Source of the DNA: Planctomycetota bacterium
GTDB lineage: Bacteria; Planctomycetota; Planctomycetia; Pirellulales; Lacipirellulaceae
Direction: 5' to 3'
DNA: 64,000 bases
Assembly (NCBI GenBank): GCA_013152205.1
Contig: JAADGV010000076.1
Location: 30,950 to 94,949, forward strand
Below are positions 1 through 64,000 of the stretch, piece after piece (position 1 is the stretch's first letter; each line of letters begins with the position of its first letter). Both the position numbers and the translations under genes were made by a program. The notes beneath the pieces were generated by a model. It was given only the letters and a program-made list of their open reading frames with translations, made no database searches and had not been told where the DNA came from.

Positions 1-1
1 G

Positions 2-1261
2 GTCTTTGGCCAACAGCGGTCGGTTGGCGGTGTCTCCATCAATACCGAAGGTATTGTTTCGGCGCCAACAGCCGAAGATCAGCGGCAACTAGACGAAGTC
101 CGCAAAAACGCCTTAACCGCAATCCCCGACGACCTCCAGCCATTCACCGATCTACGAGCTGTCTCCCTCAAACAGCTTGAGGCCACCCTCGCCGATTGTG
201 CTGCGAATAACAAACCAATTCCTGACGCGGTGCGTTATCTGGCTGGCCTCCAACGTATCGAATACGTCCTGGTTTACCCAGAACGCAACGACATCGTCCT
301 CGCTGGTCCTGCCGAAGGTTGGCGGATCGACGCCATGGGCAATGTGGTCGGCGCAACCACCAATCGGCCAGTCGTACTGCTAGACGATCTGATCGTTGCC
401 CTACGAACCAGCGAAGCCTCGCGCGTAGAAGCAATCTCCTGCTCGATCGACCCGACCGCCGAAGGAATGAAACGAGTTCGCTCCGTTCTTTCGCGTATGA
501 GAACCGTTGGCAACCGTCAGCCCGATAGTACCCGCATCGAACAAGCGATGGGGCCGCAAGTGGTCTCGGTCACCGGCGTGCCTGTCGATAGCCACTTTGC
601 CCGCACCATGGTAGCTGCCGACTTCCGTATGAAACAGATGGCCATGAACTTCATGACATCGCCGGTCGACAACATGCCCAGCTTCATGCACCTGATCGGC
701 TCAAGCCGACGCAAGGCGACCAATCTGACTCCCCGCTGGTGGCTGGCAACCAACTACGAACCTCTGGCCCGCGATGCCGACGGCCTTGCCTGGCAGTTGC
801 GAGGACAGGGCGTGCAATGCTTGACCGAAGAAGATCATTTTAATTCCGAAGGCAAACGCGAAAAATCGGTCAAAGCCGGCAAGTTGGCTCAACAGTGGGC
901 TACCACCATGACCGAGCGTTACCCCGAACTGGCAGAACACGACTCCACCTTTGGCCAACTTCGCAACGTCATGGACCTAGCCGTCGTAGCCGCCCTGATC
1001 GACATGGAGCAATTACTAGCAAGAGCCGAGCTAGAACTACCTCAGATGATGGTCAGCCACTCGACCCAGGCGTACAACGCCCCCCGATCAGTCCCAGCCA
1101 AAGCCAGCTTTATCCGCCAACGCGGCAATTGGGTAGTCAGCGCCTCCGGCGGAGTCCAGCTTCTACCCTGGCAAGTCGCCGACCGCAGCGAAGAGGTAGC
1201 CCAAGTCAGCGAGTTACACCAGCAACTCTCCGCCGGCAGCAACCAATGGTACTGGCAATAG
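2..1261 (+). CDS. DUF1598 domain-containing protein, 5'-truncated by window edge
   Basis: Frame is open from base 2 (VFGQQRSVGGVSINTEGIV...) to TAG at 1261; DUF1598-like sequence typical of planctomycetes. Confidence 0.8.
   Translation, partial: VFGQQRSVGGVSINTEGIVSAPTAEDQRQLDEVRKNALTAIPDDLQPFTDLRAVSLKQLEATLADCAANNKPIPDAVRYLAGLQRIEYVLVYPERNDIVLAGPAEGWRIDAMGNVVGATTNRPVVLLDDLIVALRTSEASRVEAISCSIDPTAEGMKRVRSVLSRMRTVGNRQPDSTRIEQAMGPQVVSVTGVPVDSHFARTMVAADFRMKQMAMNFMTSPVDNMPSFMHLIGSSRRKATNLTPRWWLATNYEPLARDADGLAWQLRGQGVQCLTEEDHFNSEGKREKSVKAGKLAQQWATTMTERYPELAEHDSTFGQLRNVMDLAVVAALIDMEQLLARAELELPQMMVSHSTQAYNAPRSVPAKASFIRQRGNWVVSASGGVQLLPWQVADRSEEVAQVSELHQQLSAGSNQWYWQ
1122..1261 (+). repeat. 140-bp direct repeat, copy 1 (3' end of the DUF1598 gene)
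   Basis: Ungapped match to 1976-2115 with 6 mismatches by eye. Confidence 0.95.
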
Positions 1262-1272
1262 AGTTCCCCCCA

Positions 1273-1309
<37 letters not shown>

Positions 1310-1337
1310 AGCAATACCGACACTCGTGCGTTTCGAC

Positions 1338-1637
1338 TTACTTCAGCCGTTGACGCCACTTCTTGGGATCACGGGAGGTGTGGAAAACGCAGTAAACAGT
1401 CACCGTGCCGTCCATGGACTCATAGAACACCGCATACGGAAATCGTCTAACCAGCGCCCGACGATATTCTTCGTGAATTGTGGCATGCATCTCTGGCGTG
1501 CGACTGATTTCTTGGATACATGCGTCAACGCAACTGAGAAACTCTTCGCCCAAACCAGATCGTCGCTCCTCGTACCAGCAATAAGCCTCGCTAATATCGA
1601 GTTCTACTTCTGGCGCCAGAATAAAATTAGCGGCCAT
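1338..1637 (-). CDS. type II toxin-antitoxin system RelE/ParE family toxin
   Basis: ~99 aa from MAANFILAPEVELDISEAYCWYEERRSGLGEEF...RRFPYAVFYESMDGTVTVYCVFHTSRDPKKW; overlaps the antitoxin end. Confidence 0.88.
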   Translation of the reverse strand: MAANFILAPEVELDISEAYCWYEERRSGLGEEFLSCVDACIQEISRTPEMHATIHEEYRRALVRRFPYAVFYESMDGTVTVYCVFHTSRDPKKWRQRLK

Positions 1638-1851
1638 GTTGGCTTCGGACCCTACGCTTGACCTCATCCCAAGAAATCCCAGAAGCCGGATGACTTGTCA
1701 GGTTGGCCTTTCTTCGAGCCAACTCTTCCTTTTGCCAATCGTGGAGGGGCACCTCCGAAGGCACGGCTGCCAAATCGTCCCAAAGATCCTCCACAAGCTG
1801 GAGTTTCTCTGGGGGACTTAGGTCGAAAATGGAATCAACATTTGCATCCAT
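1627..1851 (-). CDS. addiction module antitoxin (RelB-like, small acidic)
   Basis: 74 aa, LSPPEKLQLVEDLWDDLA...WQKEELARRKANLTSHPASGISWDEVKRRV; immediately upstream of the toxin. Confidence 0.88.
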   Translation of the reverse strand: MDANVDSIFDLSPPEKLQLVEDLWDDLAAVPSEVPLHDWQKEELARRKANLTSHPASGISWDEVKRRVRSQHGR

Positions 1852-1975
1852 CGTCGTTCCTCATATCGGATTCAGGGAGAGAAGGCACACGTCCGAGAAT
1901 TCATTTTCCGGTCCGCCCCTACTCGCGTCAAGTGATTTTACGAGGAATGGCTCGTACCAACACTTTTTTGGCCAT

Positions 1976-2115
1976 GCGGCAATTGGGTAGTCAGCGCCTC
2001 CGGCGGTGTCCAGCTTCTACCCTGGCAAGTTGCCGACCGCAGCGAAGAAGTCGCCCAAGTCAGCAAGCTACACCAGCAACTCTCCGCCGGCAGCAACCAA
2101 TGGTACTGGCAATAG
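1976..2115 (+). pseudogene. 140-bp direct repeat, copy 2: residual 3' end of a DUF1598 gene
   Basis: Encodes RGNWVVSASGGVQLLPWQVADRSEEVAQVSKLHQQLSAGSNQWYWQ* like the end of the 2..1261 CDS, but has no upstream gene body. Confidence 0.85.
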
Positions 2116-2142
2116 CCCCCAGGCATCACGGCAAAATCGCCC

Positions 2143-2164
2143 TTAGCGTTGGCGGCCACGCCAT
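2143..2164 (+). repeat. TTAGCG-TGGCG-GCCA-CGCCA hairpin repeat, copy 1
   Basis: ttagcgttggcggccacgccat. Confidence 0.8.
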
Positions 2165-2250
2165 CTAAACACCAAAACGCTCCAGATGTGCGTAGCACAA
2201 GAGGGATTTCTGCACCAACCTCTTATTTGGTAGCACCGAAGAATACTGCG

Positions 2251-3159
2251 CTAAAACAAAGAGTCCTTGAGGACTGCACCTTCCGGCACAGCAAACTCGA
2301 GGTCGCTTTTGTCTAATTCGGGTGATGAAACATTTGCGTGAAGTTCAGTGGAAGAACCTTCCAATTTCTCGGTCACTAGCATCGTTCTCGATTTCTCCAT
2401 CATCTCCTTCAAATTCCTCTTTCCCTCTTCGGTCACATCTTGCCCCATGCCCTCGAGAGCTTCCTCAATTTCTTCGTCGGACAATTCTGGAATTACTATT
2501 CCCCCTTCGGGAGATTCAAGAGATCGATAGTACTTCCTGATTAAGTAACTTGTCTTTGATATCCATAAAGTTTCCTTTGCTGATATCTCCGATGATCCTG
2601 TCAGGACGTAGCAATCTTCGCCTTCTATCACTTCTGTTTTTTCTACCTTCAGGTTCTTCAACCTAGAAAGCGGTGCCGGCTGCTCCTTGAACACAGAGAG
2701 AAATAGAGTTGGAATCGTGAAGGCAGCCCCTCCTGAGATTCCAGTAGCACTGGCCAATGCCATTTCGTCATTCGTCACCTTGGAATAAGTATTCAATATT
2801 CCCGTGTATAAATAGGGTTGAGTCCCATCACTCCACACAGTTCCAGACTGAGCCATACCTGGCATGGGCATGTTCTTCTGGGTCCATGAAATGAGATACA
2901 GATTGGGTTTCTTCAATAGGATTGAGAACTCAGTCTCAGTCTTCACCTTCGTCCCGCCAGTATCAATATCCGAGATGATTGTGCCTTCCGACTTGTACGT
3001 TTCCAGAGTCTCGTACGTGTCCACAACTTTCTTCAGTATTTCCTCTGGCGAAGTCTTAATTGTGTCTGGGGCAATGCTCTCGCTACAGGCATTTGTGCCA
3101 AGTATTAACACTCCGATAGTGAGTGCGACAAGTCTCGATTTAGTACTATTCATTTTCAC
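2251..3159 (-). CDS. DUF2092/LolA-like lipoprotein
   Basis: 302 aa with N-terminal signal and Cys (GTNACSES); LKKVVDTYETLETYKSEGTI... LolA-like beta pattern. Confidence 0.65.
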   Translation of the reverse strand: MKMNSTKSRLVALTIGVLILGTNACSESIAPDTIKTSPEEILKKVVDTYETLETYKSEGTIISDIDTGGTKVKTETEFSILLKKPNLYLISWTQKNMPMPGMAQSGTVWSDGTQPYLYTGILNTYSKVTNDEMALASATGISGGAAFTIPTLFLSVFKEQPAPLSRLKNLKVEKTEVIEGEDCYVLTGSSEISAKETLWISKTSYLIRKYYRSLESPEGGIVIPELSDEEIEEALEGMGQDVTEEGKRNLKEMMEKSRTMLVTEKLEGSSTELHANVSSPELDKSDLEFAVPEGAVLKDSLF

Positions 3160-3200
3160 TCTTTCTAACCTGTCCAGACGTGGGTTCTACGTTATCCGAT

Positions 3201-4184
3201 TCACTTCTCCCCAGCCCCTCCCGCCCAAACCTTCGGTCGAACCACATTCTCCACCAGCCCCAGCTTTTCCAGCAGCCGAATCGTTAGCCACGTCACGTCG
3301 AATTCCCACCACTTGTGGCCGTGGGCTGCCGCACGTTGGTCGGCGTGATGATTGTTGTGCCAACCTTCGCCATTGGCCCACAAACCGACCAGAAAATTGT
3401 TGCGGCTGTTGTCGTCGGTCTCATAGTTCCGATAGCCCCAGACATGGGTGAACGAATTCACGCTCCAGGTAATGTGCCAAGTAATCACCGTACGCACAAA
3501 CACGCCCCAGACCACTAAGCTCAGGCCAAATTGCAAACCGCCAATCGCAAACCCGACCAAGAAAAACAGCAGCATGTGGATCGTATAAATCCACAGCCAG
3601 CGCTCGTTCCGCTCTAGCTTCATATAAAACGGATCGCGAAGCAGATCGCGCGTAAACCGTTGGTAATAATTCAGATTCCTAAAATCTCGGTTGGTAAACA
3701 TCAACCAGCCACAGTGCCCCCAAACAAAATTCACCAACGGGCTATGCGGGTCGGGGCGATAGTCCGAGTGTTTGTGATGAATCCGATGCATCGCCACCCA
3801 ACAGGCGGGCGTATCTTGCATCGTGCAAACCCCAAGGACGGCGAAAAAATGCTCAAGCCACTTGGGGGCCTTAAATCCTTGGTGCGTAAGCAACCGGTGG
3901 TAACAAAGATTGACCCCCAGCGTCCCAAAGACATACAACCCCAGAGCACCAACCACCAAGCCGGTCCAACTGAAGAACCACGGAAAAAACGCCAAGCATG
4001 CCAGCAGATGAATCAACGGAATCCCAGTCGCATAGCGCCACCTCAATTGCGTCGGGTTCACCGTCGTCTCGGGCCATTCCAGATCTCGTTTGCCCGAGTC
4101 CGGGGCTGCCGACGGCTCCTTTTGGGCGGTCGTGTATTCGTCGTCGTTATAAGTTGGGTCTTCGGGAGCGACTTCAGTAGACAT
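3201..4184 (-). CDS. acyl-CoA/fatty acid desaturase
   Basis: His boxes HRLLTH, HRIHHKHSD, and HNNHHA; start chosen at MSTEVAPEDP rather than the longer ORF start. Confidence 0.9.
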   Translation of the reverse strand: MSTEVAPEDPTYNDDEYTTAQKEPSAAPDSGKRDLEWPETTVNPTQLRWRYATGIPLIHLLACLAFFPWFFSWTGLVVGALGLYVFGTLGVNLCYHRLLTHQGFKAPKWLEHFFAVLGVCTMQDTPACWVAMHRIHHKHSDYRPDPHSPLVNFVWGHCGWLMFTNRDFRNLNYYQRFTRDLLRDPFYMKLERNERWLWIYTIHMLLFFLVGFAIGGLQFGLSLVVWGVFVRTVITWHITWSVNSFTHVWGYRNYETDDNSRNNFLVGLWANGEGWHNNHHADQRAAAHGHKWWEFDVTWLTIRLLEKLGLVENVVRPKVWAGGAGEK

Positions 4185-4276
4185 CAATTTTTTCTTCGCG
4201 CTGAATAGTTGGTTGAAAAGAACAAAGCGAGCCAACCGCCCGCCCACCACAGTATACCAGCCCCCAACCCCCCCCC

Positions 4277-4299
4277 ATAGCCCGGCCATCCTGGCCGAA
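4277..4299 (+). repeat. dispersed hairpin repeat ATAGCCCGGCCATCCTGGCCG, copy 1
   Basis: Identical 21-nt core at 4277, 6285, 9550 and 62672; contains CGGCCA-TCC-TGGCCG stem-loop. Confidence 0.9.
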
Positions 4300-4370
4300 A
4301 ACACCAAAGCTTTGCAAGTTTACAAGGGAACGGCAAAGTCACGATTTCACAAAAAACCGCAACAATTTGA

Positions 4371-4625
4371 GCCACAGAGGACACAGAGAAAATCTACTTC
4401 TTAAGGCCGTCTGTAAGACAAACCCGTAAAAGCTTATTTTTTTGACACACTTTTTTGAAAGAAGGGAACCGCTAATCAACACGGATAAACGCTAATCTCA
4501 TGCCCGTTTTTCGCATTTCGTTCACCTATTAGCGTGTATTAGCGCTGATTAGCGGTTCCCTTTTTTTGTTTGCGGCCAAAGGCCGCGCTGGGCTACTCCG
4601 TGTCCTCTGCGGTTATTCTTTTTCC
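4371..4625. repeat. composite inverted-repeat element
   Basis: Outer arms gccacagaggacacag / gtgtcctctgcggtt; inner near-palindrome 4464-4560 (gggaaccgctaatca...tgattagcggttccc, 28 of 33 pairs by eye); then GCGGCCAAAGGCCGC. Confidence 0.85.
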
Positions 4626-4668
4626 TAAACTTTGGTCGACCGTTCCGACTTTGCAGTTGTCCTGCAAT

Positions 4669-5262
4669 TCACCGACGCAAATCAACCAATCGCACAGGCG
4701 GTAACTCCTGGGCAAGCTCTCCCATCATCGGGTCGACATAGCCCGCAGCAGCCAACGCACTCATCTCCTGGCCAACCTCAGCAGCCGGCAAAGTCGATTT
4801 CAACAGAACCAATTCGTCCGCATTCAAACCAATGGCCAACCTCGCCGCAATCGAGTCGCTCGTAACATCCCAACTAGCAGGCAACTTCGTTCCCGGCAGA
4901 CTCGGTTCGCTCTGTCTCATCCATCCCGCTGGCCCAAAAATCGTACAATCTCGCGTCGCCAACCGCTGGCACAATACCCGATCGTCTTCAACCAACACAA
5001 TCTCCGGCAAGCGGGCATGCAGCAAATGCGCAGTGACGGTCATCAGATCAATACACATCCAATGCGCAGCCACCTCGTCGATCGGCTCGCTTCGATGCCA
5101 CTCGCGAACTTGATCGACCAACGCCCCGCCGCCAACAACAAGCACATGATGAGCCGGCGTTTGGGCCGCCAGCCAACTCCGTAGTCGATCGCCCAAATCG
5201 ACCAAGTCGAGCAAGCTGCCGCCAACCTTCACCACTCGTACTAGCGTTCGCATCAGACGCAA
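4669..5262 (-). CDS. amino acid kinase family protein, MfnE-like (methanofuran biosynthesis)
   Basis: VRVVKVGGSLLD, VVGGGALVDQVR, WDVTSDSIAARLA; adjacent to MfnF- and MfnD-like genes. Confidence 0.75.
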   Translation of the reverse strand: MRLMRTLVRVVKVGGSLLDLVDLGDRLRSWLAAQTPAHHVLVVGGGALVDQVREWHRSEPIDEVAAHWMCIDLMTVTAHLLHARLPEIVLVEDDRVLCQRLATRDCTIFGPAGWMRQSEPSLPGTKLPASWDVTSDSIAARLAIGLNADELVLLKSTLPAAEVGQEMSALAAAGYVDPMMGELAQELPPVRLVDLRR

Positions 5263-6266
5263 GCTCCTTCACGAGCTAGCACCGCCAAGGCATGGGCACA
5301 CCCGCAACGGCTAACCTCTCGCCCCAACTGCTCCGCAAGCGACACCACTCGACAATCCAATTCCAAACGAGCGATCAATTCCCGAGCCAAAAATTCCCCG
5401 TGCCCACTCAACACGATTTCACGCGGCGGCGTTTCCATGCGACCTAATACCTGCCGGGCTGCGATCTCTAATTGTTGCAATTGCGCAGCCCGCACCATCT
5501 CCGCAGATCGCCGCGCATCCTCCTCAGAAAACATTGTCGAATCCGCACAAACGGCTCTCGCCAGCCGCCCACGGGCATTCGCTTTGGTGCGCGACCGACC
5601 ATCAGCCGTATTCAAGTCGTCAACGTCCTCCGCCAACTCGCCCAGCATCACATAAGCGTCGCTCGTGGTCGCAAACAACTCCTGCGCGACCGGGCAAAGT
5701 TCGCCTCGCCAAGAAAGCACCGGCGTCACCGCGCAAATCGGGCTACGTTCAATTCCCGTATAGACCAACTCACCCGCCTGCAATCGCTCCGGATCAGTCA
5801 GCCCAACCGCGCGTGGCCCATTTTTATCGAAGGGAATAATATCCGAAGTTGTCGAACCAATATCCAACAACAAACCTGACTCCCCTTCGCAATATCGCCC
5901 CACAAACCCTGCCAGCACATGCCAATTACTAGCCCCGGCGAGCAGTGCTTCAGCACGCGCGGTCTCAACGCCAACCACCCGCCCATCACAAAGATAAACC
6001 CCAACACGCCGACCGCCAGCAACCTCCACCACCGCGCCAAGTATTGCCGCAACCCCATCCGCCTTGGTAGCAAAGCAATCCGCCAACTCGCCCGTCATCG
6101 TCACCACGAGTTGCTCAGCCGCCGGCGCATTGGCGATCAACTCGCCCAATGCCTCCGCCAAATCATGAGGCCGTTGCCACAACGGAAAAAATCGAGAAGC
6201 AGCATACCCCCGCCCATCGGCAATCTTAAGATTCGCCCCACCGATATCCAGCCCCAAGTAGCTCAT
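5253..6266 (-). CDS. H4MPT-linked C1 transfer pathway protein, MfnF-like (hydantoinase/oxoprolinase-like)
   Basis: MSYLGLDIGGANLKIADG, LLLDIGSTTSDIIPF, STMFSEEDARRSAEMVR; overlaps the kinase gene. Confidence 0.85.
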   Translation of the reverse strand: MSYLGLDIGGANLKIADGRGYAASRFFPLWQRPHDLAEALGELIANAPAAEQLVVTMTGELADCFATKADGVAAILGAVVEVAGGRRVGVYLCDGRVVGVETARAEALLAGASNWHVLAGFVGRYCEGESGLLLDIGSTTSDIIPFDKNGPRAVGLTDPERLQAGELVYTGIERSPICAVTPVLSWRGELCPVAQELFATTSDAYVMLGELAEDVDDLNTADGRSRTKANARGRLARAVCADSTMFSEEDARRSAEMVRAAQLQQLEIAARQVLGRMETPPREIVLSGHGEFLARELIARLELDCRVVSLAEQLGREVSRCGCAHALAVLAREGACV

Positions 6267-6284
6267 TATTTATGCACTCCCCCC

Positions 6285-6308
6285 ATAGCCCGGCCATCCT
6301 GGCCGGAA
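6285..6308 (+). repeat. dispersed hairpin repeat ATAGCCCGGCCATCCTGGCCG, copy 2
   Basis: Same core as 4277. Confidence 0.9.
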
Positions 6309-6336
6309 CCACCAGAACACACGCCAACAAAACACA

Positions 6337-7359
6337 CTACCCCACCGGCTGCCGAATCGTCCCATCAACCAAAAACTCCAGCGGAGTCTGAATAAAATCG
6401 GGCCTCACCACTCGCCCCGCCGCGTTTTCGATCATCGCCGCTGCCAGATTATCTTCGGTCGCCGCTCGCAGACCAACATACGAAGTCGTAATCCGAGGAT
6501 TCACCTCAATCACCACATCCTCCGACCCATCGGCTGCTTTGCCCAACACCAAATCAACACCCACATAACCTAGCGATGCAGGCAAAGCGTCCAAAGCCCG
6601 ATCAGCCAACTCGGTTGCACGCCGGGCCAATTCCGCGTCGCACAGCAACGCCCCGCCAGTGTAAGAAAATCGTCCGTCCGACGTCAGATGCTGTTGGCAA
6701 ACCGGCAAGCTGGTCCGATGCTCCGGGCCACACAGAAAAGCCACGCTCACCGCCTTGCCTAAACAATAACGCTCCAGCCGACGCGGCCAAGGGTAGGGCG
6801 GGGGCTCGTCCTGTGCGCTCGAAACTAGCAAAGTATGCTGCGACCCAGCTCCATGCACAGGTTTCACAACCCCAGGATAAACAAAGTCTGCCGGCAACTT
6901 TTCCTCATCCGCGGCCATGATCACCGCTTCAGGCACGCGCACACCTGCTCGCTCCAGGCGCAAAGCCGTTTCATGCTTATCGCTTGCCAGCCGCACAAAC
7001 TCTTCGCTCGGCGCCAGCAAACGCCCGCCTGCCGATCGCGCTCGAATATGCGTCTCATGCAGGACATTATCGATTTCCGGCGCCACCACCAACGTATGAT
7101 CCGCCTCCGACGAAAGCCGCTCGAATTCATCCTGATGGTGCGAATCCGAATGAACGACAATAATCTCGCACCCCGGCAACGGCAAGTCATCCAGCCGAAT
7201 ATCTTGCAGCACGACGACCTGCGCCCCATCGATGGCATTGAAATCAGCCGCCAACGCCGCCAGCATCGAAGCCCCCTCGACGAGCAACGACTCAGGCAAC
7301 GCCCCCGGCTGTTCCACCAAACCGCCGCCGGTCGCCCACTCGTAGAGAAATACGCGCAT
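6337..7359 (-). CDS. ATP-grasp ligase, MfnD-like (tyramine/tyrosine-glutamate ligase family)
   Basis: MRVFLYEWATGGGL, FVYPGVVKPVHGAGS, GYVGVDLVLG, VIEVNPRITTSYVGLR. Confidence 0.78.
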   Translation of the reverse strand: MRVFLYEWATGGGLVEQPGALPESLLVEGASMLAALAADFNAIDGAQVVVLQDIRLDDLPLPGCEIIVVHSDSHHQDEFERLSSEADHTLVVAPEIDNVLHETHIRARSAGGRLLAPSEEFVRLASDKHETALRLERAGVRVPEAVIMAADEEKLPADFVYPGVVKPVHGAGSQHTLLVSSAQDEPPPYPWPRRLERYCLGKAVSVAFLCGPEHRTSLPVCQQHLTSDGRFSYTGGALLCDAELARRATELADRALDALPASLGYVGVDLVLGKAADGSEDVVIEVNPRITTSYVGLRAATEDNLAAAMIENAAGRVVRPDFIQTPLEFLVDGTIRQPVG

Positions 7360-7381
7360 AGAAGCTCAAATAAGAAGCAAC

Positions 7382-7443
7382 ACTAGCCCGACGCGCTAGC
7401 GAGGGATTTCTCGTACATTCCCCCGCTAGCGCGTCGGGCTAGT
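7382..7443. repeat. perfect 20-bp inverted repeat (stem-loop)
   Basis: actagcccgacgcgctagcg (7382-7401) / cgctagcgcgtcgggctagt (7424-7443). Confidence 0.95.
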
Positions 7444-7453
7444 ATGGGCCCTC

Positions 7454-7771
7454 TTAAAAAATCCCCAACTGATCGCGGGCATCTTCCGTCATTCGGTCGG
7501 GCGTCCAAGGCGGTGTCATCACCAGTCGCACATCGACCTCGGCAACCTCTTCCAGCTGCCCGACAAAATCTTTCGACTGCCCAAGCAACTGCGGGGCGGC
7601 CGGACAAGCAGGGCTAGTCATCGTCATATCCACCTGAACGTCGCTTTTGCCTTCGTCGTTTTCAACAACTTTGATCTCGTAGATCAAACCCAAATCGACA
7701 ATATTGACGAACAATTCAGGATCGATCACCTGTTTCAGCGCCTCACGCACCGTATCTTCAGCAATGGCCAT
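7454..7771 (-). CDS. sufT: MIP18/DUF59 family metal-sulfur cluster assembly factor (SufT-like)
   Basis: VREALKQVIDPELFVNIVDLGLIYEI...VDMTMTSPACPAAPQL...VRLVMTPPWTPDRMTEDARDQLG. Confidence 0.88.
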   Translation of the reverse strand: MAIAEDTVREALKQVIDPELFVNIVDLGLIYEIKVVENDEGKSDVQVDMTMTSPACPAAPQLLGQSKDFVGQLEEVAEVDVRLVMTPPWTPDRMTEDARDQLGIF

Positions 7772-7800
7772 AGCCTCTTCCTCCGTTTAATTTCGACGTA

Positions 7801-8124
7801 CTAGGCATTGCTCAATCTAACAAATACCTGCTCGCCCTCAACCTTCACCTCATGAGCAACCGTCGCTTTGGTCGCAGGCATCGTCACAGCAGCCCCCGAT
7901 TTTACATCGAACTTTGCCCCATGTCGCGGGCAAGCAATTGTACCCTCAGTCGCATTCACAGGCCCATCGCTCAACGGCCCCCCATCATGGGTGCAGACAT
8001 CGTCCAAAGCATAATAATGTCCTGCCGCGTGGATCAGTACAACCAACCGATCGTCGACCTCAACCAACATCGAGCCAGGGTCGGCCACTTCGGAACAGTT
8101 CGCCACAGCAACAAAATCACTCAA
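7801..8124 (-). CDS. Rieske [2Fe-2S] ferredoxin-like protein
   Basis: CTHDGGPL and CPRHGAKFD cluster motifs. Confidence 0.93.
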   Translation of the reverse strand: MSDFVAVANCSEVADPGSMLVEVDDRLVVLIHAAGHYYALDDVCTHDGGPLSDGPVNATEGTIACPRHGAKFDVKSGAAVTMPATKATVAHEVKVEGEQVFVRLSNA

Positions 8125-8181
8125 AATCCGTTTTTCCTAACTGGGCTTAATCGATGGTCGCCATGAAATTTCTGCTGCACC

Positions 8182-9495
8182 CTACTCCTCAATATCTCGC
8201 ACCCGACGCCCAATCGCTTCTCCCAGCGCTTCGCGTACGCTCTCGATCGTAATCCGATCGAACACCTGTTGGAAAAATCCGCTGACGATCATCCGCACCG
8301 CTTCTTTCCGCGTATAACCACGGGTCATGGCATAGAAAAGCTGATGGTCGTCCACGCGGCCCGAAGTGCTGCCATGAGTACAACGCACGTCGTCGGCTTC
8401 GATTTCCAACCCCGGGATCGAATCCGCCCGAGCCGTGGTCGACAACATCAGATTGTCGTTTCGCTGATAGGCATTGGTCCGCTGCGCACCTTCGTCGACC
8501 TTGATCATTCCGCGCCAAACTGTGCGAGATTGATCTTGCAAAGCCGCCTTGTAAAGCAAGTCGCTCTGGCAGTATTCCGCCTGATGATGCTGATAAGTGT
8601 TGTAACACAGGTGCTGCTTGCCTTGCGTAAACATCACCCCGTTGACCTGGGCCTCTGCGTCTTGCCCAATCAACGCGACATGTTGATTCACCTTCGCCAG
8701 TCGGCTACCCAAGGCACCGATCGTCCATTGCAAATTCGCATTGGCACCGACATGAGCCATTTGATGGGCGAAATGCCAGACGCCGCTGCCCCAATTCTGC
8801 AAATTTACATATCGCAGTCGAGCGCCCCGCTCAACAATCAACTCAATCGAGCCGCAGTGTAAACCGCCGCCATCAGGTTCGCTGCTAGCCGTCTCCGACA
8901 GCAGCGTTGCCTCGGCACCTTCTTCCAGAACCACAAGCGTTTTCCCCAAATCGGTGCCGCCGTCCGACATCACCGAAAGCGAATGCAACGGTTCGTCGAC
9001 GCGTACCCCCTTGGGCACAAACAACAAATTGCCGCCGCTCCAACAAGCAGCATTCAACGCCGCGATCTTATCGTAGCTCGGGCTCACCAGATGCCGTTCG
9101 AGATAAGGCCGCAACAGGTCGCCATGCTCAACAAGCATCGTATCAAGGCTGCCGAACAACACGCCCCGGCTCGACCATTTCTCAGACAACTGGCTCTCGA
9201 CCGAACGACTATCAATCGAAACACCACGCCCACCTAGCTCAACCCCCGTCGCCAACAACGCCTGCGGCAACGAAACCTCGACTGCGTCGGCGGCTAAAGA
9301 ATATTTATCGAGCTTAAACAGACGGATGTCAGTCCGCATCCACTCTTCGTCGCGACTGCTGGGCATCGCCATCTCAGTAAATCGCGACCAAGAATCACGC
9401 CGCAGATCGGACAGCCAAGCAGGCTCGTTGCGAGTCGACATAAAAGCGTCGAAAGCGTCTTGGGTAAATCCAGTTTTCGTTAACGTAGCACTCAT
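8182..9495 (-). CDS. sufD: Fe-S cluster assembly protein SufD
   Basis: SufBD-family sequence (VVLEEGAEATLLSE..., EADDVRCTHGSTSGRVDDHQLFYAMTRGYTRKEAVRMIVSGFFQQV). Confidence 0.95.
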   Translation of the reverse strand: MSATLTKTGFTQDAFDAFMSTRNEPAWLSDLRRDSWSRFTEMAMPSSRDEEWMRTDIRLFKLDKYSLAADAVEVSLPQALLATGVELGGRGVSIDSRSVESQLSEKWSSRGVLFGSLDTMLVEHGDLLRPYLERHLVSPSYDKIAALNAACWSGGNLLFVPKGVRVDEPLHSLSVMSDGGTDLGKTLVVLEEGAEATLLSETASSEPDGGGLHCGSIELIVERGARLRYVNLQNWGSGVWHFAHQMAHVGANANLQWTIGALGSRLAKVNQHVALIGQDAEAQVNGVMFTQGKQHLCYNTYQHHQAEYCQSDLLYKAALQDQSRTVWRGMIKVDEGAQRTNAYQRNDNLMLSTTARADSIPGLEIEADDVRCTHGSTSGRVDDHQLFYAMTRGYTRKEAVRMIVSGFFQQVFDRITIESVREALGEAIGRRVRDIEE

Positions 9496-9549
9496 AGACG
9501 GAAACCATTTTCCGATAAAATGTAGTAAGAATTCTAAGGCGAAAACACC

Positions 9550-9573
9550 ATAGCCCGGCCATCCTGGCCGGAA
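9550..9573 (+). repeat. dispersed hairpin repeat ATAGCCCGGCCATCCTGGCCG, copy 3
   Basis: Same core as 4277. Confidence 0.9.
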
Positions 9574-9592
9574 GCACCCGAGCGACCAAACC

Positions 9593-10999
9593 CTAGCCCA
9601 CGCTGCCTTCCATCTGCAGCTCGATCAGCCGATTCATCTCGATCGCATATTCCATGGGCAGTTCTTTAATCAAGGGCTCGATAAAGCCGCTCACGATCAT
9701 CGAGCTGGCTTCCGCCTCGGTCAGACCGCGGCTCATCAGATAGAACAACTGCTCTTCGCCAATCCGCGAAACGCTCGCCTCGTGCTCGATCTGTACGTCT
9801 TGCTCTTCAACTTCGATATAGGGGTAAGTATCGCTTCGGCTATCCGAATCGAGAATCAACGCATCGCAAACCACGTTGCTCTTGCAACCTGTCGCACCAT
9901 CTTCCACTTTGCACAAACCGCGGTAGCTGCTGCGACCACCGTTCTTGCTGATACTCTTCGAGATAATCCGACTCTTCGTGTTCGGAGCACAATGCACCAC
10001 CTTCGCGCCAGCATCTTGATGCTGGCCACTCGATGAAAACGCGATCGATAGAATCTCGCCCCGAGCGCCGGGTTCCATCATATAAACCGCAGGGTACTTC
10101 ATCGTCAGATGGCTACCCAGGTTGCCGTCTACCCATTCCATCAAAGCATTTTCGTAGGCCATCGCCCGCTTGGTGACCAAGTTGTAGATGTTATTCGCCC
10201 AGTTCTGAATGGTCGTATATCGGCAACGGCCATTCTTCTTCACAATCACTTCGACAACCGCCGAATGCAGACTCTCGGTCGTATACATCGGAGCCGTGCA
10301 ACCCTCGACGTAATGCACCTCGGCACCCTCGTCGACAATGATAAGCGTCCGCTCAAACTGCCCCATCTGCTCCGCATTGATACGAAAATACGCCTGCAAC
10401 GGAAAATCAATCTTCACACCCGGCGGCACATAAATAAACGAACCACCCGACCAAACGGCCGAATTTAAAGCGGCAAATTTATTATCGCTTGAAGGGATGA
10501 TCTTGCCGAAGTATTCGCGAAGCAACTTGGGATGTTCGCGAACTGCGGTGTCGGTGTCGGTAAAAATAACACCCTTGTTACCCAAATCCTCTTTCAGCGA
10601 GCCGTAAACCACCTCGCTCTCGAACTGGGCTTTTACCCCAGCTAGGTATTTCTTCTCTGCCTCGGGAATTCCCAACTTGTCGAACGTGTCCTTAATCTCC
10701 TGAGGAACATCGTCCCAAGTCTTGCCTTGCTCTTTGGTAGGCTTGAGGTAGTAGTAAATATCCTGAAAATCCAACCCGATGTCGCCGCCCCACTTGGGCA
10801 TCGGCTTCGACTCAAAAATCTTAAACGCTTCGAGACGATAATCTCGCATCCATCCCGGCTCATTCTTCATTTCCGATATCTGAGCCACGATCTCTGCATT
10901 GATGCCTTTCTCGGCCTTAAAGACAGCCGTCGTCGGCGTCACGAAATCGTACTTATTAATTTCGCCCAACGCAGGTTCTTGTGTAATATCAGTTGCCAT
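9593..10999 (-). CDS. sufB: Fe-S cluster assembly protein SufB
   Basis: SufB sequence ([71 protein letters not shown]); start placed at MATDITQEP. Confidence 0.97.
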
Positions 11000-11018
11000 A
11001 ACAGTCTCAAATCCAAAG

Positions 11019-11831
11019 TTAAACAGCACTTGCCTCGGTCATCGCTTCGCCTGCTGCCGCCGCTTCAGGATAAGCAGCACGGATGCGGTCGTAGCCCTCG
11101 GTGTACAATTCGTGAGCCAACTCGACGCCGCCCGTCTCAACAAGTTTTCCGCCAAGCATGACATGCGTGAAATCTGGGGCATTGCGTTCTAGCAGCTTGT
11201 CGTGATGCGTAATAATAAGGATGCCCATCTGGTCGCCGCCGATTTCCGCGATGCTCTCGCTCGCCAACTTCACAGCATCAACATCCAAACCGCTGTCGGT
11301 CTCATCAAGAATGGCAAACTTAGGCCGCAACATGGCCATCTGCAAAATCTCTGCCCGCTTCATCTCGCCACCAGAAAACCCATCGTTCACATAACGACGC
11401 GCGAACTCAGGATCCATGCGAAGCTGTCCCATTTTTTCGGTCAACTCTTTGCGGAACTGACGCATGGGGATCAACTCTTCGCCTTCTTTTCGATCCGGGT
11501 TGCGAACATTGGTCGTCGCATGGCGCAAAAACTCGGCCATCTTCACGCCAGGAATTGCCATCGGACGCTGAAACGCCATGAATATCCCGGCCCGCGAACG
11601 CTGGGTCGCATCCCACGCCAAGATATTCTCGCCGTTCAACTCAATCGAACCGCCAGTCACCTCATAGCTAGGGTGCCCCATGACCGCGTTGCCGAGGGTA
11701 CTTTTTCCCGAGCCGTTGGGCCCCATCAAAGCATGGGTCTCGCCTCGATTGATCGTTAGATTCACACCATGCAATATCGGCTTACCTTCGACCGCAACAT
11801 GCAAATCAGTAATCTTCAAAGTCTCAACCAT
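11019..11831 (-). CDS. sufC: Fe-S cluster assembly ATPase SufC
   Basis: Walker [10 protein letters not shown], signature [11 protein letters not shown], Walker [13 protein letters not shown]. Confidence 0.97.
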
Positions 11832-11883
11832 ATCAACCGCTACTCTCTCACCTCGTTATGAAAACACTGAACTCATCAACCAA

Positions 11884-12504
11884 CTAACCCGTTACCTGCT
11901 GATGGTTTCGCATTGGTTCTACGTCTGCCGGAGCCGACACATAACCACTGTGATGCGGCATCGGCAACTCATCCTCTAGCTTCCGACCCAACATCCCCGT
12001 GCCAGCGCTACCTGCACTCTTGGCAATCTTGTGTCCTCGAATCTTGTCTTGTATCCGCATCAAACCTTCAAGCAACGCCTCAGGTCGCGGTGGGCAACCC
12101 GGCACGTACACGTCGACCGGCACCACCAAGTCCACACCCTTCACGACGTGGTAGCCATACTTGAAGTAAGGGCCACCGCCAACCGTGCATGCACCCATGG
12201 CGATCACAAACTTCGGATCTGGCATCATGTTGTAAAGCCGACGCACCCGACTCGCCATTTTGTAAGTCACCGTACCGGCAACAATCATCAAGTCGGCTTG
12301 CCGCGGAGTGGCTCGAAACGCACCTGCACCAAAACGGTCCAAGTCATAGCGACTCGCACCCGCCGCCATCATCTCGATGGCACAGCAAGCCAGCCCAAAC
12401 GTCATTGGCCAAATACTCGACTGCCGAGCCCAGTTAATCGCCTGCTCGACGGTTGTCGTAATAACATTTTCCTCAAACCGTCCTTCAATCCATGGCTGTG
12501 TCAT
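11884..12504 (-). CDS. nuoB: NADH-quinone oxidoreductase subunit B-like
   Basis: [31 protein letters not shown]: all four N2-cluster Cys present. Confidence 0.93.
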
Positions 12505-12657
12505 GCCAGCGTCCTATTTTTTATGTCCTAAGCAAACTCGGCGAATCGCCCACAAAATGGCGCCTAAATTAGACTCGCCCGAATCCGCCAAGCCTAACAT
12601 TCCTAGCCCCAAATCGCTACCCTCAAGCACCGTAAAGTCATTGTGGGAGGCGTCGCA

Positions 12658-13320
12658 CTACATGGTCACCGTTGCGGCCGATCCTCCCTCAAACGTACAA
12701 CACTGTGCCCCATCCAGGCGGCAACCGCTCAACCGCAATCTGTCCCCCAAAATCTCTGAAAACAGCATCTTTTCCATCGCACAGATACTCCGGTCTTGCT
12801 CTGCCAATTCAGGGTAGGGGCAAGACAGGGCGGTTAACACGGGATGACCCTGGTCGTCCTCTCGCACTTCAAACGGCACATCCCGCTCTGCCATCAGACC
12901 AACCAACGACTCCATACGCCTCTGAAGCTTGTCTCCCGATATCTTTTCACGATACGTCTCCGACATTCGGGCAACAATCCGACCCAATAGCCCCCGACGC
13001 AGTTCTGGATCTTTCACCGAACGAAGCTCCGACCACAAAATGCCAGCCAGATCCTCGTAATTACTGCCACCCAACCGTTCGCCTGCCCGCGAAAGCGAAT
13101 ACCGGTGTGTCGGTCGCCCCCGACCAGATCCCATCTCGGGTTCACGAACAAGAAACCCTTGCTCCATCAGCCGATTCAAGCGTTGCCGTATCGCCGTTTG
13201 CGTAACCCCAGCAAACTCCACCAGCTCGCTAATCGTGCTGCTACCGCAACGACGCAAATAGTCGACCAAGCCGCTATCTGTCAGCGTCTCGCGTGTCTCT
13301 TCGTGGCTATCTGTGACCAT
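12658..13320 (-). CDS. sufR: SufR-like HTH transcriptional regulator
   Basis: N-terminal wHTH (VDYLRRCGSSTISELVEFAGVTQTAIRQRLNRLMEQGFL) and C-terminal Cys cluster (SCPYPELAEQDRSICAMEK...GCRLDGAQCCTFE). Confidence 0.85.
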   Translation of the reverse strand: MVTDSHEETRETLTDSGLVDYLRRCGSSTISELVEFAGVTQTAIRQRLNRLMEQGFLVREPEMGSGRGRPTHRYSLSRAGERLGGSNYEDLAGILWSELRSVKDPELRRGLLGRIVARMSETYREKISGDKLQRRMESLVGLMAERDVPFEVREDDQGHPVLTALSCPYPELAEQDRSICAMEKMLFSEILGDRLRLSGCRLDGAQCCTFEGGSAATVTM

Positions 13321-13440
13321 AATTCAGTCGTACCTGGATTCAATAGTGCCCTGACCACTCGCTATTTTATCAATTCGGCGATTAAAAACAACCAGCGTTG
13401 CGAAAAATATCCTCGTACTACCCTATGTAGACGTAACCTG

Positions 13441-13469
13441 TTGACACAGAACACTTTATCAGATAAAAA
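13441..13469 (+). promoter_or_regulatory. candidate sigma70-type promoter for the downstream AGCS symporter
   Basis: TTGACA-17 nt-TAAAAA; 122 nt before the preferred start at 13592. Confidence 0.35.
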
Positions 13470-13591
13470 TCGGCCACCGACGCTGCCAATACTCTTCTTG
13501 TCTCATTGGTTGATTCCTACTGACCCTTCACGCGATGGGCTTCAGCAGGTTCAACCCCACACATAGTGGCTACCGTGGAGATATCCCACCA

Positions 13592-15253
13592 ATGACACCG
13601 CGAATTTCGACCCCGTGGATGCAGTTTCTAATAGCCGCTAGCATACTGCTAGCCGGAAATGCACCATGCTCTGCCCAAGAAAACCCCAGCGACAACGGGT
13701 CGCCAACAGCCGAAAAATTGCCTCCCACAGAAGAAATAACCTCAAACGAAGAGAACGGAAATAACTGGGAAGCTGCCATCGATCGTTGGTTTGGCAACAC
13801 GCTCGTTACCCCGCTCGCCACTTTTCTTTTCTACGATTTCGGCACCGGGCCACGCACCAACGATGCCGGCGAGACCATTAGCAAGGGTTGGCTAGGCACA
13901 TCTGTTCCCTTTGTGGTGGTCTGGCTGATGGGGGGAGCGATATTTCTTACTTTGCGCATGGGCTTTATCAATTTCCGCGCCTTTGCCCATGCCTGTCGCG
14001 TCACAAAAGGCGATTACGACAATCCCGACGATGTCGGCGAAGTCACCCACTTCCAGGCACTCGCCTCCGCACTTTCCGCAACCGTAGGCCTTGGCAATAT
14101 CGCCGGCGTAGCAATCGCTGTTAGCACAGGCGGGCCAGGCGCTGTTTTTTGGATGATCCTTGCTGGCTTCTTTGGCATGACCAGCAAATTCGTCGAATGC
14201 ACACTCGCTCAAACCTATCGTCATGTCGCTCCCGACGGACAAATTTCCGGCGGTCCGATGCGATACCTCAGCGAAGGCCTGAAAGAACTGGGGCTAGGCC
14301 CACTCGGGACAGCCATGGCATTCTTCTTCACCATCCTCTGCATCGGCGGTTCGTTCGGAGGTGGCTGTGCCTTCCAAGTGGTGCAGTCGCTCGGCGTAGT
14401 AAAAGAGCAGCTTCCCGTCCTAGCCGACCAAGGTTGGATCTACGGCGCTGTGATGGTCGTGTCCGTCGGAGTCGTCATCATCGGTGGCATTCAACGTATC
14501 GCCGCAACGGCTGAAAAACTGGTCCCCGCGATGTGCATCATCTACGTAGCTACCGCAAGTCTCATCCTGATCATGAACATCGATAAAATTGGCTGGGCTT
14601 TTGCACAAATCTTTAGTTCCGCCTTTGAAATGAAAAGTGCCTACGGCGGCCTACTGGGTGTGATGGTCATCGGTATCAAACGGGCCGCTTTTTCAAACGA
14701 GGCGGGCATCGGCTCGGCAGCCATCGCCCACTCAGCTGCTAAGACCAACTATCCCGCTCGCGAAGGCGTTGTCGCAATGCTAGGGCCATTCATCGACACC
14801 ATCGTTATTTGCACAATGACCGGCCTAGTGATTGTCATTACTGGGGCCTACAACAATCCAGAATATGCCGACCTAATCGCCAGCGACCAAGGAGCACAAC
14901 TGACAAGCAAAGCGTTCGGCAGCGTCGTCAGTTGGTTCCCCATAGTGCTCGCAATCGCGTCCGTACTATTCGCTTACTCAACGATGATTTCATGGAGCTA
15001 CTACGGCGAGCGTTGCTTTACCTACTTGTTCGGCCAAGGTTCCTCGATGATCTATCGACTGATATTTCTCGTATTCGTCTTTCTCGGATCGATCGTCACC
15101 GCCGCCAACATTCTGCTCTTTAGCGATCTCATGATCCTCTCGATGGCCTTGCCAAACATCCTCGGCCTACTACTCATGAGCGGCAAAGTACGAAAAATTC
15201 TCGACGAATACTGGGCCGGATACAAAGAAGGAAAATACCCCACCTACAAATAA
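13592..15253 (+). CDS. sodium:alanine/amino acid symporter (AGCS family)
   Basis: Multi-TM; GDYDNPDDVGEVTHFQALASALSATVGLGNIAGVA, AFSNEAGIGSAAIAH; start MTPRIS preferred over 13535. Confidence 0.94.
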   Translation: MTPRISTPWMQFLIAASILLAGNAPCSAQENPSDNGSPTAEKLPPTEEITSNEENGNNWEAAIDRWFGNTLVTPLATFLFYDFGTGPRTNDAGETISKGWLGTSVPFVVVWLMGGAIFLTLRMGFINFRAFAHACRVTKGDYDNPDDVGEVTHFQALASALSATVGLGNIAGVAIAVSTGGPGAVFWMILAGFFGMTSKFVECTLAQTYRHVAPDGQISGGPMRYLSEGLKELGLGPLGTAMAFFFTILCIGGSFGGGCAFQVVQSLGVVKEQLPVLADQGWIYGAVMVVSVGVVIIGGIQRIAATAEKLVPAMCIIYVATASLILIMNIDKIGWAFAQIFSSAFEMKSAYGGLLGVMVIGIKRAAFSNEAGIGSAAIAHSAAKTNYPAREGVVAMLGPFIDTIVICTMTGLVIVITGAYNNPEYADLIASDQGAQLTSKAFGSVVSWFPIVLAIASVLFAYSTMISWSYYGERCFTYLFGQGSSMIYRLIFLVFVFLGSIVTAANILLFSDLMILSMALPNILGLLLMSGKVRKILDEYWAGYKEGKYPTYK

Positions 15254-15298
15254 ACGAAAGCCCCAAGGGCAATCACTCTTTTTGAAATACACCCCCCG

Positions 15299-15320
15299 TT
15301 AGCGGTGTCGGCCACGACAT
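15299..15320 (+). repeat. TTAGCG hairpin repeat, copy 2 (variant stem TGTCG/CGACA)
   Basis: ttagcggtgtcggccacgacat. Confidence 0.8.
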
Positions 15321-15342
15321 CCCCCCTCCAAAAAAACACGGC

Positions 15343-15383
15343 CCCGCTTCGCACTGCTGGCTTGTCCAGCAGTGCGAAGCGGG
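15343..15383. repeat. perfect hairpin, 18-bp stem and 5-nt loop
   Basis: CCCGCTTCGCACTGCTGG-CTTGT-CCAGCAGTGCGAAGCGGG; related copies at ~15395-15420 and ~1279-1304. Confidence 0.95.
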
Positions 15384-15389
15384 TACTAG

Positions 15390-15425
<36 letters not shown>

Positions 15426-15762
15426 CCCGTCTCCGCGAGAAACACCCCCCAGCCAAATTTCACAGTTGAAATTGTGCCACCACATCTGAGACAATAGCAA
15501 TCAGCTTTTAGCCGTTAGCGATCAGCTTTTTCGTCATTCGTCATTCAGATTTCGTCATTTACCGTGCCCAAATGGACAATATCATCCCCTTCCGCACTCC
15601 AAATTCCGCATTCCGAACTCAATATTGTCCACCCCAATGGGGTTTCCCAGCAATCCGTGCCAAAACCAACCCACCAAACACTGCCATACCAGCACCAACC
15701 ACCCCAATTTTGTCCAATAACGTCCCCCCACAACTGTCAAATCAAAAATCATCAATCTCACA

Positions 15763-16803
15763 TCAAACATCCCCAGGAAAATACCTCTCCACCACATCAT
15801 AAAACTCCGCCGGCGTTTGGATCGTTGCCACATGCTTGCGAAACGCTCGGGCGCCTCGCCGCCCTTGGGCATAGCAGCAAGCATATTTCCGCATCAGCAC
15901 CGCCGCCTTTTTTTCTCCAAAGCGTTGACAGACCAAATCGAAATGATGAATCAACAAACAGCGTTCTTCCTCAAGCGTCGGATCAGCAAGAACAGGCCGA
16001 CCGCCAATGGCTGCCGCCGCTTGGGCGAACAACCACGGCTTGCTCAGCCCCGCTCGTGCAATCATCACGCCATCCACACCGTAACGCCGAAAGGCCTCCA
16101 CCACTTTTTCAGCCGAATCGAGATCGCCATTGCCTATCAACGGAATCTTACGCAAGTGTGGTTTGATCGCCGCAATCTGATCCCAATCAGCGCTACCTCG
16201 AAACATCTGCGATGCCGTTCGGCCATGCACGGTCAGAGCCGCCGCGCCAGCTCCTTCAACAACTTGCGCAACGTCAATCGCATTGATCTTGTCCTGCGTA
16301 CACCCCAACCGAATTTTGGCCGTCACCGGCGTCGGCGAGCAGGCAGCAACCACCTGTTCGATAATTTCGCCGATCCGATCAGGCTGCCGCAGCAGATACG
16401 ACCCGCTTTGAGCTTTCTCGGTCACTTGCCGAACCGGACAACCAAAATTGATGTCGACAACGCTCACCCGATATTCTCGGGCCAACCGAGCGCCCACCTT
16501 CGCCAGCGTAGCCGGATCGTTATCCCAAATCTGAACCGCCAAAGGCCGAGGCTCGTCGCCCACGCCCCACAGCCGGTCGGGGTGCTCGGCCTCTTGCTCC
16601 GCCAGCCAGGCAAACCCACGAGCGTTAACCATCTCGGTCGCCAACAACCCGACGCCGCCATACTCCCGCACAATTTGCCGGAAGGCATAGTTGGTAAACC
16701 CAGCCATCGGTGCTTGCAGAATCGGCGGATCGACCTTCAACGAGCCAATGAAAAATGGCTCGGCAATCGCCGTCGTGTTGCAAGTAGAAATCGTCGACAT
16801 CAT
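15763..16803 (-). CDS. dusB: tRNA-dihydrouridine synthase
   Basis: LQAPMAGFTNYAFRQIVREYGG, DINFGCPVRQVTEKAQSGSYLL, ALTVHGRTASQMFRGSADW, IPLIGNGDL. Confidence 0.94.
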   Translation of the reverse strand: MMSTISTCNTTAIAEPFFIGSLKVDPPILQAPMAGFTNYAFRQIVREYGGVGLLATEMVNARGFAWLAEQEAEHPDRLWGVGDEPRPLAVQIWDNDPATLAKVGARLAREYRVSVVDINFGCPVRQVTEKAQSGSYLLRQPDRIGEIIEQVVAACSPTPVTAKIRLGCTQDKINAIDVAQVVEGAGAAALTVHGRTASQMFRGSADWDQIAAIKPHLRKIPLIGNGDLDSAEKVVEAFRRYGVDGVMIARAGLSKPWLFAQAAAAIGGRPVLADPTLEEERCLLIHHFDLVCQRFGEKKAAVLMRKYACCYAQGRRGARAFRKHVATIQTPAEFYDVVERYFPGDV

Positions 16804-16860
16804 CGAAGCCTAGGCACAGAAACCCCGCACATGCAAACTCTAAAATCCCAAGTCCTATCC

Positions 16861-16918
16861 TAGCCGCGAGCGGAAGCCGCGGAGGAATCTGAAAAACCGC
16901 AGCTTCCGCTCGCGGCTA
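16861..16918. repeat. inverted repeat with 17-bp perfect arms
   Basis: tagccgcgagcggaagc / gcttccgctcgcggcta. Confidence 0.95.
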
Positions 16919-16951
16919 GAATGTTACCCCACAGAAACATCAACCCATGAG

Positions 16952-18061
16952 TCAACGTGTCCCAGACCCTGACTTAAGTATCGAGCGTTCTCCGCGTTCA
17001 TTGGCAAAAGTTTTCGGACGACTACCAAGAGGTTCTTCCGCACTAGCGCGCCGAATCCCTTGCGAGTCCCAGCTTTGCCTTTGTTCAGGGCTTAGGTGCA
17101 TTAACATTGCCATCAGTCGCCCCGTACCAACTTCGCCTGGTGAAGCAACCTCTGCATAACTGGCAATGTTCACGTTGTAATCCCGCACCGCATCAACAAA
17201 GGCATTTCGCCGAAGCGCTAACAACTCGAACGCTTTCAATAACCCTCGACCATCGGTATTGGGATTTCGGGTTTGACTCACCGTTTGCAACCATTGGTTG
17301 GCAGCAACCACTCCAGCAGCTTGGCTCTGAATCGCTTGGTAGTTTAAGGGGAGCAACTCGTTCAATTGACCAGCAAGCTTTGAGTGCCGCTCAGAAAAAA
17401 TTTCGTTGTAGCGAGTGCCATACGCACCACAATGCGGCATGTCGCTTGGCAAAGGCAAGCTTTCGTCGGCAGAACGCCCAAGCAGTCGTTGCAAACGATG
17501 TTGGGCAACCTTGGCAGTACGCCCAGCAACCTGTACCTGAGCCTCTAGCGATTGAAGTTCCATTTCCCACTGCGGGCTTGGCTGTCTAACACTTGCCTGG
17601 AGTGTCTTGAGGCGGACGACATCTTGTAAAGCAATGTGGTACTGCGCCACCGTTGCCGTCAGTTCCCAATACGCTTCCACGCGACGAGTCTGCTCAGCCC
17701 GCGAAGGGGCCCCTTGTACAACATCAGCAAGAGCCCAAGGCGTACCCACCAGCTTGCCTCGCAACGGCTCCTCAAGAAACGACCGCATAAGTTGCAACGG
17801 CTTCAACTGTGGAGACTCAGCGGCACCCGCCGGTAAAGCACCGTTCAAGGGCATAGCATCGTCAGCAAAGCCATGATTCTCATCAAGAGGCGGTAGAGGA
17901 GGGACTACATTGCCTTGGCCCGGGGGAGTCGTTGCGAGTGCTGCCGGTGGCGTAGTTGCTGGGGCACCCTCAGTGCCCAGGTTCCCATAACGATCACCAC
18001 CATTATTCCCCGTTAGCTGGCCCGCCAATGCGATCGCCGTAAAAAGCAGTGAGGCGTGCAT
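16952..18061 (-). CDS. secreted coiled-coil protein, possibly TolC-like
   Basis: Signal peptide MHASLLFTAIALAGQ; helical repeats including NAFVDAVRDYNVNIASYAEVASPGE reminiscent of OMF/TolC. Confidence 0.5.
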   Translation of the reverse strand: MHASLLFTAIALAGQLTGNNGGDRYGNLGTEGAPATTPPAALATTPPGQGNVVPPLPPLDENHGFADDAMPLNGALPAGAAESPQLKPLQLMRSFLEEPLRGKLVGTPWALADVVQGAPSRAEQTRRVEAYWELTATVAQYHIALQDVVRLKTLQASVRQPSPQWEMELQSLEAQVQVAGRTAKVAQHRLQRLLGRSADESLPLPSDMPHCGAYGTRYNEIFSERHSKLAGQLNELLPLNYQAIQSQAAGVVAANQWLQTVSQTRNPNTDGRGLLKAFELLALRRNAFVDAVRDYNVNIASYAEVASPGEVGTGRLMAMLMHLSPEQRQSWDSQGIRRASAEEPLGSRPKTFANERGERSILKSGSGTR

Positions 18062-18163
18062 CGTAGTTTCCCTTCGTTGAGTTGCCTATGTGTAACGTCT
18101 TTCCAAAATCGTTTGCACTAGCCTGCCACGAACGTACCGTCCGCGTCAAGGCAGACCAGCCGA

Positions 18164-19270
18164 TCATTCTAGCTCTTCCAGCCAAAGGCGTAGGTCGTTT
18201 TCATATTCGCTCGCAAGATCGCCAAACACGAGGGTACGTTGGAACTCGGCCAAGCCGCCAGCGCTATTATTTGCATCCTCAGCACTCCAGTAACGAAGTT
18301 CAGGGTCGGGAGCAATCAACTTCCGGCAAATGCTCATCAGCAAATCGCTATCGGCCACATCGTCTGGAAGTATCTGATCGAGCCGTTGCGGCAAAGTCCA
18401 TTTGGCTTCGAGGAACTCTCTCAAACTCTTCAGCCCAACAAACAGAGGGCGACCTGAAAGAATTTCGATCAACACATAGCCCAAACTCGCCAAATCCGAT
18501 CGCGGCGTGAACTCGTTACGCTCAAGCATCTCGGGAGCTGCATACTGGGGGGTGCAGGTACGCTGCTCGGGCATGTTGTTGAGATCGAGGGCCGAACCAA
18601 TATCAACGATCTTTGAGTTGCCCGTGCGTTTGATCATGATATTCGAGGGCTTGATGTCGCCATGCACAATCTCTTCGCGATGCAACGCAGCCAGCGCCGC
18701 TAAACATTCGCGAATAATCGCAACCGCCATGCCCGGCTGCAATCGTGGGCGAACTGGTCCCGCAGTGACAATGACATTGTTAAGGTGCCTCCAACGCCGC
18801 TGACTGACACCCTGTTCAACACGGGCCAACATGGCGGGCGTCAGCAAGCGGTCGAGATCGTACCCGTCAACCCACTCCATCTCCATGATGCGAATGCGAT
18901 GACGTTCGGTAAAGTTCTGCACATCCAACAAGTTGTCATGTTGAATTTTTGCCACCGAGCTTGCCACCTGGGCAATCCGCTCCATAGCACGATTGTAGCT
19001 CTGGTGACTAGAGAACCGCTCGGGGGAAAACACTTTCAAAGCAACAGGCAACGTAAAACCGTCCGACCCACGACGCTCGCTCAAGTACACCACGCCTTGG
19101 CCGCCAGTTCCTAGCAGACGACGAAAACGCAGATGCTCGGTCCAACCCATGTATTGGTTGTCTAGCAACTTTTCGTAACGCTCAAACAGATCGTTCGGGC
19201 AACGGTTGACCTCTTGGCCATTTAGGGTGATGGTCCGAGTTCCTGGCAGGATCGTGGTCGAAGGATTCAT
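18164..19270 (-). CDS. serine/threonine protein kinase
   Basis: GTGGQGVVYL P-loop, VALKVF, VHGDIKPSNIMI, KIVDIGSA, TPQYAAPEML. Confidence 0.92.
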   Translation of the reverse strand: MNPSTTILPGTRTITLNGQEVNRCPNDLFERYEKLLDNQYMGWTEHLRFRRLLGTGGQGVVYLSERRGSDGFTLPVALKVFSPERFSSHQSYNRAMERIAQVASSVAKIQHDNLLDVQNFTERHRIRIMEMEWVDGYDLDRLLTPAMLARVEQGVSQRRWRHLNNVIVTAGPVRPRLQPGMAVAIIRECLAALAALHREEIVHGDIKPSNIMIKRTGNSKIVDIGSALDLNNMPEQRTCTPQYAAPEMLERNEFTPRSDLASLGYVLIEILSGRPLFVGLKSLREFLEAKWTLPQRLDQILPDDVADSDLLMSICRKLIAPDPELRYWSAEDANNSAGGLAEFQRTLVFGDLASEYENDLRLWLEELE

Positions 19271-19659
19271 CCGGTTTTCAGGTTGTTAAGACAACAGGGA
19301 GTGGTATCTGGAATCGCTTCCCGGAGTCGTTTGAAATTGCGAGTTGGTCTTGCCTCCGGCTATCTACCTAACTCACAAAGACGAGTGAATCGAGGTGCTG
19401 GGCAATCCGTTGACAGTATGTGCAGATTTTACCCAACTCTAATTGCTTGCGTCCAGGTCGTATTCTTGGGCAAAAGTCGCCTTTTGTATTAGAACGATGC
19501 GAATCGCATACGATTGTGCTCTCGCCACAACCGTACGACACCTCAGAAACAGCTAACGTTCACAGGCCGTATTGACTAGAGTATCAAGAGTCTAGCCTGC
19601 GAATTTCTCAGCCTTTTACCACCTGCTAGCTCTTCACATCGCCGATTGGAATCCAAACG

Positions 19660-21162
19660 ATGTTACACCGGCTTTTCTTGATCATTTTCCTACTTCTAGC
19701 AACATGTAGCACCGGAGTTGCAGCAGAGCAGCCTGAGCGTCCAAATGTCATCCTGTTCATCGGCGACGATATTAGCTTCAACGATTTTGGCTGCTACGGC
19801 AACCAATCGGCTAAAACGCCGCAAATTGATGCACTGGCCCGGCACGGAATGCGTTTTACCAACGCCTTTCTCACGGCAAGCAGCTGTAGCCCAAGTCGCT
19901 GTAGTATCGTTACAGGGCGGTACCCCCACAACTTAGGCCAAGCGGCAGAACTACACGCCCCGATGGCGTGGCATTTGCCGCAGTTTCCCGCCTTACTCCG
20001 TGAGGCAGGCTATTACACGGTTCTCGCAGGAAAAGACCACATGCCGCAGCATAAAGCACCTGCGGGCGAGACGGCGCAGCAACCCTTTGAAAAGAAAGAT
20101 CGAGGACGTATCTCAACAAACAGCGGCGGGCACGCGAATTGGGTAAAACTGGTACAACGGCGCCCACGCGATCGGCCTTTCTTCTTTTGGTTTGCAGCGT
20201 TCGACGCACATCGCGATTGGGATGCCGACGATCAATGGGATCTAGAAAAGTACGGCCCCAAACATCGCCCCGAAGATGTGATTCTGCCACCATTCTTGGC
20301 CGATACCGAGTCGACTCGAAAAGACTTGGCATCGTACTACAACGAGGTGACTCGCTACGACTATTACATCGGGCAAGTGGTTGCTGAATTGCGGCAACAA
20401 AATGCCTTAGAAAATACGCTTATTTTGGTGATGGCCGACAACGGGCGGCCATTTCCTCGGGCGAAAACCCGCCTACACGACAGCGGCATGAAGACGGCCT
20501 TAGTTGCACATTGGCCAGCAGGAATAAACCCCTCGGAGCATGGCTGCGACAGCTTGGTAAGCTCCATCGACTTAGCCCCCACCATCTTAGAGCTAGCCGA
20601 GGTGAAAGTACCCAAAACAATGCAAGGCGTGAGTCTTCTGCCCTTGTTTGCCGATCCAGAAGCAACCGTGCGAGAGTATGCCTTCTCTGAACACAACTGG
20701 CACGATTACGAAGCCTATGGCAGATCGGTCCGTACGCGAGATTATCTATACATTTCGAATCGGCGCCCTCGGCTGGCATGGCAAGGGCCAGCCGACTCGG
20801 TCCGCTCTCCTTCACATCAAGATTTGCTTATCCGTCGCAACAAAGGCCAGCTAACCGCGGCACAGGCCGATGTGTTATTAACGCCACGGCCTGAAGAAGA
20901 GTTCTATGACGTAGAAAAAGACCAGTATCAACTAACAAACCAGATGGACAACTCCGATTACGCCAGCGAGATCGATCGGCTGCGCGGTGTCTTGGCACGC
21001 TGGCAAGATGCGACCGGCGATACCGTGCCAGAGCAGTTATCGATCGATAAGTTCGATCGGGAAACTGGCGAGAACTTGCTGAAACCTGGGGCTCCGTTTC
21101 GGCGCACCACTCCAGGCGAGGAACGCAATGCAGCGAGCATCAACGCCCCAGGGCCACGTTGA
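19660..21162 (+). CDS. Cys-type sulfatase (secreted)
   Basis: Signal peptide; NVILFIGDDISFNDFGCYG; CSPSR formylglycine motif in SSCSPSRCSIVTGRYPHNLG. Confidence 0.95.
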   Translation: MLHRLFLIIFLLLATCSTGVAAEQPERPNVILFIGDDISFNDFGCYGNQSAKTPQIDALARHGMRFTNAFLTASSCSPSRCSIVTGRYPHNLGQAAELHAPMAWHLPQFPALLREAGYYTVLAGKDHMPQHKAPAGETAQQPFEKKDRGRISTNSGGHANWVKLVQRRPRDRPFFFWFAAFDAHRDWDADDQWDLEKYGPKHRPEDVILPPFLADTESTRKDLASYYNEVTRYDYYIGQVVAELRQQNALENTLILVMADNGRPFPRAKTRLHDSGMKTALVAHWPAGINPSEHGCDSLVSSIDLAPTILELAEVKVPKTMQGVSLLPLFADPEATVREYAFSEHNWHDYEAYGRSVRTRDYLYISNRRPRLAWQGPADSVRSPSHQDLLIRRNKGQLTAAQADVLLTPRPEEEFYDVEKDQYQLTNQMDNSDYASEIDRLRGVLARWQDATGDTVPEQLSIDKFDRETGENLLKPGAPFRRTTPGEERNAASINAPGPR

Positions 21163-21172
21163 GCGAATTGGC

Positions 21173-22147
21173 CTAAACTTCCAACATTGCCCCAGGCTCG
21201 GGAAAGCCGAGTTGCTTATCGACCCGATTGATCAAAGGTTCGCCTGCTTGATAGCGTTTCAGATTACGGCAAAGCAGGTTGGTCATATCGTCGATACGGC
21301 TAGCACGCTGTCCGCCGACGTGGGGGGTGATGATCACGTTAGGCAGATCCCAAAGCCGACTTTCTTCAGCAAGCGGTTCGACTTCGGTGACATCGACACC
21401 TGCACCCCAGAGATGCCCCGATTCGAGAACTTCGATTAAATCGTTTTCTACGACCAAGGGGCCACGCGCGACATTGATGAGCACCGCTTCAGTCGGCAGC
21501 AAACGTAGCCGTCGGGCATCGATCATGCCGCGGGTATGTTCGTTCAGCGGCGCGGCAAGGATGAGTACGTCGACGCGGGGCAGCATGTCGTCTAAAGCAT
21601 CTGCAGGCAACAGCTCATCGAGATAGTCGGGCTTGCTCTCCGGGTACCAATCCGTGGCAAGAATGGTCGTCTCGAACGGCTTCAGCACCTTAGCCAACCG
21701 ACGCCCATTGCCGCCTAGGCCAACAATGCCGATCGTAGCACCGTGTAAATCTCGCGTTGGCCGGCGGATAAATTCGTGTTTTCGTTGCGCACGGGAAAAA
21801 GTCGGCAAATCTCGCAACAACCCGGCCATCAGGGCCATGGTATGATCGGCAACTTGCCGGGCAAGCACCCCAGATGCGCTGGAGACGCGAATGTCCGAAG
21901 CAATCACGCTGGGCACCAAGCAATGATCAAGCCCCGCTGCCGAGGATTGGATCCATTGCAGATGGTCTGCCTCGACGACTTCCTCCCAGGGCACGGGAAC
22001 TTTAGCGTGTCCACAATATATGTCGGCTGTGCCGAGTTCAGCAGCAATGCGTTCTTGCCCCGCATCGACGACCTCCGCCCCAGGCCAAGCTGCTTGGATC
22101 TGTGCGAGATGAGCGGGTTCGACCGGATAGCAAAGAACGATACGCAT
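21173..22147 (-). CDS. D-2-hydroxyacid dehydrogenase
   Basis: GIVGLGGNGRRLAKVL NAD-binding motif, NVARGPLVVENDL, DVTEVEPLAEESRLWDLPNVIITPHVGG. Confidence 0.93.
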   Translation of the reverse strand: MRIVLCYPVEPAHLAQIQAAWPGAEVVDAGQERIAAELGTADIYCGHAKVPVPWEEVVEADHLQWIQSSAAGLDHCLVPSVIASDIRVSSASGVLARQVADHTMALMAGLLRDLPTFSRAQRKHEFIRRPTRDLHGATIGIVGLGGNGRRLAKVLKPFETTILATDWYPESKPDYLDELLPADALDDMLPRVDVLILAAPLNEHTRGMIDARRLRLLPTEAVLINVARGPLVVENDLIEVLESGHLWGAGVDVTEVEPLAEESRLWDLPNVIITPHVGGQRASRIDDMTNLLCRNLKRYQAGEPLINRVDKQLGFPEPGAMLEV

Positions 22148-22381
22148 AGCAAAAACAGTGGATTATAGTAGTCAGACAGGGCGATAGTTGCCACTGGAGA
22201 TTGGTTGCTATAGAATAACTACCTCAGCCAACGGTGGGAATGGTCGGTTCTGAACCACGTAGAATCTCGCCGGGGCATTTTCCCACCTAAATTGTTTTGA
22301 TCCATCGATCAATTGTCTTCTATCAGCCTTCATCACCGGTGGTGAGGCCGAATAAAAGCAGTGACTCCGAGGTCTTGAATT

Positions 22382-23497
22382 GTGAGCAACGCACCATCGG
22401 CTATCGGCACTGGGCGAGCACTGCCTCCCGCACGGACTGCGTGGAAAGTAGTTTTTGCACTGGTCTTTCTACGGCTCTGCATCGGCTGGCACTTCTTTAG
22501 CGAAGGCTCGAAGAAGGTTGCTTACGACCAAGAGCAGCAAACCTGGACCTTGGAATTTTCCTCGGCTGGCTTCTTGAGCCAAGCCAAGGGGCCTCTGGCG
22601 GGCTTCTTTCAAAGCCAACTGCCTACGGGCCACGACTGGCAAACGCTGCTGGTTGTTCCCGAAGAATTGACGCCCGAGAGTAGCGACCAACTGGGGTCTT
22701 GGGTCGGCTCGTACGTCAAACGCCGCAAGGACGAGCTAAAGAAGGGCAAATACTCTCTGATCGAAGTGCCCGAGTATGCTCCCCACGCAAAGTGGCAAGA
22801 ACGGATTATTGACGATTGGCGGATCCTCCAAAAACGATTTGCCGACGTCAAAGGTTTGGACGCCGACCAACGCAAACAGGCCGCTTCGGTATTCGAGCGA
22901 CGGCAGCATCAGCTTGCCGACTATCTGGCCCAAGAGGCCTTAGACATCCAAGCTTGGCGTCATGAACTATGGCGACTCGAAACCACTCGTGCATTGCCCG
23001 AGGCAACTATCGTTCCGTTCCAGCAAGAGCGAATTTTGCAAAAGTCGACAGAACTGAAGGGAACTCCACGCAAGTGGGTCGGTAGCGTCAACACCTTCGA
23101 CCTGGAATTTGCCAACGACCTGCGGAGCTTGTTGACCGAAGACCAGAAAAAGACAAGCATCACCGATCGCGTTGAAAATGCACTAACCACTTCCAAGCAA
23201 AAACGGCTTACCCAGATGGACATTGCCATTACTGGTTTGATTATTGGCGTTGGCATCTGCCTGCTGGCTGGGTTCTGTACCCGGTTGGCGGCACTTGGCG
23301 GGGCTGCGTTTTTGCTTTCTGTCGTTGCCACCCAGCCACCTTGGGTGCCCGACGCGATTACTACTGTTTTCTATTACCAATTGGTTGAGTTTGCAGCACT
23401 GTTGCTGCTGTCAGCCGTCGGCGCAGGTCGCTGGGCGGGTATCGACTCAATTATCCACTGCCTATGGTCGAAGTGCTGTGGCACAAGGGCGAAATAA
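22382..23497 (+). CDS. DoxX-like membrane protein with large soluble insertion
   Basis: GTG start; N-terminal TM FLRLCIGWHFFSEGSKK, ~220-aa charged segment, C-terminal TMs. Confidence 0.7.
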   Translation: MSNAPSAIGTGRALPPARTAWKVVFALVFLRLCIGWHFFSEGSKKVAYDQEQQTWTLEFSSAGFLSQAKGPLAGFFQSQLPTGHDWQTLLVVPEELTPESSDQLGSWVGSYVKRRKDELKKGKYSLIEVPEYAPHAKWQERIIDDWRILQKRFADVKGLDADQRKQAASVFERRQHQLADYLAQEALDIQAWRHELWRLETTRALPEATIVPFQQERILQKSTELKGTPRKWVGSVNTFDLEFANDLRSLLTEDQKKTSITDRVENALTTSKQKRLTQMDIAITGLIIGVGICLLAGFCTRLAALGGAAFLLSVVATQPPWVPDAITTVFYYQLVEFAALLLLSAVGAGRWAGIDSIIHCLWSKCCGTRAK

Positions 23498-23499
23498 TA

Positions 23500-25266
23500 A
23501 TGAATCTCACACCCGAACAAAAAGATATCGGCAAACAGAACTTTCTCGAAGCCGTTGGCACAACCCGACGCGACTTCCTCAAAGGTTCGGTACTAGGAGC
23601 CTCTGCAACTGGTGCAACCCTGGGCGCCACCTACTTTAATTACGGGAAAGTAGGCAAAGAACGGCTACGAGTCGGTATCATCGGCACCGGCGACGAAGGC
23701 GGCGTGCTGATTGGCTCGCTAAATCCTGACTATATCGACGTTGTGGCGATTGCCGACATTCGGCCCTATAGCATTCACCGTGCTTTTCATGGCGATAACT
23801 ACAGCGCTGGCACCATCAAAGCCCGCCCTGGCTTGATGAGTATTTACGACTGGAAAACCGAAAAAGAAGCCAAAGACCACGTTACCGTCTACAACGACTA
23901 CGAAGACTTAATTGCCGACAAGAATGTCGAAGCGGTTCTCGTAGTACTGCCGCTGTGGCTGCACGACGTTGCTGCGATCAAGGCGATGAAGGCTGGCAAG
24001 CATGTGCTGACCGAGAAGCTGATGGCCCATAGCGTGGCCCAATGCAAAGAGATGGCCCGCGTGTCGAAAGAGACCGGGATGATCCTCGCCACGGGACATC
24101 AACGCCATTACAGCATTCTGTACGACAACGCCGTTTCGCAAATCCAAAGTGGCTTGCTAGGCAACATCCATCATATTCGCGCTCAATGGAACCGTGGCAA
24201 TCTGCCCGGCGCCGACAGTTGGCAACCGCCGCTGCCTACGGAAATGATCAGCGAAAAAGAGTACCTCGATCTACGCCGTAAAACTCGCAAAGAGAGCGGC
24301 AAGGAAGCAGAAAATACACTGCGAGCAGAATATAAGTTACTAGAAGAGTTATTCAAATGGACAAAGATACGTGATCGCTCCACCGACTCTGAAGCCGATC
24401 TGTGGGCAAAACGGGTTGACCAAAAGCAAAAGCAGCTTGACGACATCGTGGTTGTAGCAGAAGACTACGGCTACGGAGAAAAAACGCTGGAAGACGGAAC
24501 AGGTCGTAAGCGGACCGCTCTTGAAGAATTGATTCGTTGGCGATTATGGGACCGTACCGGGGGCGGGCTGATGGCCGAGCTAGGCAGCCACCAACTCGAC
24601 GCGGCAAGCATCTTCATCAGTGCCCAACGCAAAGACCACAAAAAGGTGATGCCGCTGAGCGTGACAGGTATGGGTGGCCGGTATCTTTTCCCAGCCGACC
24701 GCGATGTGGACGATCATGTCTACACGCTGTTCGAATTCCCGGGCGAAGGCTACTACGACGACGAGGGCAAAGTTGCCGATCCGAACAAGAAAATTGCCGT
24801 TAGCTATTCTTCGATTAACGGCAACGGCTTTGGCGGCTATGGCGAAGTTGTCTTGGGAACCAAGGGCACTCTGATTCTAGAACGCGAAAAAGACGTGATG
24901 CTGTTCAAGCGTTCGGAAGTCGATACCAAAATTGCAGTTTCCGAAGGTAAAGACGGCGCTGTGATGAACTCCTATGAAACCGGTGGCGGACAAGCCGCCG
25001 TGGCTGCCGCTGCGATGCCCAAAGAGCCTAGTCGCGGCTACCGAGAAGAAATCGAGCACTGGGCCTACTGCATCAAGAACCCATCTCCAGAAAACCAACC
25101 GAAGTGTACGCCCAAGGTGGCGATGGCCGACGCGATCATTGCGTTGACGTCGAATATCGCCATGAAAGAAAATCGCCGCATCGAGTTCAAGCCCGAGTGG
25201 TTTGATATCCAAAACAACGAGACCCCAGAAGGCAAAGCTCCGCGGCTTACAAGCGAATTGGGTTAA
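23500..25266 (+). CDS. Gfo/Idh/MocA family oxidoreductase, Tat-exported
   Basis: TTRRDFLKGS Tat motif; GIIGTGDEGGVLIGSL; KHVLTEKLMAHSVAQCKEM; ATGHQRHYS. Confidence 0.92.
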   Translation: MNLTPEQKDIGKQNFLEAVGTTRRDFLKGSVLGASATGATLGATYFNYGKVGKERLRVGIIGTGDEGGVLIGSLNPDYIDVVAIADIRPYSIHRAFHGDNYSAGTIKARPGLMSIYDWKTEKEAKDHVTVYNDYEDLIADKNVEAVLVVLPLWLHDVAAIKAMKAGKHVLTEKLMAHSVAQCKEMARVSKETGMILATGHQRHYSILYDNAVSQIQSGLLGNIHHIRAQWNRGNLPGADSWQPPLPTEMISEKEYLDLRRKTRKESGKEAENTLRAEYKLLEELFKWTKIRDRSTDSEADLWAKRVDQKQKQLDDIVVVAEDYGYGEKTLEDGTGRKRTALEELIRWRLWDRTGGGLMAELGSHQLDAASIFISAQRKDHKKVMPLSVTGMGGRYLFPADRDVDDHVYTLFEFPGEGYYDDEGKVADPNKKIAVSYSSINGNGFGGYGEVVLGTKGTLILEREKDVMLFKRSEVDTKIAVSEGKDGAVMNSYETGGGQAAVAAAAMPKEPSRGYREEIEHWAYCIKNPSPENQPKCTPKVAMADAIIALTSNIAMKENRRIEFKPEWFDIQNNETPEGKAPRLTSELG

Positions 25267-25298
25267 TCGGGAACTTTACCGCAACCAAAAAACGGTCG

Positions 25299-25320
25299 TT
25301 AGCGATGGCGGCCACGCCAT
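25299..25320 (+). repeat. TTAGCG hairpin repeat, copy 3
   Basis: ttagcgatggcggccacgccat. Confidence 0.8.
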
Positions 25321-25363
25321 TCCAAAATGGAAAACGGTCTCGGTTACGAAAAAGAGAAACGCC

Positions 25364-27355
25364 CTAAAACCGATCCAACCCATCAATCCAGCGACCCAGG
25401 CTATCGGCAAGATCGGCTTCGAGCACCGACCGGTTGTCGTCTCGAGCCGAAGTTTGCAGCCAACTGGCGGGGTAACCCGCTTTGCCGAGGCGTTCTAGGT
25501 CGTTGCGAATAAGTGGCGCAAAGGTGGAGTCTTGCGACTCGACCGCGAGGATGGCCAGGCGGCTGCCGGGGCGATTGGATGGGATTTTCAGCGAACGGGG
25601 CAAGGGAGCGTCGATCCCGATCGCGCCGCTAAAGTCTTTCTTTTTTGCAAAGGCTAGTGCATAAGCCAACTGGCCCGCTTTTTCGATACCGCCAACAACG
25701 ACTCGCTGAGAATCAAGCTGCCAACGGCGGCGAGCCGCGCTTGCAAGCCGATCGAGATATGCCAAATCTTCCGAGTTCCAACCGGTCTCGCTAGCCGGGT
25801 GAGCAATCAGTAAAATCATCTGGTCGCGTTGGCAGATTTCTTGCCACGCTTGAAGAAGCTGTTGATCGTCTGCTTCGCTGCCGTCGCCGAGCCAAAGCAG
25901 AAGTCCATTTGCTAGCTCGCCTTCGCCCTCAGACGCATAGAACTTTGCCTCTTGGGCGAATTCAGGCAGTTTGAGTGGTTGAAGTTCTGCATTGCTATCC
26001 GGCTCTTGCTTGCCGTCGGACGACGCCAGTTGATCTCGGCTGAGAATTTCAGACGGCAGTTGGCCCAATTTAGCGGATAGGGTTAACTCTTTTTCATCGC
26101 GACTGATCGTTAGTTTGACCGACTCGTCAGGCGGCAACGAATCCATCGTTTCGAGTACCTTGTCAAACGATTTCAGTTCTTTGTCGTTGATTGCCTTGAG
26201 CAGATCACCAGCTTGCAGCCCGGCTTCTGCGGCGGGGCTGTTGGGCCAGACGTTTCGCACCAGGATGCCGATTTTTTCGTCCGTCTTGCCTTGTCGAGCC
26301 GGTAAAACACCTAAGAACGCCTGCTGGTAGGCGGCCATTTCGCCCGCCAAGGTGATTTCGGATTCAAACTCCTCCTCGCCTCGCCGGATAGTTACGCTGA
26401 CGGTGTCGCCTGCGTACAGCGGCACAATTTGAAACCGTAGCTGAGATTGCGTTTGCGTTTGCTGACCATTGATCGACACAATCAGGTCGTCCGTCTTCCA
26501 GCCAGCAACCGCTGCGGGCGAGCCGGGCCAAACGGCGGCGATTTTTGGGAGGGCAATGGCGGTTGGCCCCGCGACAAGCCCCACCCCCAACTTGCCCGGC
26601 AGCAGGTCTTCGCCCAGCTTCCAACGATCAAGCACCGACATCACGTGCGAAATCGGGACAGCAAACCCAATTCCAGAATCGTAGTATTCAGCCCCCGCCA
26701 ACTCTTGGCCGTCGCTGCTGCCGCCTCCTGATGGGGCCATCGGAACGAGCACCCCCATCGTTCGGCCATAGACGTCAACCAGTGGTCCGCCGTAGTTGGC
26801 TACCGAAATGCTGGCGTCCGTTTGGATCACCCGACCATAGCGGCGATTCAGGCCGCTGACGATCCCTACCGAGACGTTCACTTCGTCGTCGTGAAAGGTG
26901 CGGCCAACAGCTATGGACCATTGGCCAACACGTATCTCTTCGGTGATCGCCGCTTCAGCAACTGGCAGGGGCGTTTCTGCTTCGATCTTGAGTAACACGA
27001 GCAATCGGTTTTTATCACGCGCCACAAGCTCTGCCGGCAACTGCTTGCCCGAGGCAAGACGGACGAGTATCGAACTCGGCTGCCCAGCAAAATTGAATGC
27101 GCTCGATACAATGTAGCCATCAGTCGAAACGATCAGCCCCGTGGTAGGCCCTTGAGAGATGAGCGTTTTCCCTACTTGATCAAGGCCACCTATCGTACGG
27201 ATTTGCACAATCGACTTGGCTGCCGATTCCACTGCCACATGCCACGCCTGCTGTTCGAGTTGATCGGTGCTAACTTCCGACGCAAATATAGCGGGAACAG
27301 CGAATATCAATGCCAATAGCATGGCTAACGTGTATTTCATTTGGGATCGTTTCAA
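25364..27355 (-). CDS. HtrA-like PDZ protein with inactive trypsin fold and C-terminal hydrolase-like domain
   Basis: TDASISVANYGGPLVD in the Ser position; two PDZ-like segments; C-terminal VVVGGIEKAGQLAYALAF. Confidence 0.8.
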   Translation of the reverse strand: MKRSQMKYTLAMLLALIFAVPAIFASEVSTDQLEQQAWHVAVESAAKSIVQIRTIGGLDQVGKTLISQGPTTGLIVSTDGYIVSSAFNFAGQPSSILVRLASGKQLPAELVARDKNRLLVLLKIEAETPLPVAEAAITEEIRVGQWSIAVGRTFHDDEVNVSVGIVSGLNRRYGRVIQTDASISVANYGGPLVDVYGRTMGVLVPMAPSGGGSSDGQELAGAEYYDSGIGFAVPISHVMSVLDRWKLGEDLLPGKLGVGLVAGPTAIALPKIAAVWPGSPAAVAGWKTDDLIVSINGQQTQTQSQLRFQIVPLYAGDTVSVTIRRGEEEFESEITLAGEMAAYQQAFLGVLPARQGKTDEKIGILVRNVWPNSPAAEAGLQAGDLLKAINDKELKSFDKVLETMDSLPPDESVKLTISRDEKELTLSAKLGQLPSEILSRDQLASSDGKQEPDSNAELQPLKLPEFAQEAKFYASEGEGELANGLLLWLGDGSEADDQQLLQAWQEICQRDQMILLIAHPASETGWNSEDLAYLDRLASAARRRWQLDSQRVVVGGIEKAGQLAYALAFAKKKDFSGAIGIDAPLPRSLKIPSNRPGSRLAILAVESQDSTFAPLIRNDLERLGKAGYPASWLQTSARDDNRSVLEADLADSLGRWIDGLDRF

Positions 27356-30138
27356 GGCACTGTTGCGTTGGGGGTTTCAATAGGCAAGTTGGCCTGAAGT
27401 TCGAACTCCAGTAGGGCACCATCGCGAAGCACCGACAACCGTAAATTCTGCTCGCGATCGTGGTAGAGCAACTGCTCGAAAAATGCTTTACGCGAAGAGA
27501 CCGGCTCGCCTTCGACAAAGACGACAAGGTCGTCTGGCCTTAGCCCCGCAGCATCGGCCGCCGACTTGCGCCGCACCGTATCGATGTAAGGAGGGGTCCG
27601 TGCCAATACATCGGGAATCATGCGCAAGCCTAGAATCTCGGGCGTCATCGGCTGCTCGGGCGTCGGGCGTTCGGAGCCAGCCATTTGCACCTCGCGGCCT
27701 ACAATAATATCGTCAACCGCCGCAGCCACGGCGTTAGCTGGTAAGGCATAGTTCAGCCAAGTGCCTGTCACTTCGCTACGCAGCTCTTTGCCTAGCATCC
27801 CAAGCAGCCGTCCCTGCCAATCAACCAGCACGCCCCCCGCAGCGCCAGGGTTGTTTGCGTAGGCGTCTAAGATAAAAACCTGTCCGTGGTAGTTGGATTG
27901 AAACGCGCCGCGGCGGGCCGACAGAGGAGAAATCGCAGTGATTACTCCCTGCAACACACTCACGGGTTCGTCGCCGGTAGCGATTCCGTAGAGATTGCTC
28001 AACGCCATGATGCGATCTCCCACGTTTGGCAGCACGGCTGAGTGCAGATCGAAATGCGAAAACTTCTCGCCCTCGGCTTGCAGTTTGAGTACGGCAATCT
28101 CGCGTATCGGATCGCTACCAATAAAATCGGCCTGCCATTTTCGCCCATCGTCTAAAATGACAACCAAGTCGTCGGTATCTAGCACGTAGCTCAGAGCCGT
28201 AAGAATATGGCCGTCCGCCGAGACGAGAATTCCCGACTGATAGGCTTCCATCTGGCGCAAACCACCAGCACCGTAAATTTTTACGACTTTTTTCCAAGCA
28301 TCGCGAATGGATGCTGGCGGGGGAGAGGTAGTAGGCATCTTTTTTGGGGTAGGCTCGATCGCTGTGTCTGATGGCTTGGGGCCGAAAAGTCCCGCAGCTC
28401 CGGTAAAGTTATCAATTTTCAATTCGGCAAATTGAACACCTCCGTACGCGACCTGCCATCGCCGAGCAATACGTTGCCCGGCAAGTTCGCCAAAGTCGAA
28501 GAATCGCAATTCGCAAGGGTCTTGCTCGTCCCCTGGAAACATATCGATGCCGACCAGTTCGCCTGTGTCGGGCGAGAAAAGAAAATGCGTTTCGATGCCA
28601 GCATAGATTCCCACCAAGCAGTCGACCCAGGCAGCGTCTGGCCCACTTGGCAATTGCCCCAGATAGTAAACCTCGCCAAATTGACGAAGACCTTTGTCGA
28701 GCATGCGCTGCCAAAGGTGAAGCGTCAGCAGTAGTCCGCCCGAACCTGGAGGGCTAAGCTGGCGGTCGAGATTGTTTACAAACTGGGCACTAGTATTCCC
28801 AGCAGGCAATCGCATCGAAGCCTTGTCGACAGTAGTTTCTATCTGAAAAGGCTTTCCTGAGGGCAGGCTCCCTGTAAGTTGCAAGGAGTAGGTTAACCCC
28901 TCTTCGTTGCGTGCAGATAGAAAACGGCTCCAGAGTTCTTGTTGCTTCTGTAGGTTGTACCAATAGTTGGCATACCCACGCCGGGCTTCGTAACGCTGGG
29001 CAACGACTTCCGGAAGTTCTGGTTTCTTTTTTAATAACCCCGGCAGCTTGGGTTTCTTTTTTTCTTGGTCGTCCTTCTTGGGCTTTTTGTCTTGGTGAGG
29101 CTCTGCCGGCTTTTTAGCTTCTGCTTGAACAAGATTGTAGAGCTGCGACGGATCGTGTAGCCCCATCAAACGCACGTGAATATCGAACGTTTCGCCCTCG
29201 CGGCGAAAAGACAAGGGAACCTTCCATCCACGCGGAAAAACGCCTAACACATTTTGCAGTGCGTTGGCCGACGTAATCTCTCGGCCCGCTAGGCGAACAA
29301 TCTCGTCGCCATAGCGCAAACCTCGCCGGTAGGCATCGCAGGTTTCCAAAATATCATCGACCACCACTCGGCCATCTTCCTCGGTAGCGACCGTAGCGCC
29401 CAACGTGGCATGATCGACAATTCTGCCGCTCTTGAGATGGGCAAGAAACCGTTTGATTTGATTGATCGAAATCGCGTAGCCTACGCCCACATTCACTCGG
29501 CCACGCTTTTCAAACGACCCGCGACCATTGATGCCAATAACTCTGCCCGCAGCGTCGAACAGCGGCCCCCCCGAGTTGCCTGGGTTGATGGAAGCGTCGG
29601 TTTGAAGGCAGTCGGTATATTCCAGAAGCGTGCCAGCCGGGTATTGATATCGATGGACTCCAGAAACAAACCCGTAGCTTACCGACGGAGTAAAATCGTC
29701 GGCCAGCAGAAACGGGTTGCCAATCGCATAAGCCCAATCGCCTACCTGTACTTCGTCGCTATCGCCCAATTCTGCGTAGGGAAAATCGTCTCTCCCCAAT
29801 AGCTGAATCAGCGCCACATCGCCCACCGGATCGATGCCAACGACCACCGCATCGTAAATTCGCCCATCTGCCATCCCACATTTCATGGCCGTGCCGCACG
29901 GGGCCGCGACATGAAAATTCGTCAACGTAAAACCATCAGGCGAGATAACCACCCCCGAGCCGCCCCCTTCGCCCCGGCTATCGAAAACGGCAACGGCTGT
30001 TGCCGATGCCCGTTGCACCGTTTCAATACGCTGTTGCTCTGCTTCTAAAACAGCCGCGTCGGGAGTCACTTCACCCAGTACCGCGGTGCAAAAAAAGAGC
30101 GTCAGCAGAAGGGGCAGACTAATTGATGTTTGTGTCAT
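27352..30138 (-). CDS. double trypsin/HtrA-like protein with PDZ segments (first domain active, second inactive)
   Basis: Domain 1 TNFHV / DPVGDVAL / INPGNSGGPLFD; domain 2 TALSYVL / DPIREIAVLKL / NNPGAAGGVLVD. Confidence 0.88.
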   Translation of the reverse strand: MTQTSISLPLLLTLFFCTAVLGEVTPDAAVLEAEQQRIETVQRASATAVAVFDSRGEGGGSGVVISPDGFTLTNFHVAAPCGTAMKCGMADGRIYDAVVVGIDPVGDVALIQLLGRDDFPYAELGDSDEVQVGDWAYAIGNPFLLADDFTPSVSYGFVSGVHRYQYPAGTLLEYTDCLQTDASINPGNSGGPLFDAAGRVIGINGRGSFEKRGRVNVGVGYAISINQIKRFLAHLKSGRIVDHATLGATVATEEDGRVVVDDILETCDAYRRGLRYGDEIVRLAGREITSANALQNVLGVFPRGWKVPLSFRREGETFDIHVRLMGLHDPSQLYNLVQAEAKKPAEPHQDKKPKKDDQEKKKPKLPGLLKKKPELPEVVAQRYEARRGYANYWYNLQKQQELWSRFLSARNEEGLTYSLQLTGSLPSGKPFQIETTVDKASMRLPAGNTSAQFVNNLDRQLSPPGSGGLLLTLHLWQRMLDKGLRQFGEVYYLGQLPSGPDAAWVDCLVGIYAGIETHFLFSPDTGELVGIDMFPGDEQDPCELRFFDFGELAGQRIARRWQVAYGGVQFAELKIDNFTGAAGLFGPKPSDTAIEPTPKKMPTTSPPPASIRDAWKKVVKIYGAGGLRQMEAYQSGILVSADGHILTALSYVLDTDDLVVILDDGRKWQADFIGSDPIREIAVLKLQAEGEKFSHFDLHSAVLPNVGDRIMALSNLYGIATGDEPVSVLQGVITAISPLSARRGAFQSNYHGQVFILDAYANNPGAAGGVLVDWQGRLLGMLGKELRSEVTGTWLNYALPANAVAAAVDDIIVGREVQMAGSERPTPEQPMTPEILGLRMIPDVLARTPPYIDTVRRKSAADAAGLRPDDLVVFVEGEPVSSRKAFFEQLLYHDREQNLRLSVLRDGALLEFELQANLPIETPNATVP

Positions 30139-31421
30139 TTGGTCACTCGCGCATCAACTAGGTGGAGTCGGTCGCCGAAGTCCAGGTTGGCGCCATAATC
30201 AACAAAGATACGCAATTGTCGGGCACCCTCCAACTGGACATCGATTTCGGTAGGTTGCCGTTTGCCTGCGATCTCGCCTTGCCAGACAACGCGATCGTCC
30301 GCAAAAATTTCGAGCGTCACATTGCCCTGGCTTGCCGTGTTCGGATCGATACCGGCAATCGCCACAAATCGTTGCATATTCTTCGGCAGACGATAGACGA
30401 TTTCCGTACGGCTTCGAATTGCCAATCCTTTGCGATAAGTTCGGATCTCATTGGAGTTCACCGATTTGCTCGTCGCGGCATCGGTCACCTTTGGCCAAGT
30501 AAGCGTAAGAGCCGATCCGGTGAACGATTGATCGCGCCGAGGCTGGCCATAGCCTTGGATCAATTCAACTGCCGCTGGTAAAGCAATACGCGGGGTCCAC
30601 GTTTGTTTGATGGGTTCTAGATCGCTCAGATAGCTGAGTTTCCCCTGCGAAAAATCGGCTGCGATTAAGGAATCTTGTGGCAATCGAAAATCAAGACCAC
30701 CGACGGTGGTGACTCTGAGCATTCCTTCTTCAAAAACGGCAGTCGCAATGGGAAGTCGCCCTCCGTTTTTCGTTTGCAGCCAACAGACGGCTGGCGCTAA
30801 ATCCGGCCCGTTGGCATGGTAATAAGCCAACGCAGCTACCTTCGACCATTTTACCGGGATCTCGTCGCCCTCCCAGTTGAAAGTAACTTGCTCGCTGGTG
30901 ATGTTCCCGAGCAGGCCCGTTAGATAGTCGAGAACGGTCCCCTTTTTCTTATGAATAATAAGTAGGTCGGCGGCCAACTGCTTTTCGTGGAGTTCTTCCC
31001 ACAAAGTCGTTAACTGCTCGACGAGCGGGGTGAACTGCACGCGGCGAATATCAGTGGTTGATACCTGCAGTTTTCCTTCGGAAAGCGGCGTCCCCACTTC
31101 TGCCTGTGAATCCGAGACCTCATAAGTAATTATTGGCAGCAGCGTGCCATCCATGAGTTCGATCGATGCAGGATCAGCGTTCGTATCTGCCTCATGCTGG
31201 GGCCAACGGATTGCGAGCAGCTGATCGACGCTCCAAGTTGTCGGGGCGCCCTCCTCCGAAGAGATAGTCACGCCCTCTGCATCCCAGGCTAGCAATTCGC
31301 CATCTACTTGCGTTCCGTCAACAGTGGTTACCGAAACTTGCCCTTTCGCTACCGGGGCAGAAAAAGCAAGTAGCAATGCTACGGCAAGGGCACCAAAAAG
31401 ATTAGGTCTGAATTGTTGCAA
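30135..31421 (-). CDS. NPCBM/NEW2-like domain protein
   Basis: C-terminal RLPKNMQRFVAIAGIDPNTASQGNVTLEIFADDRVVWQGEIAG...FVDYGANLDFGDRLHLVDARV. Confidence 0.75.
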   Translation of the reverse strand: MQQFRPNLFGALAVALLLAFSAPVAKGQVSVTTVDGTQVDGELLAWDAEGVTISSEEGAPTTWSVDQLLAIRWPQHEADTNADPASIELMDGTLLPIITYEVSDSQAEVGTPLSEGKLQVSTTDIRRVQFTPLVEQLTTLWEELHEKQLAADLLIIHKKKGTVLDYLTGLLGNITSEQVTFNWEGDEIPVKWSKVAALAYYHANGPDLAPAVCWLQTKNGGRLPIATAVFEEGMLRVTTVGGLDFRLPQDSLIAADFSQGKLSYLSDLEPIKQTWTPRIALPAAVELIQGYGQPRRDQSFTGSALTLTWPKVTDAATSKSVNSNEIRTYRKGLAIRSRTEIVYRLPKNMQRFVAIAGIDPNTASQGNVTLEIFADDRVVWQGEIAGKRQPTEIDVQLEGARQLRIFVDYGANLDFGDRLHLVDARVTK

Positions 31422-31442
31422 GGCAATTTACCGTGATAAACA

Positions 31443-32507
31443 TTATTTGGAGGGCGGCGAGTCGGCACCTTCGGCCAACTCTCGAAAATACTCGTTAATC
31501 AGTTCGCGATAGTGGGCCGGAAATTCCCGTCCAATTTGTTGCATCGCCTGTTTACGTTCTTTGTCGGGCAATTCTCCCCAGCCCGATTGGTTGCCAATAT
31601 CGCGTTGGTCGACCTTCATCGGCGCCTTCATCGAGGGAAGACGACTATCGTCCATTGGTTTGGAACTCTGCGCCGAACCGCTCGAACTAGACGATTGTTG
31701 CTGTTGTTCTTCGAGCTTCTTGATGATCTTGTCGAGCGAATCAACGACCCCTTTTTCGACCATCTGAACCTGTTTGCCAGCACGACCAAATTCTAGGCGA
31801 CGGCGAACGTCGTTCATCCGACGAGCGATGTGGTCGAGCGATTCATCCTTGAGGCCAGCAAGATCGCGTTGCACCAGTTGCGCCACCTGCTGATACCGCC
31901 GAGGCAAAGCCGCTTCTTGCTCTAACAGTTGCACCAACGCAGCACGGCTTTGGTCTGGCTGCACAAGCTGCTGGTGAGCAACCAGCCGATAAAATAACAG
32001 GCCAGCCGGATCGACGACATCTGCGGGAGCGAGTCCTTCCAAGGCAACCAATACTTCGTCGTAAAGCCCCTGCTGCGCGAGCCAACGGGCATAATACAGA
32101 CGCAAATTATTACGCATCGCCTCGGGCAGCGCATGATCGTCTAACCAACTGGCATCCGGCGGCAAGGGCGATTCATGTTCCGCATTGCACGCTTCGAACA
32201 AAGCAAGGGCCTGCGTATTAACAAGCGAAAACGTCTCGGCAACCCGGCTCAGCAATGCGGTGCCATCGATTGGCTCTGGCTCAGTTGGCGGCCATAAGGC
32301 CCGTGCTTGGTCCTGCGACGGTTCGCTAGAATCGGATTGCTCGATCCACTCCAAAGCCGAGGTACGAACACTCGCATAACGGGGCATCTGCCAACTAGGC
32401 TCAAAAGTCAACTGCCCAACCGCAACACCACACGAGACCACAACAGCCAGTAAACAGCAGGCCGCTGGAGCGAATTTGCACATCAAAATGTAGTGAAGTG
32501 TTTTCAT
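31443..32507 (-). CDS. hypothetical secreted protein of MoxR/VWA operon
   Basis: Start MKTLHYILMCKFAPAACCLLAVVVSCGVAVGQ; C-terminal WGELPDKERKQAMQQIGREFPAHYRELINEYFRELA. Confidence 0.7.
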   Translation of the reverse strand: MKTLHYILMCKFAPAACCLLAVVVSCGVAVGQLTFEPSWQMPRYASVRTSALEWIEQSDSSEPSQDQARALWPPTEPEPIDGTALLSRVAETFSLVNTQALALFEACNAEHESPLPPDASWLDDHALPEAMRNNLRLYYARWLAQQGLYDEVLVALEGLAPADVVDPAGLLFYRLVAHQQLVQPDQSRAALVQLLEQEAALPRRYQQVAQLVQRDLAGLKDESLDHIARRMNDVRRRLEFGRAGKQVQMVEKGVVDSLDKIIKKLEEQQQQSSSSSGSAQSSKPMDDSRLPSMKAPMKVDQRDIGNQSGWGELPDKERKQAMQQIGREFPAHYRELINEYFRELAEGADSPPSK

Positions 32508-32537
32508 AACTATTGATTTCAGACCAAAAGAACTTAG

Positions 32538-32670
32538 CCACAGATAAACACTGATAAACACTGATGGAAGGCAACTATAGATCGTTTGGAAATAATGTCC
32601 CCTTCATCAGTCATGCCTTGCCAGTTATTTTATCCTCTGAATATCTGCGTTCATTCGTGTCCATCTGTGG
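32538..32670. repeat. CCACAGAT...ATCTGTGG inverted intergenic repeat
   Basis: ccacagataaacactgataaacactgat ... atctgcgttcattcgtgtccatctgtgg. Confidence 0.8.
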
Positions 32671-32680
32671 TTTCTTCTTT

Positions 32681-34339
32681 TTATTGGTTTCGATTAGTAT
32701 CAAGGTCGCGGGTCGCTTCAAAAATTCGTTCCTGACGGATCGCCAACTTATCAAGTGCTTCGAGAAGCTCGGCCTCGAGCGCTTGCTCGCCATCGATCAT
32801 CTCATCATATTTGGTCGTGCGACGATTCACCCGCATCTGGAGGGCACGGATCATGCGGAGTTCAGACAACTGATCGACCAACGACTGCTCGCCCGGTTGC
32901 CCTTCTCCCTGTTGTTGTTGCGACTTCTGTTCCCGAAGTTCTTTTATCGCTTGCTGTAGCGAGGCCAAGATTTCCTCCATCGTGGCGATGATGTCTTCTT
33001 CTAAGCCTTGAGTAATGATACCAAGCTTGACGTCGGCCAATCTTTTTGCCACTGCTTGCATATCGTCGATCGCTTGCCCCAAAGCTTCGGGAAACGCCAC
33101 CGAAGTGCCATCTTCTCGCAACAGTACCATCGCCCGGTCTGCATCACGAAGAATCTTCTGCTCCTTCCGGCTTAGGCGACCACTGGCAATCTCAAGCTCG
33201 TGGGTTTGAGTGTTTTCCTTCGCAGCATCTAGTTTCTTCGTCTGTTCGTAGATTTCGATCTGTGCATCCAACATCTTACGAAGGCGAGCTTCCAGCAGCA
33301 CTAGGGTCCGCTCCATCTCTTCTTCACGCAGTTGGCGAAGAATACGCTCTAGCTCTGCCTTGGCTTGTTCTAGCTCGCGTAACGCTTGCTCTTGCTCTTT
33401 GACGGCGTCCTTGCGATTGGCCTCCTCCAGCCGTTTCTTCGCTTGTTGCATGCGCTGCTGAGCTTGCTTCAAACGCTGGGTCGCGCGATCCGCAGGGCTT
33501 TGCTGTTTACTCTCGTTATTCTCGTCACTCTCGGGCGATTCGCCAGAACTTGGCTGGCTCTTTCCCGAAGGTGGAGACGGTTGTCCCTCCTTGGGTTTTC
33601 CTTTGGACCCTTCGGCTGGCTCAGAATCCGATTCTTTTGGGGCCTGAGATTTCTGCTCGCCCGGCGTTTGCTCCTTCGGTTCACCCGCGGACGGTTGGGC
33701 TTTACTATCGGAGTTCTCGCCCTCAGCGGCTTGGTCAGCTTTTGGTTTCTCTGAACCATCGGTCTCTTTGATTTGCCCACCGAGTTCTTGAGTCGCCTTG
33801 GCTACCTGCTGTTGGTCTTTGGTGAGCGTCTCCGCATCGTCGCCGCCATCGGTACGAGCTTTGATGCCTCTTTGAAGTCGAATGAGCTTTTTCAATTCAG
33901 CCAGATATTTGCCAATGCGTTTTCGCTCCGATTCAATTTCGCGATCGCGACCTTCTTGCAGCAGTAACTCAAGAAGTTTTTGTAGATCGGCCTGCAAGGC
34001 CCCTTGTCTCTCAGAAGCTGACGCAAGACGGTCTTGCTCTAAGGCTGTCACGATTACCTCGAATCGGCCAGCAATATCTTGTTCACGGCTTTTGGTAACA
34101 AGTTCGCGCAAGAGCCGCGCCCGACGAGGCTGGGTAGATTTTGATAACTCCGCCAACCGGCCAGCCAGCAGTTCCAACCGATCAAAGCGATCGGCTAGGC
34201 GGGATTCTTGCCCTGCAAGGTTCGCCTCTTTAGCTGAAGGCGGCGGTTCTTCCGCTTGCGCATGCCGAGGCATAGTCGTCGTCCACGCGAGGACGAAGAC
34301 GCTAAATAAGGCGAGGCAATATTGTTTGCTATGAATCAT
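32681..34339 (-). CDS. secreted coiled-coil protein with long low-complexity linker
   Basis: Signal peptide MIHSKQYCLALFSVFVLAWTTTMPRHAQA; S/P/K/E/Q-rich segment then long helices. Confidence 0.7.
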   Translation of the reverse strand: MIHSKQYCLALFSVFVLAWTTTMPRHAQAEEPPPSAKEANLAGQESRLADRFDRLELLAGRLAELSKSTQPRRARLLRELVTKSREQDIAGRFEVIVTALEQDRLASASERQGALQADLQKLLELLLQEGRDREIESERKRIGKYLAELKKLIRLQRGIKARTDGGDDAETLTKDQQQVAKATQELGGQIKETDGSEKPKADQAAEGENSDSKAQPSAGEPKEQTPGEQKSQAPKESDSEPAEGSKGKPKEGQPSPPSGKSQPSSGESPESDENNESKQQSPADRATQRLKQAQQRMQQAKKRLEEANRKDAVKEQEQALRELEQAKAELERILRQLREEEMERTLVLLEARLRKMLDAQIEIYEQTKKLDAAKENTQTHELEIASGRLSRKEQKILRDADRAMVLLREDGTSVAFPEALGQAIDDMQAVAKRLADVKLGIITQGLEEDIIATMEEILASLQQAIKELREQKSQQQQGEGQPGEQSLVDQLSELRMIRALQMRVNRRTTKYDEMIDGEQALEAELLEALDKLAIRQERIFEATRDLDTNRNQ

Positions 34340-34379
34340 GCTAGTTCTCTGCGGGATGGTGCCGCAGAGTGGGGTTACC

Positions 34380-36617
34380 TTATTCATCCAAAAGACGACG
34401 AAGTTTATCGCGGCGTTGCTGCTTGGTTTTCTCCTGCAACTGTTTCTGCTCGTCTACGATTCCACGCAACAACTCTACCAATTCATTGTAACTTTCCAAT
34501 TCCAACATGCGGTCGAGCACTTCTTTCATTGCCTCCGAAACTACCTCGGCCTGCGACACCGATGCTACTAGTCTACCTTGCTGATCTTCTGCCGACTTGA
34601 AAGCACTTTGAAGCTCACTGAGCCGTTCTTCTAGTATCGGCATCATCGTCCCGCTGATTTCGTGCAATGGTTCAGAGATTCCTTGTTCTAGCCGCTGCTT
34701 GAGTTCCTCGGTATCTACCCGATTATTTATCAATTCGGCAACGATTGCATCGAAACCGTCAGCTACGCCCACGGTTTCGTAGGCCAACTGCGTAACATTC
34801 TGCAACGCACCGGCGATTCGCAGCCGGTCGCGATCGTGGCGGCGGCTTAGCTCCTCTTCGTCGATGGGTTTGTCGTCGTCGGTGGTGGATGGCGTCGCCT
34901 CGATCCGTCCCAGCAAATCGCTGGTGCTAACCATCTTTTCGTAGATGGCCTCGAATCGTTGCCGTAGGGCCAGTTCACGTTTCTCGAGCAGCGCCCGTAG
35001 TTCGGAATTTGTCACCACATCGAGCAAAAACCGCTGACTCGAACCGACGTGGGGCTGATCTTGCAAATCATACGCATCTCGTGCCTTGACGGAGAGTGTC
35101 AATTGTTGCCCTGGCTGCAAATCGACTAATCGTCGCTTGGTTTCTGCGTCGGTCTCAGCCAAATCAAGTTTCCCCAGCTCCGACAGTTCGCGTCTTCCTC
35201 TGAGTTGCATAGAAATCGTGCGTTGCTCAGGCGGGTTTTTATCAAGTTGATACTCAAACCAGATCTCTTCCAACCCATACTCATCAGTGACTTGCCCTGC
35301 AAACGGAATCGTCGCCTGCGGAGTAACCGCCGATCCGATGCCACGAAGTTGAACCGAGATATCTGGCGGTTCATCAGCCACAACCGAAATCACAACGCGA
35401 TAAGGCTCACGGTTTTTAATACCATCGACATCGTGCATGGTAATGAGAAACACCCGATCTTCGTCGCCCGCCTCGAACTCAAAATTCACCTGCTGGCTGT
35501 TTTCCTCGGCGATCGCTGCCTGCACGTTTTCTTGTTGAGAAGGATCGTAGACTCGCACTTCCTGCAATGGTTTGTTTGCCGCAAATCGGAACATGCCATG
35601 CGTACCCTCGGGGATTTCAGCCCGACCACTGACCGAAATAGTCTGCGGCGGGCGTTGCAGGTAGGTTGGAAACTCACAGTCAATCGACATCTGCTCGATT
35701 TGAGAACGCTCAACAACTCGCAGCTGGAGGTCATAAATACGGTCGTCGTCGCCGATCAGATCGAAACGTAAATCAGAAACCACATTTTTGAACGTGTAGC
35801 GAAACCGCTGCGAGTCGTCTCGACCGGCCAACGCCACGCCGATCTTGGTCATGGTGTCGCGACCCCGACGGCCATCTTCCAGACGATAGCGTATCTCGAC
35901 ACTTGCAGGCGAAACATGGCCATCTTCGATCGAGGCCGCTACTTGCAATTCGTAATCGTCGTCGCGGGCAACTTTTACTACACGTTGCCCATCGATTTGC
36001 CGAAAACCATCAACGCTTAGCTGGACACGCCGGGGCCAGGGGGATTCGCTAAGGCGAATTCGCTGGAGCCAAAAACCGTAAGCCTCCGCTTGGAAAACGG
36101 AAAAACCGACGATCGAGGCGACGAGCAGCGAGGCCGAAACCAATTTCCAATACAGCGGCCGAAAATTGAAAATGCGGGAAAGCTGCACCTGCGGCATGGC
36201 TGCAGCAGCTTCCAGGCTAGTATGCCGAAGCATAGTCTGATGCCCGTCTGCCGGCGACTGGCCTTGCGTCGCAGCTTCAACGGTGGTGACCAGACTTTCT
36301 TTCAGCGTGGGGTACGTTCGCTCGAGCAATAAAGCCAAGCTAGTGTTGGGTAGAGGGCGAAAGATTCGGACAAGTAAATAATTCGCAAGCACGTAAAGAG
36401 CAGCCCCCAACACAAGCACCCATTGAGCAACTCGCCAAGCAGGCGCAGGCTCGAAGAGCCAATCGATGGCTAGCCCAAGCCAAAACACAACGCCAAACAC
36501 CAGCACCAATGCCGCAAACCCTTCGAGCAAAAGGTAAACACGCACCAGCCAACGCAGCCGCGAGACTTTGCGGCTAACCGGTTTGGGCATCGGCAGTGGT
36601 AGCGAAGCAGTGGACAC
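34380..36617 (-). CDS. large membrane protein of MoxR/VWA operon (DUF4175-like)
   Basis: Two N-terminal TM segments, beta-rich middle, C-terminal coiled coil. Confidence 0.6.
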   Translation of the reverse strand: MSTASLPLPMPKPVSRKVSRLRWLVRVYLLLEGFAALVLVFGVVFWLGLAIDWLFEPAPAWRVAQWVLVLGAALYVLANYLLVRIFRPLPNTSLALLLERTYPTLKESLVTTVEAATQGQSPADGHQTMLRHTSLEAAAAMPQVQLSRIFNFRPLYWKLVSASLLVASIVGFSVFQAEAYGFWLQRIRLSESPWPRRVQLSVDGFRQIDGQRVVKVARDDDYELQVAASIEDGHVSPASVEIRYRLEDGRRGRDTMTKIGVALAGRDDSQRFRYTFKNVVSDLRFDLIGDDDRIYDLQLRVVERSQIEQMSIDCEFPTYLQRPPQTISVSGRAEIPEGTHGMFRFAANKPLQEVRVYDPSQQENVQAAIAEENSQQVNFEFEAGDEDRVFLITMHDVDGIKNREPYRVVISVVADEPPDISVQLRGIGSAVTPQATIPFAGQVTDEYGLEEIWFEYQLDKNPPEQRTISMQLRGRRELSELGKLDLAETDAETKRRLVDLQPGQQLTLSVKARDAYDLQDQPHVGSSQRFLLDVVTNSELRALLEKRELALRQRFEAIYEKMVSTSDLLGRIEATPSTTDDDKPIDEEELSRRHDRDRLRIAGALQNVTQLAYETVGVADGFDAIVAELINNRVDTEELKQRLEQGISEPLHEISGTMMPILEERLSELQSAFKSAEDQQGRLVASVSQAEVVSEAMKEVLDRMLELESYNELVELLRGIVDEQKQLQEKTKQQRRDKLRRLLDE

Positions 36618-36659
36618 CGTTGAAATATTCTCTCTACAAAAAAAACGTTCGTTTGAAAA

Positions 36660-39161
36660 TTATGCTAGTTTCATCAAACGCCGAAGCAACCATTCAAGGC
36701 ACAGTGCCCCACCGATAATAGCCAGCAACATTCGATTGAGTTGCTCTGCAAAAACTTGGTCGGGGGCACCACGCAGGATTTTCTCCTCAGCGCGGCTTTC
36801 TATTTTTTGAGCCACCGGCGGTAGCGAACCACTGCCTTCGGCTGCTGCCGTCAGCGAGGTGTAGTATAAACCTCCCGTCTGCGTGGCAATGGCTGCTAAC
36901 AGCGGTTCGTTGCGGCGAGTTTGCTCGAATTCTAAATCGGGGACATAAACTTGAATACGTTTGACCAACTGATCGTCGATCGCGTCAGGGACTGCCAGTT
37001 CAACTCGATAGGCCCCCTGTTGTCTGACGTTAAATTGGCCGACAAAGTTCCCGGGGCGATTCCCGTCTGCATTCATCAAGAGGTTTCGCCCTTCACCTCG
37101 GGGGCTAATAATTCGAGCCGTAACACGTTCGGCTTGAAGCGGCTCGCGGCTGGCGGAAGTTAGTTGGGCACGAACCACAACGTCGTCACCGACCGTGTAG
37201 CGATCTCGCTCGACCAACAAGCTACCTCGCGACGAGCCACGCAAGAGCCGACCTTGGCTGACGTGGCGTATCAGCCGTGTGTAGAGGATTTCAAAATAAC
37301 TAGTATCCACGCTCCTCAGCCGCCAAAGTTCGCCACTCCCCATGTAGAACACTCGCCCTCCGCCATAAAAATGCTCGGCCAAGTAGACCGGCCGATCTAC
37401 CGAAATACCCGCATCGGGGTCGCTATAACGCCCCAAGACGCGAGCCCCCGGCTTGGGGCCTTTTACGGCGTAGCAACCAAAGATCCCCGCAAACCGCGAC
37501 CACAACGAACGACTTTCGGCAGCCGAATCGGCGAGCCAAAGAAAGTCGGACTCTTCGCCTTCTCGCGAAAATTCGATGGGCCAAGGGACTTTCGATCCGT
37601 AGAGCCCATCGTCGAGAAGCGTTAGTCGACGTTGAAATTCCACCGGGTAGAGTGCGCGAATTTTTGCAAGCTCAGGATTTTGTACCCAACTTGAAGTGTG
37701 AATCGGTCCTGCGACAACGATCAAGCCCCCCGACTCTTCAGCTACCCAAGACTCTAGCAAGTCGGCCTGCTGGGCGTCGAGTAAAGCCCAATTGGGATCG
37801 AAAGCCACAATGCAATCGTAAGGATAAAGCTCCTCTTTCGTGCGAGGGAACTCTGTCAGCAGACTGTCGGCACCTTGCGAAATGCCGGGCAAAGCGTTCT
37901 GCAACAAGACGTCGACCGTCGTGTAGCGATCGCGCCGAAGTTGATCACGCAGGAAGCGATAATCGCGAGTAGCCCCACTAGCCACAAGTAGCACTCGCGT
38001 TTTTGTTTCGACAACTTCGACTTCCACCTGACGACGATTATCGTCAGGATACTGATCGTCGGCTGAGACAGCGATACGGAGTTCGACCGTCAAGCGGCCA
38101 ATTTCTGCCGGTTCGATTTCAAACTGCAACGGAATGGTCTGCCGAGCCTCGTCGAAAGTCACTCGCTGTTGCCCCACGGGAGTAGCAACCGCACCATCGG
38201 CTTCGGTCGACTTCAGCAGCAGCTCGACATCGACCGAGCGTCCGGCAAAGTCTTCGCCCTGAATCAATGCCCGAACCGTCGCATGATCTTTCGGAAAAAG
38301 GCGTGCAGGCGCACTGAGTTCTAGCACCCGCACGTTTCGACGTGGTTGCGAGGAGCCGACTCCAACAGAAAAAATGGGAACGTCAAACTCCTGCGAGGCT
38401 TCGATCAAAGAGAGCGGGTCGATACCAATATTCTGTCCGCCATCGGAAACAAGGATGATTCCGGCCAGCGGCTTGCTACTTGGCTGAAGAGCTTCTTTCA
38501 ACGCATCGCCCAAACGTGTCTCGATGCCCCGAGGTTGTAGCTGTTGTTGCCAATCGTCGATTGGCGCGGCGGACGGTTCTGGCGACTCCGCAGAGTCTAA
38601 TTCGACAACATTCGCAGTTTTTTGCTCTTCCTCGCCGCGCCGAGGCCAAGTTTTTAGCCGCTTAACTTGCAGGTCGAAACCCAACAACGAAACATCATTT
38701 CTCTGCTGCAAGGTCTCGATCATCGACGATTCAGCCAACATCTTCGAGACCGCCTCGCCTCGGGTGGTTTTCGTGTTGTCCGTGCCGTCAGGCTCATCTT
38801 CGACCGACATGCTTTGGCTGGTGTCGATGAGTAGCAAGACCTCAGAGTCGGTAACAATCTGCTGGTCGACACGTTTTTCTAGCCCCAAAAAGAAGAGTAC
38901 CGCTCCGGCCAGCGCTACAAGCCGTAAACCTGGCAGCAGCCCACGGAGCAGCATGGGCAGGGGACTTTGCTCGCGGCGATATAGGGCCAATACATAGACA
39001 ACGACAGCAACGAGTAGGGCGACCAGACATCCCCAAAACAATCGCGGATCGTCGAAGTGTGCCAACCGGCGCAACTCATACGTCACCAACTCGCGCACGC
39101 TTCCCCCCCCAGGTGCCGTGACGGCAAGTAAAACGTCAAGTTTTGGCCACAAGGAAATCAT
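36660..39161 (-). CDS. VWA domain membrane protein
   Basis: N-terminal TMs; MIDAS-like VLLLIDTSQSMSVED; glutamine-amidotransferase-like/GATase1-like region. Confidence 0.85.
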   Translation of the reverse strand: MISLWPKLDVLLAVTAPGGGSVRELVTYELRRLAHFDDPRLFWGCLVALLVAVVVYVLALYRREQSPLPMLLRGLLPGLRLVALAGAVLFFLGLEKRVDQQIVTDSEVLLLIDTSQSMSVEDEPDGTDNTKTTRGEAVSKMLAESSMIETLQQRNDVSLLGFDLQVKRLKTWPRRGEEEQKTANVVELDSAESPEPSAAPIDDWQQQLQPRGIETRLGDALKEALQPSSKPLAGIILVSDGGQNIGIDPLSLIEASQEFDVPIFSVGVGSSQPRRNVRVLELSAPARLFPKDHATVRALIQGEDFAGRSVDVELLLKSTEADGAVATPVGQQRVTFDEARQTIPLQFEIEPAEIGRLTVELRIAVSADDQYPDDNRRQVEVEVVETKTRVLLVASGATRDYRFLRDQLRRDRYTTVDVLLQNALPGISQGADSLLTEFPRTKEELYPYDCIVAFDPNWALLDAQQADLLESWVAEESGGLIVVAGPIHTSSWVQNPELAKIRALYPVEFQRRLTLLDDGLYGSKVPWPIEFSREGEESDFLWLADSAAESRSLWSRFAGIFGCYAVKGPKPGARVLGRYSDPDAGISVDRPVYLAEHFYGGGRVFYMGSGELWRLRSVDTSYFEILYTRLIRHVSQGRLLRGSSRGSLLVERDRYTVGDDVVVRAQLTSASREPLQAERVTARIISPRGEGRNLLMNADGNRPGNFVGQFNVRQQGAYRVELAVPDAIDDQLVKRIQVYVPDLEFEQTRRNEPLLAAIATQTGGLYYTSLTAAAEGSGSLPPVAQKIESRAEEKILRGAPDQVFAEQLNRMLLAIIGGALCLEWLLRRLMKLA

Positions 39162-39167
39162 AGACGA

Positions 39168-41384
39168 TTAGTTTGAATTTTTCGTATGGTAGCTGGCACT
39201 GTAGGCAAGCCATTGCTCGACCAACAGAATTGCCAATAACAAGTACAGCATCGTATCGCTGAGTCGAAAACCGGCGAGCTGATCGTTGCCGGCGGTCATT
39301 TGCGAGGAGAGCGAAAATTCGTAATCGATGCCTTTGAGTCGCTGCGATAAGCCCTCGCGATCGAAATAGTGTAGATCGCCTTCTCCCGCAGCAACATTCA
39401 CAGCCATCAGACGTCGTTCAAGATCGCCTTCGCGCGGTTGAAGATCGAATTGCCAAACACCACTCACGTCGCTGCGACCGGCATCCACCAGATACTTGCC
39501 CTCCTCGGCCTGAGGCGTCAAGACGGTCTCTTCGCCTTCGTGCGTGCGCGGCATCCGCACTCGAACTTCTGGCTCGTAATCGATCTCCGCCAATTCAAGA
39601 TGGAGGTCTTCCCCCACGGCGCGAGATTCAAATTGGCGTCGCGAAGCTGAAAGGTAGCCAATCAACTCGTTGGCGTAGACCGGAAACACCGGATTCAGAC
39701 ACCAGTTGCTCCAACTACCAAGTTCGGTTGGTTTGGCCGATAGTTTGACATATTGCGTGACAACTCGCCCGGCGCCGAATTTCTTTTCGATGACAAACGG
39801 AGCCCTATTCTGTAAATTCGCCAAGACGCGTGTTTCGCCACTCTCCGGAAGCTGCCAACCCGACTCAATGGCATAATAAAAATTGACCTTGGCAACCGAA
39901 AGAAAACTATTTCGCTGACCCTCGAAAACGCGAAATATGGGATGGGCAGAAATCGTGATATCGGGCGTCGCGTTGTCGCCATCACTAAGCATTTGAGTTG
40001 GCACATCAAGCGGCGCTGGCAGCAAGCCGTGGCCATCGCGATAAAGTCGTTCGTTGTAAAACGGTTTTTGCACACCTGGGCCTAAAAATATTCCAAGCCC
40101 ACCGCCTTGCTCCACATAGTCTTCCAAGGCCGTTACCTCGGTTTCATCGAGACGAGAGACATCAAGCAAACAGATCGCAGCAAAGTCGCTGAGTCGCTCG
40201 TGTTGGCGAAGAAAACTTAGACGCTCTACCTGAGGGCTCCAGCCAGGCTTACTCGAGCCTCCAGGGTTCAAGGCAGTCCGTAAATAAAACCCGTCATCCC
40301 CCGTCCGAGAGCCATCGATCAAGAGCACGGGAAAGTCGCCCGGCACTTGGCAGGCGAAATAGTGGACGTTGTCGGTCTCGACCGCATCGCTATCTAGCGA
40401 AGCTTGCAACTGATGTGCGCCGGCTGTTGTAAATGTTACGCGAAGACGTCGAGTAATCTCTTCGCCCGGCGCGATTTCATCGAACTTAACCGCTGGGAGC
40501 TTGTGGCCATCCTGCGTAACACTGGCGGTCACCGCCACCGCAGGTGCATCACCGTAATTGGCAATACTCAATTGAAACCACGTTTCAACGCCCGCGGCTC
40601 GAATTCCAGATTCGGGTTCAAGCTGCGTAATTGCCAAGTTCGGCCGTAACTGTTTGACACATTGAACGAGGTGCAGTTGGGCTGACTGGTCGCGTAATTC
40701 ACCCAACGATTGGCGGATCTGTTGGCTGTCGTCCCACTGTCGGCTGCGGAAATCTGAAATTAGGTAGACGATTCGCGACTCGCCCTCCTCAGGCTCAGGT
40801 AGCCCCAAAGCTGCTTGAATCGCATCGAGTGGCCCTGCATTGCTTTCCGACGGTCTCATTTTGCTAAGACTCGATTGAAGCTGGTCCACTAGATTGCGAT
40901 CGAGCGAGCGCCCTCCGACTTCAAGTTCGGCGCCAGCCGACAAACGCTGCGCTTCTGAAAACCTTAGCAGCGTGAGCTTTTGATCGTCCGCTCTGGCCGA
41001 AGATTGCTGGACAATGAGGTCGACAACACGCTTCGCCTCGTCGAACACCATCGCCTGATCTTGACGGTCAGACATCGAATAGCTGTCGTCCAGTAGCATC
41101 AGATGATGCGTCGTGCCGCTACCCAATAGCCGCCCCCACTGATATTGCAACACCGGCCCAGCCAACATTAGCACCACAAGGGCCACCGCCGCAGTACGAA
41201 GCAGCAAAAGCAGCAGTTGCTTCAGCAAAATCCATTTCTTATTTCGCCGTTGGCTCTCAAGCAAAAAATCCATCGCCGCCCACTCAACACGCCGATGCCT
41301 ACGCAGGTTGATCAAATGGATCAACAGCGGCAAAGCAACCAGCGGTAGTCCAATCGCCAATAGCGATTGAAAAGTGAACGACAC
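39168..41384 (-). CDS. BatA/VWA domain protein
   Basis: N-terminal BatA pattern LPLLIHLINLRRHRRVEWAAMDFLLES; VWA DDSYSMSDRQD; C-terminal TM. Confidence 0.9.
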   Translation of the reverse strand: MSFTFQSLLAIGLPLVALPLLIHLINLRRHRRVEWAAMDFLLESQRRNKKWILLKQLLLLLLRTAAVALVVLMLAGPVLQYQWGRLLGSGTTHHLMLLDDSYSMSDRQDQAMVFDEAKRVVDLIVQQSSARADDQKLTLLRFSEAQRLSAGAELEVGGRSLDRNLVDQLQSSLSKMRPSESNAGPLDAIQAALGLPEPEEGESRIVYLISDFRSRQWDDSQQIRQSLGELRDQSAQLHLVQCVKQLRPNLAITQLEPESGIRAAGVETWFQLSIANYGDAPAVAVTASVTQDGHKLPAVKFDEIAPGEEITRRLRVTFTTAGAHQLQASLDSDAVETDNVHYFACQVPGDFPVLLIDGSRTGDDGFYLRTALNPGGSSKPGWSPQVERLSFLRQHERLSDFAAICLLDVSRLDETEVTALEDYVEQGGGLGIFLGPGVQKPFYNERLYRDGHGLLPAPLDVPTQMLSDGDNATPDITISAHPIFRVFEGQRNSFLSVAKVNFYYAIESGWQLPESGETRVLANLQNRAPFVIEKKFGAGRVVTQYVKLSAKPTELGSWSNWCLNPVFPVYANELIGYLSASRRQFESRAVGEDLHLELAEIDYEPEVRVRMPRTHEGEETVLTPQAEEGKYLVDAGRSDVSGVWQFDLQPREGDLERRLMAVNVAAGEGDLHYFDREGLSQRLKGIDYEFSLSSQMTAGNDQLAGFRLSDTMLYLLLAILLVEQWLAYSASYHTKNSN

Positions 41385-41441
41385 GCGATTTCCTCCGATA
41401 ATAAACTGCCACGCAGTTGCAAAATGTTTGGGGATTTATTT

Positions 41442-42347
41442 TTAATGCCTACGGGCATCAGCCACACGATGGCACAAGAATGCTGCCAACGCCGCATCAA
41501 GCGAATCGCTAGTCCGGATTAGGGCGTAGTCGATGGCATCGCGGGCACAACCTCTTCGCAGCTCGGAAAGAAATTTTTCTAACGCGGCCAAGTACCCTTC
41601 GCGCAACGCCCGAGGATTACATTTCATCTGTGTTGGCAGCTCAAGTCCCTCAAACTTGGTCGGACCTTCAAACGGAAAATCCAGTTCGTCGTCGTCCATA
41701 ATGTGCAAAACAAGCACGTCGTGCCCACGCTGCCTTAGCAGACGTAGGCCACGCAGTGTTGATTCTACGTTTCCCAGCAAGTCGGAAACTAAAACCATCA
41801 TGCCGCGCCGGGGGCTTGTTTCTACCACTTCTCGTAAAATGACGCCGGCATCTGTTTTGTTTTGCGGCTCGCTGGCATCCAGCACTTTGACGATCGACTG
41901 CAACTGGTTCTGGCGACTCCGTAAGGGTGTCCTCGCACGAATTTTTTCGTCAAAGGCAATGCAACTCACCGAGTCGTGTTGCTTGAGAAGCAAGTAAGCC
42001 AAACTGGTCGCAACCGTGGCAGCGTATTCATATTTGTTCAGCGGACCATTGCCATACTGCATGCTGGCCGAAACGTCGACCAGCAACGTGCATCGCATGT
42101 TCGTATCTTCTTCAAACTGCTTGACGTAAAGCCGATCTTGCTTGGCCCACACTTTCCAATCGACGTGCCGTAGATCGTCGCCAGGAACATATTGGCGGTG
42201 CTGAAGAAACTCGACTGACTGCCCGAAATAGGGGCTACGGTGCATACCGTTCAATAGCCCTTCGACGATATGCCGAGCGCGCAACTCCAATCGACCTATG
42301 CGTCGAATTGCTTCAGGATGCAAAAATCGCTTGGAATCGGGCGTCAT
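41442..42347 (-). CDS. DUF58 domain-containing protein
   Basis: [55 protein letters not shown]. Confidence 0.95.
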
Positions 42348-43365
42348 TTGCTAACTCATCCTCCTGTGTCGGCGTGGTCTGAATAAGAGAATCGATAATG
42401 CTGTCGGAGCTGATGCCGTCGCTCTCCGCTGCAAAATTGACCACAATACGATGCCGTAGCACAGGCTTAGCCAACGCTTGAATGTCTTCGATGGTAACGT
42501 GCGTACGTCCCTGCATCAAAGCCCTGGCTTTGGCCCCAACAATCAAGAACTGCACGGCACGAGGGCCAGCTCCCCAAGCCAGTTGCTCGGTGGCAAGTTC
42601 GGGCACGCCTTCTTCGCCAACTCGCGTCTGGCGAACAAGAGAGAGCGTGTAGCGTATCACGTGGTCGCTTACCGGAACCGTGCGGACCAACTCTTGCAGC
42701 TTGAGAATCTCCTCAGGATCAACCGTCGGCACGACCGAGTCGGTGACGAGCGACGTCGTGCGGCGAGCGATTTCAAACTCTTCGCCAAAGCTGGGGTAGG
42801 TAACCAGCACTTTGAACATAAACCGGTCTTGTTGTGCTTCGGGCAGCGGATAAGTGCCTTCCTGCTCGATGGGATTCTGCGTTGCTAGTACAAAAAACGG
42901 ATCGGTAAGCTGATGCCGTACACGACCGACCGTGACTTGCCGTTCTTGCATCGCTTCGAGCAAAGCCGCTTGCGTCTTGGGCGGTGTTCGATTGATCTCG
43001 TCGGCAAGCACAATGTGCGAAAACAAGGGGCCTTCCAAAAAGCGTACTTCTCGCTGCCCTGTCGAACGGTTCTCTTCGATGATATCCGTGCCGGTAATGT
43101 CGGCAGGCATCAGGTCGGGCGTAAACTGAATTCGGCTGAAGGTGAGGTTCAGCGTTCGAGCCAAAGTGCTGATCAACAATGTTTTTGCTAAACCAGGAAC
43201 CCCTTCAAGCATGCAGTGTCCGCGACTAAACAGACTGATTAAAAGCTGATCGATGACATCATCTTGCCCGACAATGACCTGGCGCAGTTGCTCGCGAATG
43301 CCGTCTACGGTCGACGCGAGTCGTGCAATGGTTTCAGCGTCGGCAGTTGCCTCAGAGTTGCTCAT
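42313..43365 (-). CDS. moxR: MoxR family AAA ATPase
   Basis: [82 protein letters not shown]. Confidence 0.97.
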
Positions 43366-43440
43366 CCAATTTGTGCCTTGTAGTAATGTTTGGGCGAAAA
43401 GTCTGTATTTGTTTTGGTATTACTCAAAGTGAAAAAATAA

Positions 43441-43560
43441 CCACAGAGCCACGGAGGACACTGAGAAAACAACCGTCCCATCCAATTTGAAGTAGGGTAT
43501 GATTCAGTGTTCTTACTAATTCTAATTCAAAATACTCTGTGTCCCCCGTGACTCCGTGGT
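43441..43560. repeat. CCACAGAG...CTCCGTGG inverted intergenic repeat upstream of moxR
   Basis: ccacagagccacggaggacactgag ... ctctgtgtcccccgtgactccgtgg. Confidence 0.8.
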
Positions 43561-43574
43561 GAAATTTTGAGGTA

Positions 43575-44669
43575 TCACCGCTGGTAGATAGGCAAACAGG
43601 CCCGTTCTAGTTGCATAATAACGAGATTCAGCGAGGTGGTGTAGACAGGTCCTACATAACCTTGCTTCCACACCGCGACGGTAGTATCGCCAATCTGAAT
43701 TCGTTCTGCCTCACGCAATAGTCGCTGACTGATTTGACGAGAGTAATCCTCCCATTCTTCGCCGCCCTCGCGATACTTCACTTGGGAGTAGTAGAAATGG
43801 GCGTAATGCCAATGGCCAAAACTATCGCGGTTGTTTGGTTTTAGTTGTTGTTTGCAATACTCCATCATCTTGGGGACAAAATTATCATCATATTCCCCAG
43901 CATTGTAGAGACTGGCAATCGCAGCCGCGGTAATCGCTGGGCGGCTGCCGCCTCCCTTCGAGCTGTACTGAACTCCACCATCTGAGTGCGTGCATTTGTG
44001 AATATAGCCGACCGCTTTGTCAATAATTTCTTTGGGCACCGGAATTCCAGCATTACGACATCCACGCAGCCCTTGTACCTGGGTAATGGTTGTCGAACCT
44101 TCGTCAAAGCCATTGCCATCTTTTGCACTTACATAGCCCCAGCCACCAGCCCGCGTTTGTGCGCGACCCGTGAACTCGACCGCCTTGGCAAGCACATGCG
44201 TCAAATCTTGCCGGCGGTCGAAATCTTCTTCCTCCCCAATCACTTGAGAAAGAAAAAGCATGGCAAATCCATGGCCGTAGGTATAACGCTCGTCGTCCTG
44301 ATCGCCGATCAAACCGTTATTCCGACTACGGCGAGTGAGGAAATCAACCGCTCGACGAATATTCTCGGCATACCGACCCTGAGTGGTAGTCGACCCCTCG
44401 CACAACAGCGCTAAACCGGCAAGCGAAGTCATGGCCGTAGGGTAACGGCCCTGCGCAGTCCAGTGGCCGGCCTTGTGTTGCTGATAGGCCAACCACTCCA
44501 ACCCCTGAGAAACCGTTTCTTCCGTCTGAGCATCGATCGCAGCCCATGACACCCCGCCCCCTGTGCTAACAACCACCAAGGCCATAGCAACAGACAACCA
44601 CCGAACAAACGAGGTGCTGATTAAACAGATATTGTTGGAGGATGTTTTTTTCACAATTGGTATTCGCAA
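43575..44669 (-). CDS. prenyltransferase/squalene-oxidase repeat (alpha-toroid) protein
   Basis: Repeated GLEWLAYQQHKAGHW, GGWGYVSAKDGNGFDEG, GGVQYSSKGGGSRPAITAAAIASLYNAGEYDD. Confidence 0.88.
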   Translation of the reverse strand: MRIPIVKKTSSNNICLISTSFVRWLSVAMALVVVSTGGGVSWAAIDAQTEETVSQGLEWLAYQQHKAGHWTAQGRYPTAMTSLAGLALLCEGSTTTQGRYAENIRRAVDFLTRRSRNNGLIGDQDDERYTYGHGFAMLFLSQVIGEEEDFDRRQDLTHVLAKAVEFTGRAQTRAGGWGYVSAKDGNGFDEGSTTITQVQGLRGCRNAGIPVPKEIIDKAVGYIHKCTHSDGGVQYSSKGGGSRPAITAAAIASLYNAGEYDDNFVPKMMEYCKQQLKPNNRDSFGHWHYAHFYYSQVKYREGGEEWEDYSRQISQRLLREAERIQIGDTTVAVWKQGYVGPVYTTSLNLVIMQLERACLPIYQR

Positions 44670-44772
44670 ATGGCTAAGGCCAATGTATCAGCGTGTGTTT
44701 GATTTATATCGCGTTGCTTGCAAAAAGAAAACTTCGGCAGGCAACAACTCCAAAGGAATGGCGCAGGGATCA

Positions 44773-47700
44773 TCAGCCACCATCACGGATTTTTTCCCAA
44801 ATTCCCAGCAAGCCTTTCTCGCCTCTTTTAGCCCCCGTAGCGGTCTCAGACATTCCAGGTGGCTCCGGAGGCCGGGGGAGGTCGGAAAAATGCATGCTGA
44901 CAGTCCGTAGAGCCATTTCGACAACAACCTCATTACTATCTTTTTCCGAAACTTGGACAACACAATGATTCCCATTAGAACCCGGAAGCTCGTTGTTATA
45001 GACTAGCTGGCGGCCGGACGCTTTTTCTAAAACCAACATGCGAATACCCGGTCGCCCGCCACGCACATCGCGCGGAGTGGTGTTGCCAACAAAAGCAACG
45101 ATCGGAAGATCGACAGGCTGGGCAAGCATAAACGCTTGTTCGACAACTTTAGCTGGCCGTGCCCACCTCGGGTCGCCAGTCTCTCGATCAAAAGCATAGA
45201 CCAAGCCGTTCATGATCACATAGTCCGAACGGTTAAGCCCCCTGGTATGACGTATTGGATTCTGTGACGTTTGCTGTCCTACTGTCAGCACAAAACTATC
45301 GGCACCCGCTAGCAGGTGAACTTCGTTGATCTTCAGGATAGGCGACGTCGGCTGATCCACGACCGCCTGCCCATCCGCTGCATCAACAATCGTGCAATGG
45401 CCTGAGGCCTCGACAATGGCAACAAATCGGGCAACGGCAACATCTATTTTGGCGGTATGGTCGAAGTCATGCTCCCATAGCGTCTCGCCTGCAATAATGT
45501 CGAACGCCGACAACTCGTAACGGCCATCCGCCCGTTTGCGCCAGCGAATTACCTGACGACCTCTTGTCAGCAGTTGCTCACTCCTTCTTGGCGAAGTTAC
45601 CTCACCTAAACTACGGCCATCTATCGTACTAAAAAGCAAGGCTTTCTTACTGCCAGGTGGCACGGCGATCACGTACTGTTCGTCGCCAAAAAGATCGCAG
45701 CCAAGCGGCACATCACTCCGGCTCCACCGCTCATTTTCAGTTGCTTTTCTTGAATCAACACATACGAGCCGCCCCTGATCTTGAAACACGCAGCTATCGT
45801 GCGACAATGGCCCGAGGGTACCAATCCATTTTCCATTTCGCTGCGCGCGCATCGTACTCTTCGAACCTGGGCGCCCACTGGGCGCTGTCACTTGCCCGCG
45901 AACCTGACGATTCGAATCATCGATGCTACTCACCACATTGTGATGCCAAAGCGGCTTGGCGACACCCGATTCCGCTGAGCTTAAAGTATCGAAGGCCATA
46001 ATCTGTTCGCCAAACGAGACGACAAGCAGACCACCGCGCGACACCCCATAAACATGACGCGAATCCTGTAGCTGTATGCGGTGATTGCTGCCTAACGTCG
46101 TGCGGAAGAACTCTCGCCCGTAGCTATCGCGGACGATGAGTTCATTGGTGCGCGCAGAAAGTAACACGTTGCAGTAGCTTAACAATTCATCGCTACGTTC
46201 TAGGTAAATATTTGAGCTAGAAACGTTTCGGAGACGAGTCTTACTGTTTTTTTTCGGCGAAATGGTAGATACCTGCACCTTGCCATAAGGCCACGACAGA
46301 CCGCCAATTTGACCCTCGCGATACAAATTTTCGTAGAACTGCTGCCCTGTCTGATCGTCGAGGCAAGACACTTTTGCATAGGTCGTACGCAACTGTTCGT
46401 CAAACGGACCCGCTAGATGATTGAATCGAAGCTGATGCAACCCAAGAGAACAACGGGCTACCGCCTCGCCTCGAATTTCGTCACTGCTGGCCGAGTTGGC
46501 TAAATACAAAAACAGTTGTTGTGCTTCCAGGGCACGCCCCGCTTTGGAGTAGGACTTAGCGAGTCGCATTAACACGGGGCTAAGCAGGTTGAGGCTACCA
46601 AAGCTCTCGCAAAGCCGCTCTAACTGATAGCCGTCCGAGTCCTCGGCAATCTGACTAGTTAAACCCTCAACCAAGCTAGCTAACTGTTCCCTTTGCCCTT
46701 CATCCGCTTTCGTCCAGATCGCCGCGACTTGGGCACGAACCCAGCGAGAAACTTCGACCACATGATCTTGCCCTAGTTGCATAACTAGGGGGGCACCGCG
46801 ATCTTCGGTCGCTGAATAGAGGCGGACGCAAACCTCAAATGCGCCAACAGGGTCGTCAATTTCTAAGAGCCCATGAGATTGAAGGCGCAGCAAGGTAATC
46901 AGCCCGCCCTCGACCGACTCATGCAATTCGTTGAGCAACGGCAAACGGTCACGATAACCGGCAAAATTTTCGTCTAAGGCGACGACCAATGCCTCGCTAA
47001 GTACTTCTCGTGTCCTCAAGTCCTCAGGAGACGAGTGATGCGCTTTACTCAACAAGTCGATGGCGCGAGGTAGCTGGCCCTCGTTGTAGGCAATTTCGCC
47101 CAACGTACGTAATGCTTCAAAGTCGTCAGGAGTTTGCTCAAGCCGCTGCTCCGACTTGCTACGCAAAACATCGACTTGATCGAAGCGAACAAGATACTGA
47201 CCATCCTGCGAAATCACGGCCCCGCGATGGCAAATTAAATTGCCCAGCAACTGCCCGTCGCGAGCTTTTGTTCGGTCAACAATTGCGCCTATCTCTAAGT
47301 CGATGGCGATAACCTCCGCCGACGAAAGGGGCAGATAATACTTACCCTTGCTGGTAAACCCTCGCCCTGTCGGCACGACGCCTGGCGAAAAGGGAATCTT
47401 TGCCGTCTGCCAAGCCCAACTACCTGTATCCAAGCGGAGGGCCGATACTCCGCCCTTACCGACTAGTACAACCCGATTGCTATGCACACCTGCGACGAAC
47501 AAGCGATGCTCTCGCTTCTTTTTCCAGAACAATTCCCCCGTCTCTAAATCAATGCAATGCAGCAAATCCGACTCGGGAGGAGTTAACAACACTCGTCCAT
47601 CGGCAATGATTACGGCACTATCGATCCATTTGCCCTCTTGCATGCCATGCAACGCCTCTTGCCTGCGAAAGGCTCGTATCGGGTCTAGGTTCGTTTGATA

Positions 47701-49401
47701 TCGATAGGCCCAAGCCAAAGCATTCCGGGCGAGATCAATTCCAATCACTGCTCCTGCGCCGGTGGGACACACAAGGATCCCCGCATCGTAGGAGGGGACA
47801 GAGGCCTGTAGCCTTCGCGTGGCCCCGCCGAGTATTGCGGATTCAAGTTCAGCCAATTGTTGCCGCCATTGCAACTCCCCCGTTTCGCGATCCAAGACGG
47901 CTAAGAAAATCTCGCCATCTTTTGTTTCAGCCAAGCAATACAACGATTGACCAACGGCCAAAGGAGCACCTAAGAAAAACACATCCTTGAACGGGCCTTG
48001 GCTCGCCGCGCCGTCAATCTCCCAAACGAGTTTCCCTTGGGTGGCAAGTTCAAACGCACAGAGCCGATTCGTAGCAGGGCGAATGTTTTGCCGTCGCCTA
48101 CCATTGATAATTGGCATCATCAGCAAATTCTGCTCGCTAAAGTTTGCAGAAGAAAGGTCGCGCAACACATACACACGCTGCCCATCGCTACTGATGCTGC
48201 TGTAGAGAAAATCGTTCCAGATTCGTCGAGAAAAGGCCCGAGAGGGATTTGCATTGGCCTCTCCAGAACCAGCGTCAGCAACTTCAATCAGCCGGTCGAA
48301 CTCAGGAACTCGTTGCGGTTCGGCCTGCCAAACTAGTTTCCCGGTCCGAAAATCGACAGCAACCAAACTGTGGGGCGAGCGAGTAATGATGTAGTCGCCA
48401 ACGGCAAGCGGTACGGTGGCAACCGGCATCGCCCCAGAATACTGTTTTAGGTTCGTTGAGATCTCGTCGTAAAGTTCTTCTAACTTAGGATGCGAAAGCA
48501 GCCGAGACCTCCAGTGCAAACGCATGTGAGGCAAGCCACCTTCAACCTGACCGTTGCGAGCGGCGTTGCCTCGGTAAGTCAACCATTGATCTTCGTGCGC
48601 TACGTCAGAGATGCGTGGCTCACCTACAATTTCTCGGAGCCAACCAAGAGGCTCTCGCCCGAGAGCACTAAGTTCGTACTCTTCGCCGGCAATCGAAACC
48701 TCGCGGAATGGCTTGGCTCGCAAATCCTCGATGATCGACAGCGCTTGCGACTGATTGCCGGCTGCAAGAGAGCTTATGGCTGCCAAGACCGAGAGTTGTG
48801 GCTCGAAACGCGCTGCGGCTTCTGGGGTCTCTAGTAGCTGCTGATAGAGCAAAGCTGCCGCAAGATGCTGTCCTCGATCCGATTCAAACTGAGCAAGCAA
48901 AAAAGCCGCTTCATAGCCAGCCGGAGTATAGAAATACTGCCCTGCTATCCTTTGGATCTCTTCGAGGTCGCCAGTCGCAACGGCTACTTGCAGTTCTCTT
49001 CGAGCAACAGGGGCAAACGTTATTTCGTAAGCTTGCCGACCTTCCCTCGGAAGATCGCGTATCACACGGCGAGCCATTGCTTTCAAACCAGCATGTTCGC
49101 CCGTCTCGCCAATTTCTAAGAACGAGTCTTGTTCCTCTCGAAGCACCTCGTCGAGAAAACGAATTGCTTGCGTGTATTCCCCTTCGGCGATGCGCTTGCG
49201 AGCGTGTTGCATCCCCCTCGACAGATTTCGGTCGAAGGGAAGGATCACCCCGTCAAGATTCCCTTGCTCTTCGGGTTGGTTGCCTAAAATTCTCTGCCGC
49301 GGCTGTGCTTGCCCCCTACTTGAAAAGATAGCGACAAACGTGACGCAAAGCAGGAGCGTCGCGATACAGAAAATCTTAGTTACTGACATTCGACGGACCA
49401 T
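44773..49401 (-). CDS. giant PQQ-like beta-propeller/TPR outer protein
   Basis: Propeller blades such as VAVDFRTGKLVWQAEP, AVLDRETGELQWRQQ, HCIDLETGELFWKK; start at MVRRMSVTKIFC (or MSVTK at 49389). Confidence 0.88.
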   Translation of the reverse strand: MVRRMSVTKIFCIATLLLCVTFVAIFSSRGQAQPRQRILGNQPEEQGNLDGVILPFDRNLSRGMQHARKRIAEGEYTQAIRFLDEVLREEQDSFLEIGETGEHAGLKAMARRVIRDLPREGRQAYEITFAPVARRELQVAVATGDLEEIQRIAGQYFYTPAGYEAAFLLAQFESDRGQHLAAALLYQQLLETPEAAARFEPQLSVLAAISSLAAGNQSQALSIIEDLRAKPFREVSIAGEEYELSALGREPLGWLREIVGEPRISDVAHEDQWLTYRGNAARNGQVEGGLPHMRLHWRSRLLSHPKLEELYDEISTNLKQYSGAMPVATVPLAVGDYIITRSPHSLVAVDFRTGKLVWQAEPQRVPEFDRLIEVADAGSGEANANPSRAFSRRIWNDFLYSSISSDGQRVYVLRDLSSANFSEQNLLMMPIINGRRRQNIRPATNRLCAFELATQGKLVWEIDGAASQGPFKDVFFLGAPLAVGQSLYCLAETKDGEIFLAVLDRETGELQWRQQLAELESAILGGATRRLQASVPSYDAGILVCPTGAGAVIGIDLARNALAWAYRYQTNLDPIRAFRRQEALHGMQEGKWIDSAVIIADGRVLLTPPESDLLHCIDLETGELFWKKKREHRLFVAGVHSNRVVLVGKGGVSALRLDTGSWAWQTAKIPFSPGVVPTGRGFTSKGKYYLPLSSAEVIAIDLEIGAIVDRTKARDGQLLGNLICHRGAVISQDGQYLVRFDQVDVLRSKSEQRLEQTPDDFEALRTLGEIAYNEGQLPRAIDLLSKAHHSSPEDLRTREVLSEALVVALDENFAGYRDRLPLLNELHESVEGGLITLLRLQSHGLLEIDDPVGAFEVCVRLYSATEDRGAPLVMQLGQDHVVEVSRWVRAQVAAIWTKADEGQREQLASLVEGLTSQIAEDSDGYQLERLCESFGSLNLLSPVLMRLAKSYSKAGRALEAQQLFLYLANSASSDEIRGEAVARCSLGLHQLRFNHLAGPFDEQLRTTYAKVSCLDDQTGQQFYENLYREGQIGGLSWPYGKVQVSTISPKKNSKTRLRNVSSSNIYLERSDELLSYCNVLLSARTNELIVRDSYGREFFRTTLGSNHRIQLQDSRHVYGVSRGGLLVVSFGEQIMAFDTLSSAESGVAKPLWHHNVVSSIDDSNRQVRGQVTAPSGRPGSKSTMRAQRNGKWIGTLGPLSHDSCVFQDQGRLVCVDSRKATENERWSRSDVPLGCDLFGDEQYVIAVPPGSKKALLFSTIDGRSLGEVTSPRRSEQLLTRGRQVIRWRKRADGRYELSAFDIIAGETLWEHDFDHTAKIDVAVARFVAIVEASGHCTIVDAADGQAVVDQPTSPILKINEVHLLAGADSFVLTVGQQTSQNPIRHTRGLNRSDYVIMNGLVYAFDRETGDPRWARPAKVVEQAFMLAQPVDLPIVAFVGNTTPRDVRGGRPGIRMLVLEKASGRQLVYNNELPGSNGNHCVVQVSEKDSNEVVVEMALRTVSMHFSDLPRPPEPPGMSETATGAKRGEKGLLGIWEKIRDGG

Positions 49402-49901
49402 CCTTACCCCTCCTATTGCCAGCACTTTGTTCGTGGCTTGCTCTGCTGCCGAGTCGACCGATCTCGCCTCAGAAAAGAGGCCTGGTGCAGCACACAACCA
49501 CCCTGTTCTGGCCACTCCTAGGCCGAACAATGTTCTCCAACAGCTTCCCTGCACCGAGTGATAAGCTCGACATGTGGCGTAACACATTTGCTCTACTAAG
49601 TTTACAACCGATGTCAAAATAGATCAATCCAGCGAAGCTTGCCGAGAGAGGCACTCTTATGGGGGGTACACAAGCGATTCTTTCGTCTTCCGTATACTGC
49701 CTAAAACACGTAAAACACGATCTGAGAGGCTCCCCAGGCGGAAAAACCCTGTTTTTCCCGTGTTTTCCGCAAAAACGGCTTGTAATTTAGTGCCAACCGT
49801 CTTAAAAGTCAGCACATCGCATTGATTGGGTGCTAGATTTCTAGGTAATTGAGTTTCTAGCCCTTGTGACCACCCGTAAGCACTAAGGAGGGTTTTCCAA
49901 A

Positions 49902-50222
49902 ATGGCAAAAGCCGCAGCACAAAAACCACCTACGAAGACAGAAATTTACAACAACATCTCAGAAGCCACTGGCTTGCCTAAGAAGGACGTCGGCGCCGTG
50001 TTCGACGCCCTGAACGATGAGATCGCCAAGGCCTTGAGCAAGAAGGGTCCTCAAACCTTCACTTTGCCCGGTCTGTGCAAGATCGTCGTGCAGAACAAGC
50101 CTGCGACTCCAGAGCGTGAAGGCGTAAACCCCTTTACCGGCGAGACAACGATGTTCAAGGCCAAGCCTGCTCGTAATGTCGTAAAGGTCCGCCCACTGAA
50201 GAAGCTAAAAGACATGGTATAA
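49902..50222 (+). CDS. HU family DNA-binding protein
   Basis: TKTEIYNNISEATGLPKKDVGAVFDALNDEIAKAL...GLCKIVVQNKPATPEREGVNPFTGE. Confidence 0.95.
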   Translation: MAKAAAQKPPTKTEIYNNISEATGLPKKDVGAVFDALNDEIAKALSKKGPQTFTLPGLCKIVVQNKPATPEREGVNPFTGETTMFKAKPARNVVKVRPLKKLKDMV

Positions 50223-50310
50223 GCAGCACCGTTGTTGAGCGTTCGGCGACAATCTCGTCGCGCGGACAACATCTGCTCATGCTAGGCGAACTACTGCTTT
50301 TGGCAGTTTC

Positions 50311-50388
50311 AGCCGCCCCGCGCAAATTGTGTAAATCGGGAAGAGAACTTCCTGACAGACGCAGTATGCCAAGGGGCGGCTTTTTTTG
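50311..50388 (+). terminator. intrinsic terminator-like structure or small structured RNA downstream of HU
   Basis: agccgcccc/ggggcggct 9-bp stem followed by T-run; 53-nt loop contains GGAAG-AGAA-CTTCC. Confidence 0.55.
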
Positions 50389-50429
50389 TGCGCTGCAAGA
50401 AACCCAAGAACCGGGTGAAAGAAGAAAAG

Positions 50430-50502
50430 TGGTCAGGGGCGGGCTCGAACCGCCGACACCGGCCTTTTCAGGGCCGTGCTCTACCAACTGAGCTACCTGA
50501 CC
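50430..50502 (-). tRNA. tRNA-Phe (anticodon GAA)
   Basis: Cloverleaf read on minus strand: GGTCAGG/CCTGACC acceptor, GCTC/GAGC D-stem, CGGCC-CTGAAAA-GGCCG anticodon arm, GGCGG-TTCGAGC-CCGCC T-arm. Confidence 0.97.
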
Positions 50503-50612
50503 AGTCTTCTGTGCCACAAACCAAGCGGCTCGTGTGAAGCCCGCAATGGTAGGTTCCCTCGTTGTTCCTGTCAATCAGGTAGGTCGACATCACAAAGTCG
50601 TAGGTTCCGTTA

Positions 50613-50671
50613 TAGCCGCAGGCGGAAGCTGCGGTTTTTTCAGGCCCGACCACGGCTTCCGCCTGCGGGTA
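50613..50671. repeat. inverted repeat related to 16861-16918
   Basis: tagccgcaggcggaagc / gcttccgcctgcgggta (16 of 17 pairs). Confidence 0.9.
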
Positions 50672-50898
50672 GCATGACTTTGAATCCTCCTGACCAAACC
50701 TCTCCAAAACTTGACACTTAGCTATCGGCTTGGCTACCATACTTGTCGGGTGCCAAGTTGCTTGCCCGAGAGTTTCTCTGACGCCGGTTCGCCTTGAACC
50801 CATCTGTCAGATAAGTCCACCCCGAGGCAGGTGGGAAATCTCGCGGCTACGAAATGTCCCCCGTCTTTGGAACAGAAATCTACAACGGTGAGTCGACT

Positions 50899-52572
50899 AT
50901 GGCCAGCATTCATCGATGCGCGCCGAGATCCTGGCTGTTTGGCTTGGTGCGGCTGCTGCATTGCTTATTTTGCCAAGCAATCGGTCGCGTGCTATGCGCC
51001 CTCGCTGCATGCGCGATTAGTACCTACCCCCTCGAAGTATACGCGGTCACTCCAGAAAGCCCCGAAGTCCGAAGTCTTATTGACCAGGGACTTTCCTACC
51101 TCGAAAAAAAAACCGATAGCCGACTTGGCGGTAAATGCTTAATCGCATTAGCTTTTCACAAGAACGGGGCTTCTCTGAGCCATCCACGAATACGTGAAGC
51201 GATCGAGGCATGCCAAGCGGTCAACAACCAACAGATTTCGAGTCTCAATAATTACAGCATCGGCTTGGCAATTATCTTCTTGGCCGAGATTAAGGACGCC
51301 AAGCATCGCTCGTTGATAACACAATTTGCGGATGCCATGTCAAAAAAGCAAAAACCGCATGGCGGATGGGGATACCCTTCCACCAGAACCGGGGATACTT
51401 CGCAAACGCAGTATGCCGTACTGAGCTATTGGGAACTTTTGCAGAGTGGTATGACCCCCAAAGTCGACTCGGTTGAAAACTGCCTCAATTGGCTTCTTCG
51501 CACGCAAGCCCCTGAGGGGGGCTGGGGCTATCAAGGGCACGACCCGGGCAACACATCACGTATCAAACAAAACCAAACCACGTTGAGCATGGCAGCGGCT
51601 GGGCTAGGGAGTACAATGATCCTTGCAAATGTGCTTGGGCTTTCCGATATGGATATTGGGGCCGCTGCCGAGGAGGAAAAAACAACGGCTCCTTCCGCTT
51701 TGCGGCTAGCGGAGAGCACTGCCAAAAAAAGAGGAAAACGATTGTCTGGCAATGGCGTTGATCGCAAACGACTAGCAACAGCCATCAAGGATGGGCAAGC
51801 ATGGTTCAACGACATTTCCAAAGAAATCGGGGGCAGCCATCCTTGTTACGTTCTGTACTCAATCGAACGCTACAAAAGCTTCGAAGAGCTGCTATCAAGC
51901 AACATCCCATCAGAACCTGAGTGGTATCAACGAGGATATGAATATCTGAAAAACAAACAACACGATCATGGGGGATGGGGACGGAAAAAAGAGGACACCG
52001 GAGCGGCATGCGAGACGGCATTTGCCGTGTTGTTTCTCATGCGTTCGACTCAAAAGAGTATCCGGGCGAGTCTTGGCGAGGGAACACTAGTTGGAGGGCG
52101 AGGGCTTCAGGCCGATCTGTCTCGCATGAAAATCGACCGCGGCCGACTTGTCGCTAAGCCAAAAACTACCCAGATTAGTAACCTATTGGGAATGCTCAAC
52201 GACTCGTCTTCCGAAGATCTTGAACAATTGCTCAGCAACCCCAACGCTTTGCGTCTCGACCATGCCGGCCCCGAAGATTCGCGAAGGCTACAACAAATCG
52301 TCAAAAGTGGAGTGCCTGAGGCGAGAATACTATCCGTCCGCGTATTAGCCCAACAACGAAATTTAGACCATGTCCCTATCTTGCTCTATGCGATGACAGA
52401 CCCCGACAAGCGAGTCGTCCGAGAAGCCCGTGATGGCCTGCGATTCATCAGCCGGCGATTTGGAGGGTTTGGGCTTTCCGACAATTTCTCAGATTCCGAA
52501 CGATACGATGCTATCGACAAGTGGAAGAGATGGTATCGTCGTCTTCGGCCCAATGCACCACCTCTTCCGTAG
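50899..52572 (+). CDS. prenyltransferase/squalene-oxidase repeat (alpha-toroid) protein with C-terminal HEAT-like repeats
   Basis: HGGWGYPSTRTGDTSQTQYAVLSYWELLQSG, EGGWGYQG, HGGWGRKKEDTGAACETAFAVLFL; C-terminal VPEARILSVRVLAQQRNLDHVPILLYAMTDPDKRVVREARDGL. Confidence 0.87.
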   Translation: MASIHRCAPRSWLFGLVRLLHCLFCQAIGRVLCALAACAISTYPLEVYAVTPESPEVRSLIDQGLSYLEKKTDSRLGGKCLIALAFHKNGASLSHPRIREAIEACQAVNNQQISSLNNYSIGLAIIFLAEIKDAKHRSLITQFADAMSKKQKPHGGWGYPSTRTGDTSQTQYAVLSYWELLQSGMTPKVDSVENCLNWLLRTQAPEGGWGYQGHDPGNTSRIKQNQTTLSMAAAGLGSTMILANVLGLSDMDIGAAAEEEKTTAPSALRLAESTAKKRGKRLSGNGVDRKRLATAIKDGQAWFNDISKEIGGSHPCYVLYSIERYKSFEELLSSNIPSEPEWYQRGYEYLKNKQHDHGGWGRKKEDTGAACETAFAVLFLMRSTQKSIRASLGEGTLVGGRGLQADLSRMKIDRGRLVAKPKTTQISNLLGMLNDSSSEDLEQLLSNPNALRLDHAGPEDSRRLQQIVKSGVPEARILSVRVLAQQRNLDHVPILLYAMTDPDKRVVREARDGLRFISRRFGGFGLSDNFSDSERYDAIDKWKRWYRRLRPNAPPLP

Positions 52573-52602
52573 TCACCCTCATCAGACGCTTATTGCGTTA
52601 TC

Positions 52603-53487
52603 ATGAAAACACCCGCTTCGTCAACCAGATCGCATCCAAACAGTGGTACTCGCAAGTACCAACTGTCGGTCAATTCCTACGATCGTACAGCTACCATGCT
52701 ACTGGCTCTGTTGTTGTTGGTTGGCGCAACGGTTCTTGGGCTAGTGATTGTATTCTTTGCCAACCGCACATTTCCGACTATCGAGTCGATCCCGGTCGTA
52801 CCGGTCGAAGCAAGTTCGTCCTCGGCAAACCAAGGATTTGCGACCGAACCAGACCCGCCCGGCCAAGAAGATGCTCCCGACCTAACTGAACCTCTACTCC
52901 AAAACACACTCGAAGCACTCGCCAACGCTTCGTCGATTCAGCAAGCGGTACTTTCTGACGAAGCATTTGAAGGTGCCGAGGAAGTTGGCAAAGGCCAGGG
53001 GAAGGGCGATGCTCGCATGGCCGGGCCTGGGGGCGATGGCGTTGTCGAGCGTGTCCCCCGTTGGGAACGTTGGAAATTTCGATTCGAACCGAAAAGTGCC
53101 GAAGAATTCGCTCGTTGGCTCGATTACTATAAAATTGAAATCGGCGTGCTAGGACGTGACAATCTTGTTCATTATGCTCTAGATGTCAGCAGCAAAGTCC
53201 CAAAAACGCGAACCGCTCTGCCCCTCGAAGAAAAACGTGGCCGCACTTCCGCCGTCGATGGCCCGATGCCCCGACTAACGATGGAATTGGCCCGCAAAGC
53301 CAATATCGCTCAACAGGGACCGATCGTATTGATGTTCTATCCATTTGAAGTAGAAAGCATCCTCTGGGATCTTGAAAAAAAATACGCCAAAGATCACAGT
53401 GTCAATTCCATTCGCGAGACCGTGTTCACCGTAGTTCGCGGACGCAAAGGTTTTAGTTTTGAAGTTCTTGAGCAAAAATATTTTTAA
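52603..53487 (+). CDS. uncharacterised single-TM protein upstream of exbB
   Basis: One TM (TATMLLALLLLVGATVLGLVIVFFA), Pro/Glu/Ser-rich linker, C-terminal alpha/beta domain. Confidence 0.65.
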   Translation: MKTPASSTRSHPNSGTRKYQLSVNSYDRTATMLLALLLLVGATVLGLVIVFFANRTFPTIESIPVVPVEASSSSANQGFATEPDPPGQEDAPDLTEPLLQNTLEALANASSIQQAVLSDEAFEGAEEVGKGQGKGDARMAGPGGDGVVERVPRWERWKFRFEPKSAEEFARWLDYYKIEIGVLGRDNLVHYALDVSSKVPKTRTALPLEEKRGRTSAVDGPMPRLTMELARKANIAQQGPIVLMFYPFEVESILWDLEKKYAKDHSVNSIRETVFTVVRGRKGFSFEVLEQKYF

Positions 53488-53525
53488 CACTTTGCTAACG
53501 CCCCCTAACCCAATGTGTAGCCACT

Positions 53526-54140
53526 ATGGAAGTTCTTTATACCTCGCTCGGATATGCCATTTATACCTTGCTGGCCCTTCTTGCACTTTGGGGTGCCTTT
53601 TGTGTGATTATGGTTTGGCGCCGCGTGGCACAAACCCGATTTGCCAACGAGTACGAACAAGACGAGTTCCTCGGCGAGCTAGGGAAGGCCCTCGACAGCA
53701 AAGATTTTGTCGCTGCGACCGAACTTTGCGATGGCGATCGCCGGGCTATGCCCCAGTTGGCTCTCTTCGCAGTCAACAATCGCGAGTTGGGCTATAGCAA
53801 ACTTCGCAGCCAAGTTGCAGAACGCTATCAACGCGATGTCATGTCGGATATCGAACACCGACAAAGTTGGGTAGCTACGGTCGTTAAAAGCGCGCCCATG
53901 ATTGGACTCCTAGGCACGGTGATCGGCATGATGGGGGCCTTTGCCAATCTCAGCAGCAGCGAAAAAGTCGACACCATTAAAATGGCCGAAGATATCCAAT
54001 TCGCCTTAATCACAACCGCCTGCGGCTTAGCAATCGCAATCCCCTTAGTTTTGTGTACCGCCAGCATCAATATTCGCCTCAGCAAAATGGAAGACCTTAT
54101 CAGCACCGGGCTAGGACGCCTGCTCGATAATTTTAAGTAA
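53526..54140 (+). CDS. exbB: MotA/TolQ/ExbB proton channel family protein
   Basis: SAPMIGLLGTVIGMMGAFANLSSSEKVDTIKMAEDIQFALITTACGLAIAIPLV. Confidence 0.95.
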   Translation: MEVLYTSLGYAIYTLLALLALWGAFCVIMVWRRVAQTRFANEYEQDEFLGELGKALDSKDFVAATELCDGDRRAMPQLALFAVNNRELGYSKLRSQVAERYQRDVMSDIEHRQSWVATVVKSAPMIGLLGTVIGMMGAFANLSSSEKVDTIKMAEDIQFALITTACGLAIAIPLVLCTASINIRLSKMEDLISTGLGRLLDNFK

Positions 54141-54143
54141 CAC

Positions 54144-54635
54144 ATGAGTTCGTCATCCAGTTGGATAACTGAAGATTTCGAAGAATCGCCGGTTTTGCGT
54201 AAGCGAAAACCGCGCGACGATGGCGATATGGACATCACCCCCATGATCGACATCACGTTCCTACTATTGATCTTCTTTCTCGTCTGCTCGACCCCCGACC
54301 AACAGGGCTCGGTCGACCTTCCCCCGGCACGTCACGGCAAGGGCGTGGGCGAACAAGATTCCGTCATCGTTACCATCAGCGACGAAGGAATCAATTCAGC
54401 CCCTGTCTATTTGGCCGACGGAAAAATCGAATCCGAGCGACTGCCTGACGACCCCGACGAACAACGCCTAGCCCTCCAAGCAGCTGTCGACCGAGGTCGT
54501 CGCGAGGAAGGAAAGGAAAACGTCTTAATCAAAGCAGACCGCAACGTAGCACACCGCGACGTAGCCCGCGTGATTAAAGCCGTCTCCCAAGTAGAAGGAA
54601 CCAAAATACACCTAGCCGTACTGGAAGAAGACTAG
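54144..54635 (+). CDS. exbD: ExbD/TolR family protein
   Basis: MDITPMIDITFLLLIFFLVCS with TM Asp; periplasmic VTISDEG...VNVLIKADRNVAHRDVARVIKAV. Confidence 0.94.
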   Translation: MSSSSSWITEDFEESPVLRKRKPRDDGDMDITPMIDITFLLLIFFLVCSTPDQQGSVDLPPARHGKGVGEQDSVIVTISDEGINSAPVYLADGKIESERLPDDPDEQRLALQAAVDRGRREEGKENVLIKADRNVAHRDVARVIKAVSQVEGTKIHLAVLEED

Positions 54636-54679
54636 CGCAACTTTCCAAAAATACTGTCCTAACCATAAAAACAGAAGCC

Positions 54680-55171
54680 ATGAGCGATTACAACGACAAC
54701 TTGAACAACCTCGATGCCGTTTCCTTGCGAGCGGAAAAAAAGAGTAACGACGACGAGCTAGACCTGACTCCCATGGTCGACGTGACGTTTCTTTTGCTCA
54801 TTTTCTTCATGATTACCGCCGCGTTTGCTTTGCAGAAATCTATCGAAGTCCCACCTGTGGACGACGACGTATCTGCCTCTCATTCCGTCGAAGATTTAGA
54901 GCAAGACTCCATCGTCATCCGCATCGACGCAGACAACGTCTATTGGGTTGGTGCCCCACTTTGGGAAGCCGAGCAGCAATCGTTCAGCAAACAAGACTTA
55001 CTGGTCAAACTCCGCGAAGCCCGCGAAAACAACGGCCCGGCAAAACTTTTGGTGCAAGCCAATGGCGATTCACGACACGAGTTTGTCGTGGCTGCGCTCG
55101 ACGCCGGTTCAGGAGTCGGCATGCAAGAAATTCGTCTCATGAGCTACGAAGACGGTGATTTTGATTTGTAA
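54680..55171 (+). CDS. exbD: ExbD/TolR family protein (second copy)
   Basis: LDLTPMVDVTFLLLIFFMITAAFALQKSIEVPP with TM Asp. Confidence 0.94.
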   Translation: MSDYNDNLNNLDAVSLRAEKKSNDDELDLTPMVDVTFLLLIFFMITAAFALQKSIEVPPVDDDVSASHSVEDLEQDSIVIRIDADNVYWVGAPLWEAEQQSFSKQDLLVKLREARENNGPAKLLVQANGDSRHEFVVAALDAGSGVGMQEIRLMSYEDGDFDL

Positions 55172-55220
55172 TCCATAGCACATTATCCCAAGACAGCCTC
55201 CGGCCACATCAGACAACCAA

Positions 55221-55300
55221 TTTTTGACAGGATTTACAAGATAGACGGGATTTATCCATCTGAACCACTATCCGACCGATCCTGTAAATCCTGTCAAAAA
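55221..55300. repeat. inverted repeat tttttgacaggatttacaagat / atcctgtaaatcctgtcaaaaa
   Basis: 22-nt arms, 21 Watson-Crick pairs plus one G:T. Confidence 0.9.
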
Positions 55301-55381
55301 ACATTTGTTCCAAGCAAAGAAATTAAACGTTATTAGTACGAACGACTTAGCCATGCCAATTACTTCCAATTGCAGAACGCG

Positions 55382-58300
55382 ATGAACACCGAAGAATTCC
55401 TCGATATATTGCAGCAACGCGGACTTGTTCCAGAATCTATACTGGAAAGTCTTCGTGCAAAGGTGCAACAAGGCGATCGTCGCATCACGGCCAAATCGGT
55501 GCTCAAATTTCTCGTTAAAAAGGAGCTCATTTCTCGGCCGCTCGCAAAGCAGTTACTAAACACAACCCTTACCGTCACCAGCAATGCTGAATCAAGTATT
55601 CTCGGACTACAGTGGGCTCCCCCTCCAACAACCGAGGGTGATTCTCATTCAGGATCTAGCTCAGCACCGATGCCCCTCGACAACATCCCCACCTTATCAC
55701 CGGTTGATTCGATCGATAACGAGAGTGTGATCGATGACTTTCGCGAACCTTCGCTGGGCTCAGAGGCGTTGCAAGAAGAAAAAGACAACTTCGTTATCGA
55801 AGCAGACTCGCCGCCATTGCCCCCAACGTCTCTTCGCTCTACGCCCCCCGAAACATTCACCGTTGCCGATGTTACTAAGGAAAAACACAAACCGAAGAAG
55901 AAAAAGAAAAAATCCAAAAAGAAAAACGAATGGGATTCGCCCCTATTGCTAGTCGGCGGCGCCGGGCTCCTTTTACTCCTCCTGGCTGGCGTTGTCGTTT
56001 ATTACCTGTTAAACCGTGAGAATGCCGACACGATTCTTGCCGATGCCGGAGATTTCTTTGATGGCGGTTCTTATACCCAGGCAATCAAGCAGTACGAGCG
56101 ATTCGTCGAAAAGTTCCCAAGGCACCCTCAATATAGCACCGCAAAAATGCAGCTTGGGATGGCTCGCCTTTGGAGTGCAACGCAAGGAAGCTCTCAATTC
56201 CCCCAAGCCTTGAGTATTGCACATGAAGTGTTAGACAATCTGAAAGACGAACCGGCCTTCCGAGATGCGCAAGACGATCTAGCATCGCTACTCCCCGACA
56301 TTGCCCGAGGCTTAGCCAAGCAGGCTGAAAAGTCGCAATCACCAGAAGAAGTCAAACGCCTTATTGGCCTGACCGAATCCGCTTTGTCTCTTTGTGCGAA
56401 CACAAAATATATCCCCGAGGAATATCGCAACGAAGTTGTCCTTGCCGAAATCGAACAAACTCTCGATCTAGTACGACGTTCGCAAGAACATAAGCTTTTA
56501 CTCCAAGAAGCCTTAGCAAACATCCAGCAGGCCATTGATAATCGCGAGACGGCTCGGGCCTACCTAATTCACCGGGCACTACTCCACGATGCTCCTGAAC
56601 TATTAAAAAGCGAGGAGCTAGCCAACAAACTACGCGAGATCTCTTCGGCAGAGCAATTGGTAATCAAATACATCGCAGAAGCCAAAGCTGCCGAAACCTC
56701 TCCTCGACCAAGCAAAGTCGTTGCCGCCTTAGCCCTGGCCGACCGTAGTGGCAAACCCGCTGCGAACACCCACGGAAACGTAGCCATCCGAATCGGCAGC
56801 GCCATCTATGGCTTAAAGGCCGAGGATGGCACTTTGCTATGGGTCAAGCACGTAGGCACGGCCCCCTCATTGCCTCCCTTGTCGCTTGCCAATGGCGACC
56901 TTCTAATCGTAAACGCCAATCACCAAGAGCTACTAAGAATCAACGGGGAGACCGGCAAGCTCGTCTGGCGCCAAGCGTTCGAAAGTCCAATTGCCCAACC
57001 AACGATCGACGATCAACGTATTCTCGTCGCCGAAAGCTCGGGCAAGCTACACAGCCTTAATCTTAACGATGGCAATCGGGCTGGCTACGTCCAGTTCGGC
57101 CAGCCCATACTTCTGCCTGCCACGGTGAGCACAGACAGCAAACAAATCTACGTAGCGGGCGAGCACTCCAGCTTATTCACCTTATCAGCCGAAGACTTTT
57201 CTTGCCTTGGCGTTCACTACCTGGGGCATGCTAAGGGAAGCATTTCAGTGCCACTCGTTACGGTTCTCAACAAAGTAGTTGTCGCAGTCAACACAGGAAT
57301 TGAAACAAGCCGACTCTATGTACTCAACAAGGACGAAAATGGTGTGCTCGGCGAGAGTGCAACGTCCCAGCGATTAGTGGGGCTGGTAAACACACGCATG
57401 CTGTCCGCAGGTCGTCGGCTGGTAGTGCTAACTAGCTCTGGCCAGATCACCGTCAGCGAAATCAGTGCCGACAGCGGCGAAAGCGCTCTCACGCCGCTTG
57501 CTTCACGTGACGCGGACGGCGATTCGCTGCTAGCAAGGTTCGGCTTGTTTCACGAAGGCCATATCTGGAGCGCAGGTTCGCAGCTGAACAAAATGGCCGT
57601 TCTTCCCACAGGCAATCGCCTTCCGATGCAGAATATCGACAACAGTTACCAAGGCGACACGTTCGATCATCCATTGCAAATCGTTGGCAGTAGTTTGATA
57701 CACGTTCGCCGCCCTGCCCATAGCGCAGGAGCCATTGTGGCGGCCATGGATATCAAATCGGGCAAGGCCTCTTGGGAAACGCACCTCGCGATGCCACTCG
57801 CCGGCACACCGGCCGTCGACCCCAAAGGTCTGAAGGTTACCACCATCACCAGCTTAGGAGCCGCCTACCAATTCGACCGCGAAGCGTTACGACGCCGTGT
57901 GCAAAACCAAGCCACCCATCTACCGGCAAGCAAACAAAACCTCCAGCCGCTAACCATCAGTGTCGACCTGGGCCAAGGCCGACTAGTAGCCGGAACCCCG
58001 GATAGCAAAACGATTTTGCATTACCAGCCAAAGAATTCTGATGGCGAACTAAAAATCATCAAGCTCGCGAGCCCGCTCAGCACTTCACCTGTAGCTTGGG
58101 GTAATCATTTTGTTGTGCCCACCAGCACGGGGCAGGTTTTTCTTTATGCAAGCGATCAAGGAAAGCAAATCGGCACACCATTTCAGCCGCCCCTAGTGCC
58201 GGGAGTAAAATACCGCTGGTTGACGCCAACCATTTTTGGAGAAGGAGACGGCTCGCGACTTGTCATCAGCGACGGTAAAGAAAAAATTTACTTACTTGCA

Positions 58301-58807
58301 CAGGCCGCCACTCCCCAGCCACATCTCACGGCAGAAGCCCAAGCCTCAGTTGGCCCCTCGCCGCTAAATACCCGCCTCGCAGTGGTAGGCGAACTAGTTT
58401 GTGCCGGGACCGACAATGGCGAAGTCGCAAGATTTCAATTACCCGACCTTACCCACTTAGGCCCAATCGAGATCAATGCCCAAATCACATGGGGACCGTT
58501 TGCCGTCGGCGAGCAAGTGCTCTGCTCAACAGATACCAACGAGCTGATCTGCCTAGACAAGCAAGCAGAAGTAGCCTGGCGACAACCTCTCTCGCATGGC
58601 CAGCCAACTGGCGTGCCAGTCGTCGGCGAAGCTTCGCTATTTGTTGCTTGGCAATCGGGTGGGCTTTCGCGCATAGCTTCGGCAGATGGCGCCGAAAAAT
58701 CGCATGCTCCGCTAGAACATCCTGTCGCAGCCGGACCCGTCGTCTTGGGAAATCGATTCATCGTATCGTCGCCCAATGGCACATTGTTAGTCGTCGATCG
58801 CCCCTAG
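55382..58807 (+). CDS. membrane-anchored TPR plus PQQ beta-propeller protein
   Basis: N-terminal helical domain, KEKHKPKKKKKKSKKKNEW then TM, TPR (SYTQAIKQYERFVEKFPRHPQYSTAKMQLGMA), PQQ blades (INGETGKLVWRQAF). Confidence 0.85.
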   Translation: MNTEEFLDILQQRGLVPESILESLRAKVQQGDRRITAKSVLKFLVKKELISRPLAKQLLNTTLTVTSNAESSILGLQWAPPPTTEGDSHSGSSSAPMPLDNIPTLSPVDSIDNESVIDDFREPSLGSEALQEEKDNFVIEADSPPLPPTSLRSTPPETFTVADVTKEKHKPKKKKKKSKKKNEWDSPLLLVGGAGLLLLLLAGVVVYYLLNRENADTILADAGDFFDGGSYTQAIKQYERFVEKFPRHPQYSTAKMQLGMARLWSATQGSSQFPQALSIAHEVLDNLKDEPAFRDAQDDLASLLPDIARGLAKQAEKSQSPEEVKRLIGLTESALSLCANTKYIPEEYRNEVVLAEIEQTLDLVRRSQEHKLLLQEALANIQQAIDNRETARAYLIHRALLHDAPELLKSEELANKLREISSAEQLVIKYIAEAKAAETSPRPSKVVAALALADRSGKPAANTHGNVAIRIGSAIYGLKAEDGTLLWVKHVGTAPSLPPLSLANGDLLIVNANHQELLRINGETGKLVWRQAFESPIAQPTIDDQRILVAESSGKLHSLNLNDGNRAGYVQFGQPILLPATVSTDSKQIYVAGEHSSLFTLSAEDFSCLGVHYLGHAKGSISVPLVTVLNKVVVAVNTGIETSRLYVLNKDENGVLGESATSQRLVGLVNTRMLSAGRRLVVLTSSGQITVSEISADSGESALTPLASRDADGDSLLARFGLFHEGHIWSAGSQLNKMAVLPTGNRLPMQNIDNSYQGDTFDHPLQIVGSSLIHVRRPAHSAGAIVAAMDIKSGKASWETHLAMPLAGTPAVDPKGLKVTTITSLGAAYQFDREALRRRVQNQATHLPASKQNLQPLTISVDLGQGRLVAGTPDSKTILHYQPKNSDGELKIIKLASPLSTSPVAWGNHFVVPTSTGQVFLYASDQGKQIGTPFQPPLVPGVKYRWLTPTIFGEGDGSRLVISDGKEKIYLLAQAATPQPHLTAEAQASVGPSPLNTRLAVVGELVCAGTDNGEVARFQLPDLTHLGPIEINAQITWGPFAVGEQVLCSTDTNELICLDKQAEVAWRQPLSHGQPTGVPVVGEASLFVAWQSGGLSRIASADGAEKSHAPLEHPVAAGPVVLGNRFIVSSPNGTLLVVDRP

Positions 58808-58827
58808 AGTTGGATACCCCCTCGCCT

Positions 58828-61194
58828 ATGCCAACTCAATTCCCACTGCGTCTATTTAGACAAGTGCATTGGCAAATCGTCCTGCTGACGCTGTTTTATT
58901 GCAACGCGACCGCGACAATTGCGCAAGACGAAGCAACACGTCTGATCGACCTACCGCCATTCGACCGCATTACCTTGAAACCGACCGCAGGCGGCGAAAT
59001 CCTCGACACCGTGCTGCTCGATTTGCCTAACCGAAAAGTGCCTACACCGCTACCAACCGAGGGCGAGTTGGAGTTGCGACGGCTTGTCGATCCTTCCGTC
59101 CGATACTCTCTGCCCTGGACTTCAATCGCAAAAATCGAACTCTACGAACAACTGATATTAGGCAAGGCACGGCAACTGACCGAAGCAAATGCGTTTGCCG
59201 AGGCTTACGCCTACATTAAGTTTCTCAATAAAAATTACCCCAATCTGCGAGGCCTCTCCACGACGATAGAAAAATACCTGAAGCGAGATGCATTCCACTC
59301 CTTTTCAGAAAAACGTTACGACGATTCCATCTCCATTTTATCGGCACTCTACGACTTCAATCCCCAACACAAAGGCCTAGCCGCAGCAGTCGACACGGTA
59401 ATCAACCGAACCGTGAAATCACACTTGGACGACCGCAACTTTACCACTGCATTAAGTGTGCTCGACGCGGCAGACGCCACTTTTCCAGAACTCCATCTAA
59501 AGTCGGTTGCTGTCTGGCGAAAGAAATTTGAGGGAGGTGCCAAACGACAACTCCTGGCAGCACAACACCACCTCGATAAGGCCGAGTATCAAGAAGCCCG
59601 CCAGGCACTGCGCCGTGCCACCGCGATTCTCCCAACGGCACCTCGCGTTGCAGAGATGTTTGCCGAAATCAACCGCCGCTCTCCTCAAGTAACTGTTGGC
59701 GTTACGCAGCATGGTTTGGCTTTGTCAAACACGACACTAGCCGACATGGCGGCACTACGAGTATCCCGACTCACAAATCCTAAGCTTATCGAAATGATCG
59801 ACTTTGGCCCCGAGGGTGGTATTTATTCCTCGAAGTGGGCCACATTCTCCTCCGACGACACCGGGCTAGAGTTCGATATTCAGCTTCAAGCAAACGCGGT
59901 GAAGGCGGGCATACTCCCCGAGGTTTTGACGCTGCAAATCCTCAATGCCACGAAATCGTCGAGTCCCAACTATCAACCGATTCTCTCTGGGCTGCTCAAA
60001 AGCGTCGCAATCCAAGATGGCCAGCGTATTCACCTTCAATGGAAACATCCGCACGTACGCCCCGAAGCATTGTTCCCAATACCGGTACAGAGTCTTCTAA
60101 ATTACTCAACGTCTGTAGAAGCGTATAAGCCAGTACCCAACAAGGCCGACAAAGACCTCTTGCGGTTTACTCCTCGTTACGCTTCTGCCGAGGGCAATAA
60201 CCGGCCTTCCATCGTAGAACAAATTTTCACAAGCGAAGAATTTGCCCTTACGGCATTGTTGCATGGAGACATCGACCTACTCGATCGGATTGCTCCGTGG
60301 CAGATCGATCGGCTTCGCAATGTCAAGCACATTACCGTTTCGAACTACCGACTTCCAACGGTACACGTCCTTTTGCCAAACCAGTCCAAGCCACTATTAC
60401 GACGTCGTGAATTTCGCCGTGCCCTGTGCTACGGAATCGATCGCCAAAAAATCGTCAACGAGATTATTCTTGGCGGAAAAACGCAACCAGGGTTTCGCGT
60501 ACTTAGTGGGCCATTACCCGCCGGTTCTTCCATCGCCGATCCATTAGGCTACGGCTACAAGCCAGAAATCGTACCCCGCACTTACGAACCGCGACTCGCA
60601 GCCGTGCTTGCAACCGTAGCTCGCGAGTCGCTAAAGCAACACCTCAAGAGAAACACTCCAGAAACTGCCGATCCCGAAACTACCTTGCCGCCCGCCGACA
60701 ATTCACAAACAGATGACACCAAAGTCGAACCCCTCATCCTCATCCATCCGCCCAATTTTGTCGCCCAAGCAACTTGCCAGGCCATCAAACGACAACTAGA
60801 AGCCGTGGGAATTCCGATCAAGTTGCAGCAAATCTCGCCGTATCTTACCGAAGCGATTGTCGATTATGATTTGCGTTATGCCGAATTAGCGATTTGGGAA
60901 CCACTCATCGATATGCAGCAACTGTTAGGAACGCAAGGCATCGCCGGCAATTGCAGCCCTAGCATGAGCCTTGCCCTACATGCAGTCGATCAAGCAAGAA
61001 ACTGGCAGGAATCTCGTACTCGTCTGCGCGATTTACACGACGTAGCCTTTTACGATCTCCCTGTCGTTCCACTGTGGCAAACGATCAATTCGTTCGCCTA
61101 TCGCAAGTCGCTCCAAGGGATCGGCAAAGCTCCGATTTCGCTCTATCAGGATGTTGCTAAATGGAGAATCACAAACCTTGGAGCGGAGCAATAA
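58828..61194 (+). CDS. SBP_bac_5-like extracellular solute-binding domain protein with N-terminal TPR-like region
   Basis: C-terminal LTALLHGDIDLLDRIAPWQIDRL, RREFRRALCYGIDRQKIVNEIILGG, FYDLPVVPLWQ; start MPTQFPLRLFRQ with signal peptide. Confidence 0.78.
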   Translation: MPTQFPLRLFRQVHWQIVLLTLFYCNATATIAQDEATRLIDLPPFDRITLKPTAGGEILDTVLLDLPNRKVPTPLPTEGELELRRLVDPSVRYSLPWTSIAKIELYEQLILGKARQLTEANAFAEAYAYIKFLNKNYPNLRGLSTTIEKYLKRDAFHSFSEKRYDDSISILSALYDFNPQHKGLAAAVDTVINRTVKSHLDDRNFTTALSVLDAADATFPELHLKSVAVWRKKFEGGAKRQLLAAQHHLDKAEYQEARQALRRATAILPTAPRVAEMFAEINRRSPQVTVGVTQHGLALSNTTLADMAALRVSRLTNPKLIEMIDFGPEGGIYSSKWATFSSDDTGLEFDIQLQANAVKAGILPEVLTLQILNATKSSSPNYQPILSGLLKSVAIQDGQRIHLQWKHPHVRPEALFPIPVQSLLNYSTSVEAYKPVPNKADKDLLRFTPRYASAEGNNRPSIVEQIFTSEEFALTALLHGDIDLLDRIAPWQIDRLRNVKHITVSNYRLPTVHVLLPNQSKPLLRRREFRRALCYGIDRQKIVNEIILGGKTQPGFRVLSGPLPAGSSIADPLGYGYKPEIVPRTYEPRLAAVLATVARESLKQHLKRNTPETADPETTLPPADNSQTDDTKVEPLILIHPPNFVAQATCQAIKRQLEAVGIPIKLQQISPYLTEAIVDYDLRYAELAIWEPLIDMQQLLGTQGIAGNCSPSMSLALHAVDQARNWQESRTRLRDLHDVAFYDLPVVPLWQTINSFAYRKSLQGIGKAPISLYQDVAKWRITNLGAEQ

Positions 61195-61197
61195 ACT

Positions 61198-62655
61198 ATG
61201 ATTCAAGTTGCCCGTTTTCTAACGATGCACCGACTTCGCGTCTTGCTTCTGATTGCATTTTGCTTAGGCACAAACATTGCCTTAGATGCCAGGCAAGCGG
61301 ATTGGGGACGATCTGCCTACCGCATCCAACTCCATTTAGCGGCTGAGGTGCCCGCCGAAGCCCAGTCAAACCTAGCTGCCAATCTGGCCACCTATCTCGA
61401 ACAACGAATCGACGCAACATTGTATCCGTCGTGGACGGTAGAAATCTCTCAGCCCAAGGGACCGTTTCGACATCAGCTATTAACGCACCTTGCTGAGCTT
61501 ACAAAAGCAAAGCTCACCGAGGAATCGTCCCCTGTTTTCGACAAACACATGTATCTGGTAATCGCATCGACTCCTGAAGGCTATGCGCTAAAATGTCGAG
61601 AATTAGATCATGCAACTCAGATGCTAGGCCCCATGCTTTCCCGCAATGTTCAACAAAGGCGATTACTTGGCGAGCATTGTTTTCAATTACTATGCAAAAC
61701 CTTCGCACCACTGGCCAAGGTTCGGCGTACCGAGGACGACCCGCTCCATGTTACACTGCACTTCAAAGGCGTCGATTTACCTCAACAAGCGAATCAATCC
61801 CTATTCGTTCGCTCCGGCGATGTCTATCAGCCACTAAGAATTCGCATGACACGCACAGGCGAAGTAAGGCCCGGCGGAATTAATATCATCCCGTGGACGT
61901 ACCTTGAATACGAAGGCCGCCAAGACGAAAGCAAAAGCAACCGATGGCGAGTCCACTCAGCCACAAAGCATCCGTTCGGCGTTCGCCGCCGCGGTCGAGT
62001 CGAATATTTAGCGATAGCTGTCCGACAGCCGCCCGCGACAACGCGTGTAAGATTTTACGCGCGGCATAATAAGCAACAAAGCTTGATGGGCTACGAAGTG
62101 TTTCGCCGCGAACCCGATGCTGAAAAAAGCCAATTGATTGGCTTAACCGACAATCGCGGTTCGGTCGAAGTACTGCCCGGCAAGGCAAATATCACCACTC
62201 TGTTTCTTCGTAGCGGCAACGAACTACTCGCCAAGGTGCCGGTAGTACCAGGAGCCAAGAAAAACCTTGAGATACCAATCGCTGACGATACCGCCCGCCT
62301 AAACGCCCAGGCAACACTAACCTCGCTCCGAGAACAACTCATCGACTTGGTCGCACGGCGAAACATCCTGATTTCGCGTACCCAAGGCCAGATCGAAGAA
62401 TCAAGTTTTGACGAAGCAAGAAAACTACTCGGTAAGCTCGACGAGCTACCCGGCCGCGCACAGTTTGCTCAGCTAATCTCTTCGGCCCAGAACAACCGTC
62501 GAAACCATTCCGACGAACCACGCATCCAAGCCCGCATCGAAAAAATGTTCGCAAACACAAGAAAGCTGCTGGGCCGCTTCCTCGATTCTCGACCAGTTTC
62601 CGACCTAAAAGCCAAACTACGCTCCGCCCAAAACAACGCCAACCAAAGTTCGTAG
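61198..62655 (+). CDS. hypothetical secreted protein
   Basis: Signal-like N-terminus LLLIAFCLGTNIALDA; starts 4 nt after the preceding stop. Confidence 0.65.
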   Translation: MIQVARFLTMHRLRVLLLIAFCLGTNIALDARQADWGRSAYRIQLHLAAEVPAEAQSNLAANLATYLEQRIDATLYPSWTVEISQPKGPFRHQLLTHLAELTKAKLTEESSPVFDKHMYLVIASTPEGYALKCRELDHATQMLGPMLSRNVQQRRLLGEHCFQLLCKTFAPLAKVRRTEDDPLHVTLHFKGVDLPQQANQSLFVRSGDVYQPLRIRMTRTGEVRPGGINIIPWTYLEYEGRQDESKSNRWRVHSATKHPFGVRRRGRVEYLAIAVRQPPATTRVRFYARHNKQQSLMGYEVFRREPDAEKSQLIGLTDNRGSVEVLPGKANITTLFLRSGNELLAKVPVVPGAKKNLEIPIADDTARLNAQATLTSLREQLIDLVARRNILISRTQGQIEESSFDEARKLLGKLDELPGRAQFAQLISSAQNNRRNHSDEPRIQARIEKMFANTRKLLGRFLDSRPVSDLKAKLRSAQNNANQSS

Positions 62656-62671
62656 TAGGGCAAGTCCCCCT

Positions 62672-62694
62672 ATAGCCCGGCCATCCTGGCCGAA
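62672..62694 (+). repeat. dispersed hairpin repeat ATAGCCCGGCCATCCTGGCCG, copy 4
   Basis: Same core as 4277. Confidence 0.9.
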
Positions 62695-62739
62695 AAGGTT
62701 CCTTGGCGTGCATCACGAGAGCAATATACTTAGCCCCCT

Positions 62740-63723
62740 CTATTCGGCAATTGTTTCCAAGCGGTATCGGTAGAGAATAGCGTTGTTGCCCAGGTCGCCT
62801 GGGAGCAGGAACAGCTCGTTGTTGAAGAGGGCCATTCCTTCGCGTGTGAGCGAATCGCTGCCATGGTCTGGGCCGAGAATTCGGATGCGGTCGAGTAGTT
62901 TGTGCTCTCGAATATCTAACCATTCGAGCACTGCCCGCGACTGTGCCTTGTCTCGATGAGGATCTTTGTCGTAGCCGCTTGCTAAAATCGTGCCATTGGC
63001 TAGGTATTTCCAATCTTGGACGGCTAAAGCCCAATTGGGGTGGCCGTGGAAAAGTTTTTCGCGAGGCGTTTGTTTTTGAATTGTGCCGTCAGTATTCCAT
63101 AGCCAGATGACTTTGGTGTTCCAATTTGCACCGAAAACGAGGCCATTTTTTTGATCGACTGCCAAAGCGCCAATATGATCGTCGACGACAAACGCGAGTT
63201 CCGAAACGGCATCGGACAGCGGAGCATCGATTGGAGTGCGTATTCGAATGATTGTGGTGGAACTGTGTGGGCGACTGACGGCGACAGGGATCCAAAACGA
63301 TTTGCCATCGTAATCGAAGCCGCCAGGGTGGTCTTGGCCCGCTTTGATGTTTTGCTTCTTACTTGGGCTAGGTGTGATATCCAGAAACTCAACCTGCGAA
63401 AGGTCGTCACGATCGAAGCGAAAGAAGAACGCCCGTTTGGGTGTGCGTTCCAGACGACCGGTTACATAGAGAGATTTTTTTGTTACGAAAATTCCCTGCG
63501 TGTGAACGCGGGCAGGCAATCCATCGATTTCAAAGGCGGGGATTTTTTCTTTGCCCAAGTAAGTGAGCCGATGGCTATTTCCTTGTAGTACCTGTGGTTG
63601 GCCAGTATCAGCAGCCTGTAGCGTAGCAACATTGATGACTGAAAATAGGCACGCCAAGGCGATTAATAATGGTTTTTCGAGTGACAGTAGTTTCAGGTTT
63701 GGCCTAACCAGAAGACTTGCCAT
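62740..63723 (-). CDS. hypothetical secreted protein, possible beta-propeller
   Basis: Start at MASLLVRPNLKLLSLEKPLLIALACLFSVINVATLQAAD; repeated short beta segments (GLVFGANWNTKVIWLWNTDGTIQ). Confidence 0.7.
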   Translation of the reverse strand: MASLLVRPNLKLLSLEKPLLIALACLFSVINVATLQAADTGQPQVLQGNSHRLTYLGKEKIPAFEIDGLPARVHTQGIFVTKKSLYVTGRLERTPKRAFFFRFDRDDLSQVEFLDITPSPSKKQNIKAGQDHPGGFDYDGKSFWIPVAVSRPHSSTTIIRIRTPIDAPLSDAVSELAFVVDDHIGALAVDQKNGLVFGANWNTKVIWLWNTDGTIQKQTPREKLFHGHPNWALAVQDWKYLANGTILASGYDKDPHRDKAQSRAVLEWLDIREHKLLDRIRILGPDHGSDSLTREGMALFNNELFLLPGDLGNNAILYRYRLETIAE

Positions 63724-63747
63724 AAGGTGAATACCCCAAAGTGGTTG

Positions 63748-63962
63748 CACATCGTAGCCCAGGGTAAGCGGCGTAGCCGCACCACCCTGGGTAATCGTTG
63801 CTTGAGAATAAGCGAACCCTGCAAGGGTTCCACAAGTTGAAATATCATGTTTTTCAGGCATCTTTGATCGCACGACGATTGTGCAACCCTTTCAGGGTTG
63901 AGGTTTCCAGAGCCTTAGAACCCAGGGTGCGCCGCTTCGCGGCGACCCTGGGCTACGATGTG
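63748..63962. repeat. large composite inverted repeat with four nested hairpins
   Basis: cacatcgtagcccagggt ... accctgggctacgatgtg outer arms; inner aaccctgcaagggtt and aaccctttcagggtt palindromes. Confidence 0.9.
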
Positions 63963-64000
63963 AAACGCCTTTGGCGTAAAGGACTTACGGCCTGGACTGC

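Follow-up and report, generated by a model that had tools for sequence, protein, structure and literature searches.

HtrA proteases are homotrimers, activated by PDZ domains that belong to the same protein, and DegP that lacks its catalytic serine retains chaperone activity. To our knowledge, DegP, DegQ, DegS and MucD are homo-oligomers without dedicated inactive partners. In magnetotactic bacteria, MamE-dependent proteolysis needs MamO; the catalytic triad of MamE is required and that of MamO is not, no physical interaction between the two proteins was detected, and the transporter domain of MamO, not its protease domain, is needed for activation (PMC4794232). The pairing of active and inactive HtrA proteins evolved several times in these bacteria (PMC4794232), which fits selection for such pairs. 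Two further systems bear on the present locus: the Bat (Bacteroides aerotolerance) proteins, for which a periplasmic complex has been proposed (PMC3557215), and the MoxR-vWA ternary conflict systems, in which MoxR and vWA are encoded with inactive trypsin-like domains (PMC7159879).

Here we describe a locus, on the minus strand of the window (the whole 64,000-nucleotide stretch of DNA that was analysed), at which one active HtrA protease domain (D1) is encoded with two inactive homologues (D2 and D3). On balance we favour a three-component secreted HtrA system made of one active protease and two dedicated, anciently inactivated homologues, in which the dead subunits would regulate or feed D1. 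First-pass annotation had dealt with the protein in which D1 and D2 are fused; the present analysis adds D3 as a second pseudoprotease, the separation of D1 and D2 in most relatives, an extra domain (LINK) and the MoxR/Bat operon.

The fused protein and its neighbour

The fused gene (27352-30138, minus strand) is uninterrupted from its ATG to its stop and encodes 928 aa, in which Pfam recognizes Trypsin_2 and PDZ in two stretches each. It overlaps by 4 bp with the D3 gene (25364-27355, minus strand), which has a TTG start and encodes 663 aa. The features of the two genes are as follows.

30073..30138, minus strand: signal-peptide-like N-terminus of the fused protein, aa 1-22 (helix 7-19 in the model)
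29419..30057, minus strand: D1, active HtrA (Trypsin_2) protease domain, aa 28-240 (Pfam Trypsin_2 at aa 60-203)
29911-29913, 29818-29820 and 29572-29574, minus strand: D1 triad codons His76, Asp107 and Ser189
29149..29406, minus strand: PDZ domain of D1, aa 245-330 (PDZ_2 in Pfam and model secondary structure)
28999..29121, minus strand: Pro/Lys-rich linker of low confidence, aa 340-380 (pLDDT under 50 at aa 345-372)
28369..28986, minus strand: LINK, alpha/beta domain C-terminal to D1, aa 385-590, conserved in its class (from the model)
28315..28371, minus strand: fusion junction, aa 590-608 (from intergenic distances and overlaps in relatives)
27694..28311, minus strand: D2 pseudoprotease domain, aa 610-815 (orthologue triads and DegQ/DegP profile match)
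28189-28191, 28099-28101 and 27838-27840, minus strand: D2 triad columns Ser650, Glu680 and Ala767
27394..27642, minus strand: PDZ domain of D2, aa 833-915 (PDZ_2 at aa 850-914)
26621..27238, minus strand: HtrA pseudoprotease domain of D3 (Trypsin_2 E 3.9e-17), with Tyr188 in the Ser column at 26792-26794
26066..26608, minus strand: two PDZ domains of D3, aa 250-430 (two PDZ_2 stretches)
25367..25978, minus strand: D3C, alpha/beta-hydrolase-like C-terminal domain of D3 (Abhydrolase/Peptidase_S9 matches in some members, best E 1.6e-5)

As first-pass annotation had read, D1 keeps the HtrA triad in the motifs TNFHV, DPVGDVAL and GNSGGP (H76, D107 and S189). This intact His-Asp-Ser, with at least one C-terminal PDZ domain, gives D1 two marks of an HtrA/Deg protease, and its best fold matches are DegP, MucD and DegQ (TMt up to 0.83, Foldseek with the model of the fused protein). 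A hydrophobic 12-mer precedes the domain in 87 of 94 D1 proteins. The fused protein scores 314.1 bits and D3 202.5 bits with NCBIfam TIGR02037 (Do-family serine endopeptidase), below its cut-off of 416.2.

The D2 motifs had likewise been quoted correctly (TALSYVL, DPIREIAV and GAAGGV), and the alignment places Ser650, Glu680 and Ala767 in the triad columns. The chymotrypsin-type fold then claimed for D2 is borne out, as its profile matches the solved structures of DegQ/DegP along almost all of its length (E 1.5e-39) and the domain is beta-rich in the model of the fused protein, mostly with pLDDT above 70. The top 50 Foldseek matches of the fused model are HtrA matches only, which say little on D2 separately and are uninformative on LINK.

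The D3 model (AlphaFold2, pLDDT 87.7) has DegP as its best Foldseek match (E 7e-33). D3C is missing from more distant D3 proteins, and a nucleophile Ser stands at its G-x-S-x-G column in 0 of 41 sequences. With Tyr in place of the protease Ser and a hydrolase-like domain without its nucleophile, D3 looks doubly inactive.

LINK, modelled as alpha-4beta-alpha-7beta, has no Pfam match in the window copy and matches DUF4292 weakly in 8 of 28 relatives (best E 3.5e-5). The order of strands and helices and the weak DUF4292 matches had raised the idea of a LolA/RseB-type lipid sensor, which we rejected, as hhalign against the single sequences of E. coli RseB and LolA gave a probability under 1%; a search of the PDB with the LINK profile returned chance-like matches only.

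Conservation, history and operon of the cassette

The genome of the window (G000) has 16 matches to PSD1, a family that none of 14 control genomes contains; as we link PSD1 with planctomycetes, the genome, and with it the phylum, looks planctomycete-like. We fetched 95 regions from relatives and scored triads over 94 loci. The D1 triad is HDS in all 93 readable orthologues. That of D2 is intact in none of 93, across many families of the phylum, and that of D3 in none of 90, with Ser replaced by Tyr in 89; D2 and D3 thus each combine the HtrA fold with a conserved loss of the triad, as is expected of HtrA-fold pseudoproteases. The pseudoprotease call made for D2 in the first-pass annotation therefore holds across the sample (triad lost in 93/93, dN/dS about 0.08), and no orthologue with an intact triad was met. 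The residue swaps that it listed are true of the window copy, but Glu and Ala are not fixed: the Ser column of D2 reads A55 Q14 P7 Y6 across orthologues, and the Asp column E40 G22 D16. As the replacements vary, the conserved property is inactivity and not a given residue. There are many invariant columns in D2 orthologues, and the NPG..GG loop is kept; the full-length alignment was built from the fused rows together with rows in which one TAG was read through. A lost triad is not the rule for Trypsin_2 domains of this genome: of the 10 others, 9 keep H-D-S by eye. The tenth, which lies outside the cassette (G000:C106:19591-19998, L189), looks degenerate.

In a tree of protease domains, which was unrooted and made by a quick method, a single branch sets off each of D1, D2 and D3 (SH-aLRT 100, 99 and 99), and E. 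coli DegP/Q/S and the other HtrAs of the genome fall outside all three groups. With one clade for each, the inactivation of D2 and D3 looks ancient and not like repeated decay. Against the nearest relative, dN/dS was 0.07/1.53 (about 0.04) for D1, 0.11/1.41 (about 0.08) for D2 and 0.16/1.40 (about 0.12) for D3; dS is near saturation, so these ratios are rough, and by their measure D1, D2 and D3 are all under purifying selection.

Of the 392 genomes of the phylum sample, 66 have a D2 orthologue, with scores from about 190 bits upwards (next matches at most 142): 11/12 of the same order, 27/28 others of the same class and 28/352 elsewhere, all lower bounds because few candidates were scored per genome. 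G023, G027 and G052 yielded no cassette. In nearly all complete loci the order is D1-D2-D3 on one strand, often with 4-bp overlaps. D3 mostly adjoins D2 in D2-positive genomes; in G146 and G164 it is encoded at another place in the genome, and next to D1-D2 of L120 and L121 it was not found, so strict co-location is not required. One genome has, besides its ordinary cassette (L093), a second, divergent D1-D2-D3 cassette (L104, G043:C12).

D1 and D2 are separate adjacent genes in most relatives. The site that corresponds to the junction (aa 590-608) is where D1 stops and D2 starts with its own signal peptide, and 79 of 86 separate D2 proteins have a hydrophobic, signal-peptide-like N-terminus. 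D3, too, starts with a sequence that resembles an export signal. The two are fused in 11 loci, those of the window genus (G000, G001, G007, G008 and G011) and six in four other families. The fusion is no assembly artefact, because four other genomes of the genus (L052-L055) and the six more distant loci have it in frame as well. Fused and separate states require at least 5 changes on the tree, 4 of them forced by well-supported branches, and fusion appears to have arisen independently about five times.

Upstream of D1, the operon continues with the following genes.

30135..31421, minus strand: NPCBM/NEW2-domain gene (NPCBM E 2e-22), with a 4-bp overlap with D1
31443-32561, 32681-34387 and 34380-36617, minus strand: three conserved operon genes without Pfam match, placed by their conservation upstream of D1
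36660..43365, minus strand: VWA, BatA/VWA, DUF58 and MoxR AAA+ ATPase genes (Pfam), in the 5' part of the operon

The NPCBM gene and D1 are same-strand neighbours in 70 cassette loci, and the three genes without Pfam match precede D1, in the same orientation, in 79, 76 and 46 cassette loci, respectively. The gene order that identifies a Bat/MoxR operon, MoxR-DUF58-BatA-VWA, is present. Of 20 extended loci, 16 have these genes ahead of D1 in unchanged order and orientation; the other four keep part of the series, and all but one of these are distant members of the phylum. The HtrA trio forms the 3' end of a long MoxR-DUF58-BatA/VWA operon of stress type that is conserved across the class and the phylum. 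At the 5' end of the operon, a terpene-cyclase-toroid-like protein (43575-44669) and a 1614-aa PQQ-propeller/TPR protein (44773-49617) are present in many relatives.

Possible roles of the inactive homologues

The association of D1, D2 and D3 is well supported; which way regulation runs, and in what stoichiometry, is what we infer. The first-pass suggestion that D2 acts on D1 is borne out as an association, by adjacency, short overlaps and repeated fusion; D2 might activate or inhibit D1, bring it substrate or help to assemble it. In the three-component system that we favour, D2 and D3 would bind D1 outside the cytoplasm, and the packing of an HtrA trimer would be the simplest way, as HtrA proteins are trimeric and a heterotrimer is the simplest arrangement. 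Their PDZ domains and dead active-site clefts would sense or hold misfolded envelope proteins, and they would switch on or aim the sole active site, that of D1, in step with the chaperone-type MoxR-BatA/VWA machine of the same operon. Fusion sets a 1:1 ratio of D1 to D2 in the window genus; a homotrimer of D1 with D2 attached at its side would explain the fusion just as well.

We put forward more tentatively a wider form of this system: a hetero-oligomeric HtrA machine of one subunit that cuts and two that are dead but obligate, which would be ancestral over much of this planctomycete-like phylum and coupled to the MoxR/BatA AAA+ machine. Labour would be divided inside an HtrA trimer, with sensing and substrate capture left to the pseudoprotease subunits. 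Possible to a like degree is the special case of a strict 1:1:1 heterotrimer of D1, D2 and D3, in which one subunit cuts and two relay the PDZ signal. It would suit the trimeric state of HtrA proteins, the three paralogues per cassette and the 1:1 ratio of D1 and D2 fixed by fusion. The residue after 'VG-', which its motif equates with a residue at the trimer contact of human HtrA2, is for the most part Trp in D1 (53/94) and in D3 (70/90), whereas D2 has Arg there (52/94), a difference that unlike subunits might show; this argument, however, is one column mapped by motif, and homotrimers are compatible with it.

D2 and D3 could instead be independent binding proteins, chaperones or adaptors that serve the MoxR/BatA machine by binding unfolded proteins or C-termini, while D1 would simply be expressed alongside. 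The survival of chaperone activity in DegP without its Ser, the two PDZ domains and dead hydrolase domain of D3, the chaperone-type MoxR kind of the operon and the occasional unlinking of D3 all agree with such a role, yet the repeated, independent fusion of D1 with D2 points to D2 working with D1 specifically, and we regard this alternative as rather unlikely. That D2 and D3 still cut peptides through unusual, rearranged active sites seems very improbable: the NPG..GG loop is retained in D2, and pseudo-enzymes sometimes keep activity, but the Ser column of D2 (A, Q, P, Y, G) offers no conserved nucleophile candidate and that of D3 is Tyr in 89/90. Hardly credible at all is a functionless, decaying D2 duplicate fused by accidental loss of a stop codon, which would account for lost and variable catalytic residues but was rejected on conservation and dN/dS, given the orthologues in many families, the many invariant columns, the purifying selection and the signal peptide that D2 carries when separate.

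Comparison with known systems

We found no description of the D1-D2-D3 cassette in the open-access literature, which is weak evidence of novelty. If the three-component system is real, it would be a natural split of sensing from cutting in HtrA, with parts that can be removed one by one; it would add proteolysis to the MoxR/Bat operons, which are poorly understood, and the pairing of active and dead HtrA known from magnetotactic bacteria would recur outside biomineralisation.

The closest precedent is MamE/MamO of magnetotactic bacteria, where an active HtrA and an inactive trypsin-like homologue are likewise encoded in one gene cluster and the inactive one is needed for proteolysis (PMC4794232). 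The two systems differ in that there are two proteins there and three here, and no fusion of the pair has been described there; MamO is a metal-binding protein with a TauE-like transporter domain, for which the window proteins have no Pfam match, and its setting is biomineralisation, in contrast to the MoxR/Bat operon here. DegP, DegQ, DegS and MucD share the protease-PDZ fold and the triad with D1 and are the top structural matches of D1 and D3, but the proteins described here score below the Do-family cut-off, and the D1, D2 and D3 clades stand apart from E. coli DegP/Q/S.

The Bat operons have the same MoxR AAA+, DUF58, BatA and VWA genes in a row; the HtrA trio was not found in the Bat papers searched, and here, in contrast, three HtrA-type modules end the operon. 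The MoxR-vWA ternary conflict systems also bring together MoxR, vWA and inactive trypsin-like domains (PMC7159879). Their effectors are variable, whereas the system described here has conserved genes, signal-peptide-like N-termini and the MoxR of a DUF58/BatA operon.
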